Source: an uncultured Bacteroidota bacterium (GTDB lineage: Bacteria; Bacteroidota; Bacteroidia; Chitinophagales; Chitinophagaceae). Taken from it: 64,000 nt of DNA. Under the pieces are notes generated by a model. That model did no database searches, was not told where the DNA came from, and saw only the letters and a list, made by a program, of their open reading frames with translations. The stretch's first letter is position 1. Each line of letters opens with the position of its first letter. Positions 1 through 64,000 of this stretch are shown here, in pieces. The stretch spans positions 1 to 64,000 of the forward strand of contig CAIVKC010000030.1 of the NCBI GenBank assembly GCA_903906365.1, in the 5' to 3' direction. Position numbers and translations under genes: made by a program.

Positions 1-60
1 AGCCTGCTGGCCGTTTCAATGATCTGTTCCCGGACAGCAGAAATTTCGGTTGAAATCATG
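1..60 (-). CDS. TetR/AcrR-type regulator, N-terminal stub (partial)
   Basis: On the minus strand an ATG at 60 opens a frame that leaves the window after 20 codons. The visible residues, MISTEISAVREQIIETASR, resemble the first helix of TetR-family repressors, which usually reads like REQIIETAxxLF just before the helix-turn-helix. The ligand-binding domain lies outside, so the effector and targets are unknown. The assignment rests on pattern resemblance over a very short stretch, and a chance frame cannot be excluded. Confidence 0.45.
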
Positions 61-654
61 GGTCCGAAATTAAGGCAGCCAGACAAGTTTGTCTGATTTT
101 TTTCTGTAAAACGGAAAATGGGGCAGAGAAAACGGTAAGCCAGCAGCCTGATGTCCCCAATAACCCGGTAAACAAGGTGGCGGTCTCCCTTCATAATCAG
201 TATTGCCTGGCCCGGGCTGCGCAATACGGCCTCCAAAAGCCCCGGATTTTTTTTGGGTAATCCTATGCTGTAAAAACAAATTCTCAGCAAAGGGAAATAT
301 AGGATGCCCTGATGGCTATTTACCCACATGATGTTCGGCTTTCCCAATAGTGTAACGCGGGGAATTTTGCAGTCATCCTGTAAAAGACCTGCTCTTTGAA
401 ATCCAACAGGCCGTGAAGTGCAAGGAAGTAGCACCCAGCGGATTTATGAAGCAAGCCCAGGCGCGTTAAGCAAGGCAGATTAGGGGCTGATTTCCTAGGA
501 TGACCACCTCGGGGCGGCGCCCGCAGGCAGGTAAGCATCCAGGGAGGAAGCCCTAATACTTTCAAAAATTACTTATGCTTGTCCGTGCCCGTGTTAATAG
601 GGTCATTTATTGCTCTCAGGTCAAATGGTATTTGATCTTGTGATGCGCTCGGTC
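61..654. other. Intergenic, no gene recognised
   Basis: Between the TetR-like stub and the 3' end of the relaxase gene. Short frames on both strands have no recognisable family features. If the stub is real, its promoter should lie in the first hundred bases to the right of 60. No clear terminator for the relaxase gene was seen. Confidence 0.5.
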
Positions 655-1845
655 CTAAAGGGAAAGCCCGCGGCTGACGGATAGTCTTTTTTCGCTCTGC
701 CTCAAACCGGCCATGCAGGCGAGTTCCTCCCTGCTGGCCGGGTAGGCGGAATCCGGATCCTTATGTTCGGCACTAACGTGCAAGGGAAGCAGCAGCGGGC
801 TAACCATCGCCGGGCGCTGGCCGGAAGAAACCCTCTCAGGGGAATCGTAGAGGAAGCGTGCGTTGCATACAGTTTTGTTCCGAAAATCTATAAAGACCAG
901 GTCTTCCAACCCTCCCCGGGCATCTGTCACTACCTGGGCGCCGACCTGCTGGTTGCGCAAAGCGACCCTGAAAGCTTCCAGGTCCGAGGGCTTGCCCGCC
1001 ATGGTCCAATCAACCACCGCCCGAATCCTTAATTTATCCGGCTTTAGCGACTGGTGGTAGCCTTCCATAAGAACGTTGAGCCTGGCCAGGGTGGGTTTGC
1101 AGGGGAGCATGGAGGCTTTCACGGGCATACTTTTTCTTTTTCCGTTTTCGTCCAATATGAAATAGTTGAGTCCGCCATGGAGCTGCGTCCTGGATCCGGG
1201 TTTTCCGGGGTCAGCCCGCAAATGGTAGGCTCTGAGCAGGGCATTGAACTGGTCCAGGGAATGGAACCGGTAATGCTTCAGGAGCTGGCTTATAATTCGA
1301 TCCATCGTTTTGAGGGTTTCGTCCCTGCCGTACACGGCCCGGCTTATCCGGTCTGGCTGCACTTTTTCCTTATTGAGGCGGGCTGTTGGAGCGAAGCCCA
1401 GCGAACCGGCTGTATCCAGGGCCGCCTGGCGAATGGTTTTATGTCCCGGACTGAACAGGTTGATCCTGGTACCATCCGTGCGGATCAGCGTGGAGACAAT
1501 ATGGAGATGGGGGTGACCGGCATCCAGATGCCGGTAAATGAGGTAGGGCTGCTCCCCCATCCCGAGCAGTTCCATGAAACGCCGCCCCCCCTGAATCAGG
1601 CGGTCAGGGGCCATCTCAGATCCGGGCGGAAAATTGAGGCTGAGGTGCATTCCGTTTTTAAGGGACGCGCTGTTCAGGCTGCTCAGCTTTTCCAGGAACA
1701 GCAGCTTGTCTGCGGTCTGCAGCATGTGATGGGGTCCCAGGAAATTTTCCGCATGCAGGCATTCGGCCGCCCCCCGGGCTGCTTTTTGCTTGTTGTAATA
1801 GAGGGCCCTGCGATACGGGGCTGCCGGAAATATTCTGGCTACCAT
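655..1845 (-). CDS. Relaxase / mobilization nuclease (MobA/VirD2-like)
   Basis: A 396-residue relaxase expected to nick one strand at an origin of transfer and stay covalently bound to the 5' end. The metal-binding three-histidine motif is visible as HLDAGHPHLHIV near residues 106-117 (H-x-D-x-x-H-P-H-x-H), a hallmark of the relaxase domain, and HLSLNFPPG near 67 matches another conserved block. The tyrosines in ALYYNKQK (about 16-17) are candidates for the catalytic tyrosine. The reading frame begins inside the end of mobC (7-base overlap), so the two are translationally coupled. The C-terminal half is less conserved, as is usual. No frameshift was seen, so the enzyme may be functional. Confidence 0.9.
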   Translation of the reverse strand: MVARIFPAAPYRRALYYNKQKAARGAAECLHAENFLGPHHMLQTADKLLFLEKLSSLNSASLKNGMHLSLNFPPGSEMAPDRLIQGGRRFMELLGMGEQPYLIYRHLDAGHPHLHIVSTLIRTDGTRINLFSPGHKTIRQAALDTAGSLGFAPTARLNKEKVQPDRISRAVYGRDETLKTMDRIISQLLKHYRFHSLDQFNALLRAYHLRADPGKPGSRTQLHGGLNYFILDENGKRKSMPVKASMLPCKPTLARLNVLMEGYHQSLKPDKLRIRAVVDWTMAGKPSDLEAFRVALRNQQVGAQVVTDARGGLEDLVFIDFRNKTVCNARFLYDSPERVSSGQRPAMVSPLLLPLHVSAEHKDPDSAYPASREELACMAGLRQSEKRLSVSRGLSL

Positions 1846-2231
1846 TTTCTGGAAATTTGGATCATCATCTCATAGATCTCCCCCGTCTTTTCCAGGAGCT
1901 CCGCCTGAAGGGATTCTTCCCGTATGACCCAACTGCGGATGGATGCCATATCGCGCAGGGGCTCTAATTGGCTGATTACCCGCTCAAATTGACCGCAAAG
2001 CAGCATAAGCTCCTTTTTCAGGGCCAGCAGCTCCAGGAGGGCCTGGTCAGCGGAGGTATTCCTGTACCTGACAAAAACGGGTTTGCCCAGCAGCACCTGG
2101 CGGCAGTAAGCCGACAGGTGACGGCAGGTGGAAGCCTGCCCATGCTCTCTGATTTGCTGGTGTTCGGTTTCACTCAGCTGGATCACCAGCCTGTGCTGGC
2201 GCGGCTCCCTGTCCTGTTTCATGTAATGCAT
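1839..2231 (-). CDS. mobC: MobC-like relaxosome accessory protein
   Basis: A 130-residue basic protein matching Bacteroidota MobC: an N-terminal ribbon-helix-helix-like part (HRLVIQLSETEHQQIREH) followed by a helical region with the characteristic KKELMLLCGQFERVISQL. In MobC families this protein binds near the nick site, helps melt oriT and recruits the relaxase. It sits immediately upstream of the relaxase and overlaps it by 7 bases, the classic mobCA order. A second in-frame ATG three codons in (2222) is an equally good start. Its DNA target would be expected just upstream, to the right of 2231. Confidence 0.85.
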   Translation of the reverse strand: MHYMKQDREPRQHRLVIQLSETEHQQIREHGQASTCRHLSAYCRQVLLGKPVFVRYRNTSADQALLELLALKKELMLLCGQFERVISQLEPLRDMASIRSWVIREESLQAELLEKTGEIYEMMIQISRKW

Positions 2232-2586
2232 TTTGCCCCTTCCAGGTCTTCCTGGATCACCGTGGGATTCCAGCCTTAAAAATAGGAACCCGCTGGACTT
2301 TATATATCAGCTATACCGATTTAGCGGAGCTTTATCCTCCTGATCATAGGAGCCTTCAATGGGTTTCCAGCGGTTTTCGGATTGTGTCTGTGAGACAGGA
2401 AGGCTGCCATAGTTTACAAAGCAAAGCAGCGGCTGCGCGCAACCAGGGGGTAAGGGGGTATGGATTGTACTGCCGGCATGCAGGCTTTCAGGTGTTTTAG
2501 GGAGTAACAGATGAATTGCCTTCCACCACCAGGACCGGGTTTTGGCAGGCCAGGGTTTGCCGGCAGCGGGCCGGACAAGGGAAAAA
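2232..2586. other. Non-coding region upstream of mobC, candidate oriT zone
   Basis: No gene is recognised here. The region holds short inverted repeats of the kind found at transfer origins: CTCCT/AGGAG around 2335-2351, TGTCT-gtg-AGACA at 2385-2397, and GCAGC-g-GCTGC near 2435. Position just upstream of mobC and the relaxase is where oriT normally lies in mobilizable elements. No nick site can be named from sequence alone, so this is an inference from location. Confidence 0.3.
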
Positions 2587-2810
2587 GGAAGGCATAACCT
2601 TATGGGTAAGGGTAGTTCGGTGGCTCGGGGTTATGGCTGACTGGTCATGGTTATGCCTTCCGGTTCTCATGGTGATTGGATGGTTTTTTTCAAGGGATCA
2701 GCTGGATTTTGGTTTGGTTTTCCGGGGTAATTGGATAGTTCTTTTCATAGGACTGGATCATGGCTTTTTTTAGCTACGGCGCATTGTTGTAGCGCGCCAA
2801 AATGGATGAA
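2587..2810. repeat. Long tandem repeat, copy A
   Basis: First of three consecutive units with a period of 223-224 bases. It begins with GGAAGGCATAACC, whose exact reverse complement GGTTATGCCTTCC recurs at 2649-2661, so the first 75 bases can fold into a hairpin with a 13-base-pair stem. The remainder contains two diverged copies of a GGTgATTGGATgGTT-type segment. Copy B is about 95 percent identical by eye. Open frames across it are repeated along with the DNA and show no coding signature. Confidence 0.9.
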
Positions 2811-3033
2811 GGAAGGCATAACCTTAGGGGTAAGGGTAGTTTGGTGGTTTGGGGTTATGGCTGACTGGTCATGGTTATGCCTTCCGGTTCTCATGGTGAT
2901 TGGATGGTTTTTTTCAAGGGATCAGCTGGATTTTGGTTTGGTTTTCCAGGGTAATTGGATAGTTCTTTTCATAGGACAGGATCATGGCTTTTTCAGCTAC
3001 GGTGTATTGTTGTAGCGCGTCAAAATGGATGAA
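2811..3033. repeat. Long tandem repeat, copy B
   Basis: Second unit, nearly identical to copy A, with the same perfect 13-base inverted arms at 2811-2823 and 2873-2885 and the same CGGTTCTCATGG block after the right arm. Differences from copy A are scattered single substitutions and one small deletion in a T run, which suggests a fairly recent duplication. Confidence 0.9.
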
Positions 3034-3160
3034 GGAAGGCTTAACCGTTTTTACAGGGTTGGTTCGGTAGCTGGGGGTCAGAGCCGCCTGGTGTTGGTTT
3101 TGCATTCCGGTTCTCATGGTAATTGGATGGTTTTTGAGTGGATTGGATTTGTATTCTTTC
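3034..3160. repeat. Long tandem repeat, copy C (diverged and partial)
   Basis: Third unit, in register with A and B but strongly diverged. Arms GGAAGGCTTAACC (3034-3046) and GGTTTTGCATTCC (3096-3108) still pair at 10 of 13 positions, and the block CGGTTCTCATGGT followed by ATTGGATGGTTTTT is retained. Similarity fades after about 3150. It is probably the oldest unit of the array. Confidence 0.75.
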
Positions 3161-3360
3161 TGGGTTCAAAGCTCGTTCACGGAAGGGGACAAAAAAATAG
3201 AACCAGTTGTTTACTTGCTGTCGAATGGGAGGGAAGGTTGCTGTCGCCGGCCAACTACAAGGCAGGACCTGCCTCCGCCAGGGGTAGACCAATGGTATGG
3301 CTGTATTACTGCATCAGCCGCCATCCATAAAGTTCCCTTTTGCCCAAATGGGCAATGGCC

Positions 3361-3396
3361 AAAAAAGAAACCCCGCCGGTCAGCGGCGGGGTTTTC
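3361..3396 (-). terminator. Intrinsic terminator of the NTF2-like lipoprotein gene
   Basis: CCCCGCC (3371-3377) and GGCGGGG (3385-3391) form a GC-only stem with a 7-base loop. Read on the minus strand the stem is followed by TTTCTTTTTT, the expected uridine tract. It lies just past the stop of the minus-strand gene ending at 3415. Confidence 0.85.
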
Positions 3397-3414
3397 AATC
3401 AATAATCCTACAGC

Positions 3415-3960
3415 CTATTTTTTTGCCTCCGGAAAAAATCTTTGTTTCTCATCGATTTGCAGAATCTTGCCTTCTTTTACCAGGACATCATCGGTATAAT
3501 AGGCCGAGTCGGTCTTCCCTTTCAGGTCGGTCCATTTTTGGGTATACCAGACCGTTACCCAGGTATCCTTCTTTTCCGGATAATAAGTGGTGATCCAGGT
3601 ATCAGGTTCTGCGGTGATGCTGCCAAAGGTCGCGCGCATCTTGGTGAAAACGGCGCCAAGTGAATCCCTGGTTAGTTTCAGGTGAATCCTGTCTGCGATG
3701 AATTCTGCGGTATCGGCCATATAGGCCATTGAGCCTTTGACATCCCCGTCACAATATTTTTTCAGGCAATTGAGCACGATTACCGCGTTCTTTTCGTCTC
3801 CGGGCTGCCAGTTCAGCGTGTATTTGGCGCTGTAGGGGTAACTCAGTGTTTCCTTGGCGGCCGTGGCCGTACTGTCGGTTTTTGATTCCGCAGGCTTTGA
3901 TTCGTTGGTACAGCTGAAAAGCGCCAACGAACAAAATAATAATAGCATGGCTTGTTTCAT
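3415..3960 (-). CDS. Putative lipoprotein with NTF2/SnoaL-like domain
   Basis: A 181-residue exported protein. Residues 1-17 form a lipoprotein signal (MKQAMLLLFCSLALFSC) with the lipidated cysteine at 17, then a low-complexity S/T/A/K linker to about 40. The rest has the alternating hydrophobic pattern of small NTF2-fold proteins (KKYCDGDVKGSMAYMAD, then WTDLKGKTDSAYYTDDVLV and EGKILQIDEKQRF), where a conical barrel binds a small ligand or performs simple catalysis. The substrate is unknown. The gene stands alone and ends at a strong terminator. Lipoprotein status is firm; the fold is a moderate inference. Confidence 0.75.
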   Translation of the reverse strand: MKQAMLLLFCSLALFSCTNESKPAESKTDSTATAAKETLSYPYSAKYTLNWQPGDEKNAVIVLNCLKKYCDGDVKGSMAYMADTAEFIADRIHLKLTRDSLGAVFTKMRATFGSITAEPDTWITTYYPEKKDTWVTVWYTQKWTDLKGKTDSAYYTDDVLVKEGKILQIDEKQRFFPEAKK

Positions 3961-4783
3961 ATGTTTTTTGATTTTTTGGTGGAGAAATTGAAGCGGGAAT
4001 GGACCTAAATAAGGGTGCGGAAAACAGGGGACAGATTAAAACACAGTCTAAACCGACAGGGTTCCCTTATAGCAACCGGCTGGCCCTTTAAATATATGAA
4101 AAAATAACAATAATTATCATTTGTACCCGGTCGCTCCTCCTGTTGGCTTAAAAAAACAGGGCGATCGGTCAGGTGGATTTTGAAGGCCAATGAAAGGGGT
4201 ATATTACTTGCAGACCCATGCCGGCAGGGATGGGCAGGACTTAAGCCAAACCAAGCCGGTGTTGGACTTGGGACAATAAATCCCACAATCCGGACAATTA
4301 TACAGCCGCTTGGTCCTGTAACGCATTAAGCGCTTTTCCGATATGTTTAGATTACAGCAGTTCCTAATTGTTCCAATATTTTTTGACCGGTCGGTGACAT
4401 GACCGCCCCCCGGGCAGGAGGCTGTGGGTAACGGCACCCGAACAGGATACGAACACTTCCCTTGGGGTTTTTTGCTGCCCACTTTTCAGGGAGCCTACCC
4501 AAAAAACACAGGGCTCAACACTGTTGCATATGGAAAAAATACAAAGAATTCAGTCAATGCCTTCGCTGATTGTTCTGCCTGCCACCTTCTTATATGATTT
4601 CACCCCGAAATCAAGGCCCTCCGTCAAGACGCCCGTTTGGGTAAAGAGGCCCTCCCGTCAGGGAAAACCCGGCAGCAGGGGTTCCGGAAAGCTGGACCAT
4701 TGATTTTGGCCAGGCGCTGTCCAGCCTGTTTCAGACAGGATCCCCTATGTCCGGCGCCGGATTCGGATAGGAAGCATCGCCAT
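3961..4783. other. Long non-coding interval
   Basis: No convincing gene. Short minus-strand frames, one of them cysteine-rich, overlap each other and lack a family pattern. The right half leads into the regulatory region of the Fe-S membrane protein gene. A hairpin pairing CCTA and TCCG with CGGA and TAGG is visible at about 4744-4771, immediately left of the riboswitch-like core. Confidence 0.5.
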
Positions 4784-4846
4784 CCCGCGACTGTAAGTGC
4801 ATTACTGCCGGCTTATGCTTTTGTTACAACCATGATCAGGATCATG
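4784..4846 (+). promoter_or_regulatory. Regulatory region: FNR/CRP-like palindrome and cobalamin-riboswitch-like core
   Basis: Two motifs lie upstream of the Fe-S membrane protein gene. At 4784-4797 CCCGCGACTGTAAG matches the conserved CCCGCnACUGUnA core of cobalamin riboswitches. At 4831-4846 CATGATC-ag-GATCATG is a perfect 7-base dyad whose centre reads ATGATnnnnATCAT, close to the FNR-family consensus TTGATnnnnATCAA. The same stretch also reads TCAGGATcATGC, reminiscent of a B12 box. The usual GGGAA/GGTG block and the P6 elements of a full cobalamin riboswitch were not found. An FNR-type site is the simpler reading, given an Fe-S redox protein downstream. Confidence 0.4.
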
Positions 4847-4897
4847 CAACGGTGTAAGGCCTTTTTTTAGATTGCAGATCCTTTAGAAAGCATCGGC

Positions 4898-5968
4898 ATG
4901 GATAAGGCATTAACATCATCCCGTACAAAAAAAGGGGGTATATTCCCTCCGGGCCTGTTTTCCATCTGGGCCATGCTGCAGGCGGTGGTCTGGCTGATTG
5001 GCCTGAGCATTTTTGCCTCCCTGATCTTTATTCCTTCCACCGGTCTGCTGGTTTTCTGGAACATGCTTATCCCGGTCGCCCCTGCCCTGCTGGTCCTGGG
5101 AACCGGCATATGGCGCAACATCTGTCCGCTGGCAACCACCACCCTATTGCCCAGGCACTGGCATGTTTCACGGCGCAAAAAAATGTCCGTCGCCCTGCAG
5201 GGCAGGCTGCAGCTGGCCGCCGTCCTGGCGCTTTTTGGGATAGTGCCCCTGCGGCACATCCTTTTCAATAGGAGCGGTCCGTCCACAGCCCTGTTGCTAT
5301 CCGTGCTGGCTTCAACCGGTTTTGTGATGGGGATTTTCTTCGATTGGAAAAGCGGCTGGTGCTCCTCCCTTTGCCCGGTGCACCCGGTGGAGAAACTATA
5401 TGGCGGCAATCCGGTGTATTCCTTTGCCAACGCCCATTGCACCCAGTGCGTCAACTGCTCGATCCCCTGCCCCGACTCCACCCCCAATTTTCGCCCGGCC
5501 ATGGCAGCCAGGAACTATTCCCAACGCCTGGCCGGCTGGCTGATCACCGGCGGCCTGCCCGGCTTCATCTGGGGATGGTTCCATGTCAGCGACCAGCCCG
5601 GCCGCAGCGGCCGGGCCGATCTGCTGCAGGCTTATGCCATGCCCCTGGCCGGATTGTTGGTGACCCTTTGCCTGTATATGCTGTTGAAAACGGTGGTTCA
5701 CAAAACCCATGAACGGCAGCTGAGCGGTATTTTTGCCGCTTCCGGAGTTTCCTGTTACTACTGGTACCGCATACCGGCCCTGCTCGGGTTCGGTCCCTAT
5801 AGCGGCGATGGCCTTCTGATCAGCCTGAGGGATGTCATCCCGTCCTGGTCGGCTACCGCGCTGGCCCTTTGTACCACCCTTTTCTTTTTTTGGTGGCTGC
5901 TGGTGAGAAAGCCCAGCCAGAAAAGCTGGGTCATCCGTCCGCCGTACGCACCGCGGACGACGCAATAA
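4898..5968 (+). CDS. Polytopic membrane protein with ferredoxin-type [4Fe-4S] motif (NosR/NapH-like)
   Basis: A 356-residue inner-membrane protein with about six to eight hydrophobic segments and two sets of cysteines. C155 and C159 lie in CSSLCPVHPVEKLYG, similar to the CxxxCP motifs of NapH and NosR. C181, C184, C187 and C191 form CTQCVNCSIPCP, a canonical [4Fe-4S] binding loop. C76 (RNICPL) near the first segments may be a further ligand. Family members pass electrons between the quinone pool and periplasmic reductases or maturation factors; the partner here is unknown, and no reductase is next to it. The palindrome 50 bases upstream would suit control by oxygen or nitric oxide. Confidence 0.75.
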   Translation: MDKALTSSRTKKGGIFPPGLFSIWAMLQAVVWLIGLSIFASLIFIPSTGLLVFWNMLIPVAPALLVLGTGIWRNICPLATTTLLPRHWHVSRRKKMSVALQGRLQLAAVLALFGIVPLRHILFNRSGPSTALLLSVLASTGFVMGIFFDWKSGWCSSLCPVHPVEKLYGGNPVYSFANAHCTQCVNCSIPCPDSTPNFRPAMAARNYSQRLAGWLITGGLPGFIWGWFHVSDQPGRSGRADLLQAYAMPLAGLLVTLCLYMLLKTVVHKTHERQLSGIFAASGVSCYYWYRIPALLGFGPYSGDGLLISLRDVIPSWSATALALCTTLFFFWWLLVRKPSQKSWVIRPPYAPRTTQ

Positions 5969-6191
5969 GGCGGGCCTGCGGTATCTTCCGGGCCTGGTTA
6001 GAACTTTAATCCCCGACAGCTGTTTAAACACCTGCCAGACTTCGTGGGTCAGCTTCCCTTTCCTGATATCCGGGCTATGGGGCAGCTGTTGTAAATAATA
6101 AGTTCTGTCAAAGGGGCAATACGGCAAGGATTCTTTAATATTGGAACGTGTATCCTTAAGAGTGATCCTAATACAAGCTAAAAACTGCAGT

Positions 6192-6386
6192 ATGAAAAAT
6201 ATGGAACGTTTTATGGAGTTCTTCGTCTGGGCCGTATCCCTGATCGGCATTTTTTACCTGGTGGATTATTCCTTTGGCCTGATGAGCCGCCGGTCAACCA
6301 TTTCTAATCTGGGAGGCCTTCTCCTGCTTATAACAGTCTCTTTCTTTGTAACTTTTTTTATCATCAACAAAATAAGAAGAAAATGA
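6192..6386 (+). CDS. Small membrane protein, coupled to SPFH lipoprotein
   Basis: A 64-residue protein starting at the ATG at 6192 (MKNMERFMEFF); a longer frame from 6141 is possible but adds a leader without features. It has two hydrophobic segments (FVWAVSLIGIFYLVDY and LLLLITVSFFVTFFII) and a basic tail KIRRK, so both ends probably face the cytoplasm. Its stop overlaps the start of the SPFH gene in ATGA, indicating translational coupling. No known family is recognised. It may be a membrane partner of the SPFH protein. Confidence 0.65.
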   Translation: MKNMERFMEFFVWAVSLIGIFYLVDYSFGLMSRRSTISNLGGLLLLITVSFFVTFFIINKIRRK

Positions 6387-7252
6387 AAAATCTGATCATA
6401 ACCGGTGTGGCAGGATTCCTGCTGCTTGTTTTTTTATTTGCTGGATGCGAAAGGGTGAACCCGACGGAAGTTGGATTCAAGATCAGCAATTCCGGTGATT
6501 ACCGCGGCGTGGACAGCCTGCCGGTGGTGACGGGCTGGAATTTTGTTATGCCCTTTTTTACCTATATCGTTAAGCTGCCAACCACCCAGCAACATGTGGT
6601 ATGGAGTGCCGATGACAAGGAAGGAAGCAGTGAAAACCAGGAAATCACCGTGTCCTGCCTGGGCGGCGCTGGTTTCAAAATGGATGTGGGGATGAACTAC
6701 CGGGTAGATCCCAACAAGGCTTCCAAGATCTATCTGAAATACCGGACTTCCAACCTGGAGCGCATTACGGCCACCTACCTGCGTAATGTGGTCCGCGGGG
6801 CCATGCAGGATTTGAGCGGAACCATGACGGTGGATTCGGTGCTGAACAACCTGCCTTATTATGAACATACCGTAGCCAATAACCTCACTGAAAGGCTGGC
6901 CAAGGAAGGTTTTATCATCGATAATTTCAATATCACCAAGCAGCCGATTCCTTCAGACTCCAATCTGGCCGCTTCAATCAACGCGAAAATAAAAGCCAAA
7001 CAGGATGCAGAAACCTCCAAAATGCAGTTGCAGCAGTCCATCGCCGAGGCCAATAAACTGGTGGCCACTGCAAGGGGGGACAGTGCCTCCAAGGTCATCA
7101 ATGCACTGGCCGATGCTGCTGTGATCAAGTTAAAAACGCAGTCGCTGACGGCTTCGCCACAGTATATAGAGCTTGTCAAGGCCGAAAAATGGAATGGGGT
7201 CCTGCCTGTCTATTTTGGGGGTAATCCAAACATGCTGTTTTCCATCAAATAA
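6383..7252 (+). CDS. SPFH/Band 7 (prohibitin-like) lipoprotein
   Basis: A 289-residue protein with a lipoprotein signal (cysteine 22 in LFAGC), then an SPFH domain (NPTEVGFKIS, later VDPNKASKIYLKYRTSNLE and TATYLRNVVRGAMQDLSG) and a long alanine-, lysine- and glutamine-rich helix at about 195-250 typical of the oligomerising coiled coil in prohibitins and flotillins. SPFH proteins form large membrane-attached cages that organise proteases or membrane domains. An acylated, outward-facing form is unusual compared with transmembrane HflK and HflC. A paralogue with the same C-x(4)-P-x-EVGFKI start lies at 40578-41432 in this window. Confidence 0.8.
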   Translation: MKNLIITGVAGFLLLVFLFAGCERVNPTEVGFKISNSGDYRGVDSLPVVTGWNFVMPFFTYIVKLPTTQQHVVWSADDKEGSSENQEITVSCLGGAGFKMDVGMNYRVDPNKASKIYLKYRTSNLERITATYLRNVVRGAMQDLSGTMTVDSVLNNLPYYEHTVANNLTERLAKEGFIIDNFNITKQPIPSDSNLAASINAKIKAKQDAETSKMQLQQSIAEANKLVATARGDSASKVINALADAAVIKLKTQSLTASPQYIELVKAEKWNGVLPVYFGGNPNMLFSIK

Positions 7253-7261
7253 AACCGCCCG

Positions 7262-8125
7262 ATGGACTTTGGCATGATATCCTACGAAGCCCTGCAGGAG
7301 GGCTCCTTTCATCTGCCCGCGCCACCCACGGGGGTGCTGTCGGGCAGGAAGAACCAATGGCCCAGGGTAAGGGTCGGATTGCCCACCTGGGGCAAAAAAC
7401 AATGGGTGGGTAATCTTTTTCCTGCCGGTACCAGGCAGGAGGCTTTCCTGGGGGAATACGTCAGGCATTTTGATGCCGTGGAACTCAACGCCACCCATTA
7501 CAAGATCTACGATGAAGGCTCCATTACCCGCTGGGCGGACAAGGCAGGGGAGCATGATTTCATGTTTTGCCCGAAATTTCCGGCGGCTATCTCCCATTAC
7601 AGCGGCTTTGAGCGGACGGAAGCGCTCACCGACGCCTTCCTGCGGGGCATCAGCGCATTCGGGGACCGGCTGGGTCCCCTGCTGTTGCAGCTCAGTGAAC
7701 GGTACAGTCCGCTGCAGCAGGAAAAGCTCTTTAATTACCTGGCATCACTGCCCCGTGACCTGCCGGTATTCCTGGAATTGCGACATCCCCATTGGTTTGA
7801 CGGTTCCCCGGCGGCCAGGCAGCTGCCAGCCAGACTGCAGACACTCCTGAAAGGACTGGTGATTACTGATACCCCAGGCAGGCGGGACCTGGTGCATATG
7901 CAGCTCACCCTGCCCAGGGCCTATGTACGTTTCGTTTGCCAGGGGGATGAGCCCCTGGACCGCTTCCGCATCAGCCAATGGCAACAAACCCTCAGTCGAT
8001 GGTTTGACCAGGGTCTGGAGGATTGCCATTTTTTTCTGCATATCCACCAGGAAAAGAGCGTTCCGGATTTTGCCCGTTATGTGCAGGAGGTATTTGCCCC
8101 CTGGAGCCCTCCGCCATCCAAGTGA
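7262..8125 (+). CDS. DUF72 family protein (YecE-like)
   Basis: A 287-residue cytoplasmic protein of the DUF72 family, a TIM-barrel group of unknown function. Visible family features are VGLPTWGKKQWVG near the start, HFDAVELNATHYKIY, FMFCPKFPAAISH, LGPLLLQLSERYSP, LPVFLELRHPHWF, and the late block YVRFVCQG...LDRF followed by FFLHIHQEKSVPDFA. Length is normal for the family. It starts 9 bases after the SPFH stop and is likely to be cotranscribed with it, although no functional link is known. Confidence 0.9.
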   Translation: MDFGMISYEALQEGSFHLPAPPTGVLSGRKNQWPRVRVGLPTWGKKQWVGNLFPAGTRQEAFLGEYVRHFDAVELNATHYKIYDEGSITRWADKAGEHDFMFCPKFPAAISHYSGFERTEALTDAFLRGISAFGDRLGPLLLQLSERYSPLQQEKLFNYLASLPRDLPVFLELRHPHWFDGSPAARQLPARLQTLLKGLVITDTPGRRDLVHMQLTLPRAYVRFVCQGDEPLDRFRISQWQQTLSRWFDQGLEDCHFFLHIHQEKSVPDFARYVQEVFAPWSPPPSK

Positions 8126-8974
8126 ATACAAAATTTATAAGAGGGCATTGATTTTTACTCCATGCGCTGCTTACTTAAGCACCGGCCCGGGGCCTATGAG
8201 CCCCCGGACTCAGCCAGCGATGGTAACCCGGGCATTCCCTGAAAGGGTATCATTGGAGCTACCTGAGACCCCTTGCAATTTCCCATAGACCTGGCTTGCA
8301 GACCCGAAATCTATAAAATCGCCTGGCTTTCGGGTGACGGCAGATTGGGTATCCTGCCCCCCAAAAGGCAGATTGAAAACATCATTGACCAGCAGCCCGT
8401 TGTACCGGACCGGTGTAAACAGGCAGGGTTGGATGCTGCAATTATTGCATGTTATCCCAGGACATGGGGGGAGGAAACCAGTGATGCCAAGAGCCTGTCT
8501 TATTTGGTCAAGTATTTTCGAATGTTATATGGTTTTTTTAAGCAGATACTGCTTTGTCAAAAAATGCTTCAGACAGCAGGGGCGTAAGCTTGCAGATGAT
8601 GGTTCGTTTGAAAAACCAGATTTCAGAAGCCATGAAGCAACAACCGTATAAACCAAACGGTATTTATCACCCGGGCAGATGGTTGGATTTTAAGGAAGGA
8701 CCCAGTCCCGATATAAAATCAACGAATCTTTCCCTGCATTTTTTAGATAGCAAAGAAATATTCATAATTACATACCAAGGCTGGTTTCGCGCAAAACCCG
8801 TTGATAATTATTTTTTTCGGGGTCTGTGTTTATATAATGAACACCGTTAATTTCTTGCTGCCAAAGCAGGGATTACTATTTGTCTTTTGAAGAAAATCAT
8901 AGTATATTTATAAACATGACGGTTCTCGCTATAACCTACTCACTCATTTGGGAATCTTACTAAACTAACTGACT
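8126..8974. other. Non-coding interval with GC to AT transition
   Basis: About 850 bases without a supported gene. Several short plus-strand frames lack family features. From about 8700 the DNA becomes markedly AT-rich and remains so through the following regulator gene, which suggests separate ancestry for that gene together with its upstream DNA. The promoter of the regulator must lie here, but no confident box was found. Confidence 0.5.
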
Positions 8975-9988
8975 TTGGAAAATGCCAAAAACATTCAACA
9001 GCTATTCTTTCAGCACATCAAAAACAATCTCCCTTCTCATCTTTCATTTGTGGATGAAATTGCCGAACAGTTAGACATCAGCAACGATAGCGCCTACAGG
9101 CGGATACGCGGCGAGAAGCCGATTTCGTTAGACGAAATTGCGAAATTATGTTCAGCATATAAAATATCCCTTGATCAGTTCCTGCATTTAACAAGCGATT
9201 CCTTTTTGTTTTCGGGAAAACTGGCAAATAGCGATGGCAATTTTTACGACGAATGGCTCAGGGATGTCCTAACTCATTATTCGTACGTGAATAGTTTTGA
9301 AAACAAACACCTCTATTTTCTAACCAAGGATATGCCGTTCATAAGCTTTTTCCAGATTCCGGAATTAGCCGCTTTCAAGTCTTTCATGTGGATGAGAACT
9401 TTTCTTCATTACGATAACCTGCGAGGTAAAAAATTCTCATTACAGAACAGATATCCTGAATATGAGGAAATAGGCAGAAAGATTATAAGGGTTGCTAATA
9501 ATATCCCGACCACGGAAATATGGAATCATGAATGTATCAATGCCACGATCCGGCAAATTGAATTTTATCAGGAAGCCAACGTTTTTGAATCAGAAAATGA
9601 CATACTTATTCTGTATAATAAGCTGGAAGAGCTTGTGAATCATTTTGAAAAGCAGGCAGAAGCAGGAAAGCAATTTGAAATCGGAGAAAAACCCCGCCAT
9701 AATTCCGGAGATTACTTCATGTATCTCAACGAGCTGTTCATAGGTGACAACACCATTTTAGCGGAGGTGAATAATATGAGAATGAGCTTTCTGAACCACA
9801 GTGTGCTGCATATTGTAGGTACCCGCGATGAACGGTTCAGCAATTATGTGTACGACAATGTGATGAATATGATAAGTAAGTCCTCGCTGATCAGCAAAGT
9901 GGGTGAAAAAAGCAGATATCGCTTTTTTAACTCACTGCGTGAAAATATATGGAAGCGAAAAGCTGCTTTGAAAAGCGACCGTCCATAA
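8975..9988 (+). CDS. XRE-like helix-turn-helix regulator
   Basis: A 337-residue putative transcription regulator. Residues 1-70 carry a lambda-repressor-type helix-turn-helix (FVDEIAEQLDISNDSAYRRI, then GEKPISLDEIAKLCSAYKIS), followed by about 260 residues of mainly helical sequence without a recognised domain. The frame is open from a TAA at 8966, and the only good start after it is TTG at 8975; the first internal methionine is far downstream, beyond the DNA-binding domain. Codon use is clearly more AT-rich than in neighbouring genes, a sign of acquisition. Similar Bacteroidota proteins pair such an HTH with a long sensor-like region whose ligand is not known. Confidence 0.8.
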   Translation: MENAKNIQQLFFQHIKNNLPSHLSFVDEIAEQLDISNDSAYRRIRGEKPISLDEIAKLCSAYKISLDQFLHLTSDSFLFSGKLANSDGNFYDEWLRDVLTHYSYVNSFENKHLYFLTKDMPFISFFQIPELAAFKSFMWMRTFLHYDNLRGKKFSLQNRYPEYEEIGRKIIRVANNIPTTEIWNHECINATIRQIEFYQEANVFESENDILILYNKLEELVNHFEKQAEAGKQFEIGEKPRHNSGDYFMYLNELFIGDNTILAEVNNMRMSFLNHSVLHIVGTRDERFSNYVYDNVMNMISKSSLISKVGEKSRYRFFNSLRENIWKRKAALKSDRP

Positions 9989-10582
9989 GCCATCGTATCA
10001 TCGCCCGAATCCAGTTCGCGCTCAACAGTCCGAGCATACCTTTAATTAGCTCAAAGGATTTCCCGCAATGCCTGACTAATTCATACTGTTTTTGGTATAA
10101 CTGGTTTTAAATTTACCGGGACTTGACATGTTGGTTATTTGCCCGGCTGATCAGGAGGTGAACCTGCCTAATCACAACTTCAAAAAGTAGGTCCGCAATC
10201 CAACAAATAAAATAGCTCTGTTATAAGACAATGCCCGGTCCGGGGCCCGGGGCAAGGATTCATTGGTTCGCTCCCTTGGAGTTCATTGATCATTTTCCCT
10301 TTGAGTGCTTTTGTACGGATATAAGCTCCGTAGGCAGGGATGGTCATCAATTGGCCATGACCTCAGCGTGCCCAAGGCTTAAAAATTCGCAGTCAGTTGC
10401 CCCTGCTAGGGAGGTCTTTGCGGGCAGGCAGCTCGAGTCCATGCGCGGGCCTCCGCTTTGCCGGGGTCTGCCGGACCAAGCCTCACCTCCGGAAAAAAAA
10501 ACTAAAGAAATTGGCAATTCTAAGCTAAATAATTTAGTTTATTGCCTATCTTTCCGGCAGGCTCCCGGAAGCCGGACATGAT
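9989..10582. other. Intergenic interval
   Basis: Nothing coding is supported. The right end holds AT-rich sequence with TATCTTTC at about 10546, one mismatch from the TAnnTTTG element of Bacteroidota promoters and correctly placed for the next gene. Confidence 0.45.
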
Positions 10583-10945
10583 ATGATACAGACAGGCGAC
10601 CTGCGTGCGGGTAATTATGTAAAGACCGTCCTGGTGAATAGCCAGGGAAAAAAGGAAAAAAAGATCCTGCTGCTCAGTGCGCGACTGATTGCAGAGATCG
10701 AAGCGGGCAAAAGGGAAGTCTGGCCTATTGAACTGATGGATGCCTGGCTGCTGCGATTTGGTTTTACCTTCAATGAGTCTTTTCACCATTTCCTTTTGAC
10801 ACCGGCCTGGCTTATCCATGAAAAAGAGGGTTGGTATTTCATGCAATCATCTGTCAGGCTGAACCGCTATGCCATCCTATATGTGCACCAGTTTCAAAAT
10901 ATGTTTTACGCTTTTACCGGCGAAGACCTGCTGCTGAGAAAATAG
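10583..10945 (+). CDS. Conserved hypothetical protein of mobile-element type
   Basis: A 120-residue soluble protein beginning MIQTGDLRAGNYVK. The opening resembles a group of small Bacteroidota phage and integrative-element proteins that start with an RxGNYV motif. The rest (IELMDAWLLRFGF, FLLTPAWLIHEKEGWYF, LYVHQFQNMFYAFTGEDL) fits the same group, in which a short beta-rich core ends in HQLQNLYFALTGEEL-like sequence. Function is unknown. It is monocistronic on the plus strand. The family call is from memory of the pattern and only moderately sure. Confidence 0.65.
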   Translation: MIQTGDLRAGNYVKTVLVNSQGKKEKKILLLSARLIAEIEAGKREVWPIELMDAWLLRFGFTFNESFHHFLLTPAWLIHEKEGWYFMQSSVRLNRYAILYVHQFQNMFYAFTGEDLLLRK

Positions 10946-11011
10946 CCACTTGTTCAGTGCCGGGGCCCGGCGCCCGTTGAACAGCCGGCCGTATTCGCCT
11001 CCTGGTCCGGT

Positions 11012-11860
11012 TCAGGCCATGAAGGAAACCATGTCAAGGGCAGTCAGGGCCAGGCCTCGGTCCCCCCTTATGACGATACTGTCCTTTATATTTTCTGCAC
11101 GGATACTTTTTGAAAACAATTTCCAGGCTTCTGTTCCGGGTATTTCAACGGCGGCCTCCGGCACCCCGGTCCCCGGGGGGCATAGTTCCCAAGAGCCGGA
11201 AGGGCTGTTAGAGAGCCACCAGGTTCCACCCCCTTCCCCGCTGATTGTCACCGACAGGTTCGTACCTACAGCTGCCCTGACTTCACGGAAAGTGTGGGGA
11301 AGGGCCAGCATGCATATATCCAGGAAAGGATGGTAGAATTCAACGTTCAGCAGTCCCTTGCGGCCCAGGGCATCGCGGATCTGCTGCTGGTGCAAAAACT
11401 TTTCCGTGTATTCGCGGGCGATATGCATCCGGTTGGTGCTTTGGGTCTGCCCCGCCCAGGTAACGGCAAAGGCAGCCTTATCCAGGGGAGGCAGGCTGGC
11501 CATATAACTACAGTATAGAGGCCCGGTAACCTGGTGCAGGAAGATGAGTATCCGAGGACTGAGTCTTCCGGCAGCATGCACCCAGTCCTGGTTGAGCTCA
11601 TTGAGGTAGGCTACCAGCTCCTCATGGGAACCTGTTTCCCGAAAGGGAGTCCGGTAGCCGTCACGCAGCATGGACAATGCCCGGAGATTGCCGTCCAGCA
11701 GATGGGCGGCGACATCTTTTACATTCCAGCGCCTAGCTACCGTTGGACGCAGCCAGTCTTCTGGCTGCAGGCTTTCCAGCAGTTCCAGCAACTGATGGTC
11801 AAGTGCCAACAGGCCGGCGGTCATATCAACCTCTGGGTCTGCCATGATTGTCTTATGCAT
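11012..11860 (-). CDS. DinB-like / maleylpyruvate isomerase N-terminal domain protein
   Basis: A 282-residue protein counted from the ATG at 11860 (MHKTIMADPEV); MADPEV at 11845 is an alternative, and the longer frame from 11905 adds nothing family-like. The N-terminal half shows the four-helix DinB/mycothiol-isomerase pattern: LLESLQPEDWLRPTVARRWNVKDVAAHLLDG, in which the histidine of AAHLL is a usual metal ligand. The C-terminal part (VGTNLSVTISGEGGG) resembles the SCP2-like or beta-rich tail found in this superfamily. Bacteroidota lack mycothiol, so the substrate must differ. The likely role is a metal-dependent transferase or isomerase of unknown specificity. Confidence 0.75.
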   Translation of the reverse strand: MHKTIMADPEVDMTAGLLALDHQLLELLESLQPEDWLRPTVARRWNVKDVAAHLLDGNLRALSMLRDGYRTPFRETGSHEELVAYLNELNQDWVHAAGRLSPRILIFLHQVTGPLYCSYMASLPPLDKAAFAVTWAGQTQSTNRMHIAREYTEKFLHQQQIRDALGRKGLLNVEFYHPFLDICMLALPHTFREVRAAVGTNLSVTISGEGGGTWWLSNSPSGSWELCPPGTGVPEAAVEIPGTEAWKLFSKSIRAENIKDSIVIRGDRGLALTALDMVSFMA

Positions 11861-12084
11861 TGAATGGTAAAAAAATGAATGCCTTCGAGCTGGGAGTTTG
11901 CCCAAAAAGAACTCCTGCAGCCTGCAGGCGGGCCACCTGCCCCGCGGGGCCCTGCTAAGTTAATCCATGGCCTTTGCTTTTTTCAACCCGGTAATTGTAA
12001 ATTTCCGGAGTCGGGCCCCTGCCGCTGGGGCAGGCGGGTCGCCCCACAGCAATGGCAGCCTGCAGATCACCCGGATCCGACAGG

Positions 12085-12285
12085 CTACCCCTTTTTCACC
12101 CACCAGCTCTCTGAGATCAGTTTATCGGGAGTAAGTACTTTCATAGAAAATATCCCATCAACAATTACGATAATATTATTTATTTCCCGGATTTTATAAG
12201 AAAAAAATCCTTCATCTGAGTGATGAATTAATAAATCGCCCTTTTTTATTTGACAAACCATTGATTCATTCCTAATTCTTATCAT
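12085..12285 (-). CDS. Small hypothetical protein
   Basis: A 66-residue frame starting MIRIRNESMVCQIKKGDLL in AT-rich DNA. The composition (many I, K, S and D) is protein-like, and the pattern suggests a small beta-barrel such as KGDLLIHHSDEGFFSYKIREI followed by IIVIVDGIFSMKVL. No family is recognised. The low GC matches the adjoining non-coding stretch and the regulator at 8975, which may point to a shared foreign origin. Confidence 0.45.
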   Translation of the reverse strand: MIRIRNESMVCQIKKGDLLIHHSDEGFFSYKIREINNIIVIVDGIFSMKVLTPDKLISESWWVKKG

Positions 12286-12590
12286 AAATAAAAAATAGTT
12301 ATATGTTAGATGGCTTGTTATCCCATTATTTACGGGAATCAGAAATGACCGGATTGAACAGGCCTTATAACGGCCCGAGGCGGATTTGGGGCAAAAAAAA
12401 GCCCCACATAGACATGCAGGGCAAATTAACCTTATCCTAAAAATTTCTTAGCAGACATGACTCTGCCAAGCAAGGCAAACATAAACCCTTACTTCAGGGA
12501 GGCTTGTAGTAGTAATTTGGAAAAATTATGTCAACGATTAACTACAAACTCTTATAAGAATCTAATAGAATATTCCAAGAATTAATGAGA
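12286..12590. other. AT-rich non-coding interval
   Basis: No gene seen. It contains a small stem TGGGGC / GCCCCA around an all-A loop (12387-12406) and lies between two minus-strand genes, so it holds the promoter of the small gene to its left. Confidence 0.45.
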
Positions 12591-12977
12591 CTAAGGAGCC
12601 ATAAAAGGCAGCTGTCCCGGAGGAGGATGAAAATAAACCAGGCTTCCGTGGTAATGGCTGAAGGAGGGAATATAATTCAGGTAACCATAATCGTTGAGAT
12701 CGCGCAAAGCACGGTAATAGGTATTGGAACCAGACACTTTGCAGACGGGCAGGAGTTCGGTGCGGAAAAAACGGAGCGGATGGACAAATCCCTTGTCCGC
12801 CCAGTTTTTCCACAGTGCCATAAAGACACTGATATGCGAGCTGGAGATCCTTGGATCTTCTCCGATACCGGATAAAAAACCATGCAGGACCGCCAGTTCA
12901 GGCAATATGGCGGCCTTTGCGTCCGGGCCGGTTCCGGGAACCGGCAGCCTCCTGGTCTTCTCCTTCCTCTTCTCCAT
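12591..12977 (-). CDS. Winged-helix-like protein of Bacteroidota mobile elements
   Basis: A 128-residue protein whose core, ISSSHISVFMALWKNWADKG, then NTYYRALRDLNDYGYLNYIP, is the pattern of a winged-helix protein often found in Bacteroidota integrative elements: a helical 'ISVYMALF..W' block, a recognition helix around TYYRALRDLxxxGYL and a wing near GSLVYF. The family resembles replication-initiator and phage regulator N-termini. It overlaps the end of the upstream gene by 80 bases in another frame, so the pair is coupled. The C-terminus ends in a proline-rich tail. The role is probably DNA binding in element maintenance, which is an inference. Confidence 0.65.
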   Translation of the reverse strand: MEKRKEKTRRLPVPGTGPDAKAAILPELAVLHGFLSGIGEDPRISSSHISVFMALWKNWADKGFVHPLRFFRTELLPVCKVSGSNTYYRALRDLNDYGYLNYIPSFSHYHGSLVYFHPPPGQLPFMAP

Positions 12978-13716
12978 GATGGTTGTTTTTTTCCTGCATC
13001 TCTGACTGGTCTGCGGTTGGGGGTACCGATGCTGCCGACCCCTCCGTTTTCCTGGAAGCAGTCAGGTTGATGCGCAGCATCTGTTCATTGAATACGTGGA
13101 TGGATTTGTACTGGGGGCTGGCTTCGATGAACAGCTTTTTTTCCCGGCCCTCCAGTCGCATGGTGATTTGGTGCCTGTTGCCGCGTTGCAGGGACCGGAT
13201 CAGGAAGCGGGCGCTTTCTTCCTGCTCCATTTCCACGATGGGGTAATTGGAAAGCGATTGTTCCAGGTCGAATCCGTAATGCTGGTGAAACTGTTTGATC
13301 CGGAAATTTCCTGAATCATCCACTTCCCTGAAATTAAGCTGCAGCCAGGCGCTGTACTTTTCACCCTCCCGGTTTACCAGATCCTTATGCACGGCGCGCC
13401 CCTGCATGAGATTAAAGGCTTCCTTCAGGGTGATATTATTGTCGCGGCCGATCCGGAAGGACTGGGTGAATACTTCGGTTCCTTTTTCATTTTTTAACTG
13501 CAAAAGGTAGCGGTTGAAAAAATACAATTCACTCTGTTCGGATTTGCGGAACTGAAGCAGGACTTCGACAGGAATGTCTCCGAAAGCGGGTTTATGCACC
13601 AGACTGAATTCTTCGGTCTGGGATTCCATTTTTTCCCGCAGTTGATCCTGCAGGGATTCGCCAAAGCCGGTATACTTCAGCTGATTTTTCAGGTACTCAA
13701 AGTTTTGTTCGTTCAT
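12898..13716 (-). CDS. Conserved mobile-element protein, function unknown
   Basis: A 272-residue soluble protein matching a widespread family of Bacteroidota conjugative and transposon regions. Characteristic blocks are MNEQNFEYLKNQLKYTGFGE, VLLQFRKSEQSELYFFNRY, ITLKEAFNLMQGRAVHKDL, AWLQLNFREVDDSGNFRIK, HHYGFDLEQ-type sequence and LIRSLQRGNRHQITM. The C-terminal 60 residues are charged and low in complexity, as usual in the family. Function is not known, but its regular company is the small winged-helix protein encoded next, as here. It marks this stretch as part of a mobile element. No disruption was seen. Confidence 0.75.
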   Translation of the reverse strand: MNEQNFEYLKNQLKYTGFGESLQDQLREKMESQTEEFSLVHKPAFGDIPVEVLLQFRKSEQSELYFFNRYLLQLKNEKGTEVFTQSFRIGRDNNITLKEAFNLMQGRAVHKDLVNREGEKYSAWLQLNFREVDDSGNFRIKQFHQHYGFDLEQSLSNYPIVEMEQEESARFLIRSLQRGNRHQITMRLEGREKKLFIEASPQYKSIHVFNEQMLRINLTASRKTEGSAASVPPTADQSEMQEKNNHHGEEEGEDQEAAGSRNRPGRKGRHIA

Positions 13717-14410
13717 GACATGGCTGATTTATATGATGAATAGTGAGTTGCTTTCCCGTCTGCGTATTTCAGACAGCCCGTCGGTTGGGTGTTTGATGGC
13801 ATGTGCAGAAAACGTAGATAAATACGACAGGCATTCCGGGCCATCCCTTAGGGCAAATGGTATATTTATTTTTTCTATTGAATTTTCCCGTCCCGGCAAA
13901 TTCGGCCTGTGCTTCCAAAACAATAGAATTACCGGGCGGGGCGATTCAATCTTCCTGCGTTTCCCCCCCTCAACCTAAATTTTTTCATCCCCTGTCCAGG
14001 TGGATTCAGGGCCCGCGTATGGTCCCTGTTTCACGAAGGCCAGTGAACTGGCAGTTATACCAGGCAGGACTTTCCGATACCGCCGTAAAGGCCTTTGATA
14101 CAAGTCTTTGACACCGGTGGTCCATGCAGTTGTCAGGCAGCCCGGCTGCGTATTTTAAGCGATTTATATTGGGAATTTTTCCCACCCCGGGATTTTTATT
14201 TTTTATATCCTTTCACTGCAATTAAAAAACTTCATCATGCGTTTAACATATCGCCGCTGCTAACCCATCAGTGAGGCCCGTTCGTAATCCGTACCCAATT
14301 TTATCCAAAAGTCGTTCATGCATTCGTGCATGGATTTCTTTTGGATAATGCTTTTTGGCAATCTCCCAAGTCCATTGGCATGATAAGGTATCTGCCCTGC
14401 TAGCGCCCTT
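13717..14410. other. Non-coding interval
   Basis: No supported gene. The left end must contain the promoter of the minus-strand mobile-element gene. The right half holds a strong hairpin described separately. A minus-strand frame at 14260-14475 runs through that hairpin and into the next gene and was judged a chance frame. Confidence 0.45.
14301..14348. repeat. Two-tier hairpin with TTCG loop
   Basis: TTATCCAAAAG (14301-14311) pairs perfectly with CTTTTGGATAA (14338-14348). Inside, CATGCA (14317-14322) pairs with TGCATG (14327-14332) around a TTCG tetraloop, with a symmetric 5x5 interior loop between the tiers. UUCG loops are typical of stable RNA hairpins. There is no T run on either side, so it is not a standard terminator. 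Confidence 0.75.
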
Positions 14411-15145
14411 TCAGCCACAAGTCCCTGATGAAATGGGAGCGTAGTCAACCACTCCCACTTTAATGTCTTCCCCATCCGCTTGTCCCGAGGCTTTCATATG
14501 GGCAAGCAGGATATAGAGTGCCTGCACTGAACCGACGCCATAGTGTCCATCCATGGTGCCCGGGTTGGGGGGCAGGATGGGATGTTCCGGACGCAGGGCG
14601 TTGATCAGGTCCAGGGCATAATGGACACAGTTGCCATTCCAGAGATTATACCTGGGGGATGAACCCCGGGTCAGGATCCTGGAGGTCACCCGGCCGAATT
14701 CCGAAGCAGAAACCCGCATATCGAGTTCGGCATTGAATTTATGGCCTGAATTATCAACGAGTTTTCCCGGAACGTCATAGCCTGACAGGGCACCGATTCC
14801 AGCGCAGGTAAAACCAAATACCCGGCTGACCGAACCGGTTTTCCCGGATTTCCGCAACATCAAAAAGCAATGCCCCGTTGATGCGCCCGGAATATTGAAC
14901 ACAAAGGCGGGATCATTGTCCACCGGCAGGTCCAGGTACAGGGATACCTGGCAGTCTGCGCTTTCATCGGGAACACGGGTAAAGCAACCCAGCAGACGGG
15001 CCGCATCCAGCGGCGGTTTTGAGGCCGGATTCCGGAGCGCGCTGCTGCCCAGCCCAGCCCCGGAGGGGAAGGCGGGCAGACTGAAAAGCAGCAGCAGGAT
15101 GGAGCATGTTTTCACAGGGGTCAATTTTTTTTGAGTCTGAGCCAT
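14411..15145 (-). CDS. Secreted protein, possible permuted NlpC/P60 (papain-like) hydrolase
   Basis: A 244-residue exported protein from the ATG at 15145 (MAQTQKKLTPVK), with a signal peptide to about residue 30. Two blocks suggest a circularly permuted papain-like fold: a histidine in a strand (STGHCFLMLRK) and, later, a cysteine at the start of a helix (NLWNGNCVHYALDLINAL). In YiiX/LRAT-type enzymes the His comes first and the Cys second, as here. Such proteins hydrolyse amide or ester bonds in cell-wall or lipid substrates. GTMDGHYGVGSVQALYILL follows. No neighbour gives a substrate. The fold call is an inference from motif order. Confidence 0.55.
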   Translation of the reverse strand: MAQTQKKLTPVKTCSILLLLFSLPAFPSGAGLGSSALRNPASKPPLDAARLLGCFTRVPDESADCQVSLYLDLPVDNDPAFVFNIPGASTGHCFLMLRKSGKTGSVSRVFGFTCAGIGALSGYDVPGKLVDNSGHKFNAELDMRVSASEFGRVTSRILTRGSSPRYNLWNGNCVHYALDLINALRPEHPILPPNPGTMDGHYGVGSVQALYILLAHMKASGQADGEDIKVGVVDYAPISSGTCG

Positions 15146-15232
15146 TGTATAATACAGGGATCCCTCCGGCGGGTCATGCATAGGTCAGGAAGTCACTGGC
15201 TATGCTGCCCGATACAAAAAGGCTCCATTCCC

Positions 15233-15670
15233 TCAGCTTTTCCACAAATTGATCTGTTCTTCTTCTGAAAGGGAAATGGAGCAATACCGCATCAATTCGG
15301 CAGCTACGTGACTACCCACCTCCTGACGCAGGGAGCTCCCCATGATGAGGGGGTAATTACGAAGCAAGGACTGAAGCGAACCCAGGAGTTCCATTTTGGC
15401 GGGTATCCCTGCGGAAGCCTGCTGCAAGAGCTGCCTGATCTCTTCCACCAGTTCATGTACCTGGGAAAGCAGCCCGGGAATTAGATGCAGATCGTTAAAG
15501 TCGTCCGGACGGCCGTACTGCTGGCCTGCCTCCGATACAAAGGGCCGACCCGGCCCTGACCGCCCCAGTATATCCCTTCGGTAATACAAGGCCAGAATAC
15601 ACAGGTAATAGAGGCTGGAGGTAGCCAGCAGAAAAAGCAACAATATTTTCCAGGAGATCTGATGTAACAT
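15233..15670 (-). CDS. Membrane-anchored protein, mobile-element type
   Basis: A 145-residue protein from the ATG at 15670 (MLHQISWKILLLF); the frame extends 17 codons further up but then lacks the normal N-terminal order. One transmembrane segment (LLLFLLATSSLYYLCILALYY) is followed by a charged cytoplasmic part with a helix LLSQVHELVEEIRQLLQQA and the end SISLSEEEQINLWKS. This layout resembles small single-span proteins encoded beside conjugation genes in Bacteroidota. No conjugation gene is adjacent here, so the assignment is tentative and the function unknown. Confidence 0.55.
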   Translation of the reverse strand: MLHQISWKILLLFLLATSSLYYLCILALYYRRDILGRSGPGRPFVSEAGQQYGRPDDFNDLHLIPGLLSQVHELVEEIRQLLQQASAGIPAKMELLGSLQSLLRNYPLIMGSSLRQEVGSHVAAELMRYCSISLSEEEQINLWKS

Positions 15671-15848
15671 GACGCCTTTTTGTGAGAACAAATATGTGCA
15701 TCCCAATGCCCGGTTTTTCAATAGTTCCTCCTGAATCAGGAATAATAATATTCAGCAGGCGCCTGCCCCTGTCTTAATCGGGAGTCCCCTGTGAAACCCG
15801 CAGCCCCGGGACCTTGATGGGTACGCCAATGATTTGTACTTTTAATTC

Positions 15849-16253
15849 ATGAAAAATAAAAAACTATTCAAACCCCTCCTGATCATGGTTGTGATGATGG
15901 GTTTTTGCATTCATACCCGCGCCCAGCAAAATAAGCTGGTAGTAAGAATGGCAAGACTGGTTATTGATTCCGCCCAATTGGACGCCTACAGGGCGGCCCT
16001 TCAGGAGCATGCCGAAACAGCGGTTCGCGTAGAGCCCGGGGTATTAAATCTATATGCCGTGTACGAAAAAAATGATCCCACCCAGGTAACCGTTTTTGAA
16101 ATATATGCCAGCGAAGAGGCGTATAAAAGTCATCTACGCTCGGCTCATTTTATAAAATACAAAACAGCAACAAGGCAGATGGTTAAATCCCTTGAACTCA
16201 TAGAAACGGTTCCCATCGCTCTTGCCACAAAAATGCCGCATTCCAATGGGTAG
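15849..16253 (+). CDS. Exported antibiotic-biosynthesis-monooxygenase-like protein (ABM domain)
   Basis: A 134-residue protein with a signal peptide (cleavage likely after HTRAQ, near residue 26) and one ABM ferredoxin-like domain. Family marks are VRMARLVIDSAQLDAYRAAL, ETAVRVEPGVLNLYAVYEK and VTVFEIYASEEAYKSHLRS, followed by AHFIKYKTATRQM. ABM proteins oxidise quinols or aromatic compounds without cofactor, or act as dimeric binders. The exported location is common in Bacteroidota members. The ATG follows a TACTTTTA box by only four bases, so the message may have little or no leader. Confidence 0.8.
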   Translation: MKNKKLFKPLLIMVVMMGFCIHTRAQQNKLVVRMARLVIDSAQLDAYRAALQEHAETAVRVEPGVLNLYAVYEKNDPTQVTVFEIYASEEAYKSHLRSAHFIKYKTATRQMVKSLELIETVPIALATKMPHSNG

Positions 16254-16728
16254 ACCCCCACTGCCTGCCGCAGAATCTCCATCCGCTGCCGACCCCTTGT
16301 TCGGAAACGCATTTTAAATCCCGCCGATCCTTTTTCTGTGCGGGGCGCTGTGTAAGGCTGCTTTGGGCCTGCTTTCCCTACCGGCGCATCATCTTGTTGG
16401 TTATTTCAAACCGGGTATCAGGCCCTTTGCCATTTTATGGACAGTAAATGCTGCAATGGGCAGCCTGCCGGGCGCCCATTTCCATTTCCGGGCGCTTGGC
16501 TTGGAAAACCACCATGGGCAATACAGTAATGGCTAATACCCCTCCTTGCTTCAGGCTCTTTGGTAAGCCCCGGCTATTAGATATAATTCGGGATCGGGCT
16601 GAGTTCCGCCCTGTTTTTTATCGGATCCAGCTAAAAACGGGCCCATTTCATTACAATAATATTTTTGCTTGAATATTACCTTAATGTTAAATTTAGATGA
16701 ACAATTCTTCCATCTGAAAACCTTGGTT
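16254..16728. other. Intergenic interval
   Basis: No gene supported. The last 100 bases are AT-rich and should hold the promoter of the next plus-strand gene. Confidence 0.45.
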
Positions 16729-17283
16729 ATGAAATCCATTACTTTTTGCCGCAAGGAATATGTTCCATGGCAGCATTTGATGCATGTCATGGTTTTTCTT
16801 TTTTTAAACACGGTTCTATTTTATCCCAGCCAGGCCCAAAGCCCCGCCTCTTCTCCCCCGGTTTATTTTTCCAGCCACCTCCCTGCCCCGGTATTTCTGC
16901 GACTCAATGAAATAGACAGACGAGCAGCCCGTCATTTCTGCGATCATTTTCCCAATGCCCTGTATCCGAAATGGTTCAGGGAAAATAAATACTACGTCGT
17001 GCGTTTTTCTTCTGCGCATGGCGGTACAAAAGTGTACTATTTACCCAATGGCAATTTTGATTTTTTCATGAGCGATTACACAGCAGAAGACCTGGATAAA
17101 GGACTTAAGCAAAAAATTCAAAAAACGTTTCCGGGCTATGACATTGATTGCGTAAAGGAGGTATCTGATTTTGAGAAGACAGGCTATTATATTAAGATCA
17201 AGAGCCCATTCCGCATTAAGACACTGCATTGTCTGGAAGGAAAGATGGAAGTAACCGAAGATCTGCTCAATGGCAGCCTATGA
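16729..17283 (+). CDS. Secreted PepSY-like protein
   Basis: A 184-residue exported protein from the ATG at 16729; an upstream in-frame ATG at 16669 is less likely because the signal peptide (FLFLNTVLFYPSQAQ) is better placed from 16729. The mature part matches the beta-lactamase-inhibitor-like PepSY group of Bacteroidota: FPNALYPKWFRENKYYVVRF, then KVYYLPNGNFDFFMSDYT, LKQKIQKTFPGYDIDCVKEV and TGYYIKIKSPFRIKTLHC. Such proteins are periplasmic and of unknown function, often thought to inhibit proteases or bind metals. A large inverted repeat directly follows the stop. Confidence 0.7.
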   Translation: MKSITFCRKEYVPWQHLMHVMVFLFLNTVLFYPSQAQSPASSPPVYFSSHLPAPVFLRLNEIDRRAARHFCDHFPNALYPKWFRENKYYVVRFSSAHGGTKVYYLPNGNFDFFMSDYTAEDLDKGLKQKIQKTFPGYDIDCVKEVSDFEKTGYYIKIKSPFRIKTLHCLEGKMEVTEDLLNGSL

Positions 17284-17366
17284 GTTTGCGGCCGTGGGAA
17301 CCGGTTGTTTTACCGGGCGGGCTATTTTCCCGGCTATAATGGCATTTCACGGTAAAGCCGCAAACT
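17283..17366. repeat. Large nested inverted repeat behind the PepSY-like gene
   Basis: AGTTTGCGGC (17283-17292) is exactly complementary to GCCGCAAACT (17357-17366), with an inner CGTG / CACG pair and an inner CCGGG / CCCGG pair. It starts at the last base of the stop codon. There is no following T run, so it is more likely an RNA stability element or a structured RNA than a terminator. Confidence 0.6.
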
Positions 17367-17437
17367 AAGTCGGTCTGCCGCTGCCCATAGCATCCCCCAC
17401 CCTGGGGCGTTTTAAGGCGGGAAGCCTTCCTATCTAT

Positions 17438-18463
17438 CTAAAGCTGTTTTTTGCGGAATTTCCAGATGCGGTTACCCAATATATCCCCTACATAGATATT
17501 ACCTTCCCGGTCCAGGGCGATGTCATGGTACCTAGCCACCGGACCATCGTAATGTCCTGTTCTGCCAAAGCGCCCGGCCAGGGTCCCGTCTGGACGGAAT
17601 TGCAGCACATCGGAACCCTTATCCACTAAATTCCCCAGTGAAAGGAAATCCACGGCGAAGAGCGCCTGGCTTTTATTGTCTATACACAGCGAATACATGT
17701 TTTCAAAGCGATCGCTCTTCCATTGCTTGAGGAACCGGCCCAGGGAATCAAATTCCTGAATGCGTTTGTTTTCCCGGTCTGCCACGTATACATTCCCGTT
17801 ACTGTCCAGGTCCACGGCGTGGGGGAGATTGAACTGGCCCGGCTTATCACCTTTGCTCCCCCAGGCAAACAGAAATTTCCCGGCCCTGGAAAATTTGACA
17901 ACCCGGCTGTTGCCATAGCCGTCACTCACATAAAAAGAGCCGTCTGCCGCCACGGCCACGTCTGTGGGCTTGTTAAAATGCGCGGAATCTGTTCCTGGTT
18001 TTCCTGCCACGCCAAGCTTCATCAGCACCCGGCCTTCCGGGCTGCATTTGATGACCTGATGCAGGCCCACATCTGTCAGCCACACGTTGTTTTCCCGGTC
18101 CACAGTCAGGCCGTGCGGCATCGAAAAAAGCCCGGAACCCCAGCTGCGCAGGATGGCCCCGGTTTGGGCATCCAGTACCAGGATGGTTGGGGCTGAAATG
18201 GGCGTGTCCGGAAATACCTGGTCATCAATGACCCATCGCCGGCCGGCCCGGTGGATCAGCAGGATATGACCCGCAGTATCGGTTCCTACCCCGGTAACCT
18301 GTCCCAGGGGATATTGGGCGGCAAACGCCGGCCATCCCTTGACAAGCTCATAGCTTAGGAAAGAATCCTCCCTGTCCCCTTTGCCTGGAGTAGTCATTAG
18401 ATGACAGGCAGATAAAAAGAACAAAAAGCTCAGAGAAAAAAGGGGAATTGTCTGCTTATTCAT
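17438..18463 (-). CDS. NHL-repeat beta-propeller lipoprotein
   Basis: A 341-residue lipoprotein (lipidated cysteine 20 in LFFLSAC) carrying NHL repeats that form a six-bladed propeller. Repeats are seen as MPHGLTVDRENNVWLTDVGLHQVIKCS, with related blocks around FNKPTDVAVAADGSFYVSDG, FNLPHAVDLDSNGNVYVADR and YHDIALDREGNIYVGDILG. This repeat set is also found in peptidyl-alpha-hydroxyglycine alpha-amidating lyase and in bacterial 6-bladed propeller lipoproteins. An enzymatic role is not demonstrated, and ligand binding on the surface is equally plausible. The gene lies alone between two other minus-strand genes. Confidence 0.85.
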   Translation of the reverse strand: MNKQTIPLFSLSFLFFLSACHLMTTPGKGDREDSFLSYELVKGWPAFAAQYPLGQVTGVGTDTAGHILLIHRAGRRWVIDDQVFPDTPISAPTILVLDAQTGAILRSWGSGLFSMPHGLTVDRENNVWLTDVGLHQVIKCSPEGRVLMKLGVAGKPGTDSAHFNKPTDVAVAADGSFYVSDGYGNSRVVKFSRAGKFLFAWGSKGDKPGQFNLPHAVDLDSNGNVYVADRENKRIQEFDSLGRFLKQWKSDRFENMYSLCIDNKSQALFAVDFLSLGNLVDKGSDVLQFRPDGTLAGRFGRTGHYDGPVARYHDIALDREGNIYVGDILGNRIWKFRKKQL

Positions 18464-18578
18464 GGATGGCTTGTATTAAAGGGGTGTTGAATTCCTGTCG
18501 GGCAATTGACATTCATGCGGCCGGCTCCATGCCTGTCCCTGCACCGGGATTCATCCGGGGGGCCTGTGGAAGGCCGGT

Positions 18579-19742
18579 TTATGGAATGCGTTTGTATTTT
18601 TTCAACAGATCTATGACGAGCTGGTGTGGCAGGGCATAGGAGGTATTGCCATTGACACCTTCCATGGTTTCAGCTGCTACCAGTGCATTGACAATGGCCT
18701 CCTCCACGGCCTGGACCGTCGCTTCAAAGAGGGGATCTATCTGGTCGTTGGCAAGCACCTCTACCCGGGTGAATTTTTCCCGCTGGAAAGCAGACGGATT
18801 GGCTGTTGAGAAAGCTAAAAAAATATCCCCGGAACTGTTGTTGCCCCTTCCGCCTACCAGCCCGATACCAATGGGAACCCTCGCTGCGATCCGCTTGAGC
18901 TGGTGTGGCAGCAGGGGGGCATCGGTGGCCACCACCACGATGATGGAACCATCCCCTTCCTGACGGTAGGAGGCGGGAGGCAGTTTCAATATATTGTTGA
19001 GCGTGTCTTTCAGTTCCCGCCCGATGGGTACCCCCGCTATGGTCAGCGTCTTTTTTCTGCCGAAATTAGCCTGTACCAATACCCCCACCGTGTAGGAGGA
19101 GTCGCGGATCTTCACGGTACGGGAGGAGCTCCCGGTCCCTCCTTTGAATCCCAGGCACATCATTCCGGTTCCCCCGCCGACATTTCCTTCGCGCACAAAT
19201 CCGCCAGAAGCCGTATTGAGGGCTTCGTAGGCGTTGGAATCCTTTATATGAAAGCCATAGATGTCATTGAGAAAGCCGTCATATGTCTCTGCCACCACTG
19301 GGTAGGTATACCAGAAGTCCTCCCGGTACCAGTGGCGGTCGACAAACCATTTGAGCACCGCGTCCCTGACCACGCCCACGCTGTTGGTATTGGTGATCAT
19401 GATGGGCGTTTCCAGGAAACCCGATTCCGTAATCCAGGTGGTTCCCGTCATTTCACCGTTTCCGTTGAGGGAATACCAGTTGGCATAGACCGGGTTGTTG
19501 TTTTTACCGCGCGGGAGGATCGCGGTGACACCGGTCCTTACCGGACCTTTGCCCAATATGTTTTTTCCCTGTCCGGAGATGAGGGTGGAGTATCCTACTT
19601 CCACACCGGCCACGTCAGTAATGGCGTTGTATTTCCCCGGGGTTCCCTCAAAAGGGATGCCGATATCCCTGGCCCGGGGTTTTTGGGCCTGGAGCACGGA
19701 AAGCCACAGCAACAGCAATGGAAGCAGGGATGAACATTTCAT
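18579..19742 (-). CDS. P1 family peptidase (DmpA/BapA-like aminopeptidase), exported
   Basis: A 387-residue N-terminal-nucleophile hydrolase from the ATG at 19742 (MKCSSLLPLLLLW), with a signal peptide ending near QAQ. Family blocks: IPFEGTPGKYNAITDVAGVEVG, VRTGVTAILPRG, NWYSLNGNGEMTGTTWI, GVVRDAVLKWF and VGGGTGMMCLGFKGGTGSSSR. In DmpA the chain cuts itself at a Gly-Ser bond in such a GTG-S sequence, freeing serine as the nucleophile; the GTGSSSR site is intact. Later come VPIGRELKD and RVPIGIGLVGGRGNNSSGD. Known members cleave N-terminal D-amino acids or beta-peptides. Periplasmic location is expected. Confidence 0.92.
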   Translation of the reverse strand: MKCSSLLPLLLLWLSVLQAQKPRARDIGIPFEGTPGKYNAITDVAGVEVGYSTLISGQGKNILGKGPVRTGVTAILPRGKNNNPVYANWYSLNGNGEMTGTTWITESGFLETPIMITNTNSVGVVRDAVLKWFVDRHWYREDFWYTYPVVAETYDGFLNDIYGFHIKDSNAYEALNTASGGFVREGNVGGGTGMMCLGFKGGTGSSSRTVKIRDSSYTVGVLVQANFGRKKTLTIAGVPIGRELKDTLNNILKLPPASYRQEGDGSIIVVVATDAPLLPHQLKRIAARVPIGIGLVGGRGNNSSGDIFLAFSTANPSAFQREKFTRVEVLANDQIDPLFEATVQAVEEAIVNALVAAETMEGVNGNTSYALPHQLVIDLLKKYKRIP

Positions 19743-19856
19743 AAACAGCGGTTTTTGGAGGAGGCTTTGCAAGAGTCCGCGAAGAAGTGCGGGCGCTCAA
19801 AATAGCCGGCTTGATTCAAAGATACTAAAGCCGGGTCTACCCGGGCCGGCAATATT

Positions 19857-20705
19857 TCATCGTTCATCGAGTTCATCCATACGCCGTATTATTTTTTCCC
19901 GGAGCTGGTCCAGCAGCTGCGTGCGGTTTTTTTTGCGCAGTCTGATTTCATTAAATACGTGGTAATAATTGCCCAGTTTGACCTGGAAGCTTTGTTCAAA
20001 GAAGCCGGCGATCCTCCTGAGGTCGGCATGCCCGTTGTTATATACGCCTCCGGCCTGCAGGGCATAGATCAGCTCAACTAGGTCCGCTTTGGATGCTGTC
20101 CAGCGCAAGGAGTTTCCGGTGGAAACCAAACCCGGACCCTCGGCATGGTCCCGGATCAGGGTAAGTTCCTTTTTTAAGTAGACTTGCAGATCATCATGCG
20201 CCAGGATCTTGGCCACCAGGTAATCATGGCTGCTGGTAAATACGGAGGCCACCGGCTGATAACGCGGGTTCTGAAGTGCGTCCGGTGATTCTTTGCCATG
20301 CAAGAAATAGACATGGTCCAGGCTTGTGGCGCCACTTCGGTAATAAAGATAAAACTCACGATGCCGGACAAAGTAATCCGTGAGCCGGGCCAATTCCCGC
20401 TGGATGTATTTTTCCTGGATATCCCGGTTACCAGGCGGACGGTTGATGGAAATACGGTATACATTGGTAAAATAAATGAAGGCGGAGTAAAACAGGGGCT
20501 TGATGTGTTTGAAAAAGTGGATTTCCTCCTGGGGCCTTTCGAATGGGGTCTTGATCACCAGGCTCTCCAGCGCTATCATGGACTTCCTTACAATTTCAAT
20601 ACATTTTTCCGTACCGGGCAGGTCGGTTTCTTGCAGCGACAGATCCCGGGTCATATCGTCATATAGCCTTTCCATGCAGGAAGGCATCGGCGGAATGGTA
20701 TGCAT
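19857..20705 (-). CDS. rteC: RteC-family regulator
   Basis: A 282-residue protein of the RteC family, named after the CTnDOT regulator that activates the excision operon of that conjugative transposon. Clear family blocks are IHFFKHIKPLFYSAFIYF, REFYLYYRSGATSLDHVYF, SSHDYLVAKILAHDDLQVYL, LRWTASKADLVELIYALQ, NNGHADLRRIAGFFEQSF and YYHVFNEIRLRKKNRTQLLD. The frame is open to 20849, inside the sigma gene, but the family N-terminus aligns from about MERLYDDMTRDL, so the ATG at 20705 or 20675 is preferred. It lies directly downstream of the ECF sigma gene on the same strand. The partner two-component genes rteA and rteB are not present. Confidence 0.88.
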   Translation of the reverse strand: MHTIPPMPSCMERLYDDMTRDLSLQETDLPGTEKCIEIVRKSMIALESLVIKTPFERPQEEIHFFKHIKPLFYSAFIYFTNVYRISINRPPGNRDIQEKYIQRELARLTDYFVRHREFYLYYRSGATSLDHVYFLHGKESPDALQNPRYQPVASVFTSSHDYLVAKILAHDDLQVYLKKELTLIRDHAEGPGLVSTGNSLRWTASKADLVELIYALQAGGVYNNGHADLRRIAGFFEQSFQVKLGNYYHVFNEIRLRKKNRTQLLDQLREKIIRRMDELDER

Positions 20706-20770
20706 GCGGCTCAGGTATAAGGTTATCTCAGATTGGTACTGCGTTTCAATATAACAAGCAAAATCAACCG

Positions 20771-20806
20771 AAAAACTATAAAATTTTAATTTTTTTTCAC
20801 CCCAAA
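20771..20806 (-). promoter_or_regulatory. Candidate promoter of rteC
   Basis: On the minus strand a TTTG box (20803-20806) is followed after 24 bases by TAGTTTTT (20771-20778), one mismatch from the Bacteroidota TAnnTTTG element. Spacing is at the long end of the usual range. It fits an rteC start at 20705 or 20675, and would allow transcription separate from the sigma gene. Confidence 0.35.
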
Positions 20807-20812
20807 CTACCT

Positions 20813-21409
20813 TTAGACGCAGGAGCTGGCGCAAAGTAGCGAGAGGCAAAAGCAGCTGGGCAGCAGCGCTGGGAAAAATGAGTTGCTCTTAAAGACGAGA
20901 CGTAGCCGCTGTTTTGCCCGGGAGAGCTGATTGGCGACGGTTTTTTTGCTGATCCCTAAACGGGCCGCAATCTGCGCGTTTCCCAGTCCGCCCAGATAGG
21001 AAAGGCGGAAAATTTCGCGGCAGCCGGCCGGCAGCTTTTCCATCTCGGCAAGTATGCTGGCCAACAGGTAGGGCGTTGGGTCTTCCCGGCCGGGGCTTTC
21101 ATCCGGTGTCTCCAGGAACTGGCGCCAGATCTCCTTTTTGTGACGGTCCATGGTCTGGTTTCGCCGGAGGTAGTCCATGGAACCGTTTCTAACCAGGGTA
21201 AAAAGAAAGCGATCGGTCTGCTCCGGGCGGTCCAGCGGAATCCCCGCTTCCAACAGTTTTAAAAAAGCAGTTTGCACAATGTCCTCTGCTTCCTGGCGCT
21301 GGGAGCAGGTGCGAAGGGCATGGACAATCAGCCGGGCCGACAATCGGTCGAACAGCCTCCTGAACAGCAATTCCCATCCTGGGGAGCCGCTTTTCTTGTC
21401 GATGACCAT
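20813..21409 (-). CDS. ECF sigma factor (RpoE-like, FecI-type)
   Basis: A 198-residue ECF sigma factor. Region 2 is at about 20-85 (ARLIVHALRTCSQRQEAEDI, VQTAFLKLLEA, DRFLFTLVRNGSMDYLRR), which recognises the -10 element. Region 4 is at about 130-185 (LPAGCREIFRLSYLGGLGNA, QIAARLGISKKTVANQLSRA), which reads the -35 element. A short hydrophobic cysteine-containing tail follows. With the divergently encoded FecR and the STN-bearing SusC it makes a complete cell-surface signalling set: ligand at SusC, signal across the periplasm to FecR, release of sigma. The likely target is the fecR-susCD promoter region. The rteC gene follows 107 bases downstream. Confidence 0.92.
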   Translation of the reverse strand: MVIDKKSGSPGWELLFRRLFDRLSARLIVHALRTCSQRQEAEDIVQTAFLKLLEAGIPLDRPEQTDRFLFTLVRNGSMDYLRRNQTMDRHKKEIWRQFLETPDESPGREDPTPYLLASILAEMEKLPAGCREIFRLSYLGGLGNAQIAARLGISKKTVANQLSRAKQRLRLVFKSNSFFPALLPSCFCLSLLCASSCV

Positions 21410-21562
21410 GCGTTTGGATGTTGCCGGGCAAAATAAATATTATCGGCGGATCAGCCAATCCTGATCAGTCCTTTATTTGAGCAGGTTCATTGGTAAATTC
21501 GCATATAGGTTAAATTTATAATACCCAAAGGCTGGCCGTCCTGTTCAGGGGATTATAGACCA

Positions 21563-21955
21563 TCAGCGGTAACGCGGATAGAGGCTTGCCAGCAGCACGC
21601 AGATCACGCCTGCAAGACCTAAAGCGAGTTGAAGGGGTTGAAAGCGGCGTATCAGCAGCGTTTCAACAACGATCCAGCCGGTTAGCAGCAGGCCCTGCAC
21701 CAGGACGATCCGGCTGGCATAGGGAATGCCTTTGATCAGCAGAACGCAGGCAAACAGACCGTGCAGTCCGATGACTATAAAGAGGATCATACCCGGCAGC
21801 AGGAAATCCGCAAAGGGAGAATGCCTGAGTAGTTCGGTGGAGATGTGAAGGGTATGGCCGTCGGGATAGGTAAAGAGGTTCCAACCCCCGTATAGCGCTC
21901 CCAGTCCCGAGAGGATAAGCAACAGGGACAGGGCTGTTTTAAGAAGTTGTCTCAT
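21563..21955 (-). CDS. Small integral membrane protein
   Basis: A 130-residue protein with four hydrophobic segments: LLKTALSLLLILSGLGALYGG, the segment around FLLPGMILFIVIGLHGLFAC, IVLVQGLLLTGWIVVETLLI and LALGLAGVICVLLASLY. A polar loop with YPDGHTLHISTELLRHSPF lies between the first and second segments, where a periplasmic position is likely. No family function is known, although small four-helix proteins of this sort are common in Bacteroidota. It lies between the sigma gene and FecR, on the sigma strand, but is not an evident part of the signalling set. Confidence 0.7.
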   Translation of the reverse strand: MRQLLKTALSLLLILSGLGALYGGWNLFTYPDGHTLHISTELLRHSPFADFLLPGMILFIVIGLHGLFACVLLIKGIPYASRIVLVQGLLLTGWIVVETLLIRRFQPLQLALGLAGVICVLLASLYPRYR

Positions 21956-22566
21956 GGATTTTTTTTATAGGACTGTATGCCAGTTAGGCTGCTGCCAACT
22001 GTAGACAAAATTTTCTTCCTGCCAGCGATACATCGTCTTTGGCTGCCTTAATGCAGACCCAAACCCGCCGGTATCCTCTTATTTAACTTTGGCTGCGCCA
22101 TCATCTGTCGTGGTTGCCAGCTGGATGACCGGTTTTGCCTGCGAGCAGAGAGGGTATCCTTTCGCAAGCGCAGCTACCATATCCGGGAGATCAACATGGC
22201 CAAATGTCAGCCATACCCCCACTGCCCGGTGGTAAAGGATCGGGAGGGCTGGGCAGGTAAAAAGCCAGACACCTAGCATCCGGAGGCTTCCCTCAACCCA
22301 TAAGCCCTTGGATAACCGGCAGCAAAAAGAACCTCACTCCCGGCAGGACCCGTGAATTATTATAAAAATAGCGGTCCCTTTCTTCAATGAGTATGATCAC
22401 CGGCAGCCCTTAACAGGACAGCCATCAGCCGGTGCCATTGCCTCCTGTTTTGCCCAAGTACAGAAGGCTAGTATTAATTTTTCTTTATTTTCCGGATGTT
22501 CCTTTGGTAGGAAATCAAACATGATTTGTCTGTTAGTAATCATCTGTGAATTTTCCAACTGCTCAT
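21956..22566. other. Divergent intergenic region before fecR
   Basis: About 610 bases with no supported gene. It must hold promoters for the membrane protein gene (left) and for the fecR-susCD set (right). No confident sigma-target boxes could be assigned by eye. Confidence 0.45.
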
Positions 22567-23805
22567 ATGGGTGCTGCTGAAAGGATTTCCGATTTAATTT
22601 TTAAATACCTGCGGGATGAACTATTGCCGGAGGAGGCCGAAGAACTGGACCAATGGATATACAGTGCTCCGGAAAATGAAGCCATCTTCCTTCGGCTGAC
22701 CGATGAGGATGAACTGCGTTATCAGTTGCAGTTGCTCTATGAGTCCCGGGAACAGACATGGAAAAAACTTCAGGAGAAGGTCCCTGAACTGGCGCCTCCA
22801 AAAAGGGGCATGTTGAAACACATCAGTAATTGGTTTGCCGAAAAGCCGGCACGCTGGCGGGTACCGGCTGCGGCAGCGATGGTACTGCTGGCAGGATCCT
22901 TCCTGGTGTTTCATCTGACCTTCCGGAATAATGTGCCTCTTTCTTCCAAACTGTCTGCCCCCCAAACCAAGGATATCAGCCCGGGCGGCAACCATGCTGT
23001 ATTGCTGCTGGCGGGCGGTAACCGAATCATCCTGGGAAACCGACTTGCCGGACTGGTTGCCCGGGAAGGGGGGACAGAGATCATCGGTGCCGACAGCGGT
23101 TCAATCCGGTACCGGCTGATGGGACAGACCCCCGGACATGAAGACAGCCTGCCCCGGGGTTTAAATACCCTGGCTACACCCAGGGGCGGACAGTTCAGGC
23201 TGGTTCTTCCAGACGGCACCCGGGTCTGGCTAAATGCGGCCTCTTCCCTGTCCTACCCGGCTCAGTTTTTGGGACCTGAACGCCGGGTGGTCCTGAAAGG
23301 GGAGGCTTATTTTGAGGTGGCAGCCAACCCGTCGCTTCCCTTCAGGGTCCAGATCAGCGGCCGTTCGGAATTGGAAGTAAAGGGGACACACTTCAATGTC
23401 ATGGCTTACCCTGATGAACCGGCCCTGGTCACCACATTGCTGGAAGGACTGGTGGCCGTCAGGCCGGCCGGTTCAACAAGATCGCCTGTGCTCATACATC
23501 CCAATGAACAAGCCATTGTCCGCGACAGCCTGCATGGGGTAGAAGTCAGAAAAGACCCGGAGGCCGCTGAAGCGGTGGCCTGGAAAAATGGGATTACCTC
23601 CTTTTCAGATGCGGATATCAGAACCATCATGCGTAAAGTGGCCCGCTGGTATGATGTGGAAGTTTCTTATTCCGGTGAGATGCCTTCCCGTCGTTTTGAA
23701 GGGGGTATTCCGCGCAACGCTAATCTGTCTGAGGTGCTGAAGGTATTATCTCTGTATAAAATACATTATTCGCTTTCCGGAAACCACATCCTTATTTCAC
23801 CCTGA
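22567..23805 (+). CDS. FecR family anti-sigma factor
   Basis: A 412-residue inner-membrane signal transducer. The ATG at 22567 is preferred over the upstream GTG at 22546. Residues 1-80 form the cytoplasmic sigma-binding part (ISDLIFKYLRDELLPEEAEE). One transmembrane helix lies near 95-115 (VPAAAAMVLLAGSFLVFHL). The periplasmic FecR domain (NTLATPRGGQFRLVLPDGTR, VWLNAASSLSYPAQF, RVVLKGEAYFEVA, FNVMAYPDEPALVTTLLEG) is followed by the DUF4974 C-terminal domain (IRTIMRKVARWYDVEVSY, LSLYKIHYSLSGNHILI). It reads the STN domain of the next gene's SusC and controls the divergently encoded sigma factor. Confidence 0.93.
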   Translation: MGAAERISDLIFKYLRDELLPEEAEELDQWIYSAPENEAIFLRLTDEDELRYQLQLLYESREQTWKKLQEKVPELAPPKRGMLKHISNWFAEKPARWRVPAAAAMVLLAGSFLVFHLTFRNNVPLSSKLSAPQTKDISPGGNHAVLLLAGGNRIILGNRLAGLVAREGGTEIIGADSGSIRYRLMGQTPGHEDSLPRGLNTLATPRGGQFRLVLPDGTRVWLNAASSLSYPAQFLGPERRVVLKGEAYFEVAANPSLPFRVQISGRSELEVKGTHFNVMAYPDEPALVTTLLEGLVAVRPAGSTRSPVLIHPNEQAIVRDSLHGVEVRKDPEAAEAVAWKNGITSFSDADIRTIMRKVARWYDVEVSYSGEMPSRRFEGGIPRNANLSEVLKVLSLYKIHYSLSGNHILISP

Positions 23806-23834
23806 AAAACCAACTGCCTGCCTGCGGAGCACCC

Positions 23835-23866
23835 AAAAAAACCGGGAGTGTTGGAACCACTCCCGG
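23835..23866 (-). terminator. Minus-strand terminator in the susC leader
   Basis: CCGGGAGTG (23842-23850) and CACTCCCGG (23858-23866) form a perfect 9-base-pair stem with a 7-base loop. On the plus strand no T run follows. On the minus strand the stem is followed by eight T residues, the form of an intrinsic terminator. No minus-strand protein gene precedes it, so it could end an antisense RNA to the susC leader. Confidence 0.65.
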
Positions 23867-23937
23867 CGAATGGCGGGTTAATCCCAATAAAAAATCTGTC
23901 TAGGAATCTTCATTGTTTAACCCACCAAAACAAAGAT

Positions 23938-26900
23938 ATGCAATCCTGTGCTATCTGCAGCACCCGGCGAGGACCGGGGAGACTGCCTTCAAAAACTATT
24001 GTGCTTATGAACTGGATGGCCTTATTCCTGTTTGCATTCCTGATGCATGCCCATGCGGGAAGCTTTTCCCAGGGTATAACGCTCTCAGAAAAAAACGCCC
24101 CCCTTTCCAAACTGTTCCGTCAAATCGAAAAGCAGACCGGATGCACCATCTGGTATGAAAAGGAAGAAATCGAAAAGACGGGAAACGTATCCGTTCGACT
24201 TCAACATGCCAGCCTGGAGCAGGCCCTGGAGGCATGCCTTCAGGGAAAACCACTGGAATATGCCATTATAGGACGTATGGTGGCCGTAAAATCCAGGTCC
24301 GCCGGAAACAGTCAGCTGCCCGATCAGGCGGTGGTCCGGGGCAAAGTGCTCAATGAAAAGGGAGAGCCCCTGGCCGGCGCCACCATTACGGTCAAAGGGA
24401 CCTTGCGGACCGTGGCCACGGATGAAACAGGTTCGTTCTTAATAGGCGGAGTGTCCCCAAGTGCCCTTTTGGCGGTCAGTCACGTTGGTTATGAAACGCA
24501 GGAAATCAGGGCTGGCAGCAAAAATACACTGATCATCCGGATGCGGCCAGTGGCAAACAAACTCGATGAGGTACAAATCATCGGTTATGGAACCACGACC
24601 CGCAGGTACAACACGGGTTCAGTATCAAAGATCAATTCAAAGGAAATAGAAGAACAACCGGTCACCAACGTACTTTCTGCCCTGTCTGGCAGGGCAGCCG
24701 GGGTTTTTGTACAGACCACCAACGGGCTGCCAGGCGGCGGAGTCACCATTCAGGTCAGGGGCAAGGGTTCCATAGCTGCAGGAACCGATCCGTTGTATGT
24801 TATAGATGGGGTCCCTTTTGCCTCTTCGGTAGTGGCTTCCGACAATATAATGGCTTTCAGTGCCATCAATGGCGCTGTCAGCCCCTTTAACAGCCTCAAC
24901 CCGGATGATATTGAAAGCATCAGCATTCTAAAAGATGCAGACGCCACTGCCATCTACGGATCCCGGGGTTCCGGCGGAGTCATACTCATTACTACCAAAA
25001 AGGGAAAGGCTGGCAAAGCCAGGGTGACCCTGAAAGCCTATGGTGGCATTGAAAAGACAGCAAACCTGCCTTCCCTACTCCATGGCCCCGCCTATCTCCA
25101 GATCCGGCGGGAGGCATTCCGGCATGATGGGCTGGTCCCATCCCCGGACCCCAACGATCCTGCCTATGCGCCGGATCTCCTGGTATGGGATACCACCCGC
25201 AATACCAACTGGGCCAGCTATATGCTCGGCAGGACCGCCCAGGTCCTCAATCTGCAGGGAAATATTTCCGGGGGGGATGAACATACCAGCTTTACCGCCG
25301 GTGGCAATTTCCGGACTCAGACCACGGTGCTTCCGGGCAGTACCCGCTACGAGCGGGCAGGGATGCATATGAACATTCAGCACAGTTCTGCCGACAACCG
25401 GTTTTCAGTACTTTTTTCAACTACCTACAACGAGGATAACAACCAGCTATCCAATCCCACCGCAGCACTGGTGAATGATCTGCTTCTGCCTCCGGATTTC
25501 CCCCTCTATGATGCCGCAGGCAACCTCAACTGGTACCTGGGTTCCAACCCGCTGGCAGATATCAAGGCGAGGACCCGTACCCAGACGGACAATATCATTA
25601 CCAACATGTCCCTCCGCTATGAAATCTTGCCCAACCTGCATCTAAAAGTTGACGCCGGATATAACAGGGTCAGTATCGGCCAGGTCATGACCTACCCATC
25701 GGCCTCGCTTTACCCCGGAAGCACGAATTATTCCAATTTCGGAAATAATGCGATCCGGTCGCTGATTGTGGAACCACAGGCCGATTACCATTTCCGGATT
25801 AAAAAATCCCATGTTTCCCTGCTGGCCGGAGGAACCTGGCAGGAAAGCCAGCACAGTAATGAGTTCATACAGGCCAGCAATTTCAGCAATGAAAACCTGC
25901 TGCAGGATCTGGGTTCGGCTCAGTCCTATTATGCCAACAATTCCAAACTCGATTACAAATACGTCTCAGTATTTTCCAGGCTGACCTATGACTACGACAA
26001 TAAATATATCCTCAATGCCTCTGTGCGTCGGGACGGCTCCTCCCGCTTTGGGCCGGGCAATGAGTTTGGGAATTTTGGCGCCCTGGGTGCAGCCTGGTTA
26101 TTTACAAAGGAGCGCTGGATGAGGGAAAAGACATCCTTTGTCAGTTATGGAAAACTGAGGGCCAGTTACGGGATTACGGGAAATGACCAGATTCCCGACT
26201 ACCAGTTCCTCTCCGCCTATGGATCGGCCAATATATATCAGGATACGGTGGGGCTGTCTCCCCTGCGGGCCGCTAACCCCCAGTTTCGCTGGGAAACGGA
26301 TCAAAAAATGGAAGTCGCGCTGGAGCTGGGTTTTTTCAGTGACCGGATCCTGCTGACCGTGGAGAGATACCAGAACCGCAGCGGAAACCAGCTGGTGACC
26401 TATTCTTTGCCCGTATTCACCGGCTTTTCGGGCTACCAGGTCAATCTTCCCGCCGTTGTGAATAATACCGGATGGGAATTGGAGCTCAATACCAAAAACA
26501 TCAGAAAGGGCGTACTGACCTGGAGCACCAGCTTCAATATCACCATTCCTAAAAACAGGTTGAAAAGTTTTCCGGGTATTTCCACTTCAAGCTATGCGCA
26601 GACCCTGGTCGTGGGTCAGGACATCACCCGGATTTATGGTTACAGGCTGGATCATATCGACTCTTCTGGCAGTCCTGTTTTTTATGAACAGTCCGGCAAT
26701 TCGGGGCCTTATTATTATGCTACCATCGGCAGGCAAACACCGGACTTTTACGGGGGTATTGGAAACTCCCTGAGTTTCAGGGGATGGGGACTGGAAATTT
26801 TCGGACAGTTTGCCCGCCAGTTGCAACAGGGAGGACTTAGCAATACACCCGGCTTGTTAATTAATAACTATAGCCTTGTACTGGACAGATGGCAGAAACC

Positions 26901-27198
26901 GGGCGACCATACCCTTATCCCCGCGGCGACTACCAATTACAATTTCTATTACGGGTATTCCTCTGCGAATTATTTTGAGTCCGCCTATTTCAGGCTAAAA
27001 AATATTTCCATCTCTTACTCGTTGCCCTCGGCCTGGCTGAAAAAGAACCGGGTTTCCAAATGCAAGTTCTATGCCATGGCAGAGAACCTGCTTACCCTCT
27101 GGAATCGAAAAAATCCTTTTTATGACCCGGAGACCGGCGCCTCATCAAACATACCACCTATGAAATCCTTTGTCGCGGGCATCCAGGTAAGCCTTTAA
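23938..27198 (+). CDS. SusC/RagA-type TonB-dependent outer-membrane protein with STN domain
   Basis: A 1086-residue protein counted from the ATG at 23938. A long leader holds the signal segment (MNWMALFLFAFLMHAHAGSF). Next come an STN signalling domain (LSKLFRQIEKQTGCTIWY), a carboxypeptidase-regulatory-like domain (GKVLNEKGEPLAGATITVKG), the plug (GSVSKINSKEIEEQPVTNVL, SALSGRAAGVFVQTTNG, TDPLYVIDGVP, ILKDADATAIYGSRGSGGVI) and the barrel to the C-terminus. It imports a substrate bound by the SusD partner, powered by TonB. The STN domain links it to FecR and the ECF sigma. The substrate is not deducible: no glycoside hydrolase is next to it. Confidence 0.95.
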   Translation: MQSCAICSTRRGPGRLPSKTIVLMNWMALFLFAFLMHAHAGSFSQGITLSEKNAPLSKLFRQIEKQTGCTIWYEKEEIEKTGNVSVRLQHASLEQALEACLQGKPLEYAIIGRMVAVKSRSAGNSQLPDQAVVRGKVLNEKGEPLAGATITVKGTLRTVATDETGSFLIGGVSPSALLAVSHVGYETQEIRAGSKNTLIIRMRPVANKLDEVQIIGYGTTTRRYNTGSVSKINSKEIEEQPVTNVLSALSGRAAGVFVQTTNGLPGGGVTIQVRGKGSIAAGTDPLYVIDGVPFASSVVASDNIMAFSAINGAVSPFNSLNPDDIESISILKDADATAIYGSRGSGGVILITTKKGKAGKARVTLKAYGGIEKTANLPSLLHGPAYLQIRREAFRHDGLVPSPDPNDPAYAPDLLVWDTTRNTNWASYMLGRTAQVLNLQGNISGGDEHTSFTAGGNFRTQTTVLPGSTRYERAGMHMNIQHSSADNRFSVLFSTTYNEDNNQLSNPTAALVNDLLLPPDFPLYDAAGNLNWYLGSNPLADIKARTRTQTDNIITNMSLRYEILPNLHLKVDAGYNRVSIGQVMTYPSASLYPGSTNYSNFGNNAIRSLIVEPQADYHFRIKKSHVSLLAGGTWQESQHSNEFIQASNFSNENLLQDLGSAQSYYANNSKLDYKYVSVFSRLTYDYDNKYILNASVRRDGSSRFGPGNEFGNFGALGAAWLFTKERWMREKTSFVSYGKLRASYGITGNDQIPDYQFLSAYGSANIYQDTVGLSPLRAANPQFRWETDQKMEVALELGFFSDRILLTVERYQNRSGNQLVTYSLPVFTGFSGYQVNLPAVVNNTGWELELNTKNIRKGVLTWSTSFNITIPKNRLKSFPGISTSSYAQTLVVGQDITRIYGYRLDHIDSSGSPVFYEQSGNSGPYYYATIGRQTPDFYGGIGNSLSFRGWGLEIFGQFARQLQQGGLSNTPGLLINNYSLVLDRWQKPGDHTLIPAATTNYNFYYGYSSANYFESAYFRLKNISISYSLPSAWLKKNRVSKCKFYAMAENLLTLWNRKNPFYDPETGASSNIPPMKSFVAGIQVSL

Positions 27199-27208
27199 AC
27201 TTTATATT

Positions 27209-28564
27209 ATGAAAACAACAAACATCAAATACCTTTTGCCATTTCTGGTCCTGGGATTACTTGCAGGCTCTTGCAAAAAGATGATCACTGTCGGGACACC
27301 GGAAAACCAGTTAACCACGGATAAGGTTTTCTCAGACAGTACGGCAGCTCTGGCCGCATTGCTGAATACCTATGCTCTTTTCAATATATCGATTGAAAGC
27401 ACGATTACTCCTTATTGGGGACTATATGCAGATGAATTAGATTATTCCAACGGTGACCAGGGAACCCTGGAGTTTAGCCGGAGCAATCTGTCTGCCGACA
27501 ACGCGACCAACCTGAATAACTGGAAAAATTTGTATACAGCCATCTACCAGTGCAATGATATCATCAGCCAATTGCAAAATGCCTTTCAAATTACTGCTGC
27601 CACCCGAATGGAATTCATCGGAGAGGCCAAATTCCTGCGGGCCTACGCCTATTTTTACCTGGTAAACAGCTATGGGCAGATACCCTTGGTGATGGGCACC
27701 GATGTTAAAGCCAATTCCATGCTTCCCAACACGGATGCTGACTTGGTTTATGCGCAGATCAAAGCAGACCTCCTTGATGCCTCCAATGCGTTGGCCCCGG
27801 ACTACCGGGGGGATGGAAAAGTAAGGGCAAACCGGTGGGCGGCCCTTGCCCTGCTGGCCCGGGTGTATTTATACCAGCAGGACTGGGTGGATGCGGAATC
27901 ATCCGCTTCCAATGTCATCAACAGCGGATTATACCTTCCCCTGGAAAACCCGTCCCAGGTCTTTTTAGCAAACAGCACCGAAACCATCTTGCAATGCTGG
28001 ACCCAGTATGGTTATACCAACAGTGGTACCATATTGATTCCCGACGGCAGCCTGCCCAATTTTACCCTGTCAAACCACTTTATGGGACAGCTGGAAAACG
28101 GGGATGCCAGGGTTGGCGCCTGGATGGATTCTGTAGTTCAGAACGGGATGGTGTATTATTATCCATTCAAATACCATAACCGGGCCCCCAACACGCTCAG
28201 CCCTGAATACCTGACGATGCTTCGCGTAACCGAGCAGATCCTTATACGTGCCGAAGCCAGGGCCAGGCAGAATAACCTTACCGGAGCAAACGAGGACCTG
28301 AATATGGTTCGCAGCAGGGCCGCCTTACCCAATATGTCTGCCGCGGATATGCCATCCGTGCTTAAAGCCATTATGCATGAAAGGCAGGTTGAATTATTTG
28401 CCGAATGGGGCCACCGGTTTTTTGACCTGAAAAGAACAGGTAGCCTAAACCAGGTCATTGGCTCCTATAAGCCTGACTGGAGAACGGACACTTCGTCCCT
28501 TTTTCCCATCCCCCGACAAGAGTTGGTACTGGATCCTAACCTGAAGCAAAACCCCGGATACTGA
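27209..28564 (+). CDS. SusD/RagB-type surface lipoprotein
   Basis: A 451-residue lipoprotein (cysteine 22 in LLAGSC) that forms the lid over the SusC barrel. Tetratricopeptide-rich SusD features are visible: NLNNWKNLYTAIYQCNDII, FIGEAKFLRAYAYFYLVNSY, QIPLVMGTDV, RWAALALLARVYLYQQDW, EQILIRAEARARQNN and the C-terminal IMHERQVELFAEWGHRFFDL with KRTG. It starts 10 bases after the susC stop, so one operon. It determines substrate capture, but the ligand pocket cannot be read from sequence. Confidence 0.95.
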   Translation: MKTTNIKYLLPFLVLGLLAGSCKKMITVGTPENQLTTDKVFSDSTAALAALLNTYALFNISIESTITPYWGLYADELDYSNGDQGTLEFSRSNLSADNATNLNNWKNLYTAIYQCNDIISQLQNAFQITAATRMEFIGEAKFLRAYAYFYLVNSYGQIPLVMGTDVKANSMLPNTDADLVYAQIKADLLDASNALAPDYRGDGKVRANRWAALALLARVYLYQQDWVDAESSASNVINSGLYLPLENPSQVFLANSTETILQCWTQYGYTNSGTILIPDGSLPNFTLSNHFMGQLENGDARVGAWMDSVVQNGMVYYYPFKYHNRAPNTLSPEYLTMLRVTEQILIRAEARARQNNLTGANEDLNMVRSRAALPNMSAADMPSVLKAIMHERQVELFAEWGHRFFDLKRTGSLNQVIGSYKPDWRTDTSSLFPIPRQELVLDPNLKQNPGY

Positions 28565-28592
28565 AATTCATTCATCGCAAATAATTAAGAAC

Positions 28593-29963
28593 ATGCTACG
28601 AATCATGATCCTGACCCTGTTTTGTGTCGTTATATCGATATGCTCAACTGGTCAGTCAAAAACAGCTTTGGTAAAAGAGTTAAAGATCGGAGACACCCTG
28701 CCTGATATTGTAATTCCCCATTTTCTCAGCGGCCCGGACAGGGGCGCTACCACAGGGGAACTCTACCGCAGGGGGCTGCTGCTGATAGACTTCTGGACAG
28801 TATATTGCACGGTATGCATTGAGGCCATGCCCGAGCTGGATTCACTGGCCGGTTTATTCAGGAAACGCTTTTCGGTATTGTCCATAAATGCCGCAGACAG
28901 CGCAACCGTCTCAGCATTCCTGGTCAAAAGAAAGGACTTGCCTATCAGTCACCTGAATATAGCTGCCAACGGCACCCTTTTCAAACGATACTTCCCGCAT
29001 ATTTTTGTCCCTCATCTGGTGTGGATAGACAGTTTCGGTGTGGTAAAGTACATTACCTCTGAATGGGAATTAACCCTACCTAATCTAAAAGCATTTCTCG
29101 CGGGAAAATCAATGGCACTGACTTTAAAACGGGATGCCCTTCACTTTAATCAGAACAATTCTTTTCATGTGGGAGATAGTGATTACCTATACCGTTCTGT
29201 CATTACACGAACGGCAGACACCCTCACTTCCGGGCTCCTTTATATAACTTACCGGGGTTCCAGGATGTTTGCCCAAAACCGGCGAATCACGGATTTATTC
29301 TGGATTGCATACACCAGGCAGTTGAATGATGTGCCCAACTGGAATTTGATCGAATTGCATACAAAAGATTCGGTTAAGTTTTATTTTCCCAGAGATAATT
29401 TTCCGCTTTTCAACCGGTCCAAGTACCATATTGGAGAAAGCCCCGGGAAGGAACGGTATCTGTGGGAAAAAGATAATCTCTACAATTATGATATCGTACT
29501 GCCCGCGGATGTGGATATGGAAACCTTTAGTAAATATATTTATCAAGACCTGGAAAGGGTATTTCATATTCAGGCAACTACCCGGAAAAAGCCCTTGTTG
29601 TGCAATGTGTTGGAACGAATCCCCTGTTCCGGCTGTAAAACACCCCTTCCCTCCAGGGACTCCGGCGCCATTTTTATTCAACAGGGAAACAGCATTCAGC
29701 TTCGGGGATTTCGGATCGTTGATTTTCTATCCTTAAAACAGCAGGAATTCCCAGGGCCTCCTTTTGTTAATAAGACCGGCCTAACCGGTTATTATGATTT
29801 AGACCTGGAGACCCAATGCACTTCTTATATAACCATGGATTGCATTTTGGATGCCCTCTTAAAACAATATGGCATCCGCTGTACCCGAAAGATCATGCCC
29901 TACCCCATACTGGTGCTATGGGACCACAGCCGTCCTCCTGCGGCAACGGGCAAAGTGAAATAA
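28593..29963 (+). CDS. TlpA-like thioredoxin with DUF3738-like C-terminal domain (first copy)
   Basis: A 456-residue exported protein with a signal peptide (to about 20). Residues 30-170 form a TlpA-like thioredoxin fold with an intact CxxC at 72-75 (FWTVYCTVC) and a cis-proline region FVPHLVWID. The C-terminal 280 residues end in FVNKTGLTGYYDLDLE and PYPILVLWDH, which match the DKTGLxGxYDfxL and xxxxLVIDH signature of the DUF3738/TIGR03435 family. A second CxxC lies at 345-348 (PCSGC). Probably a periplasmic thiol-disulfide protein coupled to the SusCD system. It begins 28 bases after susD and has a paralogue next to it. Confidence 0.82.
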   Translation: MLRIMILTLFCVVISICSTGQSKTALVKELKIGDTLPDIVIPHFLSGPDRGATTGELYRRGLLLIDFWTVYCTVCIEAMPELDSLAGLFRKRFSVLSINAADSATVSAFLVKRKDLPISHLNIAANGTLFKRYFPHIFVPHLVWIDSFGVVKYITSEWELTLPNLKAFLAGKSMALTLKRDALHFNQNNSFHVGDSDYLYRSVITRTADTLTSGLLYITYRGSRMFAQNRRITDLFWIAYTRQLNDVPNWNLIELHTKDSVKFYFPRDNFPLFNRSKYHIGESPGKERYLWEKDNLYNYDIVLPADVDMETFSKYIYQDLERVFHIQATTRKKPLLCNVLERIPCSGCKTPLPSRDSGAIFIQQGNSIQLRGFRIVDFLSLKQQEFPGPPFVNKTGLTGYYDLDLETQCTSYITMDCILDALLKQYGIRCTRKIMPYPILVLWDHSRPPAATGKVK

Positions 29964-29994
29964 CCGGCGATCATCAATAAATGAAATTAATTGT

Positions 29995-31347
29995 ATGAAC
30001 CAACGAAAATTACTATTCACCATTTTCTTCCTTTGTGCAGCAAAGCTCGGCTTCAGTCAGCCTTCGATTGCGCCTGTCCGCGAGTTAAAGATTGGGGATA
30101 CCCTGCCTGATTTTGTGGTGTCCCGCCTTATCAGCGGTCCTGACAAGGGGGCTACCACGGGAGCACTCTACCGGAGGGGACTGCTGCTGATAGATATCTG
30201 GGCCACCTATTGCGGGGGATGTATAGATGAGATGCCCAGGCTGGATTCCCTCGCGGAAAAATTTGCAGGCCGGGTTTCGGTCCTGTCAGTTACGCCGGAA
30301 GACAGCAGCAAGGTGACCGCTTTTTTTAAAAAGCGCACTGACCTGGGAATTTCCCATTTGAATATTGTCACCAGCGATACGGTCCTGCAGCAGTACTTTA
30401 AGTGTAAATTAATACCCCACCTGGTCTGGATAGATCAGCTGGGCGTGATCCGTTTCATCACCAGTGAGGCGGAACTCGATGAGGACAATGTGGCAGATTT
30501 CATAAACCATAAGCCGCTTCAGATGGTCCTTAAACACGATGTCCTGCATTTCGAATTCCTGAAAAGGTTTCATGTCGATGACAGCGCATACAAATACCGG
30601 TCGATCATTTCAGGGTTTGCGGATTCGCTCAGTACAACTGATCTGACTAACTCTGGTCTCGGGAAAAGATTTTCAGCGCAAAACATGACGATCATGAGCC
30701 TGTACTGGATCGCATATACCAATCAGCTAAATTCGATTGTTAACTGGAGCCGGGTTGAATTACATACCCGTGATTCCATGAAGTTTATATGGCCCACCGA
30801 AAACCGGGGCGCTTTTATGCGTTCGAGGTATCACCATCCGGGCGGAAGATATGGCTGGGAGTTCTATAACTGGAAAAAGGATAACCTGTACTGCTTTGAT
30901 TTTGAACTGCCAAAGTTTACTGATCTGGCGACCTTCAGCAAATATTTGAATCAGGATTTGGAGAGGGTCTTTCATGTCCACCTTTCCACCCGGAAAAAGA
31001 AAATTCCCTGTCAGGTACTGGAAAAAACGGATTGTTCGGGATGCAAGGTCCCCAAACTTTCCAAGGACAGCCTGTCCTGGTATGAAACCAAAGGCAGCAG
31101 GATCCTGCTCCATAATATGCGAATCCTTGATTTTCTTTTACTGAAACAGGAATCTTTTCCTGGGGATCCCTTTATCAATAAGACCGGCCTGAACGGATAT
31201 TATGATATGGAGCTGGAAATAAAGGACACGACCCATTTTGACATGAGTACCATCATAGAGGCTTTGGGACAATACGGCATCCGGTGCACCCGGAAGACCA
31301 AGCCCTATCCCATACTGGTGCTGTGGGACCACAATACGGGTAACTGA
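29995..31347 (+). CDS. TlpA-like thioredoxin with DUF3738-like C-terminal domain (second copy)
   Basis: A 450-residue paralogue of the preceding protein, alike over the full length. The signal peptide ends near FSQ. The thioredoxin active site is CGGC at 73-76 (ATYCGGC) instead of CTVC, so the redox potentials of the two may differ. The second cysteine pair is kept at 344-347 (DCSGC). The C-terminal signature FINKTGLNGYYDMELE and PYPILVLWDHN is present. The gene starts 31 bases after the first copy and closes the operon at a strong stem-loop. Tandem duplication followed by active-site divergence suggests distinct partners, for example oxidant and reductant roles; this last point is inference. 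Confidence 0.82.
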   Translation: MNQRKLLFTIFFLCAAKLGFSQPSIAPVRELKIGDTLPDFVVSRLISGPDKGATTGALYRRGLLLIDIWATYCGGCIDEMPRLDSLAEKFAGRVSVLSVTPEDSSKVTAFFKKRTDLGISHLNIVTSDTVLQQYFKCKLIPHLVWIDQLGVIRFITSEAELDEDNVADFINHKPLQMVLKHDVLHFEFLKRFHVDDSAYKYRSIISGFADSLSTTDLTNSGLGKRFSAQNMTIMSLYWIAYTNQLNSIVNWSRVELHTRDSMKFIWPTENRGAFMRSRYHHPGGRYGWEFYNWKKDNLYCFDFELPKFTDLATFSKYLNQDLERVFHVHLSTRKKKIPCQVLEKTDCSGCKVPKLSKDSLSWYETKGSRILLHNMRILDFLLLKQESFPGDPFINKTGLNGYYDMELEIKDTTHFDMSTIIEALGQYGIRCTRKTKPYPILVLWDHNTGN

Positions 31348-31357
31348 AGAAAATAAA

Positions 31358-31391
31358 AGTCAGCACAGGCCAATGCGGGCCCATGCTGACT
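31358..31391. terminator. Terminator between convergent tlpA-like and DUF6520-like genes
   Basis: AGTCAGCA (31358-31365) pairs with TGCTGACT (31384-31391), with an inner GGCC / GGCC tier. On the minus strand it is followed by TTTTATTTTC, a good U tract for the DUF6520-like gene; on the plus strand GTTTC follows, which is weak. Position between convergent stops suggests it may serve both. Confidence 0.75.
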
Positions 31392-31398
31392 GTTTCAA

Positions 31399-31659
31399 TC
31401 AGGGTTTGAGAATTCTTGCAGTGGGAGCTCCCATTTGACCGGGAACAAGATTACCGTTGGCGCAGTAGAGAGTGCCTCCGTGACAACCATAATATTCTTC
31501 TGCCTGGGCGACCGTACCCTGGAAAGGGTTCTTTCCATTTTCTGACCAGTTGTAGAGGGGGTCGTTCAGGACAGGATGCGCTTTGGCATGGAAGGCGAAA
31601 CTGCCTGCAATCCCGATGGTCAATGCGATTGCCATCAGGCTTCTTTTTACTGTTTTCAT
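31399..31659 (-). CDS. Small secreted protein, DUF6520-like
   Basis: An 86-residue protein with a signal peptide (MKTVKRSLMAIALTIGIAGS) and a short mature part of about 58 residues holding exactly two cysteines in YGCHGGTLYCANGN. Small exported Bacteroidota proteins with a C-terminal cysteine pair of this spacing belong to DUF6520, a family of unknown function that often accompanies MauE-like genes, as here. The pair may form one disulfide bond, probably made by the MauE-like protein upstream or the TlpA-like proteins converging on it. The gene ends at the terminator shared with the plus-strand operon. Confidence 0.75.
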   Translation of the reverse strand: MKTVKRSLMAIALTIGIAGSFAFHAKAHPVLNDPLYNWSENGKNPFQGTVAQAEEYYGCHGGTLYCANGNLVPGQMGAPTARILKP

Positions 31660-31719
31660 CTTGTAAATGTTTAATGGTGAAAAAATAATACCGGTGTTTC
31701 CAAGGGTGACGGAGTTATT

Positions 31720-32184
31720 CTATTTAGCGCGCGAAATGAATGCGGGGTCTGTTGTTCGCTGTTTGCCCTTTCTATCCGGGTGTTGAGTACACAGACAAAA
31801 CACTGAAATTGTCAGGAAGAAGGCATTGAAAAGCAGGTGGTTTTTCCAGGAAAGCCCTGAGATGATTCCACCGCAGGTGCAGGGCAGATCAAACCCGGAA
31901 AGCAGCATCGCCGAAATATAGATTTCAAACAGGGATAGCAGGATGGCTGACAGGTACAAACCAGCCCGGCGGGTAGGGCCGATCAAAAGCAGGATAACCA
32001 GGACAATTTCCAAAACCGGCAATATCCAGCCCAACACCGGTGCCGCTGTTTTCATGACAGAAACGGGGGAGAGACTCATCTGGAAGACAAATTTTTCCTT
32101 CTCCAATAGTTTACTCACACCCGCATAGGAAAACAACAGTACCAGCAGGGAAACCAGGGTCTCATCAACCAGGAGTTTTTTCAT
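31720..32184 (-). CDS. MauE/DoxX-like membrane protein
   Basis: A 154-residue inner-membrane protein with four transmembrane segments, matching MauE: VSLLVLLFSYAGVSKLLEKE, FVFQMSLSPV, LGWILPVLEIVLVILLLIGP and LYLSAILLSLFEIYISAML, then the conserved cysteine motif LPCTCGG. In methylamine utilization MauE is needed for disulfide formation in a cysteine-rich subunit. In Bacteroidota MauE-like proteins often sit beside DUF6520 genes. It lies 60 bases upstream of the small secreted protein and is probably cotranscribed with it. A role in oxidising that protein's cysteine pair is inferred. Confidence 0.82.
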   Translation of the reverse strand: MKKLLVDETLVSLLVLLFSYAGVSKLLEKEKFVFQMSLSPVSVMKTAAPVLGWILPVLEIVLVILLLIGPTRRAGLYLSAILLSLFEIYISAMLLSGFDLPCTCGGIISGLSWKNHLLFNAFFLTISVFCLCTQHPDRKGKQRTTDPAFISRAK

Positions 32185-32269
32185 ATTGTAGAAATTTTAA
32201 AGCTTCAGCATTTACTATTCGGGGAAAAAGCACTGCTGCAAGATAGCCCGGGGGCAAGCCTGTTTGCTA

Positions 32270-33289
32270 TCAGATCGGATTTTCATCGGATTGCGATGGG
32301 CTGTTATCTTTGGAAGGATTACGGAGCTTGTCGGGACTCAGACCAAACTGCTTTTTAAAGGCGCGCTGGAAATTGCCGGTATGCTCATACCCGATTTCAT
32401 CAGCTATTTCATCATAGGATTTATGGGTACTCAGCATGAGCTGCCTGGCCCTGTTCAGGGCATGGAAGTGTACGAAGCGTCCTAAAGACATACCTTCTGA
32501 GCGGCTGAAATGTTTTTTCAGCACGGAGACACTGACCAGAAATTGCCTGGCCAGTTTTGCGAGGGTCTGTCTTTTGATATGAGGTTCGGTCAATATGAAT
32601 TCCCTTACCTGGCGGTGGAGATCAGCGTGATAATCCTGGCCAGCCAGCTTTAGTACATGATCCCGGTACGCATCCCCATAGGCGCTGAACAGCTCCAGGA
32701 TGCATTTCTGCAGTTCAAGCCGCAGGCTGCCTCCTGTCCGGGTGCAGGACTTTATGTTTTCAAGGATCGCAGCCACCGAATAATTTAGGCTCGCTGCATA
32801 AAATATGGCAGGCCTTTGATCTTTGTTTTGCCACCTGTTGGCAAATTCCCGAAAATCCGGATCGCCCTCAGAGAGTTCCTCGGGCAGCCCTCCGTCCAAC
32901 TCAATATGCAGGGATTCGGAATAACCCGGTGTGCCTTCCATCCGGTGTTTCCCGGCCGGGATGTAGAGGAGCCCGTACCTGTTTTTTCCAAGTGGGATAC
33001 TGGCCCTGTCCTCTGCTAAAATCCGGAATCCACCCTGTAAGGTAAACTGCAGCACCAACATGGGCTCATCGGTATGGAGCCAGAAATCGGCAGTACCGGA
33101 TAATTGGATCATCCAGCGGCCCATGGCTGTATTTTTAAAGCGGTAGGTCTGGGTAATCAGATAACCCTGATTGAGTGGTGTATAATCGGCCGGCATCCAC
33201 GATGAAATCAGGGATTGCAGCCCGGTGGGTACAGGATTTCGCCTGTTAGGAGGGGATGCCAGATGGGAGGTTGCAGGGGATACATTCAT
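32270..33289 (-). CDS. AraC family transcriptional regulator
   Basis: A 339-residue regulator. The C-terminal hundred residues form the twin helix-turn-helix of AraC/XylS proteins: TLAKLARQFLVSVSVLKKHF, SLGRFVHFHALNRARQLM, SYDEIADEIGYEHTGNFQRA and FKKQFGLSPDKLR. The N-terminal 220 residues form an uncharacterised sensing domain rich in strands, with the cupin-like LVLQFTLQGGFRIL and YIPAGKHRME. It lies directly upstream of the MauE-like gene on the same strand, so these genes may be regulated by it or cotranscribed. The effector is unknown. Confidence 0.92.
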   Translation of the reverse strand: MNVSPATSHLASPPNRRNPVPTGLQSLISSWMPADYTPLNQGYLITQTYRFKNTAMGRWMIQLSGTADFWLHTDEPMLVLQFTLQGGFRILAEDRASIPLGKNRYGLLYIPAGKHRMEGTPGYSESLHIELDGGLPEELSEGDPDFREFANRWQNKDQRPAIFYAASLNYSVAAILENIKSCTRTGGSLRLELQKCILELFSAYGDAYRDHVLKLAGQDYHADLHRQVREFILTEPHIKRQTLAKLARQFLVSVSVLKKHFSRSEGMSLGRFVHFHALNRARQLMLSTHKSYDEIADEIGYEHTGNFQRAFKKQFGLSPDKLRNPSKDNSPSQSDENPI

Positions 33290-33482
33290 GTTGATGGGGC
33301 AGTTCCGTCTATTAAAACGGGATGCCCCCCTGAATGTCCCATGGGTTGAAAGCGCAATTATTAATCCTTAAGGGTTGATACCTACCATTTCCTCTATAAA
33401 ATACTTGTCTGTCCTGCCCTCAGAGGATAACACCCTCATCCCCCATGGCAGAATGTATGGGGAATGTTCACCAAGACATCCA

Positions 33483-34010
33483 TCATCGCAGGCCATTGAC
33501 CTGCTGGGTGGCCCCGATGACCTGGTCTTCCTGCGGACTGATATCGACCATCGCATAGTGCTCGATGTGGTCAATGGTCATTTCATCAAGTATATTGACC
33601 GTGTTTCGGTAGCTCGCATCCCTGGTGGGTTTGAGTATGACAAAGAAGAATTTTGGATCCGTTCTTGCCTTTTTATTGAGCAGTATATCCCGGATCCCCT
33701 TAAAATCCGAGGCATGCAATTGTTGCAGGTCGTCGCCTTCATAGTAATAAATCTGGTTATTTCTGGCGGGCATCACGGTAATGACGCAGGACTTTTTCAG
33801 GTTCATTCTATCTTGGTCGGGAACATCCTTGGGCAGGTTCATTTTCATGGCCACCGGTTTAGACATGGTGGTGGTGAAAATAAAAAAGGTGATGAGTAAA
33901 AAACCCAGGTCTACCATTGGGGTAAGGTCCACACGGGTCGATAGTTTTTTGGATTTCTTCACCCCCGGACCCTTTTTGTGTGATCCGCCGCCAACAGAGA
34001 TTTCAGCCAT
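33483..34010 (-). CDS. exbD: ExbD/TolR-type biopolymer transport protein
   Basis: A 175-residue protein counted from the ATG at 34010 (MAEISVGGGSHKK); upstream methionines lie in unsupported sequence. One transmembrane helix (DLGFLLITFFIFTTTM) is preceded by the conserved RVDLTPMVDL, which carries the functional aspartate of ExbD, followed by a periplasmic domain. ExbD works with ExbB to energise TonB-dependent uptake. Neither exbB nor tonB is adjacent, so this is an orphan copy. It could serve the nearby SusC through an ExbB encoded elsewhere. The C-terminal part (RDASYRNTVNILDEMTIDHI) is typical of Bacteroidota ExbD. Confidence 0.9.
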   Translation of the reverse strand: MAEISVGGGSHKKGPGVKKSKKLSTRVDLTPMVDLGFLLITFFIFTTTMSKPVAMKMNLPKDVPDQDRMNLKKSCVITVMPARNNQIYYYEGDDLQQLHASDFKGIRDILLNKKARTDPKFFFVILKPTRDASYRNTVNILDEMTIDHIEHYAMVDISPQEDQVIGATQQVNGLR

Positions 34011-34266
34011 TATGGTAGATTTAAAAGTGAATAATAGACAGGATGCAGACCTTGATGTTGCCACCCTATGTCTGGGCAGCAAGGACTGCCTGATAAGGAA
34101 GACTCAGCTAACCTGCCTTTCCACAACAAATTGAGAAAAATATTTATTCTATGGGGTACAGTGAGCCTGCTTATTTGCTCACCGTGGATGAGAAGACTTA
34201 AAAAAATAGCAGACCTTTGCGTCCTGCTGCCTAATAAGACGCACCAGGAATTATAACCTCTCATCC

Positions 34267-34533
34267 ATGAATCCATATATTACCAACGCTGCCGGTCTTT
34301 TTGCAGCCTGTTGCACTACGGTTTCCTTTCTCCCCCAGGCTGTTAAAACCATACGTACCCGGGATACTTCGGGCATCTCGCTTTCGATGTATTCTCTTTT
34401 CACCCTGGGCACCCTGTTCTGGCTGGTTTTTGGAGTGCTCAGCAGCAACCTGCCGGTTACCTTCGCCAACGCGGTCACCCTGGTTTTTGCCGGAATCATA
34501 CTTTTCTATAAGATCAAATACCGCCGGCGCTGA
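34267..34533 (+). CDS. SemiSWEET sugar transporter
   Basis: An 88-residue triple-helix protein of the SemiSWEET family, which forms dimers that carry sucrose or other small sugars. Marks are LFAACCTTVSFLPQAVKTIR with the conserved proline of PQ-loop proteins, TRDTSGISLSMYSLFTLGTL with the usual S-x-x-x-Y region, and FWLVFGVLSS. The third helix is FANAVTLVFAGIILFY. The gene stands alone. Length and motifs are complete. Confidence 0.9.
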   Translation: MNPYITNAAGLFAACCTTVSFLPQAVKTIRTRDTSGISLSMYSLFTLGTLFWLVFGVLSSNLPVTFANAVTLVFAGIILFYKIKYRRR

Positions 34534-34842
34534 ACCGATCCCCCGCAAACTAACAGGAAACAATAGGCCGACTTTGTTAATGATTTGCTATCGGAAAAAA
34601 TCTCCCTAAAGTATAACGTCTATATTTATACGAAATATATTACCCGGTAAAGGGTTATCTATAAAAGAAAAGACATATAAATTTCATTCCCATTTTGTAA
34701 CGTCTTTTTGTTTCCCCCAGCCCCCAACCCGGCTCCTCCTGCATTAAACCAGGCGATTGTTTTGCTGTCTTGATATGCCGTCCGGTGCTTTATTGCCGCC
34801 AGAAACTTATAAAAACCAATTCTTTATCTAAACAATTCAAAC
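34534..34842. other. Intergenic interval
   Basis: No gene. The stretch is AT-rich at 34600-34700 and is expected to carry the promoter of the lipoprotein gene to its right. No confident boxes. Confidence 0.45.
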
Positions 34843-35388
34843 ATGAAGACCTTGAAACCATTGTATGTGCTTTTTTTTGCTGTGATGCTTTTAATCGCGG
34901 CCTGTTCAAAGACCGGCCCGGCCGGGGCGAGCGGTGCGCCGGGGCCGCAGGGCCCAGCAGGACCCGATAGTGTCCTGCATGCTGCCTGGATAACCTTGCA
35001 AATGAGTTTTGACAGCGTCCAGTCCTCCACGGGGGATTCTGTCTTTTCCCAGATCCTGCCTGCAGGATCGATTACCCAGCAGATTCTGGACAGCGGACTG
35101 GTTTTGACCTATCTGTCTTACGTGGATTCTACCGGTTCCACCCAGGTGGTCAATGCGGCCCCTTATTTTAACCCGGAATTATTCCAGGTGGGCTCCATCA
35201 GCCTGACCTCTTATATTGTCAACTGGAGCGGTGCCAGTTACCGCTATATCATCGTTCCCGGTTCGCTGTTTGTGAATAATTGCGTAACCATTGGTGGCAA
35301 GACCTATACGCGCCAGCAGCTCAGGACCATGGACTACCAGCATGCGGGTTCCCTGTTTTCCCTAATGGAAGTCAGGAGCAATAATTAA
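34843..35388 (+). CDS. Lipoprotein with collagen-like Gly-X-Y stretch
   Basis: A 181-residue surface or periplasmic lipoprotein (lipidated cysteine 21 in LLIAAC). Immediately after the signal comes a run of Gly-X-Y triplets, GPAGASGAPGPQGPAGPD, the sequence type of collagen triple helices. The remaining 140 residues (MSFDSVQSSTGDSVFSQILP, TSYIVNWSGASYRYIIVPG) are beta-rich and resemble a family of uncharacterised Bacteroidota lipoproteins with the same short collagen stub. The stub is only about six triplets and may act as a trimerising or spacer segment. It is followed by a clear terminator. Confidence 0.8.
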   Translation: MKTLKPLYVLFFAVMLLIAACSKTGPAGASGAPGPQGPAGPDSVLHAAWITLQMSFDSVQSSTGDSVFSQILPAGSITQQILDSGLVLTYLSYVDSTGSTQVVNAAPYFNPELFQVGSISLTSYIVNWSGASYRYIIVPGSLFVNNCVTIGGKTYTRQQLRTMDYQHAGSLFSLMEVRSNN

Positions 35389-35443
35389 GTGCATGGGCCT
35401 GACTAAGGCGGACCCCAGGCCTTCTTGGCACTGGACGAAAAGA

Positions 35444-35466
35444 CCGGAACCTGTGTTCCGGTTTTT
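35444..35466 (+). terminator. Intrinsic terminator of the collagen-like lipoprotein gene
   Basis: CCGGAAC (35444-35450) and GTTCCGG (35455-35461) form a 7-base-pair stem around CTGT, followed by TTTTT on the plus strand. It lies 55 bases after the stop. Confidence 0.85.
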
Positions 35467-35515
35467 GCATGCCCGTTTACAAATGGCTTATTTGGCCTAT
35501 AAGTGCAGGGAAAGT

Positions 35516-35728
35516 CTAACGGGATTTGGTTTCTGCGGACCTGTCCTTATAGTAATTGGCCAGCAGTCTGATCACCGACAGGAAGGCTCCGAGCAGGGCC
35601 ATGACAAGAATAATATTGAGTTTTTTAAAATGGTCTGAGGCATAGAAAAGCAACAGGACCCCTGCAAGGAAAGTCAGAATGAACCAAATGACTGCTTTTT
35701 TGGATGGGTGGAGAAACCAGTTGTCCAT
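35516..35728 (-). CDS. Small two-span membrane protein
   Basis: A 70-residue protein with two hydrophobic segments (AVIWFILTFLAGVLLLFYAS and NIILVMALLGAFLSVIRLLA) and short charged ends (FLHPSKKAV, NYYKDRSAETKSR). The regular pattern argues for a real protein. No family function is recognised. It runs towards the terminator of the preceding plus-strand gene. Confidence 0.65.
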   Translation of the reverse strand: MDNWFLHPSKKAVIWFILTFLAGVLLLFYASDHFKKLNIILVMALLGAFLSVIRLLANYYKDRSAETKSR

Positions 35729-35819
35729 GTATAAGTGAATTTAAGGGCCTGAATATAGGTCAATTTCTCCGCTTATGGGCCGTCGTTGGAAGGCCATCTG
35801 CGGTTTATCACAGAAGGGG

Positions 35820-35827
35820 TAACTTTG
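35820..35827 (+). promoter_or_regulatory. TAnnTTTG promoter element
   Basis: TAACTTTG is an exact match to the Bacteroidota housekeeping -7 element and lies 57 bases before the start of the next gene. No clear TTTG was found at -33. Confidence 0.5.
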
Positions 35828-35884
35828 ACAATAACTGCCAGCCTGGGGCTGGCCTATTGATGAAAACTAACAAAAAGCCATACC

Positions 35885-36136
35885 ATGACCGAGGACTTTA
35901 TCCTGGACATAAATTATAAAGGGGAAGACCGCGCCTACAAGGCCAACCTGATATTGCAAGGATATAGCCACCGGTTCAGGGTGCTGGCCGAAGGACGGGA
36001 GATCTTTTTTGAACCGGATGAGCAAGGGGGGTACCGGGCAGTGCAGATGCCCGGACAGGATCCGAAGGAAATGGAAAAAATCGACCGTAACCTGCTCGCC
36101 CTGCTGGGTGAAAGGATCACCTCCATATTAGCCTGA
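35885..36136 (+). CDS. Small conserved hypothetical protein
   Basis: An 83-residue soluble acidic protein (MTEDFILDINYKGEDRAYKA) with a likely beta-rich first half (KANLILQGYSHRFRVLAEGR, EIFFEPDEQGGYRAV) and a C-terminal helix (KIDRNLLALLGERITSIL). Small Bacteroidota proteins with this FDIxYxGxxxxxxA opening are common and uncharacterised. An exact -7 promoter element precedes it. Confidence 0.7.
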   Translation: MTEDFILDINYKGEDRAYKANLILQGYSHRFRVLAEGREIFFEPDEQGGYRAVQMPGQDPKEMEKIDRNLLALLGERITSILA

Positions 36137-36188
36137 AAGGGCTGTTTGGAAATAAATTTGGTTTTAGTGAGACACGCTAAAAAAATAA

Positions 36189-36345
36189 GGAAGGCACAAC
36201 CCGACTGGATATGGATTTGGATTTTAATACTGGACTGGACGGTTCAGGATCTGGTTGCTTATGGTTTTGGGCTTCCCCGTGGAACGGGCCCCGGATTGTG
36301 CCTTCCGGTTTCTCAGGGTATGGATTTTCAAAGAACGGGGACGGA
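36189..36345. repeat. Dispersed relative of the 223-bp repeat family
   Basis: GGAAGGCACAA (36189-36199) is the exact reverse complement of TTGTGCCTTCC (36296-36306), 96 bases apart. The right arm is followed by CGGTTTCTCAGGGTATGGATTTT, the counterpart of CGGTTCTCATGGTGATTGGATGG-type sequence in the array at 2587-3160. Arms, order and trailing block correspond while the middle differs, so this is a fourth, remote copy of the same element family. Confidence 0.75.
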
Positions 36346-36576
36346 TTAATTATTCAATCTGATTTTAGAGCCATTCGATTCGATGATTGCTTTCTGGTAT
36401 CAAAGTAACGACCATAAAGATCCCTGTCAAATAGTAGATGCTCTCAAAAGGTTGTGGCGCCAATGAAGATCGGATGTAGTTACAGGACCACAGCCATGGA
36501 GGCCAGCCTCTAAACACCGTTACACAATTACCATTACAGTTCTTCCCCAGGCCGGCTTGCCTCCTCCTGCCGCTGA

Positions 36577-36942
36577 TACAACAACCCTTTTGGACAAGCG
36601 CCTAATGCCCTGTTTTTAACATATGAGAACAAACAGCTACGGCTGGGCCTCCTGTTTTGCAGCCTGCTTCCCCTGATTGGTCTGCTCAGCAATGAGGATT
36701 ACAACAATCCCAATTGCCAGGGCCTGCTGGTATCCTGGCTGTTGGTGGCGGTATTCCTGTTTATGATTTGGCTGGTCAACCTTTATTTGGCAGGGTCCCT
36801 CCGGGCTTCCGGTCCATGGCGGCGGGCCTTGAATTACCTGCTTCCCAACCTGGCCGATGAACTGAGATTCGAAATTGGCAGCCAGGTGAAAATAACCTCG
36901 CCGGAGGCCAGCAGCAGCGGGAGGCCATTGCCCGTGCCATGA
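36577..36942 (+). pseudogene. Membrane protein remnant without start codon
   Basis: After a stop at 36574 a frame runs without an early ATG: it reads through YENKQLRLGLLFCSLLPLIG, then LLVSWLLVAVFLFMIWLVNL, YLAGSLRASGPWRRALNYLL and PNLADELRFEIG. This looks like the N-terminal two-span membrane part of a signalling protein, possibly a LytS- or LytTR-type regulator, but the family is not certain. Past about 36890 the DNA encodes an ABC ATPase in another frame, so this protein is truncated by a junction. No intact start is visible. Confidence 0.5.
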
Positions 36943-37112
36943 TCATCGATCCGATTGTGATCATGGGGGACGAACCCAAGGTAAACCCGAACACCAGCAA
37001 TACCCGCATCGTATTTGACATATTCAGGCAGCTGACCCGGGAAAAGGGCCAAACCATCATAACGGTCACCCATGATGACGATTTTGCGCGCAACTGCGAC
37101 CGCGTCATCTAA
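36861..37112 (+). pseudogene. ABC transporter ATPase fragment (LolD/MacB-like)
   Basis: In the +1-shifted frame relative to the membrane remnant, DNA from 36897 reads LAGGQQQREAIARAMIIDP (signature motif plus following helix), IVIMGDEP (Walker B), then DIFRQLTREKGQTIITVTH (switch histidine) and DDDFARNCDRVI before a stop. The Walker A half of the domain is missing. The D-loop region, normally TGNLDS, reads KVNPNTS. It is the 3' remnant of a LolD or MacB-type ATPase joined to unrelated upstream DNA. Confidence 0.8.
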
Positions 37113-37348
37113 CTCAGTGACGAAGAGATGCTTCCTTCTAGGCATGGATCGGATACTGGGGTACCCGGGATGTGCCCCCCCCGGCGCAAACCGCGGTTTG
37201 AACTGGGGGGCTGCCAGGTCTTGTCCATTCCCGGGAGAATATGCCTAACTTCAGGCCAGTCCGGTGCACATGGACCGGGCATCCCCTGGAAGGCTGGCAA
37301 AGACCCAAAGGGCCCTGATTCAACTAAACCATTCTTTCACCTGTTTTT

Positions 37349-37966
37349 ATGGAAGAAACCAACTTCAACCCAGAAAAGGAAACAACCCGGCTGGAAGCTT
37401 TCAGTGACGGGGTATTTGCCGTTGCCATCACACTGCTTGCCCTGGAAATTGCCATTCCCCGGGGCGTACCTGAAAACAACCAGGCCCTTCGGGAGGCGAT
37501 TTTCTCCCAGTGGACCAGGTACCTGGCCTATTTTAACAGCTTTGCCACCGTTTTGCTCATGTGGATGGCCCACCACAGCATATTTAGGATCATTCGCCGC
37601 ACGAGCGGCCGGCTTATGCTGGCCAACGGCTTATTGCTGCTGGTTATCGTGCTGGTGCCTTTCCCCACCAAAACGATGGGCGAGTTCATCAATACCCCGG
37701 CCAGAGATACGGCGGTCCAGTTTTATACCGGCTATTTTATTTTGGTCAGCATTACTTTTAACCTGTTGATATGGGTGGTCTCTCGCAACCGGGATATCCT
37801 CTCTTTGGGGGTGACCCGGCAACAAACCAGGCGGCTGCAGCTGCTCCAGCTGCGGGGCCTTTTTTTCAACGGGCTGATTTTTGCGGTGGCTTTTTTTAAT
37901 GCCTGGGTGGCCCTGGCCATGAGTATTGCGACCTGGGTTTTTTGGGCCATTCTTATCCGCGATTGA
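37349..37966 (+). CDS. TMEM175-family (DUF1211) potassium channel-like protein
   Basis: A 205-residue six-helix membrane protein of the bacterial TMEM175 family. The defining RLEAFSDGVFAVAITLLALE at about 14-33 lies in the pore-lining first helix, where the FSDG motif lines the pore. Further features are RYLAYFNSFATVLLMWMAHH, which ends in the conserved WxxHH block, and hydrophobic helices at 90-110, 125-145 and 165-200. These channels conduct potassium or protons. The gene stands alone after a pseudogene stretch. It is complete. Confidence 0.9.
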   Translation: MEETNFNPEKETTRLEAFSDGVFAVAITLLALEIAIPRGVPENNQALREAIFSQWTRYLAYFNSFATVLLMWMAHHSIFRIIRRTSGRLMLANGLLLLVIVLVPFPTKTMGEFINTPARDTAVQFYTGYFILVSITFNLLIWVVSRNRDILSLGVTRQQTRRLQLLQLRGLFFNGLIFAVAFFNAWVALAMSIATWVFWAILIRD

Positions 37967-38027
37967 TGATTTCTTCGGGTCAACTTCTGATTGGTGATGG
38001 CAGCGGGTCTGCCATATCATGGCTGGC

Positions 38028-38462
38028 TTAGGGTTTGCGCTGGCTCATGTCCCTGAAACGCTTGAGGTCCGCCAGGTCGCTGGCAGAAAGGATCTCGTTG
38101 TTATCATATTTGGTCTTCAGGAAAAGGACCCGTTTGTGATGGGGAAATTTCTGGAGAATTTCGGTTATCCAGACACCGGTGTTTTCATCTTTTTCAAATA
38201 AGGGTTTGGCAGCGGGCTTCTCCGATTTATAACGGGTAGGCATTTTTTTGATGATCGCCTCAATGGTGGCAAGCTTACCGGGTGGAATATGGGGAATCTT
38301 GGAGGCTTTGCCATAAAGTCCCTGCAGCTGTTTTTTGCTTAAACTCCCCCTTTGCAGGTATTGCTTATAGAGGCTGATTACAAAAGAAGATACCGGGTAG
38401 GCCAGGATGCATTCTTCCAGAATTTCATTGATGATGTCAAGGCGTGGTTTGGAGGGTTGCAT
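38028..38462 (-). CDS. Conserved hypothetical protein of mobile-element type
   Basis: A 144-residue helical, basic protein from the ATG at 38462 (MQPSKPRLDIINEILEE). Pattern: SSFVISLYKQYLQRGSLSKK, LQGLYGKASKIPHIPPGKLA, TIEAIIKKMPTRYKSEKP and FEKDENTGVWITEILQKFPH. It is conserved in Bacteroidota element-associated regions as I recall it, but no function is known. It is downstream of the zinc-ribbon gene on the same strand, separated by 39 bases, so the two are likely cotranscribed. Confidence 0.65.
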   Translation of the reverse strand: MQPSKPRLDIINEILEECILAYPVSSFVISLYKQYLQRGSLSKKQLQGLYGKASKIPHIPPGKLATIEAIIKKMPTRYKSEKPAAKPLFEKDENTGVWITEILQKFPHHKRVLFLKTKYDNNEILSASDLADLKRFRDMSQRKP

Positions 38463-38501
38463 AATTTCTGCCGTATCCCGCAAAAATAGGGAATGAGAAC
38501 C

Positions 38502-38918
38502 TTAACCCGTGCGGGAATCATGGGCTCCCGGGGCTGGCCTCCCGGATTCCTTGAAAGCTTTGATAATCTGGTAACGACCGTTTTCCACCTCCCGGTAACC
38601 ATAATCATAGCAAAAGGTAAATATATGCTGCTTTAGCCGGGTGGTTACATAATGGGTATGGTAGTAAAACTCAAAACCGGCCTTAAGCAGCTGATCCCGC
38701 TCAATCAATGCATCGGGCCTCCCCTGCCCGAAAAGTCTGATCAGCACCCTCCTGTTCTTTTTCAACTGCAGGTCTATTTTTCGGATCTCCCCTAGTTCAG
38801 AAAGTTTTTCCTGGTTGTGAAACAGGTTCTTGCACCCTTCATCACAGAACTTCTTGTCCGGTCTCCCTCGGGTGATTTGCTTTCCGCACTGCCGGCAGAT
38901 ATGTGATGCCGTGGTCAT
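38502..38918 (-). CDS. Zinc-ribbon protein
   Basis: A 138-residue protein. The N-terminus carries a four-cysteine zinc ribbon: C8-x2-C11 (CRQCGK) and CDEGC at about 25-29, followed by the conserved KNLFHN. The rest is basic and helical: KNRRVLIRLFGQGRPDALIE, then TTRLKQHIFTFCYDYGYREV. Small proteins of this type are frequent in Bacteroidota mobile regions and may bind nucleic acid. The gene is divergent from ssb, and an extended palindrome lies between the two starts. Confidence 0.72.
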   Translation of the reverse strand: MTTASHICRQCGKQITRGRPDKKFCDEGCKNLFHNQEKLSELGEIRKIDLQLKKNRRVLIRLFGQGRPDALIERDQLLKAGFEFYYHTHYVTTRLKQHIFTFCYDYGYREVENGRYQIIKAFKESGRPAPGAHDSRTG

Positions 38919-38940
38919 ACCCTAAATTAAAAAAATATCC

Positions 38941-38981
38941 GTGTACACCCGTTTATAAAACGCTTTTATACATATATACAC
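38941..38981. promoter_or_regulatory. Extended palindrome between divergent zinc-ribbon and ssb genes
   Basis: TATAAAA-cgc-TTTTATA (38954-38970) is a perfect dyad. A second dyad GTGTA (38941-38945) / TACAC (38977-38981) surrounds it with almost the same centre. The 143-base divergent region must contain both promoters, so this is a good operator candidate for a dimeric repressor of the element. Confidence 0.5.
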
Positions 38982-39060
38982 TTGTAAAAAACGAGACTGT
39001 CTTTTAGGCATTTTTATTTTCGTCATCCACCCAATGCCTAACCATTACAAAGAAACAGTC

Positions 39061-39393
39061 ATGAATAACAAGCAACAGCGTTTAATCGGTTATGTGGGAG
39101 CAGATCCCCAGATAAAAGTGCTCGAGAACGGTATTAAAAGAGGCGGCTTTCCACTTAGGACCCACCAAATCCTCCGCCCAGGTGGACCTGTCAGACTTGC
39201 TGCGGTGGTTTGGCATGAAGTGGTGGCCTGGGGTCCGCTGGCAGCGAAGGTCCAGAGCGCCCTGTCTGTGGGGAGCCATATCCTGGTCAGCGGCCGTTTG
39301 GCCCATCGTTGTTTGCCCGAAAAGGACCCCAAAGCGGGCAGCCTCCCCCAAATAAATGCCGATAAGATTATTACCCTGGACCGGATCTGGTGA
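39061..39393 (+). CDS. ssb: Single-stranded DNA-binding protein
   Basis: A 110-residue OB-fold protein of the SSB family, start at the ATG at 39061 (MNNKQQRLIGYVGADPQIKV); the frame extends to 39034 without benefit. Family features are GYVGADPQIKVLENG, VVWHEVVAWGPLAAKVQSAL and VGSHILVSGRLAHR. The acidic C-terminal tail of housekeeping SSB (DDDIPF) is absent, as in plasmid- and element-borne versions. It would protect single strands during transfer. The ardC gene follows after 70 bases. Confidence 0.85.
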   Translation: MNNKQQRLIGYVGADPQIKVLENGIKRGGFPLRTHQILRPGGPVRLAAVVWHEVVAWGPLAAKVQSALSVGSHILVSGRLAHRCLPEKDPKAGSLPQINADKIITLDRIW

Positions 39394-39464
39394 AGGGAAA
39401 CTTCCCTGACGCTTCTGTACACTCATTGGGGTAGGATTTCAAATTCCAATTAAAAAAATAATAT

Positions 39465-40382
39465 ATGAATACCATTTATTCTCATCCGCTGGCGGATGCC
39501 TATCAGCAGGAATTGGATTATGTCATCAGCCAGCTGGCACAAGGGGAGATCCCCTGGAAAAAAAGCTGGCAGCCAATGGGGCTGCCCCAAAACTACCTTA
39601 CCGGCCACCGCTATAGCGGATGGAATCTGTGTATGCTCCTTTTTGTCATGCGGCGGGAAGCTTACCGGAGTCCCGGTTTTCTCACCTTCCTGCAGGCCCG
39701 TGAAATGGGCGGGTGCGTAAAACGGGGTCAGAAGGGATACCAGGTTGTATATTGGATGGAAGTGGAAAAGGAGCCTGATACCAAAAACAGCGGGCGGTCA
39801 AATACCATCCGGGTAGGTAAACGGCATACTATTTTCAACGTTGACCAGGTGGATGGAATTACTTTGGAGCAGGAGGTTCTCCTGCCCCCCGGACCTGATG
39901 AAAAATTGCGGCGCTGCGCGCAAATAATAGACTCCCTGCAGCATGCCCCCCTTATTCGGTTTGGCGGCGACAGGGCCTGCTATGATTTTGTTTCTGACTC
40001 TATTATAATGCCCCACCCAAAGCGGTTTATCAGTGAAGAAGCCTTTTATGCCACGCTGTTTCATGAACTGGCACACAGTACCGGACATCCCGACAGGCTT
40101 GGACGACCGGAACTGGCGGGTTCAGATGGTTTTGGCAAACCGCTTTACAGCCAGGAGGAGCTGACCGCAGAACTGACTGCTGCCTTTTTGTGTGCACATT
40201 GCGGAATTGAGCAGCAAACCAGAATGAACAGCGCAGCCTACATCCAGTCCTGGCTAAGGGCCCTTCAGGATGACAGGCGTTTACTGCTGCGGTCAGCCAT
40301 GCAGGCGCAGGCTGCAGCCGATTACCTGCTTGGTATCAAGCCGGTGGGTGATGACAGCGGGGTGGAAGTAAATGGCCATTAA
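39465..40382 (+). CDS. ArdC-family antirestriction protein
   Basis: A 305-residue protein with two parts. The N-terminal ssDNA-binding ArdC domain carries LAQGEIPWKKSWQPMGLPQN, YLTGHRYSGWNLCMLLF, GFLTFLQAREMGGCVKRGQK and GYQVVYW. The C-terminal zincin-like metallopeptidase domain (about 180-300) holds HELAHSTGH at 200-208, an HExxH-type zinc site. ArdC proteins protect incoming single-stranded element DNA from restriction and are typical of plasmids and conjugative elements. Position between ssb and the primase/coupling-protein genes fits that role. No mutation in the metal site was seen. Confidence 0.92.
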   Translation: MNTIYSHPLADAYQQELDYVISQLAQGEIPWKKSWQPMGLPQNYLTGHRYSGWNLCMLLFVMRREAYRSPGFLTFLQAREMGGCVKRGQKGYQVVYWMEVEKEPDTKNSGRSNTIRVGKRHTIFNVDQVDGITLEQEVLLPPGPDEKLRRCAQIIDSLQHAPLIRFGGDRACYDFVSDSIIMPHPKRFISEEAFYATLFHELAHSTGHPDRLGRPELAGSDGFGKPLYSQEELTAELTAAFLCAHCGIEQQTRMNSAAYIQSWLRALQDDRRLLLRSAMQAQAAADYLLGIKPVGDDSGVEVNGH

Positions 40383-40479
40383 CTGCCATACCCCAGTTAG
40401 ATCAATAAAAGGCCCAAAGCAAACAATAAAAAGCAGGGACGAAGACGCCGATGCGGAGGTTCGCTAAAATCTGCAGACT

Positions 40480-40514
40480 ATTATAACCAGGAGCATGGCT
40501 GCCCTGGTTATAAT
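40480..40514. repeat. Perfect 12-base inverted repeat
   Basis: ATTATAACCAGG (40480-40491) and CCTGGTTATAAT (40503-40514) with an 11-base spacer, lying between the convergent ardC and SPFH genes. No T run adjoins it. It could be a stem-loop ending both convergent transcripts, or a protein-binding site. Confidence 0.7.
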
Positions 40515-40577
40515 GATTACTGCTGGGATATCCGGCGGGCGGCAACAATTTACCGGGATCCTGGAAGGACAACCCTG

Positions 40578-41432
40578 TTATTTGTCAGCAGTATTATTGA
40601 CCAAAATTGATTTTCCATCGGTGATCAGGATTTTTGCGTTCGGGGACTTTACCAGTTCTTTGGTGATTTCAATACTTTTGAATTTAAGGAACCTATCAGT
40701 TAGGGAGTTGTTGATGATATTTTGATAGTCCTTAATGGCATGTGCATCAATTTGCATCATGGTGGAATCATTTCTTTGTTTTTCAAGGGCAAACTTTAGT
40801 TCCTTTTCCTTGCTTTCAATCTCAAAATCCTCCTGTTCCCGTTTTGTTTGTAGCTCCAACTTGGTCTGTTTGGCTATTTGTTCGGCTTTGGCCTTGTTTT
40901 CAATGGCGTGAAGCACCTCCGCCGGCATATCGATGTCTTTTACCAGGACATCATCCAGTATGATCCCGTAGGCTGAAATCGCGGCCCTTAATTTTTCTTC
41001 AATATTATTTTCTATGGTTTCCCTTTCATTCAGTAATTCAATGGCCGTGTATTTCATTGTATACTCCCTTACGATGGCCATAAAATTATTAATGATAATT
41101 TTTTTCCCGTAATCAAGACCAACATTGGTGTAAATGGCAGGAGCCGCATCGGGTTTTATATGATACAAGACCGTCAGATCCACCTTTACTTCAAGTCCTT
41201 CCTTGGTGGGCGGACTCATGACCGCGGAAAATTCATTGATGCGCGTATCGAGTTTACAGATTCTAGATGTGAAGGGATTGTAATGATAACGGCCCTGGGT
41301 TAAAATTCCGGGTTCCATCTTTCCTTTTCTGATTTTGAAACCCACTTCTCCGGGATAAATGTTTTTGCATCCGGAGATGCCCATGGATGCGATTAATATC
41401 ATAAACAGGGGCAGTGGTATGTTATTGGCCAT
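40578..41432 (-). CDS. SPFH/Band 7 (prohibitin-like) lipoprotein, second copy
   Basis: A 284-residue paralogue of the SPFH lipoprotein at 6383: same signal length with lipidated cysteine 22 (GISGC), and the same start of the mature part, YPGEVGFKI. The SPFH domain includes VDLTVLYHIKPDAAPAIYTN, the segment GKKIIINNFMAIVREYTMKY and RAAISAYGIILDDVLVKDID, followed by a long charged helix at about 175-235 (ENKAKAEQIAKQTKLELQTK). It is encoded opposite to ardC and the primase, within the element's maintenance block. It may build a membrane-bound ring. A cargo or protective role is only inferred. Confidence 0.82.
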   Translation of the reverse strand: MANNIPLPLFMILIASMGISGCKNIYPGEVGFKIRKGKMEPGILTQGRYHYNPFTSRICKLDTRINEFSAVMSPPTKEGLEVKVDLTVLYHIKPDAAPAIYTNVGLDYGKKIIINNFMAIVREYTMKYTAIELLNERETIENNIEEKLRAAISAYGIILDDVLVKDIDMPAEVLHAIENKAKAEQIAKQTKLELQTKREQEDFEIESKEKELKFALEKQRNDSTMMQIDAHAIKDYQNIINNSLTDRFLKFKSIEITKELVKSPNAKILITDGKSILVNNTADK

Positions 41433-41876
41433 TTGACAGTTTTTTGATGAATGATGGACAAAATTTGCGTTTTGAAACAGGTTACGGCGTTAATACCCGG
41501 TTAAACGAGGTTATTAACAACCGGCTAACCAGCGACTAATCTGATCCTTATAATTTATATAAGGAACCAACCAGTTTAATTAAAAATTGTACTGCCCCAT
41601 CATCCATGCCTGCAGGTGATATAAGGTTTTAAGCCGATGGATTCAGGGCAGCTGTCCGCAGGCGGTAATCACCATGTTTATTGTTGTATTATGGCAAGGC
41701 CCCTGGCATTGACAGGGATGCAGGCTCGCCGTTACCGGGATATCAACAGGCAGCCAAGGAAATCCAACAGCAATTAACCGGAGCTCCTCTATTATATTTA
41801 AGCAGGTTCAGAAAAGAATTTCATTTTGGATTAAATTCATGATCCCGGTAAATGCAGTAAAGAAAAAGCGTGACCT
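41433..41876. other. Divergent intergenic region
   Basis: No gene supported between the SPFH gene (minus) and the primase gene (plus). Near 41490-41535 there are repeated GGTTA / TAACC elements (CCGGTTAAACGAGGTTATTAA, then AACCGGCTAACC) that could be regulatory. Confidence 0.4.
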
Positions 41877-42767
41877 ATGAAATCGGAAGCAACTTATCCC
41901 AATTGTCAGCAGGCCAGAGAGATGGATCTGGTGGATTATCTGTTTACCCTGGGTTTTCGGCCAACCCGCATCAGGAACTGGGACTACTGGTATATTTCGC
42001 CCTTCCGGGATGAAAAAACGGCTTCCTTTAAGATAAGCAGAAAGCATAACCTGTGGTACGATTACGGCATGGGCAAAGGCGGAAGCCTGATTGATTTTGG
42101 TATCCTTTTCCATGGTTGCTCCATCCCGGAATTTCTAAAAAGACTGCATGCTCCGCTGACATTGCCTCCGCAACCGACCATCCGCAGGGCAAAAGAGGTT
42201 TCTCCCATACAAATTGACCGTGTCCGCGCACTGGCTTCCCCTATGCTGATGGTCTACCTAAAACAGCGGAGGGTTTCTTTTGAAGTGGCCAGGAAATACT
42301 GCCGGGAGGTTTGTTTCACCCTCTACGAAAAAACCTATACGGCCATTGGTTTTAAAAATAGCGGCGGGGGTTATGAACTGCGCAATGCCTGGTTTAAGGG
42401 CGGCAATTCCCCCAAGACCCCCACGAGAATAGAAAACGGCAGCCCTTCGCTGGCCGTGTTTGAAGGGTTCTTCAATTTTCTTTCCTATAAGACCATTTAT
42501 AGGGAGCAGGGCGACCATGATATGGATTTTCTGGTGCTTAATTCAGCCTCCTTTTTTGAAAAGTGCCGGCCTTTTATGGACCGCTATGATTCCGTGCACC
42601 TTTATCTGGACCGGGACGGTACAGGTTTTAAATGCCGTGATCTGGCCCTGTCCTGGGGTGACCGGTACCGGGATGAAAGCCCATTGTATGCCGGGTATAA
42701 TGACCTCAATGAATGGGTCCAGCAGGTGGGTAAATCCCTGCGAAAGATCCGCAAAACGATTCCATAA
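41877..42767 (+). CDS. CHC2/Toprim DNA primase-like protein
   Basis: A 296-residue primase-type protein. The N-terminal part resembles the zinc-binding CHC2 region (DLVDYLFTLGFRPTRI, YWYISPFRDEKTASFKIS, LWYDYGMGKGGSLIDFGIL). From about 190 a Toprim domain follows: FEGFFNFLSY, with the catalytic glutamate 196, and HLYLDRDGTG, with the DxD metal motif at 245-247, then PLYAGYNDLNEW. The length suits mobile-element primases that start synthesis of the complementary strand after transfer. It is followed after 9 bases by the coupling protein gene, so they form one operon. Confidence 0.88.
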   Translation: MKSEATYPNCQQAREMDLVDYLFTLGFRPTRIRNWDYWYISPFRDEKTASFKISRKHNLWYDYGMGKGGSLIDFGILFHGCSIPEFLKRLHAPLTLPPQPTIRRAKEVSPIQIDRVRALASPMLMVYLKQRRVSFEVARKYCREVCFTLYEKTYTAIGFKNSGGGYELRNAWFKGGNSPKTPTRIENGSPSLAVFEGFFNFLSYKTIYREQGDHDMDFLVLNSASFFEKCRPFMDRYDSVHLYLDRDGTGFKCRDLALSWGDRYRDESPLYAGYNDLNEWVQQVGKSLRKIRKTIP

Positions 42768-42776
42768 GCAGTTATT

Positions 42777-44765
42777 ATGCATACCGGAGAAAACGCCAGG
42801 GCCCTCCAGAAAATACTCGACTGGAGCAGGATAATCAGCCTGGCTTTGCTGTTGGTTCATTTTTATGACGCCTGTTACCCCCTGTTTACGGCAGCCCATC
42901 TTCAGACCATGCTTACCGACAGGATTTTGTTTCATATCCGGGCTACCGGGCTGCTCAGCGGATTTAACCGGCCCAAATGGCTGGCGCTTGCCTTCCTGCT
43001 GATCTCCCTGCTCGGAGGGGGCGGTAAAAAAGAGCAAACTCTTCGCAGCCGGACGGCTTTTTGCCTTATTGCCGCAGGACTGGCCGGTTATTTTCTGAGT
43101 CGCGCCTGGTTATATACTGCGCTCTCCCACCAAGCACAGGGGCTCTTGTATATGTCTTTTTGTTTGGGTGGGTATCTGGCCGTATTGAGCGGCGGCACCC
43201 TGCTGAGCCGGGTCATTCGTAATGGCCTGGACAGCAGCGATATTTTTAACCGCGACAATGAGACCTTTCCCCAGGAGGAGCGACTGCTGGAAAATGAATA
43301 TTCGGTTAATCTGCCGGCCTCCTACCATCTCAGGGGTCAGCGGCGCAGCAGCTGGATCAATATCATCAACCCCTTCCGCGCCCTGCTGGTCATGGGTTCC
43401 CCCGGATCCGGCAAATCCTACTATGTCATCCGCCATGTCATCACCCAGCATATTCAAAAAGGCTTTTCTATGTTTGTCTATGATTTCAAATTTGATGATC
43501 TTTCCTTGATTGCCTACAATCATTATTTGAAATACCGGAACCGTTATCCGGTTCCGCCCCGGTTCTATGTGATTAATTTTGAAGACCTCTCCAGGAGCCA
43601 CCGCTGCAACCCCCTGGACCGTGAAAACATGCTCGATATAACCGATGCCTCCGAATCGGCCCGGACCATCATGATGGGACTCAACAGGGAATGGATCCGC
43701 CGGCAGGGTGATTTTTTTGTGGAATCTCCCATTAATTTTCTCACCGCCATCATCTGGTTTTTGCGTCGTTACCGGGACGGCCGGTTCTGTACGCTTCCCC
43801 ATGTCATAGAGCTCATGCAGCTGGACTATGACCGGCTCTTTACCATCCTGCAGACCGAAAAGCAGATCGAAGCGCTGATCAACCCCTTTGTCTCTGCCTA
43901 TTTAAATGATGTCATGGAGCAGCTGGAGGGCCAGATCGCCTCCGCCAAAATCTCCATGGCCAGGCTCTCCTCCCCGCAGCTCTACTATGTCCTGTCGGGC
44001 AACGATTTTTCCCTGGACATCAACAACCCGCTCGCGCCCAAGATCGTCTGCATGGGCAACAACCCGCAGAAAATTCAGGTTTACGGCGCCGTGCTGTCCC
44101 TGTATGTATCCCGGCTGATCAAATCAGTCAATAAGAAAGGAAAAATCAAATGCAGCCTGGTCTTTGATGAATTCCCGACGCTCTACATCAATAATATGGA
44201 CAGCCTGATTGCCACGGCCCGCAGCAACCGCGTGGCCACCACCCTGGGAGTGCAGGATTTCAGCCAGCTCAAAAAAGATTATGGGAGGGACCAGGCAGAC
44301 GTAATCATCAATATAACAGGCAACATCATCAGCGGACAGGTGGCTGGCGAGACGGCCCGCCAGCTCTCGGAACGCTTTGGCAAAATCATGCAGGACCGGA
44401 CCAGTATGTCCGTCAACCGGACCGATACCACGGTAAGCCATTCCAGGCACCTGGACGCAGCCATTCCGGCTTCGCGCATCGCTTCTTTAAGTTCCGGGGA
44501 ATTTGTAGGCCTGGTGGCAGATGACCCCCAGTGCCTGGTGGAAAACAAATTATTTCATAACCATATCCTCAATGATCACCCCGGACTGGACCGGGAACAA
44601 AAAGCCTACCAGGCTATTCCACCCACAGGGCGGGTAACCGAACAGATGCTGGAAGCCCAGTATGCCCGCATCCGCCAGGACGTGGAGGACCTTGTCACCG
44701 ATGTGCTCGATAAGGTGATCAACGACCCTACTTTCACCGGCCGGCTGGTTAAAAAAAGAACCTGA
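42777..44765 (+). CDS. traG: VirD4/TraG-type coupling protein (T4CP)
   Basis: A 662-residue inner-membrane ATPase that links the relaxase-DNA complex to a type IV secretion channel. N-terminal membrane segments lie at about 15-35, 65-80, 95-115 and 125-145; the first has the look of the YWFCY domain of Bacteroidota TraG. Walker A is GSPGSGKS at 207-214, Walker B LVFDEF at 461-466, and the VASTLGVQD-type block is seen as RSNRVATTLGVQDFSQL. The end is ITGNIISGQVAGETARQLSE. The gene is intact. No other mating-pair genes are in the window. Confidence 0.92.
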   Translation: MHTGENARALQKILDWSRIISLALLLVHFYDACYPLFTAAHLQTMLTDRILFHIRATGLLSGFNRPKWLALAFLLISLLGGGGKKEQTLRSRTAFCLIAAGLAGYFLSRAWLYTALSHQAQGLLYMSFCLGGYLAVLSGGTLLSRVIRNGLDSSDIFNRDNETFPQEERLLENEYSVNLPASYHLRGQRRSSWINIINPFRALLVMGSPGSGKSYYVIRHVITQHIQKGFSMFVYDFKFDDLSLIAYNHYLKYRNRYPVPPRFYVINFEDLSRSHRCNPLDRENMLDITDASESARTIMMGLNREWIRRQGDFFVESPINFLTAIIWFLRRYRDGRFCTLPHVIELMQLDYDRLFTILQTEKQIEALINPFVSAYLNDVMEQLEGQIASAKISMARLSSPQLYYVLSGNDFSLDINNPLAPKIVCMGNNPQKIQVYGAVLSLYVSRLIKSVNKKGKIKCSLVFDEFPTLYINNMDSLIATARSNRVATTLGVQDFSQLKKDYGRDQADVIINITGNIISGQVAGETARQLSERFGKIMQDRTSMSVNRTDTTVSHSRHLDAAIPASRIASLSSGEFVGLVADDPQCLVENKLFHNHILNDHPGLDREQKAYQAIPPTGRVTEQMLEAQYARIRQDVEDLVTDVLDKVINDPTFTGRLVKKRT

Positions 44766-44813
44766 GATCATGTAAGCCAGGCTTATCGGCGCCCTTCTTT
44801 CACCCTTCAGCGC

Positions 44814-45281
44814 TTATTCCACGGGCTCGGCTGCCACTTCCACATCCCAGTGGGCGAGCAGGATCTCGAAGCGGTGCTGCTCTGCTTTGGCATAGGCCGC
44901 CTGGTCAGCAAAGAGCAGGGGCTTATAAGCTGTTGTCAGATCAGGGTCAAAAGCCTTCTCCGCATTTTTGAACACGATGGTTACCCGGAAGTCCCACCGG
45001 GTATCTTCGCCGCTGTGCAGCCTGGGCCTGGAAGCGCTCACGCTTATTATATCTCCTTTTTCAATGGCTTTTTTAAGCAGCGGGTAATGGTTTGTTTTCC
45101 AGAGACCGATGAACTCATCGGCATATCCCCATTTGGCCTTATAGTAATTCTCCACCGTGAAATAGGTTTTAGGTGCTGCGTTCTGGGCAAAAGACCCGCC
45201 ATAGGAAAATAGCAGGACAAGCCCGAGGGCACAGGTAAAGACAACAGGGAGGCTCGCCGGTGGAATTGACTTTGGTTGCAT
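44814..45281 (-). CDS. Exported hypothetical protein
   Basis: A 155-residue secreted protein counted from the ATG at 45281 (MQPKSIPPASLPVV), with a signal peptide (CALGLVLLFSYGGSFAQ). The mature part reads FTVENYYKAKWGYADEFIGL, WKTNHYPLLKKAIEKGDIIS, then WDFRVTIVFKN and HRFEILLAHWDV. The alternating strand-helix pattern suggests a ferredoxin-like alpha/beta-barrel of the dimeric type (as in ABM or EthD), but no catalytic residues are evident. Function unknown. It lies upstream of none of its neighbours in a clear operon. Confidence 0.65.
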   Translation of the reverse strand: MQPKSIPPASLPVVFTCALGLVLLFSYGGSFAQNAAPKTYFTVENYYKAKWGYADEFIGLWKTNHYPLLKKAIEKGDIISVSASRPRLHSGEDTRWDFRVTIVFKNAEKAFDPDLTTAYKPLLFADQAAYAKAEQHRFEILLAHWDVEVAAEPVE

Positions 45282-45352
45282 GATCAAAAAAATTAATTAG
45301 TTATAAAATCCGACTTGTTTTTCACATGGGTATGCCTTCCGTATCGGGGTTT

Positions 45353-46594
45353 TTATTTCCCCCACTGGCTCAGGATATAGGCAGATACGTCCTGGCCCAA
45401 TTTGCGGGAAGCGGTATTGTCAAAGGAATAATGGATCCCCCCATAAACCCTGCTCCAGCCGTTTTCCATCTCCCCGTCGCTCAAAGAATGCAGCACCCTG
45501 GGTTTTTCCCCCGGAGTCGTGGTATGCAGGGTATATTCATTGCGGTCACCAAAAAAACGGATCAAAACGCCATAACCTGCACTCACCGTACCGCAGTGGC
45601 CGCATGGGTAATCCGGATGGGGTGGCGTGCTGAGCAGCGGCGTCCAGGCCCCGTAGCCATTGCTCACCGTCCCGTCACTGGAGGCATTGAGGGCGGTTAC
45701 CGGACGCCAGAACAGGTAAGTATATTTCGCATCCCAGATCGCGATGCGCGCGTCGGCTTCCGCCAAATCCGTGAGCAAAAATACCAGGGCCGCCTCCTGG
45801 AGCGAAGATCCGTGCCTGCCCGCAAGCTCACGGGCTGTTTCGTTGACGGTGAGTTCGGCGTCCTGTTTATAAAACTGGGCGATATGGGTCTGCTGACCGG
45901 TTCTTTTGACAGAGGAAGCGGCGCCCATTTCCCTGATCTCAGTCAGCGCTTTGAGGTAGGCCTCCGTACCGACAGCGGGCGGGGGCCCGGGCCGGAACTG
46001 GCTGGGCGAGTTGAGTACAAAGGGTTTTACGGTTGCCCATTGCCGGTTGATCCCGGGCGCAAAGCCGGCGGGGGTGGGCCTGTACTGGCCGGCCCCGGGC
46101 TGGGAGGGGCCAGGATAATCCTGGTCCGGTTCTGATCCGTCGTCTGCGCGCAGGGCAATGATATCAGCTGCTGAAGCGGCGCCCAGCGAGGTGCCGGATG
46201 GAACGTCGCCGATGGTAATGCCTTTTAGGCTATTGGCCAGGGCGCTGTCCAAATAGGGCTGCTGGGACGGAAAATAATGGACCAGCACCCCATGGGCGGC
46301 GCCTGCTGCAGCCGCCTCGGCGGAAGCCCCTTTGGGCGCAGCCTGGCTAAAATGGTAGGGCCGCCCAATGGGTTCAATGGCATTGACTGCATCATAGACC
46401 GCAATGGCTTCAATGGCCTCCATACGGCTGCCCAAATTGCTGTTAAACCCGGCCTTCTTGGTAGCCTGGACCGTAATCAGGTTCCAGTCTATGACGACCT
46501 GCCCGGAGGAACCTGCCGGCGGCGCGGCCTGGGTGGTTGCAGAAATCATTAATACGGCTGTTAGCGCCGCCGCGGCCTTTGATAGGTTACTCAT
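45353..46594 (-). CDS. Vanadium-dependent haloperoxidase / PAP2-like phosphatase, exported
   Basis: A 413-residue secreted protein with a signal peptide (cleavage near TTQAA). Active-site blocks of the family are recognisable: AKYTYLFWRPVTAL with the lysine and arginine that bind vanadate or phosphate, HPDYPCGHCGTVSAGYGVLI, and SRVYGGIHYSFDNTA with the second arginine and histidine. In most members the middle block is PSGH; here the serine is replaced by cysteine (PCGHC), a variant seen in some relatives. Whether it is a haloperoxidase or a phosphatase cannot be decided. The first 200 residues match the helical region of the bacterial family. Confidence 0.85.
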   Translation of the reverse strand: MSNLSKAAAALTAVLMISATTQAAPPAGSSGQVVIDWNLITVQATKKAGFNSNLGSRMEAIEAIAVYDAVNAIEPIGRPYHFSQAAPKGASAEAAAAGAAHGVLVHYFPSQQPYLDSALANSLKGITIGDVPSGTSLGAASAADIIALRADDGSEPDQDYPGPSQPGAGQYRPTPAGFAPGINRQWATVKPFVLNSPSQFRPGPPPAVGTEAYLKALTEIREMGAASSVKRTGQQTHIAQFYKQDAELTVNETARELAGRHGSSLQEAALVFLLTDLAEADARIAIWDAKYTYLFWRPVTALNASSDGTVSNGYGAWTPLLSTPPHPDYPCGHCGTVSAGYGVLIRFFGDRNEYTLHTTTPGEKPRVLHSLSDGEMENGWSRVYGGIHYSFDNTASRKLGQDVSAYILSQWGK

Positions 46595-46666
46595 ATAATC
46601 AAATGTAATTTTTTTCTTCCTTCCTGTGGTCCACGGCCCCCTAAGGGCCTGAATCAGCGATAAAAT

Positions 46667-46692
46667 AGACCGGTAGTGGAAACTACCGGTCT
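46667..46692 (-). terminator. Stem-loop at the end of the regulatory-domain gene
   Basis: AGACCGGTAGT (46667-46677) and ACTACCGGTCT (46682-46692) form an 11-base-pair stem with a GGAA loop. On the minus strand it is followed by ATTTTAT. It overlaps the stop codon of the minus-strand gene ending at 46683. It separates that gene from the haloperoxidase-like gene downstream. Confidence 0.75.
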
Positions 46693-47051
46693 TTCTCTAA
46701 CGATTGCCTGCCTATGAATGAACCAAAAAATGTATAGGGGTTGTTTGCGCGGCGCAACACGATTTCACAAAAGGAATTCCAAGCTACGCGGACCTCTTTT
46801 TTTTCGTAGCCATCCAGGCTCACGAGCAGCACCGTATCGCGGGAAGAAACCGGCAGGGAAAAAATTCCGTCCGGCATGGTTCCGGTTTCAAGATTTGTCC
46901 CCTTTACCAGGACCATCGCTCCCTCCAACGGGGAAGCCGTTTCCTCACTGACCACCCGGCCGGTTATGATGCCGGAGGTATCGCTGCTCCCAGCCGCGCA
47001 GGCCGGCAGGTAAAACAGGGTCGCCACTAAAGCCACCAGTAGGTATTTCAT
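46683..47051 (-). CDS. Exported carboxypeptidase-regulatory-like domain protein
   Basis: A 122-residue secreted protein from the ATG at 47051 (MKYLLVALVATLFYLPACA), with a possible lipobox at YLPAC. It holds one CarboxypepD_reg-like beta-sandwich of about 80 residues: IITGRVVSEETASPLEGAMV, LVKGTNLETGTMPDGIFSLP and TVLLVSLDGYEKKEVRV. This domain is the usual N-terminal module of SusC-like receptors, but here it occurs alone. Function unknown; perhaps an adaptor on the outer membrane. It is followed by a stem-loop terminator. Confidence 0.8.
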   Translation of the reverse strand: MKYLLVALVATLFYLPACAAGSSDTSGIITGRVVSEETASPLEGAMVLVKGTNLETGTMPDGIFSLPVSSRDTVLLVSLDGYEKKEVRVAWNSFCEIVLRRANNPYTFFGSFIGRQSLEKDR

Positions 47052-47101
47052 ATTAAATCTGGTTATATTTTTTTTATCAATGGGCCTGGACAATCGCCTC
47101 T

Positions 47102-47671
47102 TTAGTTACTGGTGACGGCCTGCGGCCAGGATTTGGCAGGTTCAGCCAGACGGATGGTTACCGCAATATGGGAGCTGTAGCCATCCCTTTTTAAACCAAG
47201 TACCTCCTCGTAATGAACAACATCGGGCTGCCTGTTCACGCTGAGGACCGCGCCCGCATCCCTGGCCGAGGCATTGAGAATCGCCAGGGCCTGGTCGGCC
47301 TGCCTGGATGACCAGCTGCCGCCCTCTTTCCTATGCAGGATTTCCTCCACGTGCCGGCGGTAATTGGCCAGGGAATGACCCGACCCTTTTTTGGAAGACC
47401 TTATCTGGGAGATGAATTCATCAATATGCTTAGCCGTGATCACCGGCCTGATGGCAATGACCACCAGGTGGACGGGCTGCCTGCCCGGGGCCAAAACCGG
47501 GTCTTCATTGAGCAGCTCCGAACGGAGGAAGGGGTCCCTGACCTCCAGGATCCGGAAGGGATGAAGCCCGTAAGACCTGGCGAAGATCCGCACCGGTTCC
47601 AGGATCTGATCTAATGAAGTTGTACGTTGTATACTCAGGCTGCTAAATAGGTTATATGGGGATACGCTCAT
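47102..47671 (-). CDS. Nitroreductase-family protein, divergent
   Basis: A 189-residue protein from the ATG at 47671 (MSVSPYNLFSSLSIQRTTSL); the upstream frame adds no family sequence. It follows the NfsB-like pattern: LDQILEPVRIFARSYGLHPF, RILEVRDPFLRSELL, QPVHLVVIAIRP, WSSRQADQALAILNASARDA and the late YEEVLGLKRDGYSSHIAVTI. The N-terminal FMN-binding RYxxKxFD block is not visible, and the usual SSYGLQPY is SYGLHPF. It may be a divergent flavoprotein or one that has lost activity. A palindrome 180 bases upstream could be its operator. Confidence 0.7.
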   Translation of the reverse strand: MSVSPYNLFSSLSIQRTTSLDQILEPVRIFARSYGLHPFRILEVRDPFLRSELLNEDPVLAPGRQPVHLVVIAIRPVITAKHIDEFISQIRSSKKGSGHSLANYRRHVEEILHRKEGGSWSSRQADQALAILNASARDAGAVLSVNRQPDVVHYEEVLGLKRDGYSSHIAVTIRLAEPAKSWPQAVTSN

Positions 47672-48451
47672 AGATAATGATATTACTGGCATGCGGGGCA
47701 TGCCGGATTTATAAAAGGAGATAAAAAAAACAATGGAGTCAGGTGCTGCAAAACGCCCTGGGGTCAAAGAGGCCTCAACAACATCGCGGGGAACCAATAA
47801 ACAGGGACAAATGGGAATGGCTGTTCATGGCGTAAAAATAGTACCCGCTTATTAATCTACCAAATAAGTAGACTAATAATTTTTAAAATTTAATAATGCG
47901 GCCTTTTTCACCTGGGTTCAAATACCCATGCCAGGGGCTGCTCCCTTAGCCGGTGGCATGGGCTGCCAGGCTGATAAAGCGACCCAGTGATCAGGGCCTC
48001 CTACCAGTACAAATGGCAGCGGCGCAGGCAAGGAGGCCTGGCCTGGTTTTCGGTAGGATCGCATGGCCAATCCTGACGGGCGTCCGGTGAAATAAGCAAG
48101 CAGGGTTACTTTTTTTTTAGAGGCCTTGCCGTTTGGGCAAAAAATCACCGGGTGACAGTAGGCCATACCGGCCGGACTTGCAGGAACCATTCCCTGACGT
48201 TTTATTTGCTGGCTGGGGGAAGACTACAAAAAATAAGCGGGGAATCCCAAAGGATGGGCCGGGGACAAAAAAGGCCGGATAGAAATCCAGCCCGAGTTTA
48301 AAATCCAATATCCTGTGAAAAACAATTATAATCATTCAAATGGCGTTCCAAGCTTCTTTTGCCTTTGCGGCCACCCGGGCTGAGCTCCCGGCGTCCCAAA
48401 AATTCCCCGCCCTGTGGCTTAAATTTCCGCCCGCAGCCCCATGCTGTTCAT
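47672..48451. other. Intergenic interval before the GH110 gene end
   Basis: No supported gene. The left third contains an AT-rich promoter region with a palindrome (described separately). The rest lies past the stop of the minus-strand GH110 gene; no strong terminator was found. Confidence 0.45.
47849..47879. promoter_or_regulatory. Palindromic operator candidate upstream of the nitroreductase-like gene
   Basis: TTATTAATCTAC (47849-47860) and GTAGACTAATAA (47868-47879) are reverse complements except for one position, with a 7-base spacer. It lies in AT-rich DNA. It could bind a dimeric repressor such as an HxlR or TetR type, often found with nitroreductases. Confidence 0.45.
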
Positions 48452-50308
48452 TTACCTGTCCAGGGTCTGCAGTTGCAGGTCCGGAGAAAACCGCAATTCT
48501 GCGGGATCCATCTGCTCCAGGCGGATATTACGACCCAGCACTTCCCCTTGGAGCTGGTTGCCGGAAATAAGTACCTGCTTGCAACCCTGGAAGCGGAACA
48601 TCCAATGGCTGGGATGAAAAGGCGTGAAGCGGTGGCTGCGTGTTATGGTGTTGTCCGTGAAACTAAGACCCTCCACCGACCGGGCGAAGAGCACCGGATA
48701 GTCATAGGGATTGAAATCATTTTGGGTGATGCGGATATTTCGGTGGAAAGGGGCATTGCTGTCCAAAACAGGAATCTCCGGTTCAATGGAGATCAGGGCC
48801 TCGCAAAACTGGTACATGGAAGTCAGGCAGGCATCCAGGAAATGGTTCCTCTCTATGAGCACATCCTGCACCGCACCGGATTCAAACCACTCGTTGGCGT
48901 CACCCGCGATCAAAATGGCAGACCCGCTGGATTTAAACGTATTGTCTTCTATCACCACTTTGCCGGGGGTGGAAATCAAAATGCCCCTGGCCCGGTTTAC
49001 CGAAAAAAAGCAATGGCTCACCCTCAGATCCGGGGTCCAGGTCAGGTTCTCCAGGGCATCCTTATCCCCCAGGGAAGCCGGAAGGTCTTCGGAGAATTCC
49101 ACCAGGAATTCCAGGGTACCCAGGGCCGTGAAACGGCTGACCCTTCCCCGGGCCCTGGTCTGCATGCTGAGGTGGTTGATAAAGCCGATGCTGTCTCCCG
49201 GTCTGGCCCAGGGCAGGCCGGTACTCTGCTCATGCATGAAGCGGCAGCGCAGGAGGCGCGCGGATTTTTTTTCAATCACCTGCACCGAAGTGCCATGCAC
49301 ATTGATGGGATCATCCATGAGCCCGGCAAAGACGCAGTTTTCCACCAGGATCTTTCCCCGGCAGTTGGAGAAGTGGCAGCCATCGTCGTGGCCGCTGAAT
49401 AGCCGGCCCTTGGCAGCATTGGGAACCACTTCCAACCTGTTGAAAGAAAGGTTTTCTGAATACTGGGAGAGAATACCCAGCCCGGCCGTATGATAGACGC
49501 GGATATTTTCCAGCCGGATATCCCGGCTCCCGGTAATAAAGATACCGGCATGGTCCCTTTCGGAATGCCTGAGGACCAGGATGTTTCCTATGGCGGGCCT
49601 GCGCCGGAAAGCAAATGCCAGCCGCACCAGGCCACCGGGCAGTAGGCTCGCGCTGTAGTGCTGCTCAAAACCTTCCCCGAAAACACCCTCATCCCCGGTG
49701 CGCGTGGCAATCAGGTGGCTTTGCGCTTCAAATTCCATCGCACCCCACCAGGGGCTTTTCCAGCCTTCTCCCGTGAACAGCAGCTTACCCCCTTCAATGA
49801 CAAAGGGATAGGACAGGGTATCTATTTTCAGGTCCACATAACCGGCAGCGGTATCGGTGACGAGGGCCTGGGCCATGAGCGGGAAATCCCAGTCTATGGA
49901 AAAATTTTTCAGGGTTACTCCCTGGCTGTTATCGATGGTGAAAGGCTGCATCCTGTCATGGCAGATAAAGGAAGAACCCTGGGCATCGAGCGTGAGGTCC
50001 TTAAAACCTTCCAGCAGGATGGGGCAGCGCTTGGGATTGATGGCGGTGGTATTGGATTCATAATATACTTTAAGGGCGCTCTTATAGGGGAACAGGTCGT
50101 AGCGGCCGGCAGCAAAAATCAGCACGGGGTGCTTTTTTTTCCGGCACAGGTCCAGGGCTTCCCGGATGATTACAACCGCATCCTGTCCTTTCAGCCGAGG
50201 CGGCTGAACCCGGACGGTATCGCCACCCCCTGCATGGAGGCCAAGGGGAATCAGCAGGATCAAGAGCCACCAGGGCCGGTAGTGCAAAGCAGGGTTGAGT
50301 GGGTTCAT
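48452..50308 (-). CDS. GH110-like alpha-1,3-galactosidase
   Basis: A 618-residue secreted protein with a signal peptide (WWLLILLIPLGLHAGG) and a right-handed parallel beta-helix. Features of GH110 are GHDDGCHFSNCRGKILVENC, the hallmark block MDDPINVHGT, and the repeats LRLENIRVYHTAGLGI-type, SHCFFSVNRARGILISTPGK and IEDNTFKSSGSAILIAGDAN. GH110 enzymes remove terminal alpha-1,3-linked galactose from branched blood-group-B-type or linear glycans, depending on subfamily. Length is normal. It is 62 bases downstream of the GH95 gene on the same strand, so they form an operon. Confidence 0.88.
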   Translation of the reverse strand: MNPLNPALHYRPWWLLILLIPLGLHAGGGDTVRVQPPRLKGQDAVVIIREALDLCRKKKHPVLIFAAGRYDLFPYKSALKVYYESNTTAINPKRCPILLEGFKDLTLDAQGSSFICHDRMQPFTIDNSQGVTLKNFSIDWDFPLMAQALVTDTAAGYVDLKIDTLSYPFVIEGGKLLFTGEGWKSPWWGAMEFEAQSHLIATRTGDEGVFGEGFEQHYSASLLPGGLVRLAFAFRRRPAIGNILVLRHSERDHAGIFITGSRDIRLENIRVYHTAGLGILSQYSENLSFNRLEVVPNAAKGRLFSGHDDGCHFSNCRGKILVENCVFAGLMDDPINVHGTSVQVIEKKSARLLRCRFMHEQSTGLPWARPGDSIGFINHLSMQTRARGRVSRFTALGTLEFLVEFSEDLPASLGDKDALENLTWTPDLRVSHCFFSVNRARGILISTPGKVVIEDNTFKSSGSAILIAGDANEWFESGAVQDVLIERNHFLDACLTSMYQFCEALISIEPEIPVLDSNAPFHRNIRITQNDFNPYDYPVLFARSVEGLSFTDNTITRSHRFTPFHPSHWMFRFQGCKQVLISGNQLQGEVLGRNIRLEQMDPAELRFSPDLQLQTLDR

Positions 50309-50370
50309 GTGCTGTAAGGTGTTTGGAGGGTATTTTTTTTAAAGGGCCTTACCCGGGGAGCCCGGAGTTA

Positions 50371-52854
50371 TCAGAAAACAAATACATAACGCCTGCCGGC
50401 CGCGGTAGCCAGGTCATATTCATGGATCTCCCGCAGCGCTGGCCCTTTCAGGGAGGCCTTGGGGGAAACCAGCGGCTGGCTGATGGCAGCGGTTTCAAAA
50501 AAGGGGTTTGGGTTGGCTCCCCGGGCAGCCCGCAGGGGAAACTTTGCGCCGGAAGGGGTCAGCGGCTCATAGGACCGGAGCCGGCAATTGCCGCCCAGGG
50601 CAGAGTATACCACCAGCCCGGTGAGCTTTCCATCCTTCCAGGTCATATCCAGGGTAAAACCGCCCCGCGCGCGGATACCTTTGAGCGCGCCGTTTTTCCA
50701 TCTGTCGGGCAGGGCGGGAAGCAGGTGAATGGCCCCATCATGAGACTGCAGGAGCATTTCCGCAATACCCGAAGTGCACCCGAAATTTCCGTCAATCTGA
50801 AAGGGTGGGTGGGCATCAAAGAGATTGGGATAGGTGCCGCCGCCTTCCTTATTGCTTTCCACGGGACTGAGCTGGTCGGCGATGAGTTTATAGGCATGGT
50901 TGCCGTCCTGCAGCCTGGCCCAACAGTTGACCTTCCAGCCCATGGACCAGCCGGTGGAGACATCCCCGCGGTAGATCAGGGAATTGGCGGCCGCTTCGAA
51001 GAGTTCGGGATGACGGTAGGGGGAAATCAGGTTGCCCGGATACAGACCCCAGAGATGGGATATGTGGCGGTGCTTGTCAGAGGGATCGTCCCAGTCCTGC
51101 ATCCATTCCTGCAACTGGCTGTATTGTCCGATCTGCATGGGCGCCAGTCCCTCCAGCCGCTGGCGGAGGCGCGCGGCAAATACAGTGTCTTTTCCCAGGA
51201 TGCGGGCCGCCCGGATCGTATGGCTGAACAGGGCAAAAAGCAATTGGTTATCCATGGTAGTGCCTGCCGAGGTACTGAAACCCTGGTGGGCATTCTCCGG
51301 GGAGGCCGAAGGCGACACGATCCACCATCCGGTGGCCGGATCCTTGTAGAGCACGTCCAGAAAAAATGCACAGGAACCCTTCATGGCGGGATAGACGGAG
51401 GAGAGAAAGGCCCGGTCTCCGTTGAACAGGTATTTTTCCCAGAGGTGCTGACAGAGCCAGGCCCCGCCGGTCGGCCATACGCCCCAGGGGCCGTCGATGG
51501 CCCCGGTCATACGCCACAGGTCGGTATTGTGGTGAAGCACCCAGCCATCTGCACCATACATGATCCTGGCAGAAGAGCGCCCGCTCACCGAAAGATCTTT
51601 AACCATCTGCACCAGCGGTTCATGCATTTCGGTCAGGTTGGTCACCTCGGCCGGCCAGTAATTCATTTCCGTATTGATATTGTCGGTGTATTTGCTTCCC
51701 CAGGGCGGATCGGTGTGGTTATTCCACATCCCCTGCAGATTGGCCGGCTGCCCGCCGGGCTGGGAACAGGATATGAGCAGGTACCGTCCAAACTGGAAAT
51801 ACAGGCTCACCAGCTGGGGGTCATCCCCGGAGGCAAATTCCCGGATGCGCCGGTCGGTAGGGAGGGAGGCTGCGGGACTCTCTCCCAGGTCCAGCGATAC
51901 CCGGTTGAAATATTTCCGGTAGGAACGGACATGATCCTGCAGGGCCCGGTCATAGGGTTTTTTTTCTGCTGCCACCAGGGTTGCCCGGGCCAGAAAGGCC
52001 GGATCGGCGGAGAGATCATGGTAGTTTTTGAAATTGGTGGCCATGGCCAGATAAATGGTAACAGTATCAGCATGGCTCACGGTGACCGAAGTGTCCGTGC
52101 GGGTCAGGATGCCTCCCTGCTTACGTATATCCATATCCGCCTGTACCTTCATCAGGCCGGGGATGCCTTCGTGGGCAGGCCCGGAAGCAGTTAGTTCCAA
52201 CCGCCCATTTTCCCCGGACAACACAGACCCCTGCTGTTCGGTGGAAAGTCTTGCCGTGAAACTGATCATACCCGGACGGCTGGCCGTGCAGCGGACGATG
52301 ATGGCATGGTCGGCAAAGGAGGCGTAGGTTTCCCGGGTATAGGTCACACCGCCGGCGCGGTAGGTGGTCCGGGACAGCGCCCGGGATATATCGAGTTCCC
52401 GGCGCAGGTCACTGTATTGGTCGTGACCTTCAAAGCGCAGGAAGAGGTCTCCCACCGGCTGATAGGGCATACCATGTGCACGCAGCGCGACAAAATCCCG
52501 CTGTGCCATGTCCTCCGCTTCCTTGTAGCGCCCCTGGGAGATCAGCTCCTGGATGCGGTGCAGGCTGTCCGGCCCACCGCGGGGATTGGCGTTGTTGTAA
52601 GGGCTTCCGGCCCAGAACTCATCGTGGTTGAGCTGCAGATGTTCTTCCCCCGGAATGCCAAAAACCATGGCGCCGATATGTCCGTTGCCGACAGGCAGCG
52701 CCTCTTCCCAGACCTGGGCGGGATGGTCATACCAAAGTACCAGGGGATTGGACAGGCCGGCCGTTGCCGGCTTTTTTTCCGGCTGGGACCAGCCATTGCC
52801 GGGAAGTCCCGCCTGCAGAAAGAGGACGATGGAAAGGAGCAGAATTAATTTCAT
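50371..52854 (-). CDS. GH95 family alpha-L-fucosidase (or alpha-L-galactosidase)
   Basis: An 827-residue secreted enzyme (signal peptide [20 protein letters not shown]). GH95 order: N-terminal beta-domain ([46 protein letters not shown]), linker, then an (alpha/alpha)6 barrel with the catalytic asparagines in [18 protein letters not shown], the [12 protein letters not shown] block, and [18 protein letters not shown] with the catalytic aspartate. The C-terminal beta-domain is near 750-827. GH95 members release alpha-1,2-linked L-fucose or L-galactose by inversion. Paired with GH110 it would strip both branches of a B-type cap or similar plant structure. Confidence 0.93.
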
Positions 52855-52951
52855 GGAAATGCAAATGGCCGTAGCCTTTAATTATATGAAAGGATTCCCG
52901 AATATAAGCCTTAATTCCATTTCTAGTCCACCCTCAGGCTTACGGGTATCT

Positions 52952-52980
52952 AAAAAAAGGAGCTCCTGGAAAGGAGCTCC
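52952..52980 (-). terminator. Intrinsic terminator of the PepSY-like gene
   Basis: GGAGCTCCT (52959-52967) pairs with AGGAGCTCC (52972-52980) around GGAA. On the minus strand the stem is followed by seven T residues. It lies 46 bases beyond the end of the minus-strand gene at 53027. Confidence 0.88.
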
Positions 52981-53026
52981 GGCATTGATTATGATCACCA
53001 TGATTGCATGATGACAGCGTTTATGA

Positions 53027-53530
53027 TTAGTTGGTCCATTCCTCCAGTTCTTCGAGGTCCTCGGCAGTGACACGAAGGATCTTCAGGGTCTTTCCCCGGC
53101 TGATCTGGACCAGGTAAATGGTCTGAAGGCGGTTCATGGTTATTTCCTGAACAAAACTGATCGTGTAGCCATAATAACTGGTATGGACGGTCTCCCGTAT
53201 ATGGGCGGGCAAATGTTCTTCCTGATATCCTGCCATGGTATAAAGCCAGCTGCCGCCTGCATCATAATAGGCCCTGCAACCCACCCCGTTCATTTGGAAT
53301 ACGCACATAAATCCCCGGTCTTTCAGCTGTGACCACTGTGCCCCGGAGGCCGAATGGTAGGTGGCAGAAAAATCACGCAGGGCTTTTGCGCTGATCGCGC
53401 CATGCGGGGCCGCAGGTGCATGTCCCGTACTATTGCCTGCGAGGGAGCCGGGGGTGTTTTGCGCAAATGAAAGTTGGTGTCCGAAGGTCAGGCCGGCTGC
53501 CAGGGCAGCGGCGAAAAGTAATTGTTTCAT
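53027..53530 (-). CDS. Exported PepSY-like hypothetical protein
   Basis: A 167-residue secreted protein. The signal peptide is MKQLLFAAALAAGLTFGHQL with cleavage near SFAQ, followed by a low-complexity spacer (NTPGSLAGNSTGHAPAAPHG). The mature domain has the alternating pattern RDFSATYHSASGAQWSQLKD, FQMNGVGCRAYYDAGGSWLY, HIRETVHTSYYGYTISFVQE and LQTIYLVQISRGKTLKILRV, which resembles the periplasmic PepSY-like (BLIP-like) group. Function unknown. A gene for another exported protein precedes it by 42 bases on the same strand, so they probably share a transcript ending at the strong terminator. Confidence 0.7.
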   Translation of the reverse strand: MKQLLFAAALAAGLTFGHQLSFAQNTPGSLAGNSTGHAPAAPHGAISAKALRDFSATYHSASGAQWSQLKDRGFMCVFQMNGVGCRAYYDAGGSWLYTMAGYQEEHLPAHIRETVHTSYYGYTISFVQEITMNRLQTIYLVQISRGKTLKILRVTAEDLEELEEWTN

Positions 53531-53572
53531 ACATTTAATTTTATTGGTGAATAACAGGTTGTGGAAAAATGG

Positions 53573-54004
53573 TTATAGAACAATGGCGATTCCAAGGGAA
53601 ACTCCTTTAGATGATACGGGTATATGCCAGAGGCTCGCCTTGTTTTCCGTGCGAAGCAGCAGGACCGCCCTTCTTTTCAAAACGTATCCCCTGGCCAGCA
53701 GCGGGACGCCGGCGGCAAAGGCGCCGACCCCCAGCAGGGTCAGCACAGCATAGCCATCCTCTTTATGGTTATTATGTAATAAATCCAGATTATTTAAAAA
53801 GCCATTGAGCCCGATGGCAAAGCCTGCGACGCCGGTTCCAACCAGTATATAGCCTAAAGGAATCAGGGTTTCGCTCTTGCGGAGATACATGCTGGAAATT
53901 GCCCTGCCTTTGGACATGTTGGGTGGCAGGCTGTCCCTTAATACCTGGGCAGGAAGCATATGGGCTGCGCAGGAAATAAGAAGAACTAAAATCATTTTTT
54001 TCAT
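53573..54004 (-). CDS. Small exported membrane protein
   Basis: A 143-residue protein with a signal peptide (MKKMILVLLISCAAHMLPAQ) and two internal hydrophobic segments (LIPLGYILVGTGVAGFAIGL and YAVLTLLGVGAFAAGVPLLA). The polar part between signal and first segment reads RDSLPPNMSKGRAISSMYLR. No family is recognised. It is upstream of the PepSY-like gene on the same strand and probably cotranscribed. Confidence 0.65.
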   Translation of the reverse strand: MKKMILVLLISCAAHMLPAQVLRDSLPPNMSKGRAISSMYLRKSETLIPLGYILVGTGVAGFAIGLNGFLNNLDLLHNNHKEDGYAVLTLLGVGAFAAGVPLLARGYVLKRRAVLLLRTENKASLWHIPVSSKGVSLGIAIVL

Positions 54005-54396
54005 AATAAATTTTTTTTGAGTGATTGTAATTCGTTGTCAGACCAAAAGTAATCGCGGGCCCAGGCGGCCCCTAATTGATGCATGCCCGTGGTTTAGGGT
54101 TTCTGACCGGTTTTGCCAATCGGCTGTATACGGAGGGGCCCTGGCAGTAATAATTGCCCTAGCCTTCCCTTCCAGGCCGGTTCCTTGGCAACAAATACTT
54201 ATTTTTCAGGGGGCATTTTGCAGATTTTACCAAAGTGTTCCTGGCCTTTTTTTGATCCAATTCCATAGGCGCACCTATGGGGTAGGAAATCCGGGAGGCA
54301 GGACTTCCTGAAATGCACGCAAGTAACCCGGCGGCGGATTAAAACAATGTATATTTATCATCGCTGCCTCCAGAGTGGCGGCCTCCTGCTTAAAAA
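54005..54396. other. Divergent intergenic region
   Basis: No gene. Holds promoters for the membrane protein (minus) and the MFS gene (plus). A perfect stem CCATAGG-cgca-CCTATGG lies at 54263-54280 without a T run on either strand; it may be an operator. Confidence 0.5.
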
Positions 54397-55590
54397 ATGA
54401 ATCGCCTGACAAACATTACCAAAACAGTATGGGTCTTATCACTGGTGAGCCTGTTTACCGATACGGCCAGCGAAATGCTCTATCCGGTCATGCCTGTCTA
54501 TTTAAAGAGTATTGGTTTTTCGGTGATTTACATCGGCCTGCTGGAAGGAATCGCCGAGGCCACGGCGGGGCTGAGCAAGGGCTATTTTGGGAAAAGGTCT
54601 GACCAGAGCGGTCGCAGGGCGCCCTTTGTGCAGGCGGGCTATGCCCTCAGTGCCCTGTCCAAACCCCTGCTGGGTTTGTTTACGGCGCCGGTATGGATTT
54701 TTGGTGCAAGGACACTGGACCGCCTGGGTAAGGGCATACGCACCGGCGCGCGCGATGCCATCCTATCGGACCAGGCCCTTGAGGGAAACAAGGGACGGAT
54801 ATTTGGCTTTCACCGTTCTATGGATACGCTGGGTGCCGTGCTGGGTCCTTCCCTGGCGCTGGTCTACCTGTATTTTTTTCCTGGCCGCTACAGGCAGCTT
54901 TTTTTTATAGCCTTTCTTCCGGGTGTGCTGGCGGTCCTGGCTTCGCTGCTCATCAAAGACAGCAGGGGGCCACTCACCAAAGCCCCCGGGACAGCCGGTT
55001 TTTTTTCCTTTCTGGCCTACCTCCAATCAAGCCCCCCGGCCTACAGGAGGCTGCTGATTGGACTGCTGGCCTTTGCACTGGTCAACAGCTCGGACGTATT
55101 TTTACTGCTCCGGGCCAGGCAGTCGGGACTGAGTGACCTCATGGTGATTGAAATCTATATTTTTTATAACATTATATATGCCCTCAGTTCTTTTCCGCTG
55201 GGAATACTGGGAGACCGGGCGGGGCTCAGGACGGTCTTTTTACTGGGACTCTCCCTGTTTGCGCTGGTCTATGCGGCCATGACCCTTGTACACGGACTAA
55301 CAGGATTTGCCGTCTTGTTTTTGCTCTATGGGATTTATGCCGGCGCCACCGATGGCATCTCCAAGGCATGGATCAGCCGCATCAGCGCCCCGGAAGAGAC
55401 GGCCACGGCCATCGGGACCTATACCGCTTTTCAGAGCATAGCCGCGCTGCTGGCCTCTTTTTTCACCGGCCTGGTCTGGTACCGCTTTGGCTCGGGAGCA
55501 GCCCTGATGATGAGTGCTTGTTTGACCCTGCTGGTCATCGTATACTTTTTGGCGGATCCTTCCTTCCAAGCGGACCGCAGGGCTCGTTGA
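54397..55590 (+). CDS. Major facilitator superfamily transporter
   Basis: A 397-residue permease with about eleven to twelve transmembrane helices. MFS marks are the helix 2-3 loop with GIAEATAGLSKGYFGKRSDQ and the SGRR region, then ARTLDRLGKGIRTGARDAIL, FHRSMDTLGAVLGPSLAL and FPLGILGDRAG in the second half. The pattern RTLDRLGKGIRTxxRDA is typical of a bacterial MFS subgroup of unknown substrate. Its stop abuts the stop of the convergent acyltransferase gene with no bases between. Confidence 0.9.
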   Translation: MNRLTNITKTVWVLSLVSLFTDTASEMLYPVMPVYLKSIGFSVIYIGLLEGIAEATAGLSKGYFGKRSDQSGRRAPFVQAGYALSALSKPLLGLFTAPVWIFGARTLDRLGKGIRTGARDAILSDQALEGNKGRIFGFHRSMDTLGAVLGPSLALVYLYFFPGRYRQLFFIAFLPGVLAVLASLLIKDSRGPLTKAPGTAGFFSFLAYLQSSPPAYRRLLIGLLAFALVNSSDVFLLLRARQSGLSDLMVIEIYIFYNIIYALSSFPLGILGDRAGLRTVFLLGLSLFALVYAAMTLVHGLTGFAVLFLLYGIYAGATDGISKAWISRISAPEETATAIGTYTAFQSIAALLASFFTGLVWYRFGSGAALMMSACLTLLVIVYFLADPSFQADRRAR

Positions 55591-56715
55591 TTATGCCCAG
55601 GCCCTGTTGATATAACGGCGGCAGGGTTTTTCCAGCAGGTAATAGGTAGCAGAAGAAATGCCGATGAGCAGCAGGACGTACATTCCGCAATACAATAACC
55701 CCGGTCCCATGGCTATATTGAGTTTGCCCCTGCCCATGCCCGTTACCCCGGGTAGCCTGAGTCCGTGGGAAAAGGGAACCTGCAGAAATATCTGCATCAG
55801 GTAAATGGAGTAGGAGATATCCCCAAGATACTGCAGGGGGCGCCATCCGCACACCCGGGAGAGCCGGCCCTGATTGGATGCAAAACCCAGTACCAGTCCG
55901 CAGAAGCCCAGCACACATATGGCATCGTTCCATCCACCATGGAGGCAGCACCCTACCAGCAGGGCCATCAGGAGGCTGAAAACATCCCTGCTGATGATTT
56001 TAACCACAGCCGGGAGCCCGTAGAGAATGTACAGGAGCATGCCGGCCATGAAGCCCGCCAGCCCACGCAGGAAACCATAATCGTAGGTGGTGTTGATGTT
56101 ATGGGGCACGGCAACGGCAGGATACATGGGGTTTACCCGGGGAAGCAGGTACATAATGGACGCGTAGGCAGCCACGATCGTCAGGATATAAACCACCACG
56201 GTGACCCGGTGCCACCTGGCCAGCAGGTAGACCAGCACGGGAAACAACAGATAGCACCACCATTCGGCGCTGATGCTCCAGGAAGGGATATTCCAGGTAT
56301 AGATGGAGTGGATATGCATGGAATGCAGCAGCAGGGTGTTGGTCAGGATAGCTGCCGGGTTTTCCACACCCCTGGACTGCAAATCCACCGGAGGCAGGAC
56401 CATTACCAGTCCGACCAGCAGGATCAGGGAGAAAATATGCAGGGGATAGATGCGGGCAAAACGGGCCACCATGAATTCCCGGAAGGTTCCGCCGGCTACC
56501 GGGGGTCGGAAACCCTGCCCATAGACATGCATCATGATAAAGCCGCTCATGATGAAAAAAAGATCCACCATCAGGTAGCATTTTTCCAGGAACATCGTCT
56601 GGGCGGCCGGCACAAAACGCCCGGCCACCATTTCATAATGGAAGATGGCCACCAGCAGGGCCGCCAGCCCGCGCAACGGGGTGAGGTTGGAGAGGTAAGA
56701 CACTCTTGGATGCAT
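55591..56715 (-). CDS. Acyltransferase family protein (OafA/YrhL-like, Acyl_transf_3)
   Basis: A 374-residue ten-helix membrane protein from the ATG at 56715 (MHPRVSYLSNLTPLRGLAAL). The family opens with LRGLAALLVAIFHYE, containing the conserved RGxA and the active-site histidine, followed by FFIMSGFIMMHVYG and ARIYPLHIFSLILL. Later parts include WSISAEWWCYLLFPVLVYLL. Such proteins O-acetylate or otherwise acylate sugars of exported polysaccharides or lipids. The acceptor is unknown. The gene ends immediately at the MFS stop, tail to tail. Confidence 0.92.
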   Translation of the reverse strand: MHPRVSYLSNLTPLRGLAALLVAIFHYEMVAGRFVPAAQTMFLEKCYLMVDLFFIMSGFIMMHVYGQGFRPPVAGGTFREFMVARFARIYPLHIFSLILLVGLVMVLPPVDLQSRGVENPAAILTNTLLLHSMHIHSIYTWNIPSWSISAEWWCYLLFPVLVYLLARWHRVTVVVYILTIVAAYASIMYLLPRVNPMYPAVAVPHNINTTYDYGFLRGLAGFMAGMLLYILYGLPAVVKIISRDVFSLLMALLVGCCLHGGWNDAICVLGFCGLVLGFASNQGRLSRVCGWRPLQYLGDISYSIYLMQIFLQVPFSHGLRLPGVTGMGRGKLNIAMGPGLLYCGMYVLLLIGISSATYYLLEKPCRRYINRAWA

Positions 56716-56850
56716 GTATGGATCGGGTTGGTTAAACGATGTATGATAAGCCGGCCTGCAAAAAAGAAAAGGCCCGCCCTTGTTAAAGATATAGAAACCC
56801 CCGGCCAACCGGGAGGATTTTTCAGCCCGGCGGCCGGGTCAGGATCTTAA

Positions 56851-59667
56851 TCATGGCCTGCCGTCCTTTGCGCACCGGAAGCCCACGGTGGCATTGCGTT
56901 CAAAGCCCTGCGATACCCGGAGCAGGAACTGCCGGTAGTGCAGTTCGCGCGGCCCGCCCTGCACATACCACCAGCTGGCAGAAGGCTTAAAATAAGAGCC
57001 CCCCTTCAGGATGATATAGCGGTGGCTGCCATTGAGGTACAGGTCATTGGTCAGCTGCCATACTGAACCGACCAGGTCATAAAGCCCATTGGGATTGACC
57101 CCCCGGGGGTAGGAGCCTACCGCATAGGGTTTGCCGTCACCCAGGTTGCATTTCATCGAATCGATCCCCTGAAGCCGGCTAACCGTCAGGGTGCTGTTTA
57201 CGATTTCTTCCTGGCGGGTCACCGGTTGCTGCTGGATCCAGGGCCATTCGCGCAGGTCGGCCGTCTGGGCGGCGTACTGCCATTCCACTTCCGTCGGCAG
57301 CCTTTTTCCGGCCCATTGGGCATAGGCCCTGGCATCTTCATAACTGACATAGACAACCGGGAAATTTTCCTGACCCCGGGGAATCCTTCCTCCCGCCCAG
57401 TGTTTGAGGAAATTGGCCGGGTCCACCGGATGGTAGTGGCTGGAAAGCAAAAACTGCCTGAACGCTGCATTGGTAACCGGGTAGGTGTCCATATAAAAGG
57501 AAGGGATATCCAGCAGACTGTCAAGGTCCTGCCGGGGATAGGCGATGAATTGGTCGCCGTTGGTGGCATGAAAACGGAAATGCCCGGCCGCGATGGGGAC
57601 CATACCGGGCGGTGTGCGGGATGCCGGGATGGTCCTTACCGAATGGGAGACCCTGCGGGCCGTCCCGGGGGTGAGGGTCAGCACCGTTTCGTCGAGCAGG
57701 ATACCCGAATCCATGAGCTGGATTACCAGACTTCCTTCAAAGCGCCCGAAATGCCCGCTCACCGAAAAGCGGTGGTTTCCGGGATTTAACAGCGCGGGCT
57801 GCTTATCGTAGGAGGGGCTGCCCGCCCAGACCCTGATCTGCGTGCCCCTGCCGGCCGGAACGGAGAGGAGCAGCTCATCACCATCCAGGGACGCCTGCAG
57901 CAACTGCGGCAGCCGGGCTATGCAGTCCACCTCCCCTTCGTTGTTGGTTCCCAGCTCGCGCGCCGGGAAGGCATCCGTGGTGGCTTCCACCATCCATTTA
58001 CCCCCCCGCTGCAAGGGCTCCAGCAGCCGGTGGTGCCAGAGGTCGGCATAATGAAAGCCCGCCGTTGGGGTGACTTCAATGAGGCTGCCCTGGAATCCCT
58101 GTGGAAGGATGCTGTAAATGGTATAAAGCGTTTTGTCCCCCGCTTCCCAGCGGTTGGCCCAGATGCTGTCCGGCAAGACCGGTATCATGGGCGTGAAGCC
58201 GCGGCCGGTGAAATTCAAGGTATTCTCCCGCAGGATACGGCTGGTTCGGCCCAGGTAGCCGTACTGCTCCTCTACCCATTCGGGCTGGCCGGGAGCCATG
58301 ATATTGATTTCCGTGCCATATCCGTTGAAAAAGGACGTGGCGAATTCCCGGCGGATCTTTTCCCGGTATAGTTCCGCCACCCGAAAGATGGCAAATTCGG
58401 GCCGGATGAGTTTGTTGAGGTTGAGCATCGGCGGGTAGTAGAGGGCGTTATGCACCCGCCCTGATACGATGCCCGGCATATCGGCGGGTACGGCCATGCC
58501 TTCCGAATACATGATCACCCCGGATCTTACGCGGTCTGCGGCCTGTTGCAGCTGGCTGCTGGAGGAACCTTTGGTATCCAGCACCACCCCGTCGGCCGTC
58601 GTCTGGGAGATCAACCGGGAAAGGGATTTGAAATGATCCGCGCTGCGCGTGCCTTCGTCCCAGGGGTTGTAGCAGATAAAAAAACGGGCGCCCGCCTTTC
58701 GGCTGAGTTCCGCCTGCCTGCGCATGGCGGCAGTGCCGCCCGGCAGGTCCTCAAAGAGGTCGAACTGGTTGCGCTGATCCAGCCCAAGAGTGGGCCAGGT
58801 TGGCCAGACGCTGACCACATCGTCGCCGCCATAGAGCCGCTTGCCGCGCTCCAGGAATTGGGACAGGTGGTAGCTGTGGTCGGAGTAATCATAATAAAAT
58901 TTGTCCCAGGCATCCATGAGGTGCATGACATAACTGTGCCGGATCCACTGCAGGTCTTTCCTGCGGAACAGGCTGTCATCGAAGTAGGGCATGTCATAGA
59001 GCCACCGCTGCTGGAATGCAAGGGTCAGCCCCTGCTGCCAGCTGCCTTCATACCATTCCCCGTAGATCTGGTAGCTGACCTGCCCCCCTGGATAGAGCAG
59101 GGTTTCAAATCTTTTCCGCTCCCCGGACCTCAGCGAAGTTCGGTCCCGCCGCGACAGCATCATCAGCTTTCGGCCGCCGGCCAGCGGGTAGCCGTTGTAG
59201 CCCATCTCCCAGGCATTGTCGGGAAGAATCACGTTGACGGGTATGCGGCCGGGGAGGAACAGGTGGGCCCTGGAAAGCGGATGGGTACCCATGCCCGTTA
59301 TAAAGGCCTCGCTCCCTGATTGCTCCAGGGGCAGTACATTGCGCAGTTCCAGGGTATCACGCGAATCATTGGTGAAGACCAGGGTGCATTTGAGCAGGGA
59401 AGCGAGGGTATCAGTAAAAAGGATCCTCACCGAAAGGCCCGGAGCCGGCCGGCAGGTACTGTAGCTTTTTCCGTTGACTTCAAAACTGGCCAGGGGGAGG
59501 GGACGCTCAAAAGGGACCGTATGTCCGGAAAGTACCACAGAAACGGTCCTTTGCTGGGAGTCCAGGGTCATCCGGGCGGCCGGCGGCTGGGCAAGGGCCC
59601 GGCCGGGCAGAAAAAACGATGCGGCGAGCGTTATCCGGACTAAAAGAGCAGCAGGTCGTAGATTCAT
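56851..59667 (-). CDS. Large exported hydrolase-like protein with C-terminal FGE-like domain
   Basis: A 938-residue secreted protein from the ATG at 59667 (MNLRPAALLVRITL). The N-terminal beta-rich region and a central TIM-barrel-like part (around 230-500, with VSVWPTWPTLGLDQRNQFDL, ARFFICYNPWDEGTRSADHF and ADGVVLDTKGSSSSQLQQAA) resemble uncharacterised glycoside-hydrolase-like families such as DUF6259. The C-terminal 230 residues form a formylglycine-generating-enzyme/SUMF1 fold: GMVPIAAGHFRF, FYMDTYPVTNAAFRQFL, FPVVYVSYEDARAYAQWAGK, RLPTEVEWQYAAQ and VGFRCAKDG. The cysteine pair of real FGE is absent (KGGSYFKPSASWWYV), so this domain is probably structural or binding. Confidence 0.75.
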   Translation of the reverse strand: MNLRPAALLVRITLAASFFLPGRALAQPPAARMTLDSQQRTVSVVLSGHTVPFERPLPLASFEVNGKSYSTCRPAPGLSVRILFTDTLASLLKCTLVFTNDSRDTLELRNVLPLEQSGSEAFITGMGTHPLSRAHLFLPGRIPVNVILPDNAWEMGYNGYPLAGGRKLMMLSRRDRTSLRSGERKRFETLLYPGGQVSYQIYGEWYEGSWQQGLTLAFQQRWLYDMPYFDDSLFRRKDLQWIRHSYVMHLMDAWDKFYYDYSDHSYHLSQFLERGKRLYGGDDVVSVWPTWPTLGLDQRNQFDLFEDLPGGTAAMRRQAELSRKAGARFFICYNPWDEGTRSADHFKSLSRLISQTTADGVVLDTKGSSSSQLQQAADRVRSGVIMYSEGMAVPADMPGIVSGRVHNALYYPPMLNLNKLIRPEFAIFRVAELYREKIRREFATSFFNGYGTEINIMAPGQPEWVEEQYGYLGRTSRILRENTLNFTGRGFTPMIPVLPDSIWANRWEAGDKTLYTIYSILPQGFQGSLIEVTPTAGFHYADLWHHRLLEPLQRGGKWMVEATTDAFPARELGTNNEGEVDCIARLPQLLQASLDGDELLLSVPAGRGTQIRVWAGSPSYDKQPALLNPGNHRFSVSGHFGRFEGSLVIQLMDSGILLDETVLTLTPGTARRVSHSVRTIPASRTPPGMVPIAAGHFRFHATNGDQFIAYPRQDLDSLLDIPSFYMDTYPVTNAAFRQFLLSSHYHPVDPANFLKHWAGGRIPRGQENFPVVYVSYEDARAYAQWAGKRLPTEVEWQYAAQTADLREWPWIQQQPVTRQEEIVNSTLTVSRLQGIDSMKCNLGDGKPYAVGSYPRGVNPNGLYDLVGSVWQLTNDLYLNGSHRYIILKGGSYFKPSASWWYVQGGPRELHYRQFLLRVSQGFERNATVGFRCAKDGRP

Positions 59668-59878
59668 AATGGAAGCTTGAAACGTAAAGACAGAAGGGGC
59701 AGTCAGCACAGTGGACAGGTCGGGTAGTCTCTTTTCGGGGAAAGGTTTACCGCCCCAAGATAAGGCATTCCCAAAAAATCCGGACAGCCCTTAGAAAGGG
59801 CTTCAAAAAAAGGGGGGATCTGTACAAGGGAGATACCCGGTCATAACCGGGGCCGGGATTTTTTACATGCACAAATTG

Positions 59879-59886
59879 TAACTTTA
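59879..59886 (+). promoter_or_regulatory. TAnnTTTG-like promoter element next to the start codon
   Basis: TAACTTTA, one mismatch from TAnnTTTG, ends four bases before the ATG at 59891. If used, transcription would start at or next to the first codon. A TTTG at -33 was not clearly found. Confidence 0.35.
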
Positions 59887-59890
59887 AAAG

Positions 59891-61582
59891 ATGGAACAAC
59901 TATTCCGCAGCGCTGCCAGACTGATTGCTGCCAGGGACTTCGAAGGCCTTCGGTCGCTGGCCGTTCATACTCCGCAGCATTTCAACTGGGTGTCGGACAT
60001 ATTTGAAGGCATTCATGTCAGGGAAAGCCCCGGGCAGACAGCCCTGCTTTGGACCGACGGGGACCTGGTTCAACATTATTCCTTTGCACGCATGAGCGCC
60101 ATGGGTAACCAGCTGCTCAATTTCCTGCGCCGCAAAGGGGCCCGCCCGGCCGACGTGCTCTTTACCCAGATGTCCCTGCAGCCGGTCAACTGGCTGGCCA
60201 TACTGGCCTGCATCAAAGGGGGACTCCGGATGATTCCGGCGGCTACCATCCTCAGCGTACCCGACATCATATACCGTTTTGGCAAACTCCTGCCCAAGGT
60301 GGTGATCGCAGACGGGGACAATGCAGAAAAAATCGATGAAGCCGAGCTGCGCAGCGGCCTGCAGGCGGAGATCAAAATCATTGCCTCCGGCAGCCGCCCG
60401 GGCTGGTTCAGCCTGCCGGAAATCGAGCGCGAAGAGGGCCATGCGGAGCCGGCCCTTACAAAGCCCGATGACCCTTTGTTCCTGTTTTTCACCTCCGGGA
60501 CCACGGGAATGCCCAAAGTAGTCACCCATACCCAGCTGAGCTATCCGCTCGGACACCTATCCACCGCCTCGTGGATCGGGCTGGGGAAAGGAGATATCCA
60601 TTACAATATTTCCCAGCCGGGCTGGGCCAAATTTGCCTGGAGCAGTTTTTTTGCCCCCTGGAATGTGGGGGCCACAATTTTCGCCTTCCACCACAGCGGC
60701 CGTTTTCAGGCGCGCCAAACGCTGGAACTCATGGAAAAACACCGCATCACTACCTTCTGCGCCCCGCCGACCGTGCTGCGCATGCTGATACAGGAGGATC
60801 TGGCGGCCTACAACTTCCATTTGAGGGAATGCGTGGCAGCAGGGGAACCGCTAAACCCCGAAGTGATCCAGGCCTGGAAGAAGGGGACGGGTATTTTGAT
60901 CCGCGACGGGTTTGGCCAGACGGAAAGTACCTGCCTGGTAGCCAACCTGCCCGGCACCGAAGTCCGCTTCGGGTCCATGGGCAAACCCACCTTCCTCTAT
61001 GAGGTGATCATCGCCGATGACCAGGGCCGGGAATTGCCCCCGGGTGAAGAAGGAAATATCTGCGTAAAAATGGACAGCGCAAAACCCAACGGTATATTCA
61101 GGGAATACCATGGTGAACCCCTTAAAATGCAGGAGGTATTCCGTCACGGTCTCTATTTTACCGGCGACAAGGCCTACCGGGACCCGGACGGTTATATCTG
61201 GTTTGTGGGCCGGGATGACGATGTGATCAAGTCCTCCGATTACCGGGTGGGGCCCTTTGAAGTGGAAAGTGTCCTGCTGGAGCATGAAGGCGTCCTGGAA
61301 TCCGCCGTTGTGGGCAGCCCCCACCCGGTCAAGGGTTTTGAGATAAAGGCCTTCGTGGTCCTCAATGGCCAATATCAGCCATCCGCCCAACTGGCCGTTG
61401 ACCTGTTTGCCTTTTGCAAAAAAAACCTCTCTCCCTATAAAATGCCCCGGCTGATCGAATTCGTGACAGAGCTTCCCAAGACCATCAGCGGCAAGATCAG
61501 GCGGGTGGAACTGCGTGCCGGGGAAGCAGCGGCCAAGGCAGCCGGACGCAAAGGCCCCCACGAATACGCCTACCTTAAATAA
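59891..61582 (+). CDS. AMP-binding acyl-CoA synthetase (ACSM-like)
   Basis: A 563-residue adenylate-forming enzyme that activates a carboxylic acid to its CoA thioester through an acyl-AMP. The AMP-binding motif is FTSGTTGMPKVVTH at about 200-213. Further blocks are NISQPGWAKFAWSSFFAPWN, VGATIFAF, IRDGFGQTESTCLVANLPGT and YFTGDKAYRDPDGYIWFVGR with DDDVIKSSDYRVGPFEVES (hinge). The C-terminal catalytic lysine is in PKTISGKIRRVELR. The pattern is closest to medium-chain (ACSM-like) and acetyl-CoA synthetase-like proteins. Substrate chain length cannot be read from sequence. Confidence 0.93.
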   Translation: MEQLFRSAARLIAARDFEGLRSLAVHTPQHFNWVSDIFEGIHVRESPGQTALLWTDGDLVQHYSFARMSAMGNQLLNFLRRKGARPADVLFTQMSLQPVNWLAILACIKGGLRMIPAATILSVPDIIYRFGKLLPKVVIADGDNAEKIDEAELRSGLQAEIKIIASGSRPGWFSLPEIEREEGHAEPALTKPDDPLFLFFTSGTTGMPKVVTHTQLSYPLGHLSTASWIGLGKGDIHYNISQPGWAKFAWSSFFAPWNVGATIFAFHHSGRFQARQTLELMEKHRITTFCAPPTVLRMLIQEDLAAYNFHLRECVAAGEPLNPEVIQAWKKGTGILIRDGFGQTESTCLVANLPGTEVRFGSMGKPTFLYEVIIADDQGRELPPGEEGNICVKMDSAKPNGIFREYHGEPLKMQEVFRHGLYFTGDKAYRDPDGYIWFVGRDDDVIKSSDYRVGPFEVESVLLEHEGVLESAVVGSPHPVKGFEIKAFVVLNGQYQPSAQLAVDLFAFCKKNLSPYKMPRLIEFVTELPKTISGKIRRVELRAGEAAAKAAGRKGPHEYAYLK

Positions 61583-61613
61583 GACAGGTCGTTTTCGGGA
61601 AAAGCGATCTGTC
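61583..61613 (+). terminator. Stem-loop after the acyl-CoA synthetase gene
   Basis: GACAGGTCG-TTTT pairs with AAAA-g-CGATCTGTC (61583-61613), including one G-T pair and one bulge. It starts at the stop codon end. There is no clear T run, so termination is only probable. Confidence 0.4.
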
Positions 61614-61836
61614 CCCTACATCAAAACGGGCCGCCCACGGGCCATGCCGGGAGCAGCCAACCCACCGCCCGGCGGACCCGGTAATGGGGTAGGCGCCGGG
61701 TTTGCCCAAAAAATGGGGAAAGGATTTCGCATTGCCCCATAATATAGAAAGGCAAGTCTGCACAGGGAATCCGTCCATTTTCCCCGGTCAGCTGCTCCTG
61801 GACCGGCCGGGAACCGGCCCCGTTCTGAAAAGGCCC

Positions 61837-62571
61837 TCACAATTTTTGGTAGAGCAGAAAATGCTGGATGGGAAGGAACTCCTCCTGCCTGTATAATCCG
61901 AAACCGGCGGAGCGCATTTCCCGGTTGAGCTGGACCAGGGTGGTCTTATGAAGGGCTTTGATGGCAATGGCCGGGTCCTCCCCGCGGTATTCGATCAGCA
62001 GGATCCTGCCATGGGGCCGTAGGGCTTTTTTGATGGACTCCAGCATCTCCCGGGGATATTCCAGTTCATGATAAACATCCACCATAATGGCCAGGTCAAT
62101 GCTGTTGGCGGCCAGGTTGGGAGAAAAGGGGGACCCTTTGACCACTTCCACCACGCTGTCCTTTAGCCTGGCCTTCCTGTTGCGCAAATAGCGGATCATT
62201 TCATCCTGTATATCCACGGCGTACACCCTGCCTTTTGGCAGCCTGGCCGCTATCCGGAAACTGTAATAGCCCGTCCCGGCGCCGATATCGGCCACTGCGC
62301 TGGCAGGCAGGAGGGCTATTTTTTCAATCGCCAGTCTCGTGTTTTCCTCTTTTTGTCTTTCGTCTCTTTCCAGCCAGTCGGCGCCGGAGGCCCCCATCAC
62401 CTGCGCAATTTCCCGGCCCATGTAGCATTTTCCAATGCCGTCCGTGGAGGCTTTCTGGTAAGTATACAAGCTGTCGCCTCCCGGGCTTTTAGGGCCTGAA
62501 CCCACCTGGGTCTGGAATGGCCCCGGACCAGGGATAAAAAAGAAGGCGGCCAGTAATAAGGGATTTTTCAT
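61837..62571 (-). CDS. Class I SAM-dependent methyltransferase, exported or membrane-anchored
   Basis: A 244-residue protein from the ATG at 62571 (MKNPLLLAAFFFIPGPGPFQ), whose hydrophobic start looks like a signal peptide; the longer frame upstream has no such order. The methyltransferase fold shows motif I VADIGAGTGYYSFRIA, motif II VYAVDIQDEMIRYL, then SIDLAIMVDVYHELEYP and RILLIEYRG. Before the domain, CYMGREIAQVMGASGADWLE is a block seen in similar Bacteroidota proteins with an exported methyltransferase-like domain. The substrate is unknown. Location outside the cytoplasm would be odd for a SAM enzyme, so the start or the signal may mislead. Confidence 0.82.
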   Translation of the reverse strand: MKNPLLLAAFFFIPGPGPFQTQVGSGPKSPGGDSLYTYQKASTDGIGKCYMGREIAQVMGASGADWLERDERQKEENTRLAIEKIALLPASAVADIGAGTGYYSFRIAARLPKGRVYAVDIQDEMIRYLRNRKARLKDSVVEVVKGSPFSPNLAANSIDLAIMVDVYHELEYPREMLESIKKALRPHGRILLIEYRGEDPAIAIKALHKTTLVQLNREMRSAGFGLYRQEEFLPIQHFLLYQKL

Positions 62572-62779
62572 GAAGCGGTAATATAAAAAAAGACCAGTCA
62601 GCCCGACGCCCCCATTCAGCCGGCGTACAACCTGTAATTTAGTCCATTTGTGATGATCTGATACAGCTCCCTTTCCCGGTCTTTTTTTTACCCAGGTCCG
62701 CCAAAGCGGAATCATACCCGGGGGTTTGGGTTTAGGCTGTATCTTTAGCCGGTCTCAATGAACCAGTAAAGCCCAGCAT

Positions 62780-64000
62780 ATGAAATTTGGATTTCCTGTC
62801 CTGCTCCTTGTATTGAGCCTGCATACTTCGGCCCAGTTGAACCAGCCCCCCCAAACCACCACGACTGGTCCAGTCGCTCCCGGCCTACCGGGTGTTTCCG
62901 CTGTGTATAGCGAACTTCCCCTGGGTGCGATCAGGCCGCAGGGCTGGCTTGGGGAAATGCTCCTTCGCCAGAAAAGCGGGGCCACCGGAAACCTCGATCA
63001 GCTCTACCCCCAGGTGATGGGACCGCGCAATGGCTGGCTCGGCGGGGACGGAGACCAGTGGGAAAGGGGACCCTACTGGCTGGATGGCCTGCTGCCCCTG
63101 GCCTATATCCTGCACGACAGTGCGCTGATCGCCAAAACCAAACCCTGGATTGAATGGGCCCTTGCCAGCCAGCAGCCCGACGGATACTTCGGACCCGCAA
63201 AAGATTTCAGTCCGGAACCGGGCCTGCAGCGCGATAACTGCCGCGACTGGTGGCCCAAAATGGTGATGCTTAAAATTCTTAAACAATATTATTCGGCTAC
63301 CGGGGATAAGCGGGTTATCAATATGATGACCCGATATTTCCGCTACCAGCTCCGTGAGCTGCCCCTGACCCCGCTGGATCACTGGTCCTTCTGGGGCCGT
63401 TACCGCGCGGGGGATAACCTCATGGTGGTCTACTGGCTCTATAACATCACCGGGGACTCTTTCCTGCTGGAACTGGGCGATCTCCTGCACAGCCAGACCT
63501 TTGATTATACGGAAGCCTTCCTGCATACCAATATGCTTTCCGAAACCGGGAGCATCCATGCCGTCAACCTGGCCCAGGGATTAAAAGAGCCACTGGTCTA
63601 TTACCAGCACCACCCGGAGAAAAAGTACCTGGAAGCCACCCAAAAGGGACTGGCCGACCTGCGCCTGCACGACGGGTTTGCCAATGGCCTCTTTGGCGGG
63701 GACGAATCCCTGCACGGCAATAACCCCACGCAGGGCTCCGAATTATGTACTGCCGTGGAGATGATGTTCAGCCTGGAAACGATCCTGTCCATAACCGGTA
63801 ATGTCAGTTACGCCGACCAGCTGGAAAAAATTGCCTTCAACGCACTTCCGGCCCAGACGACCGAAGATTACCTGAACCGGCAGTATTTCCAGCAGGCAAA
63901 CCAGGTCATGGTATCACGCCATATGCGCAATTTCGATATCAACCACGGGGGCACCGACCTGTGCTACGGACTGCTGACGGGCTATCCCTGCTGTACGGCC
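62780..64000 (+). CDS. GH127-like beta-L-arabinofuranosidase (partial, 3' end outside)
   Basis: Starting at the ATG at 62780, an uninterrupted frame of 407 codons runs to the window edge. A signal peptide (MKFGFPVLLLVLSLHTSAQL) is followed by the GH127/DUF1680 barrel: RPQGWLGEMLLRQKSGATGN, RGPYWLDGLLPLAYIL, WIEWALASQQPDGYFGP, WSFWGRYRAGDNLMVVYWLY and QGSELCTAVEMMFSLETIL. The block GYPCCTA at the very end carries the double cysteine that in GH127 contributes to the zinc site beside the nucleophile. The enzyme would release beta-L-arabinofuranose. About a third of the protein is not visible. Confidence 0.88.
   Translation, partial: MKFGFPVLLLVLSLHTSAQLNQPPQTTTTGPVAPGLPGVSAVYSELPLGAIRPQGWLGEMLLRQKSGATGNLDQLYPQVMGPRNGWLGGDGDQWERGPYWLDGLLPLAYILHDSALIAKTKPWIEWALASQQPDGYFGPAKDFSPEPGLQRDNCRDWWPKMVMLKILKQYYSATGDKRVINMMTRYFRYQLRELPLTPLDHWSFWGRYRAGDNLMVVYWLYNITGDSFLLELGDLLHSQTFDYTEAFLHTNMLSETGSIHAVNLAQGLKEPLVYYQHHPEKKYLEATQKGLADLRLHDGFANGLFGGDESLHGNNPTQGSELCTAVEMMFSLETILSITGNVSYADQLEKIAFNALPAQTTEDYLNRQYFQQANQVMVSRHMRNFDINHGGTDLCYGLLTGYPCCTA

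Follow-up and report, generated by a model that had tools for sequence, protein, structure and literature searches.

Adjacent ECF sigma factor and rteC genes in a Chitinophagaceae genome probably mark a seam between a cargo cassette and a relic CTnDOT-type backbone

The window, i.e. the whole 64,000-nucleotide stretch of Chitinophagaceae DNA analysed here, probably carries the transfer-deficient remnant of a CTnDOT-type ICE, or at most an island that can be mobilized, in which the adjacency of an ECF sigma factor gene and rteC is a seam between a cargo cassette and the element backbone. This reading draws on directly observed features, namely the gene content, the synteny with relatives, the recurrence of the cassette and the fact that neither TraE nor TraG was found. 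The rteC gene would lie at the place where the tra operon begins in relatives, a recurrent cargo cassette would have lodged 5' of it and been turned round, and the cassette's own sigma gene, flipped relative to FecR, would thereby abut rteC. SusC and FecR would switch the sigma factor, which would drive the susCD genes, while rteC would be expressed independently or to no use. We infer that the sigma factor is the partner of FecR and that rteC is not its target.

Both genes at the junction are clear family matches on the minus strand, which bears out the initial annotation of an RteC protein beside an ECF sigma factor. The rteC gene (19857 to 20705, 282 aa from its likely ATG) matches PF09357 with 245 bits (8.5e-73) over the full profile (1-219 of 219) and is the sole match to this family in the genome. 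The 198-aa sigma factor (20813 to 21409) exceeds the cut-offs of Sigma70_r2 and Sigma70_r4_2, and reaches 112 bits against the Bacteroidetes sigma model TIGR02985, under the curated cut-off of 126.4. The rteC ORF stays open back to a TTG at 20849, within the sigma gene, and it is the use of this start that produces a 37-bp overlap of the two ORFs; a chance ORF overlap was ruled out as the origin of the pair, given the clear family matches. Within the genus, the alignments of the two best RteC relatives begin at residues 54-55 of the longer ORF, and those of some weaker ones at residue 24. Thus, the ATG at 20705 is the likely, albeit not certain, start of rteC, which would place the genes 107 bp apart. 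The gap (20706 to 20812) has 34% GC compared with 52%, a value equally low in 98 of the 6390 window stretches of that length. No terminator-like site was detected in it by a pattern scan of the minus strand, so read-through from the sigma gene into rteC stays possible. We also scanned upstream of rteC for TTTG/TANNTTTG, which we take to be the promoter consensus, and noted a candidate with TTTG at 20835 and TAGTTTGG at 20809. Such candidates are no commoner than in shuffled sequences (5/37 vs 4.8), and the scan was therefore uninformative about an rteC promoter of its own.

The regulatory genes of CTnDOT and CTnERL comprise tetQ-rteA-rteB and rteC. The window shares with these elements rteC, MobA-, MobB- and MobC-type mobilization proteins and another regulator gene near rteC, but it differs in that an ECF sigma gene precedes rteC and in that the contig holds neither a response regulator nor a recombinase. 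None of the 58 response regulators of the genome lies on the 85.7-kb contig, in agreement with the earlier claim that an rteB-type regulator is absent, and none of its three tyrosine recombinases is found on this contig, which starts at window base 1. Among the 80 surveyed rteC genes of at least 245 aa, 39 are followed by Tra genes on the same strand within 8 kb, typically in the order rteC-ORF162-TraE (DUF4134)-TraF (DUF4133)-TraG (TIGR03783), and in tra-bearing relatives the tra operon starts with rteC. In the window, ORF162 (15233 to 15721, minus strand), which stands between rteC and TraE in those relatives, is no longer next to rteC, the ORFs in between including a peptidase S58 gene and an NHL-like gene. 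ORF256 (14411 to 15181, minus strand) has a relative inside the tra operon of the G140 element, and no tra genes were found in the window after ORF162 and ORF256. ORF128 (12591-12977) and ORF272 (12898-13716), on the minus strand between 12591 and 13716, have relatives beside rteC in a few loci.

Unlike the tra-bearing relatives, in which the tra operon directly follows rteC, the genome of the window gave no match to TraE, in a search that was positive in 36 of 45 genomes, and no match to TraG, in a search that gave no positive genome. As neither gene was found, the element resembles a relic, mobilizable at most. The initial annotation had proposed that uptake of an extracellular ligand could be wired to mobility of the element; since TraE and TraG were not found and none of the tyrosine recombinases lies on the contig, there is no sign of a complete element whose mobility could be so wired. 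Against the relic reading, tra genes could lie in unassembled sequence, as the assembly has 69 contigs and the first base of this one is window base 1.

The seam reading is further favoured by the backbone genes that are kept in the window, i.e. those of the MobA, MobB and MobC types, ArdC, rteC and ORF162. The MobB-type relaxase (655-1845) and the MobA-type protein (1839-2231) lie on the minus strand between 655 and 2231; the relaxase matches PF03432 at 1.1e-18, over the Pfam cut-off, and NF041325 with 146 bits vs a cut-off of 400, and the MobA-type protein shows a NikA-like match of 27 bits. On the plus strand follow an ArdC-type antirestriction protein (39465 to 40382; PF08401, PF18818), a primase-like protein with a DnaG-type zinc finger (41877 to 42767; PF01807) and a MobC coupling protein of the VirD4 type (42777 to 44765; YWFCY, and NF041326 with 1086 bits, cut-off 900). 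The primase-like and MobC genes are 10 bp apart, and the MobA/MobB pair lies about 40 kb off in the opposite orientation. All four genes are contiguous in locus L056, and the element in the window is therefore rearranged. CTnDOT-type islands of Mucilaginibacter (PMC6316836) offer a likeness, as they belong to non-gut Bacteroidetes and combine an RteC-like gene with a CTnDOT-type conjugative module, but their cargo is metal resistance, and the words SusC and sigma are absent from the main text of that source.

Upstream of the sigma gene lies a 130-aa ORF (21563 to 21955, minus strand), a membrane protein by eye, with no Pfam or NCBIfam match and no relative among the surveyed loci. Beyond it, a FecR anti-sigma regulator (22546 to 23805; PF04773, PF16344), one of six FecR_C genes in the genome, is encoded on the plus strand, divergent from the sigma gene and 1.1 kb from it. 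It is followed by a SusC-type TonB-dependent receptor (23848 to 27198, with a probable start at 23938, the start region being conserved in an alignment) and by SusD (27209 to 28564), so that FecR-SusC-SusD all point away from sigma and rteC. The four best-scoring loci for the window sigma, L156-L159, each carry a sigma gene directly before FecR, and their FecRs are among the best for the window FecR, whose top relative is found in G141. Judging from these relatives, the divergent sigma and FecR are probably partners; since L156-L159 were fetched by their sigma, the overlap of nearest relatives supports the partnership and does not prove it. The genes for the claimed pairing of the sigma factor with FecR and an STN-type SusC are hence present, and the partnership is probable, but the STN match of SusC (24.3 bits) falls below the cut-off of 28.4. 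The FecI-FecR-SusCD trans-envelope signalling loci of Bacteroidetes likewise consist of an ECF sigma, FecR, a SusC with a weak STN match and SusD, whereas in the window the sigma gene is inverted, at some distance from fecR, and TlpA, a two-Cys protein and MauE are added.

The fecR-susC gap of the kin of the window sigma-FecR pair contains a conserved hairpin and a conserved block. A profile of this susC-upstream block recovered the window's own copy at 1e-30, the window being one of the five sequences in the profile, and gave no match upstream of rteC. Alignments A1-A3 of the analysis served as scanning vehicles only. The hairpin (23842 to 23866, strand not assigned) is common to the window and the fecR-susC gaps of L188, L190, L067 and L090. 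On the minus strand, antisense to susC, the window copy reads as an intrinsic terminator, with the hairpin followed by seven T. It could terminate a DonS-like antisense RNA, of a family that has been described for susC genes in Bacteroides (PMC7366714); no Rfam family matched the window at the gathering threshold.

The genes around FecR belong to a set that recurs 5' of tra-linked rteC, sigma-FecR-(TlpA)-SusC-SusD-TlpA-small protein-MauE-AraC, which several elements carry in full or almost in full. No gene of sigma-FecR-SusC-SusD-TlpA-small two-Cys protein-MauE-AraC is lacking from the window, where SusD is followed by two tandem TlpA/thioredoxin-like proteins on the plus strand (28593-29963 and 29995-31347), both with weak matches under the cut-off, the first to Redoxin among other models and the second to ResA/TlpA models. 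On the minus strand come a small protein of 86 aa that begins like a signal peptide and contains two Cys (C-x6-C; 31399 to 31659), a MauE-like membrane protein (31720 to 32184; PF07291 at 5.2e-27) and an AraC-family regulator (32270 to 33289; PF12833 at 2.4e-18). Within 9 kb of tra-linked rteC, SusC, SusD or TlpA occurs on the 5' side in 17/33 loci and on the 3' side in 1/33, and MauE in 11/33 and 0/33, respectively; for rteC without linked tra genes, the 5' counts are 5/32 for SusC/SusD/TlpA and 3/32 for MauE. Moreover, of 100 short MauE genes, 32 have TraE within 40 kb, vs at most 3.5 expected. This count took 100 short-frame MauE genes among the matches listed, leaving out frames of at least 321 aa and short ones under about 88 bits, and TraE fragments were joined by hand into 71 places. 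The SusC, SusD, TlpA and MauE of the window score best against the cassette of G138, which itself stands beside an rteC; the nearest relatives of the window AraC and RteC are found in G140 and G077, respectively, and neither in G138.

Small proteins beside MauE were seen in the window (31399-31659) and in L058, L059, L099, L100, L112, L147, L150, L151, L180 and L185. They share a signal-peptide-like start, and mostly have two Cys 6-8 residues apart, a few having four; the L059 relative matches DUF6520 with 22.1 bits, under the cut-off. The combination of TlpA, MauE and a two-Cys protein recalls MauD/MauE disulfide chemistry. From TlpA, MauE and the small two-Cys protein, we surmise that the locus may serve disulfide handling or a peptide system instead of the use of glycans. 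In the literature, which was covered in part, nothing was found on a sigma-FecR-SusCD-TlpA-two-Cys small protein-MauE-AraC cassette, and the term DUF6520 did not occur.

How often a sigma gene accompanies rteC was surveyed in 98 stretches of up to 20 kb (L056-L154 without L074) around many of the rteC places found in 117 family genomes (37 with a match) and 33 genus genomes (26 with a match), with gene names taken from purpose-built HMMs, i.e. iterated searches from single proteins. The neighbour count left out short RteC-like proteins, and the near-identical elements L099/L100, L147/L151 and L061/L080 were each counted twice in it. A sigma gene lies within 3 kb of rteC on the 5' side in 11/74 loci and on the 3' side in 0/73. 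The 5' count exceeds the 3.2% expected (binomial p 2e-5, kinship ignored), the background density, as a lower bound, being about 1 per 100 kb (at least 2558 sigma-like PF08281 genes in 253 Mb). Nine of the 11 sigma genes on the 5' side are divergent from rteC, and same-strand adjacency occurs in 2/74 loci, only in the window and in G140, whose sigmas are not sisters. A single conserved sigma-rteC pair that spread with the element was thereby ruled out. A class-wide sample of 247 genomes yielded 28 rteC loci from 20 genomes other than that of the window, all outside the family, and none of the 28 has a sigma gene in the 1.3-1.6 kb seen 5' of rteC. The adjacency is thus not unique to this genome, but it is rare. 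A related-locus search returned one locus, on the same contig as L057, and the partially covered literature held nothing on an ECF sigma-rteC link.

It could be argued that the arrangement reflects pure chance, with unrelated insertions and neither the cassette nor the regulators tied to rteC. The rarity of same-strand adjacency, the lack of sisterhood between its two sigmas and a promoter scan that did no better than shuffles would fit this explanation, which we nevertheless regard as highly improbable, as sigma genes are confined to the 5' side of rteC and MauE is enriched near TraE.

Other RteC contexts were encountered in the survey. Four loci from three genomes (L062, L064, L070 and L071) show a second RteC context, in which the gene for an RteC of 276-292 aa has no tra genes and is transcribed divergently from an orphan sigma-FecR pair. 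DUF6266 and DUF5675 were confirmed as neighbours in L064 only, and the neighbours in L062, L070 and L071 look similar by eye. Kinship of the window sigma with the sigmas divergent from rteC in non-tra loci was weak (84/90) and was not used. In addition, short RteC-like proteins of about 185-213 aa, matching roughly the first half of the profile, are found in L090, L091, L136 and others, and in these three loci a gene that looks LytTR-like by eye follows the short RteC-like gene, together with an ECF sigma.

In 16/35 cases, a regulator gene stands directly 5' of tra-linked rteC, these 16 comprising 8 cyclic-nucleotide-binding (Crp/Fnr-like), 4 response-regulator, 2 AraC and 2 ECF sigma genes. 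Of the 38 neighbours, 35 were used, after removal of an rteC paralogue and of two near-copies, one of L099 and one of L061. Random ORFs 4-9 kb further 5' in the same loci (32 of 33 taken) served as a control and included at least 4 regulators among 32 (at least 3 at 1e-6), the families seen being the best 25 of 38 and 25 of 26 in the two sets. Fisher's test, computed with 4 and ignoring kinship, gave p 0.004, and regulators therefore seem over-represented immediately 5' of tra-linked rteC. All eight Crp/Fnr-like neighbours are on the rteC strand, 31-248 bp away, and seven of them come from one genus. A Crp/Fnr-like gene directly 5' of rteC on the same strand is seen in L063, L066, L068, L069, L073, L076, L081, L083 and L153. 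Beside rteC without linked tra genes (37 of 38 neighbours taken), sigmas (5/37) are the only regulator group with more than one member among the families listed (25 of 54). Outside the family, most immediate neighbours of rteC are not regulator-like by eye, and three AraC matches lie 5' of rteC.

Since regulators are common 5' of tra-linked rteC, the window sigma occupies a place at which one might look for a regulator of rteC, and the idea of sigma control therefore stays alive. In CTnDOT, rteC is activated by RteB, and its product governs the genes for excision and transfer (PMC1976400). By analogy, the sigma factor could have taken the role of RteAB, so that rteC would be made by read-through or from a sigma-dependent promoter and a signal through SusC and FecR would raise RteC. 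The excess of 5' regulators and the lack of a visible terminator in the gap are in line with such a regulator swap, as is the G140 element, where sigma-rteC-ORF162-TraE stand on one strand and rteC is preceded by an additional sigma whose sister is the cassette sigma of the same element, an arrangement that looks more like selection than accident. We nonetheless consider the swap unlikely for the window, as same-strand adjacency is so rare within the family and absent from the loci outside it, the susC-upstream block does not recur before rteC, TraE and TraG gave no match in the genome, a single genus accounts for seven of the eight Crp/Fnr-like cases, and around rteC without tra genes no regulator group other than the sigmas is found more than once among the families listed. 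The wiring of sigma to rteC proposed at the outset thus gains from the contig without a response regulator, the terminator-free gap and the regulator-rich 5' neighbourhood, but loses on adjacency, sisterhood, the missing block and the missing tra genes; sigma control of rteC is unproven but possible. The seam reading, which we prefer, has to face the missing terminator between sigma and rteC, the excess of 5' regulators, the extra sigma of G140 and the AraC and RteC whose nearest relatives lie outside G138, all of which count against it.

A bolder variant, which we regard as distinctly improbable, holds that CTnDOT-type elements of this family have an exchangeable regulator place 5' of rteC, and that in some lineages a SusCD-FecR-sigma system took it. 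This system would respond to a secreted peptide with a disulfide closure, a product of the same cassette with its TlpA and MauE, and the peptide signal (e.g. donor density or element presence) would set RteC and hence conjugation, the window being a decayed copy and G140 a tra-bearing one.

Taken as a whole, the set sigma-FecR-SusCD-TlpA-two-Cys small protein-MauE-AraC represents a cargo cassette that often travels with CTnDOT-type elements. Control of rteC by a sigma factor is better testable in tra-bearing elements of the G140 type than in the window, and the tra-bearing elements suited to examining control of rteC by regulators other than RteAB are G140 (sigma-rteC-tra) as well as G137, G145, G035 and G120 (Crp/Fnr-like-rteC-tra). 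If regulators other than RteAB control rteC elsewhere in Bacteroidetes, conjugation may answer signals other than tetracycline.
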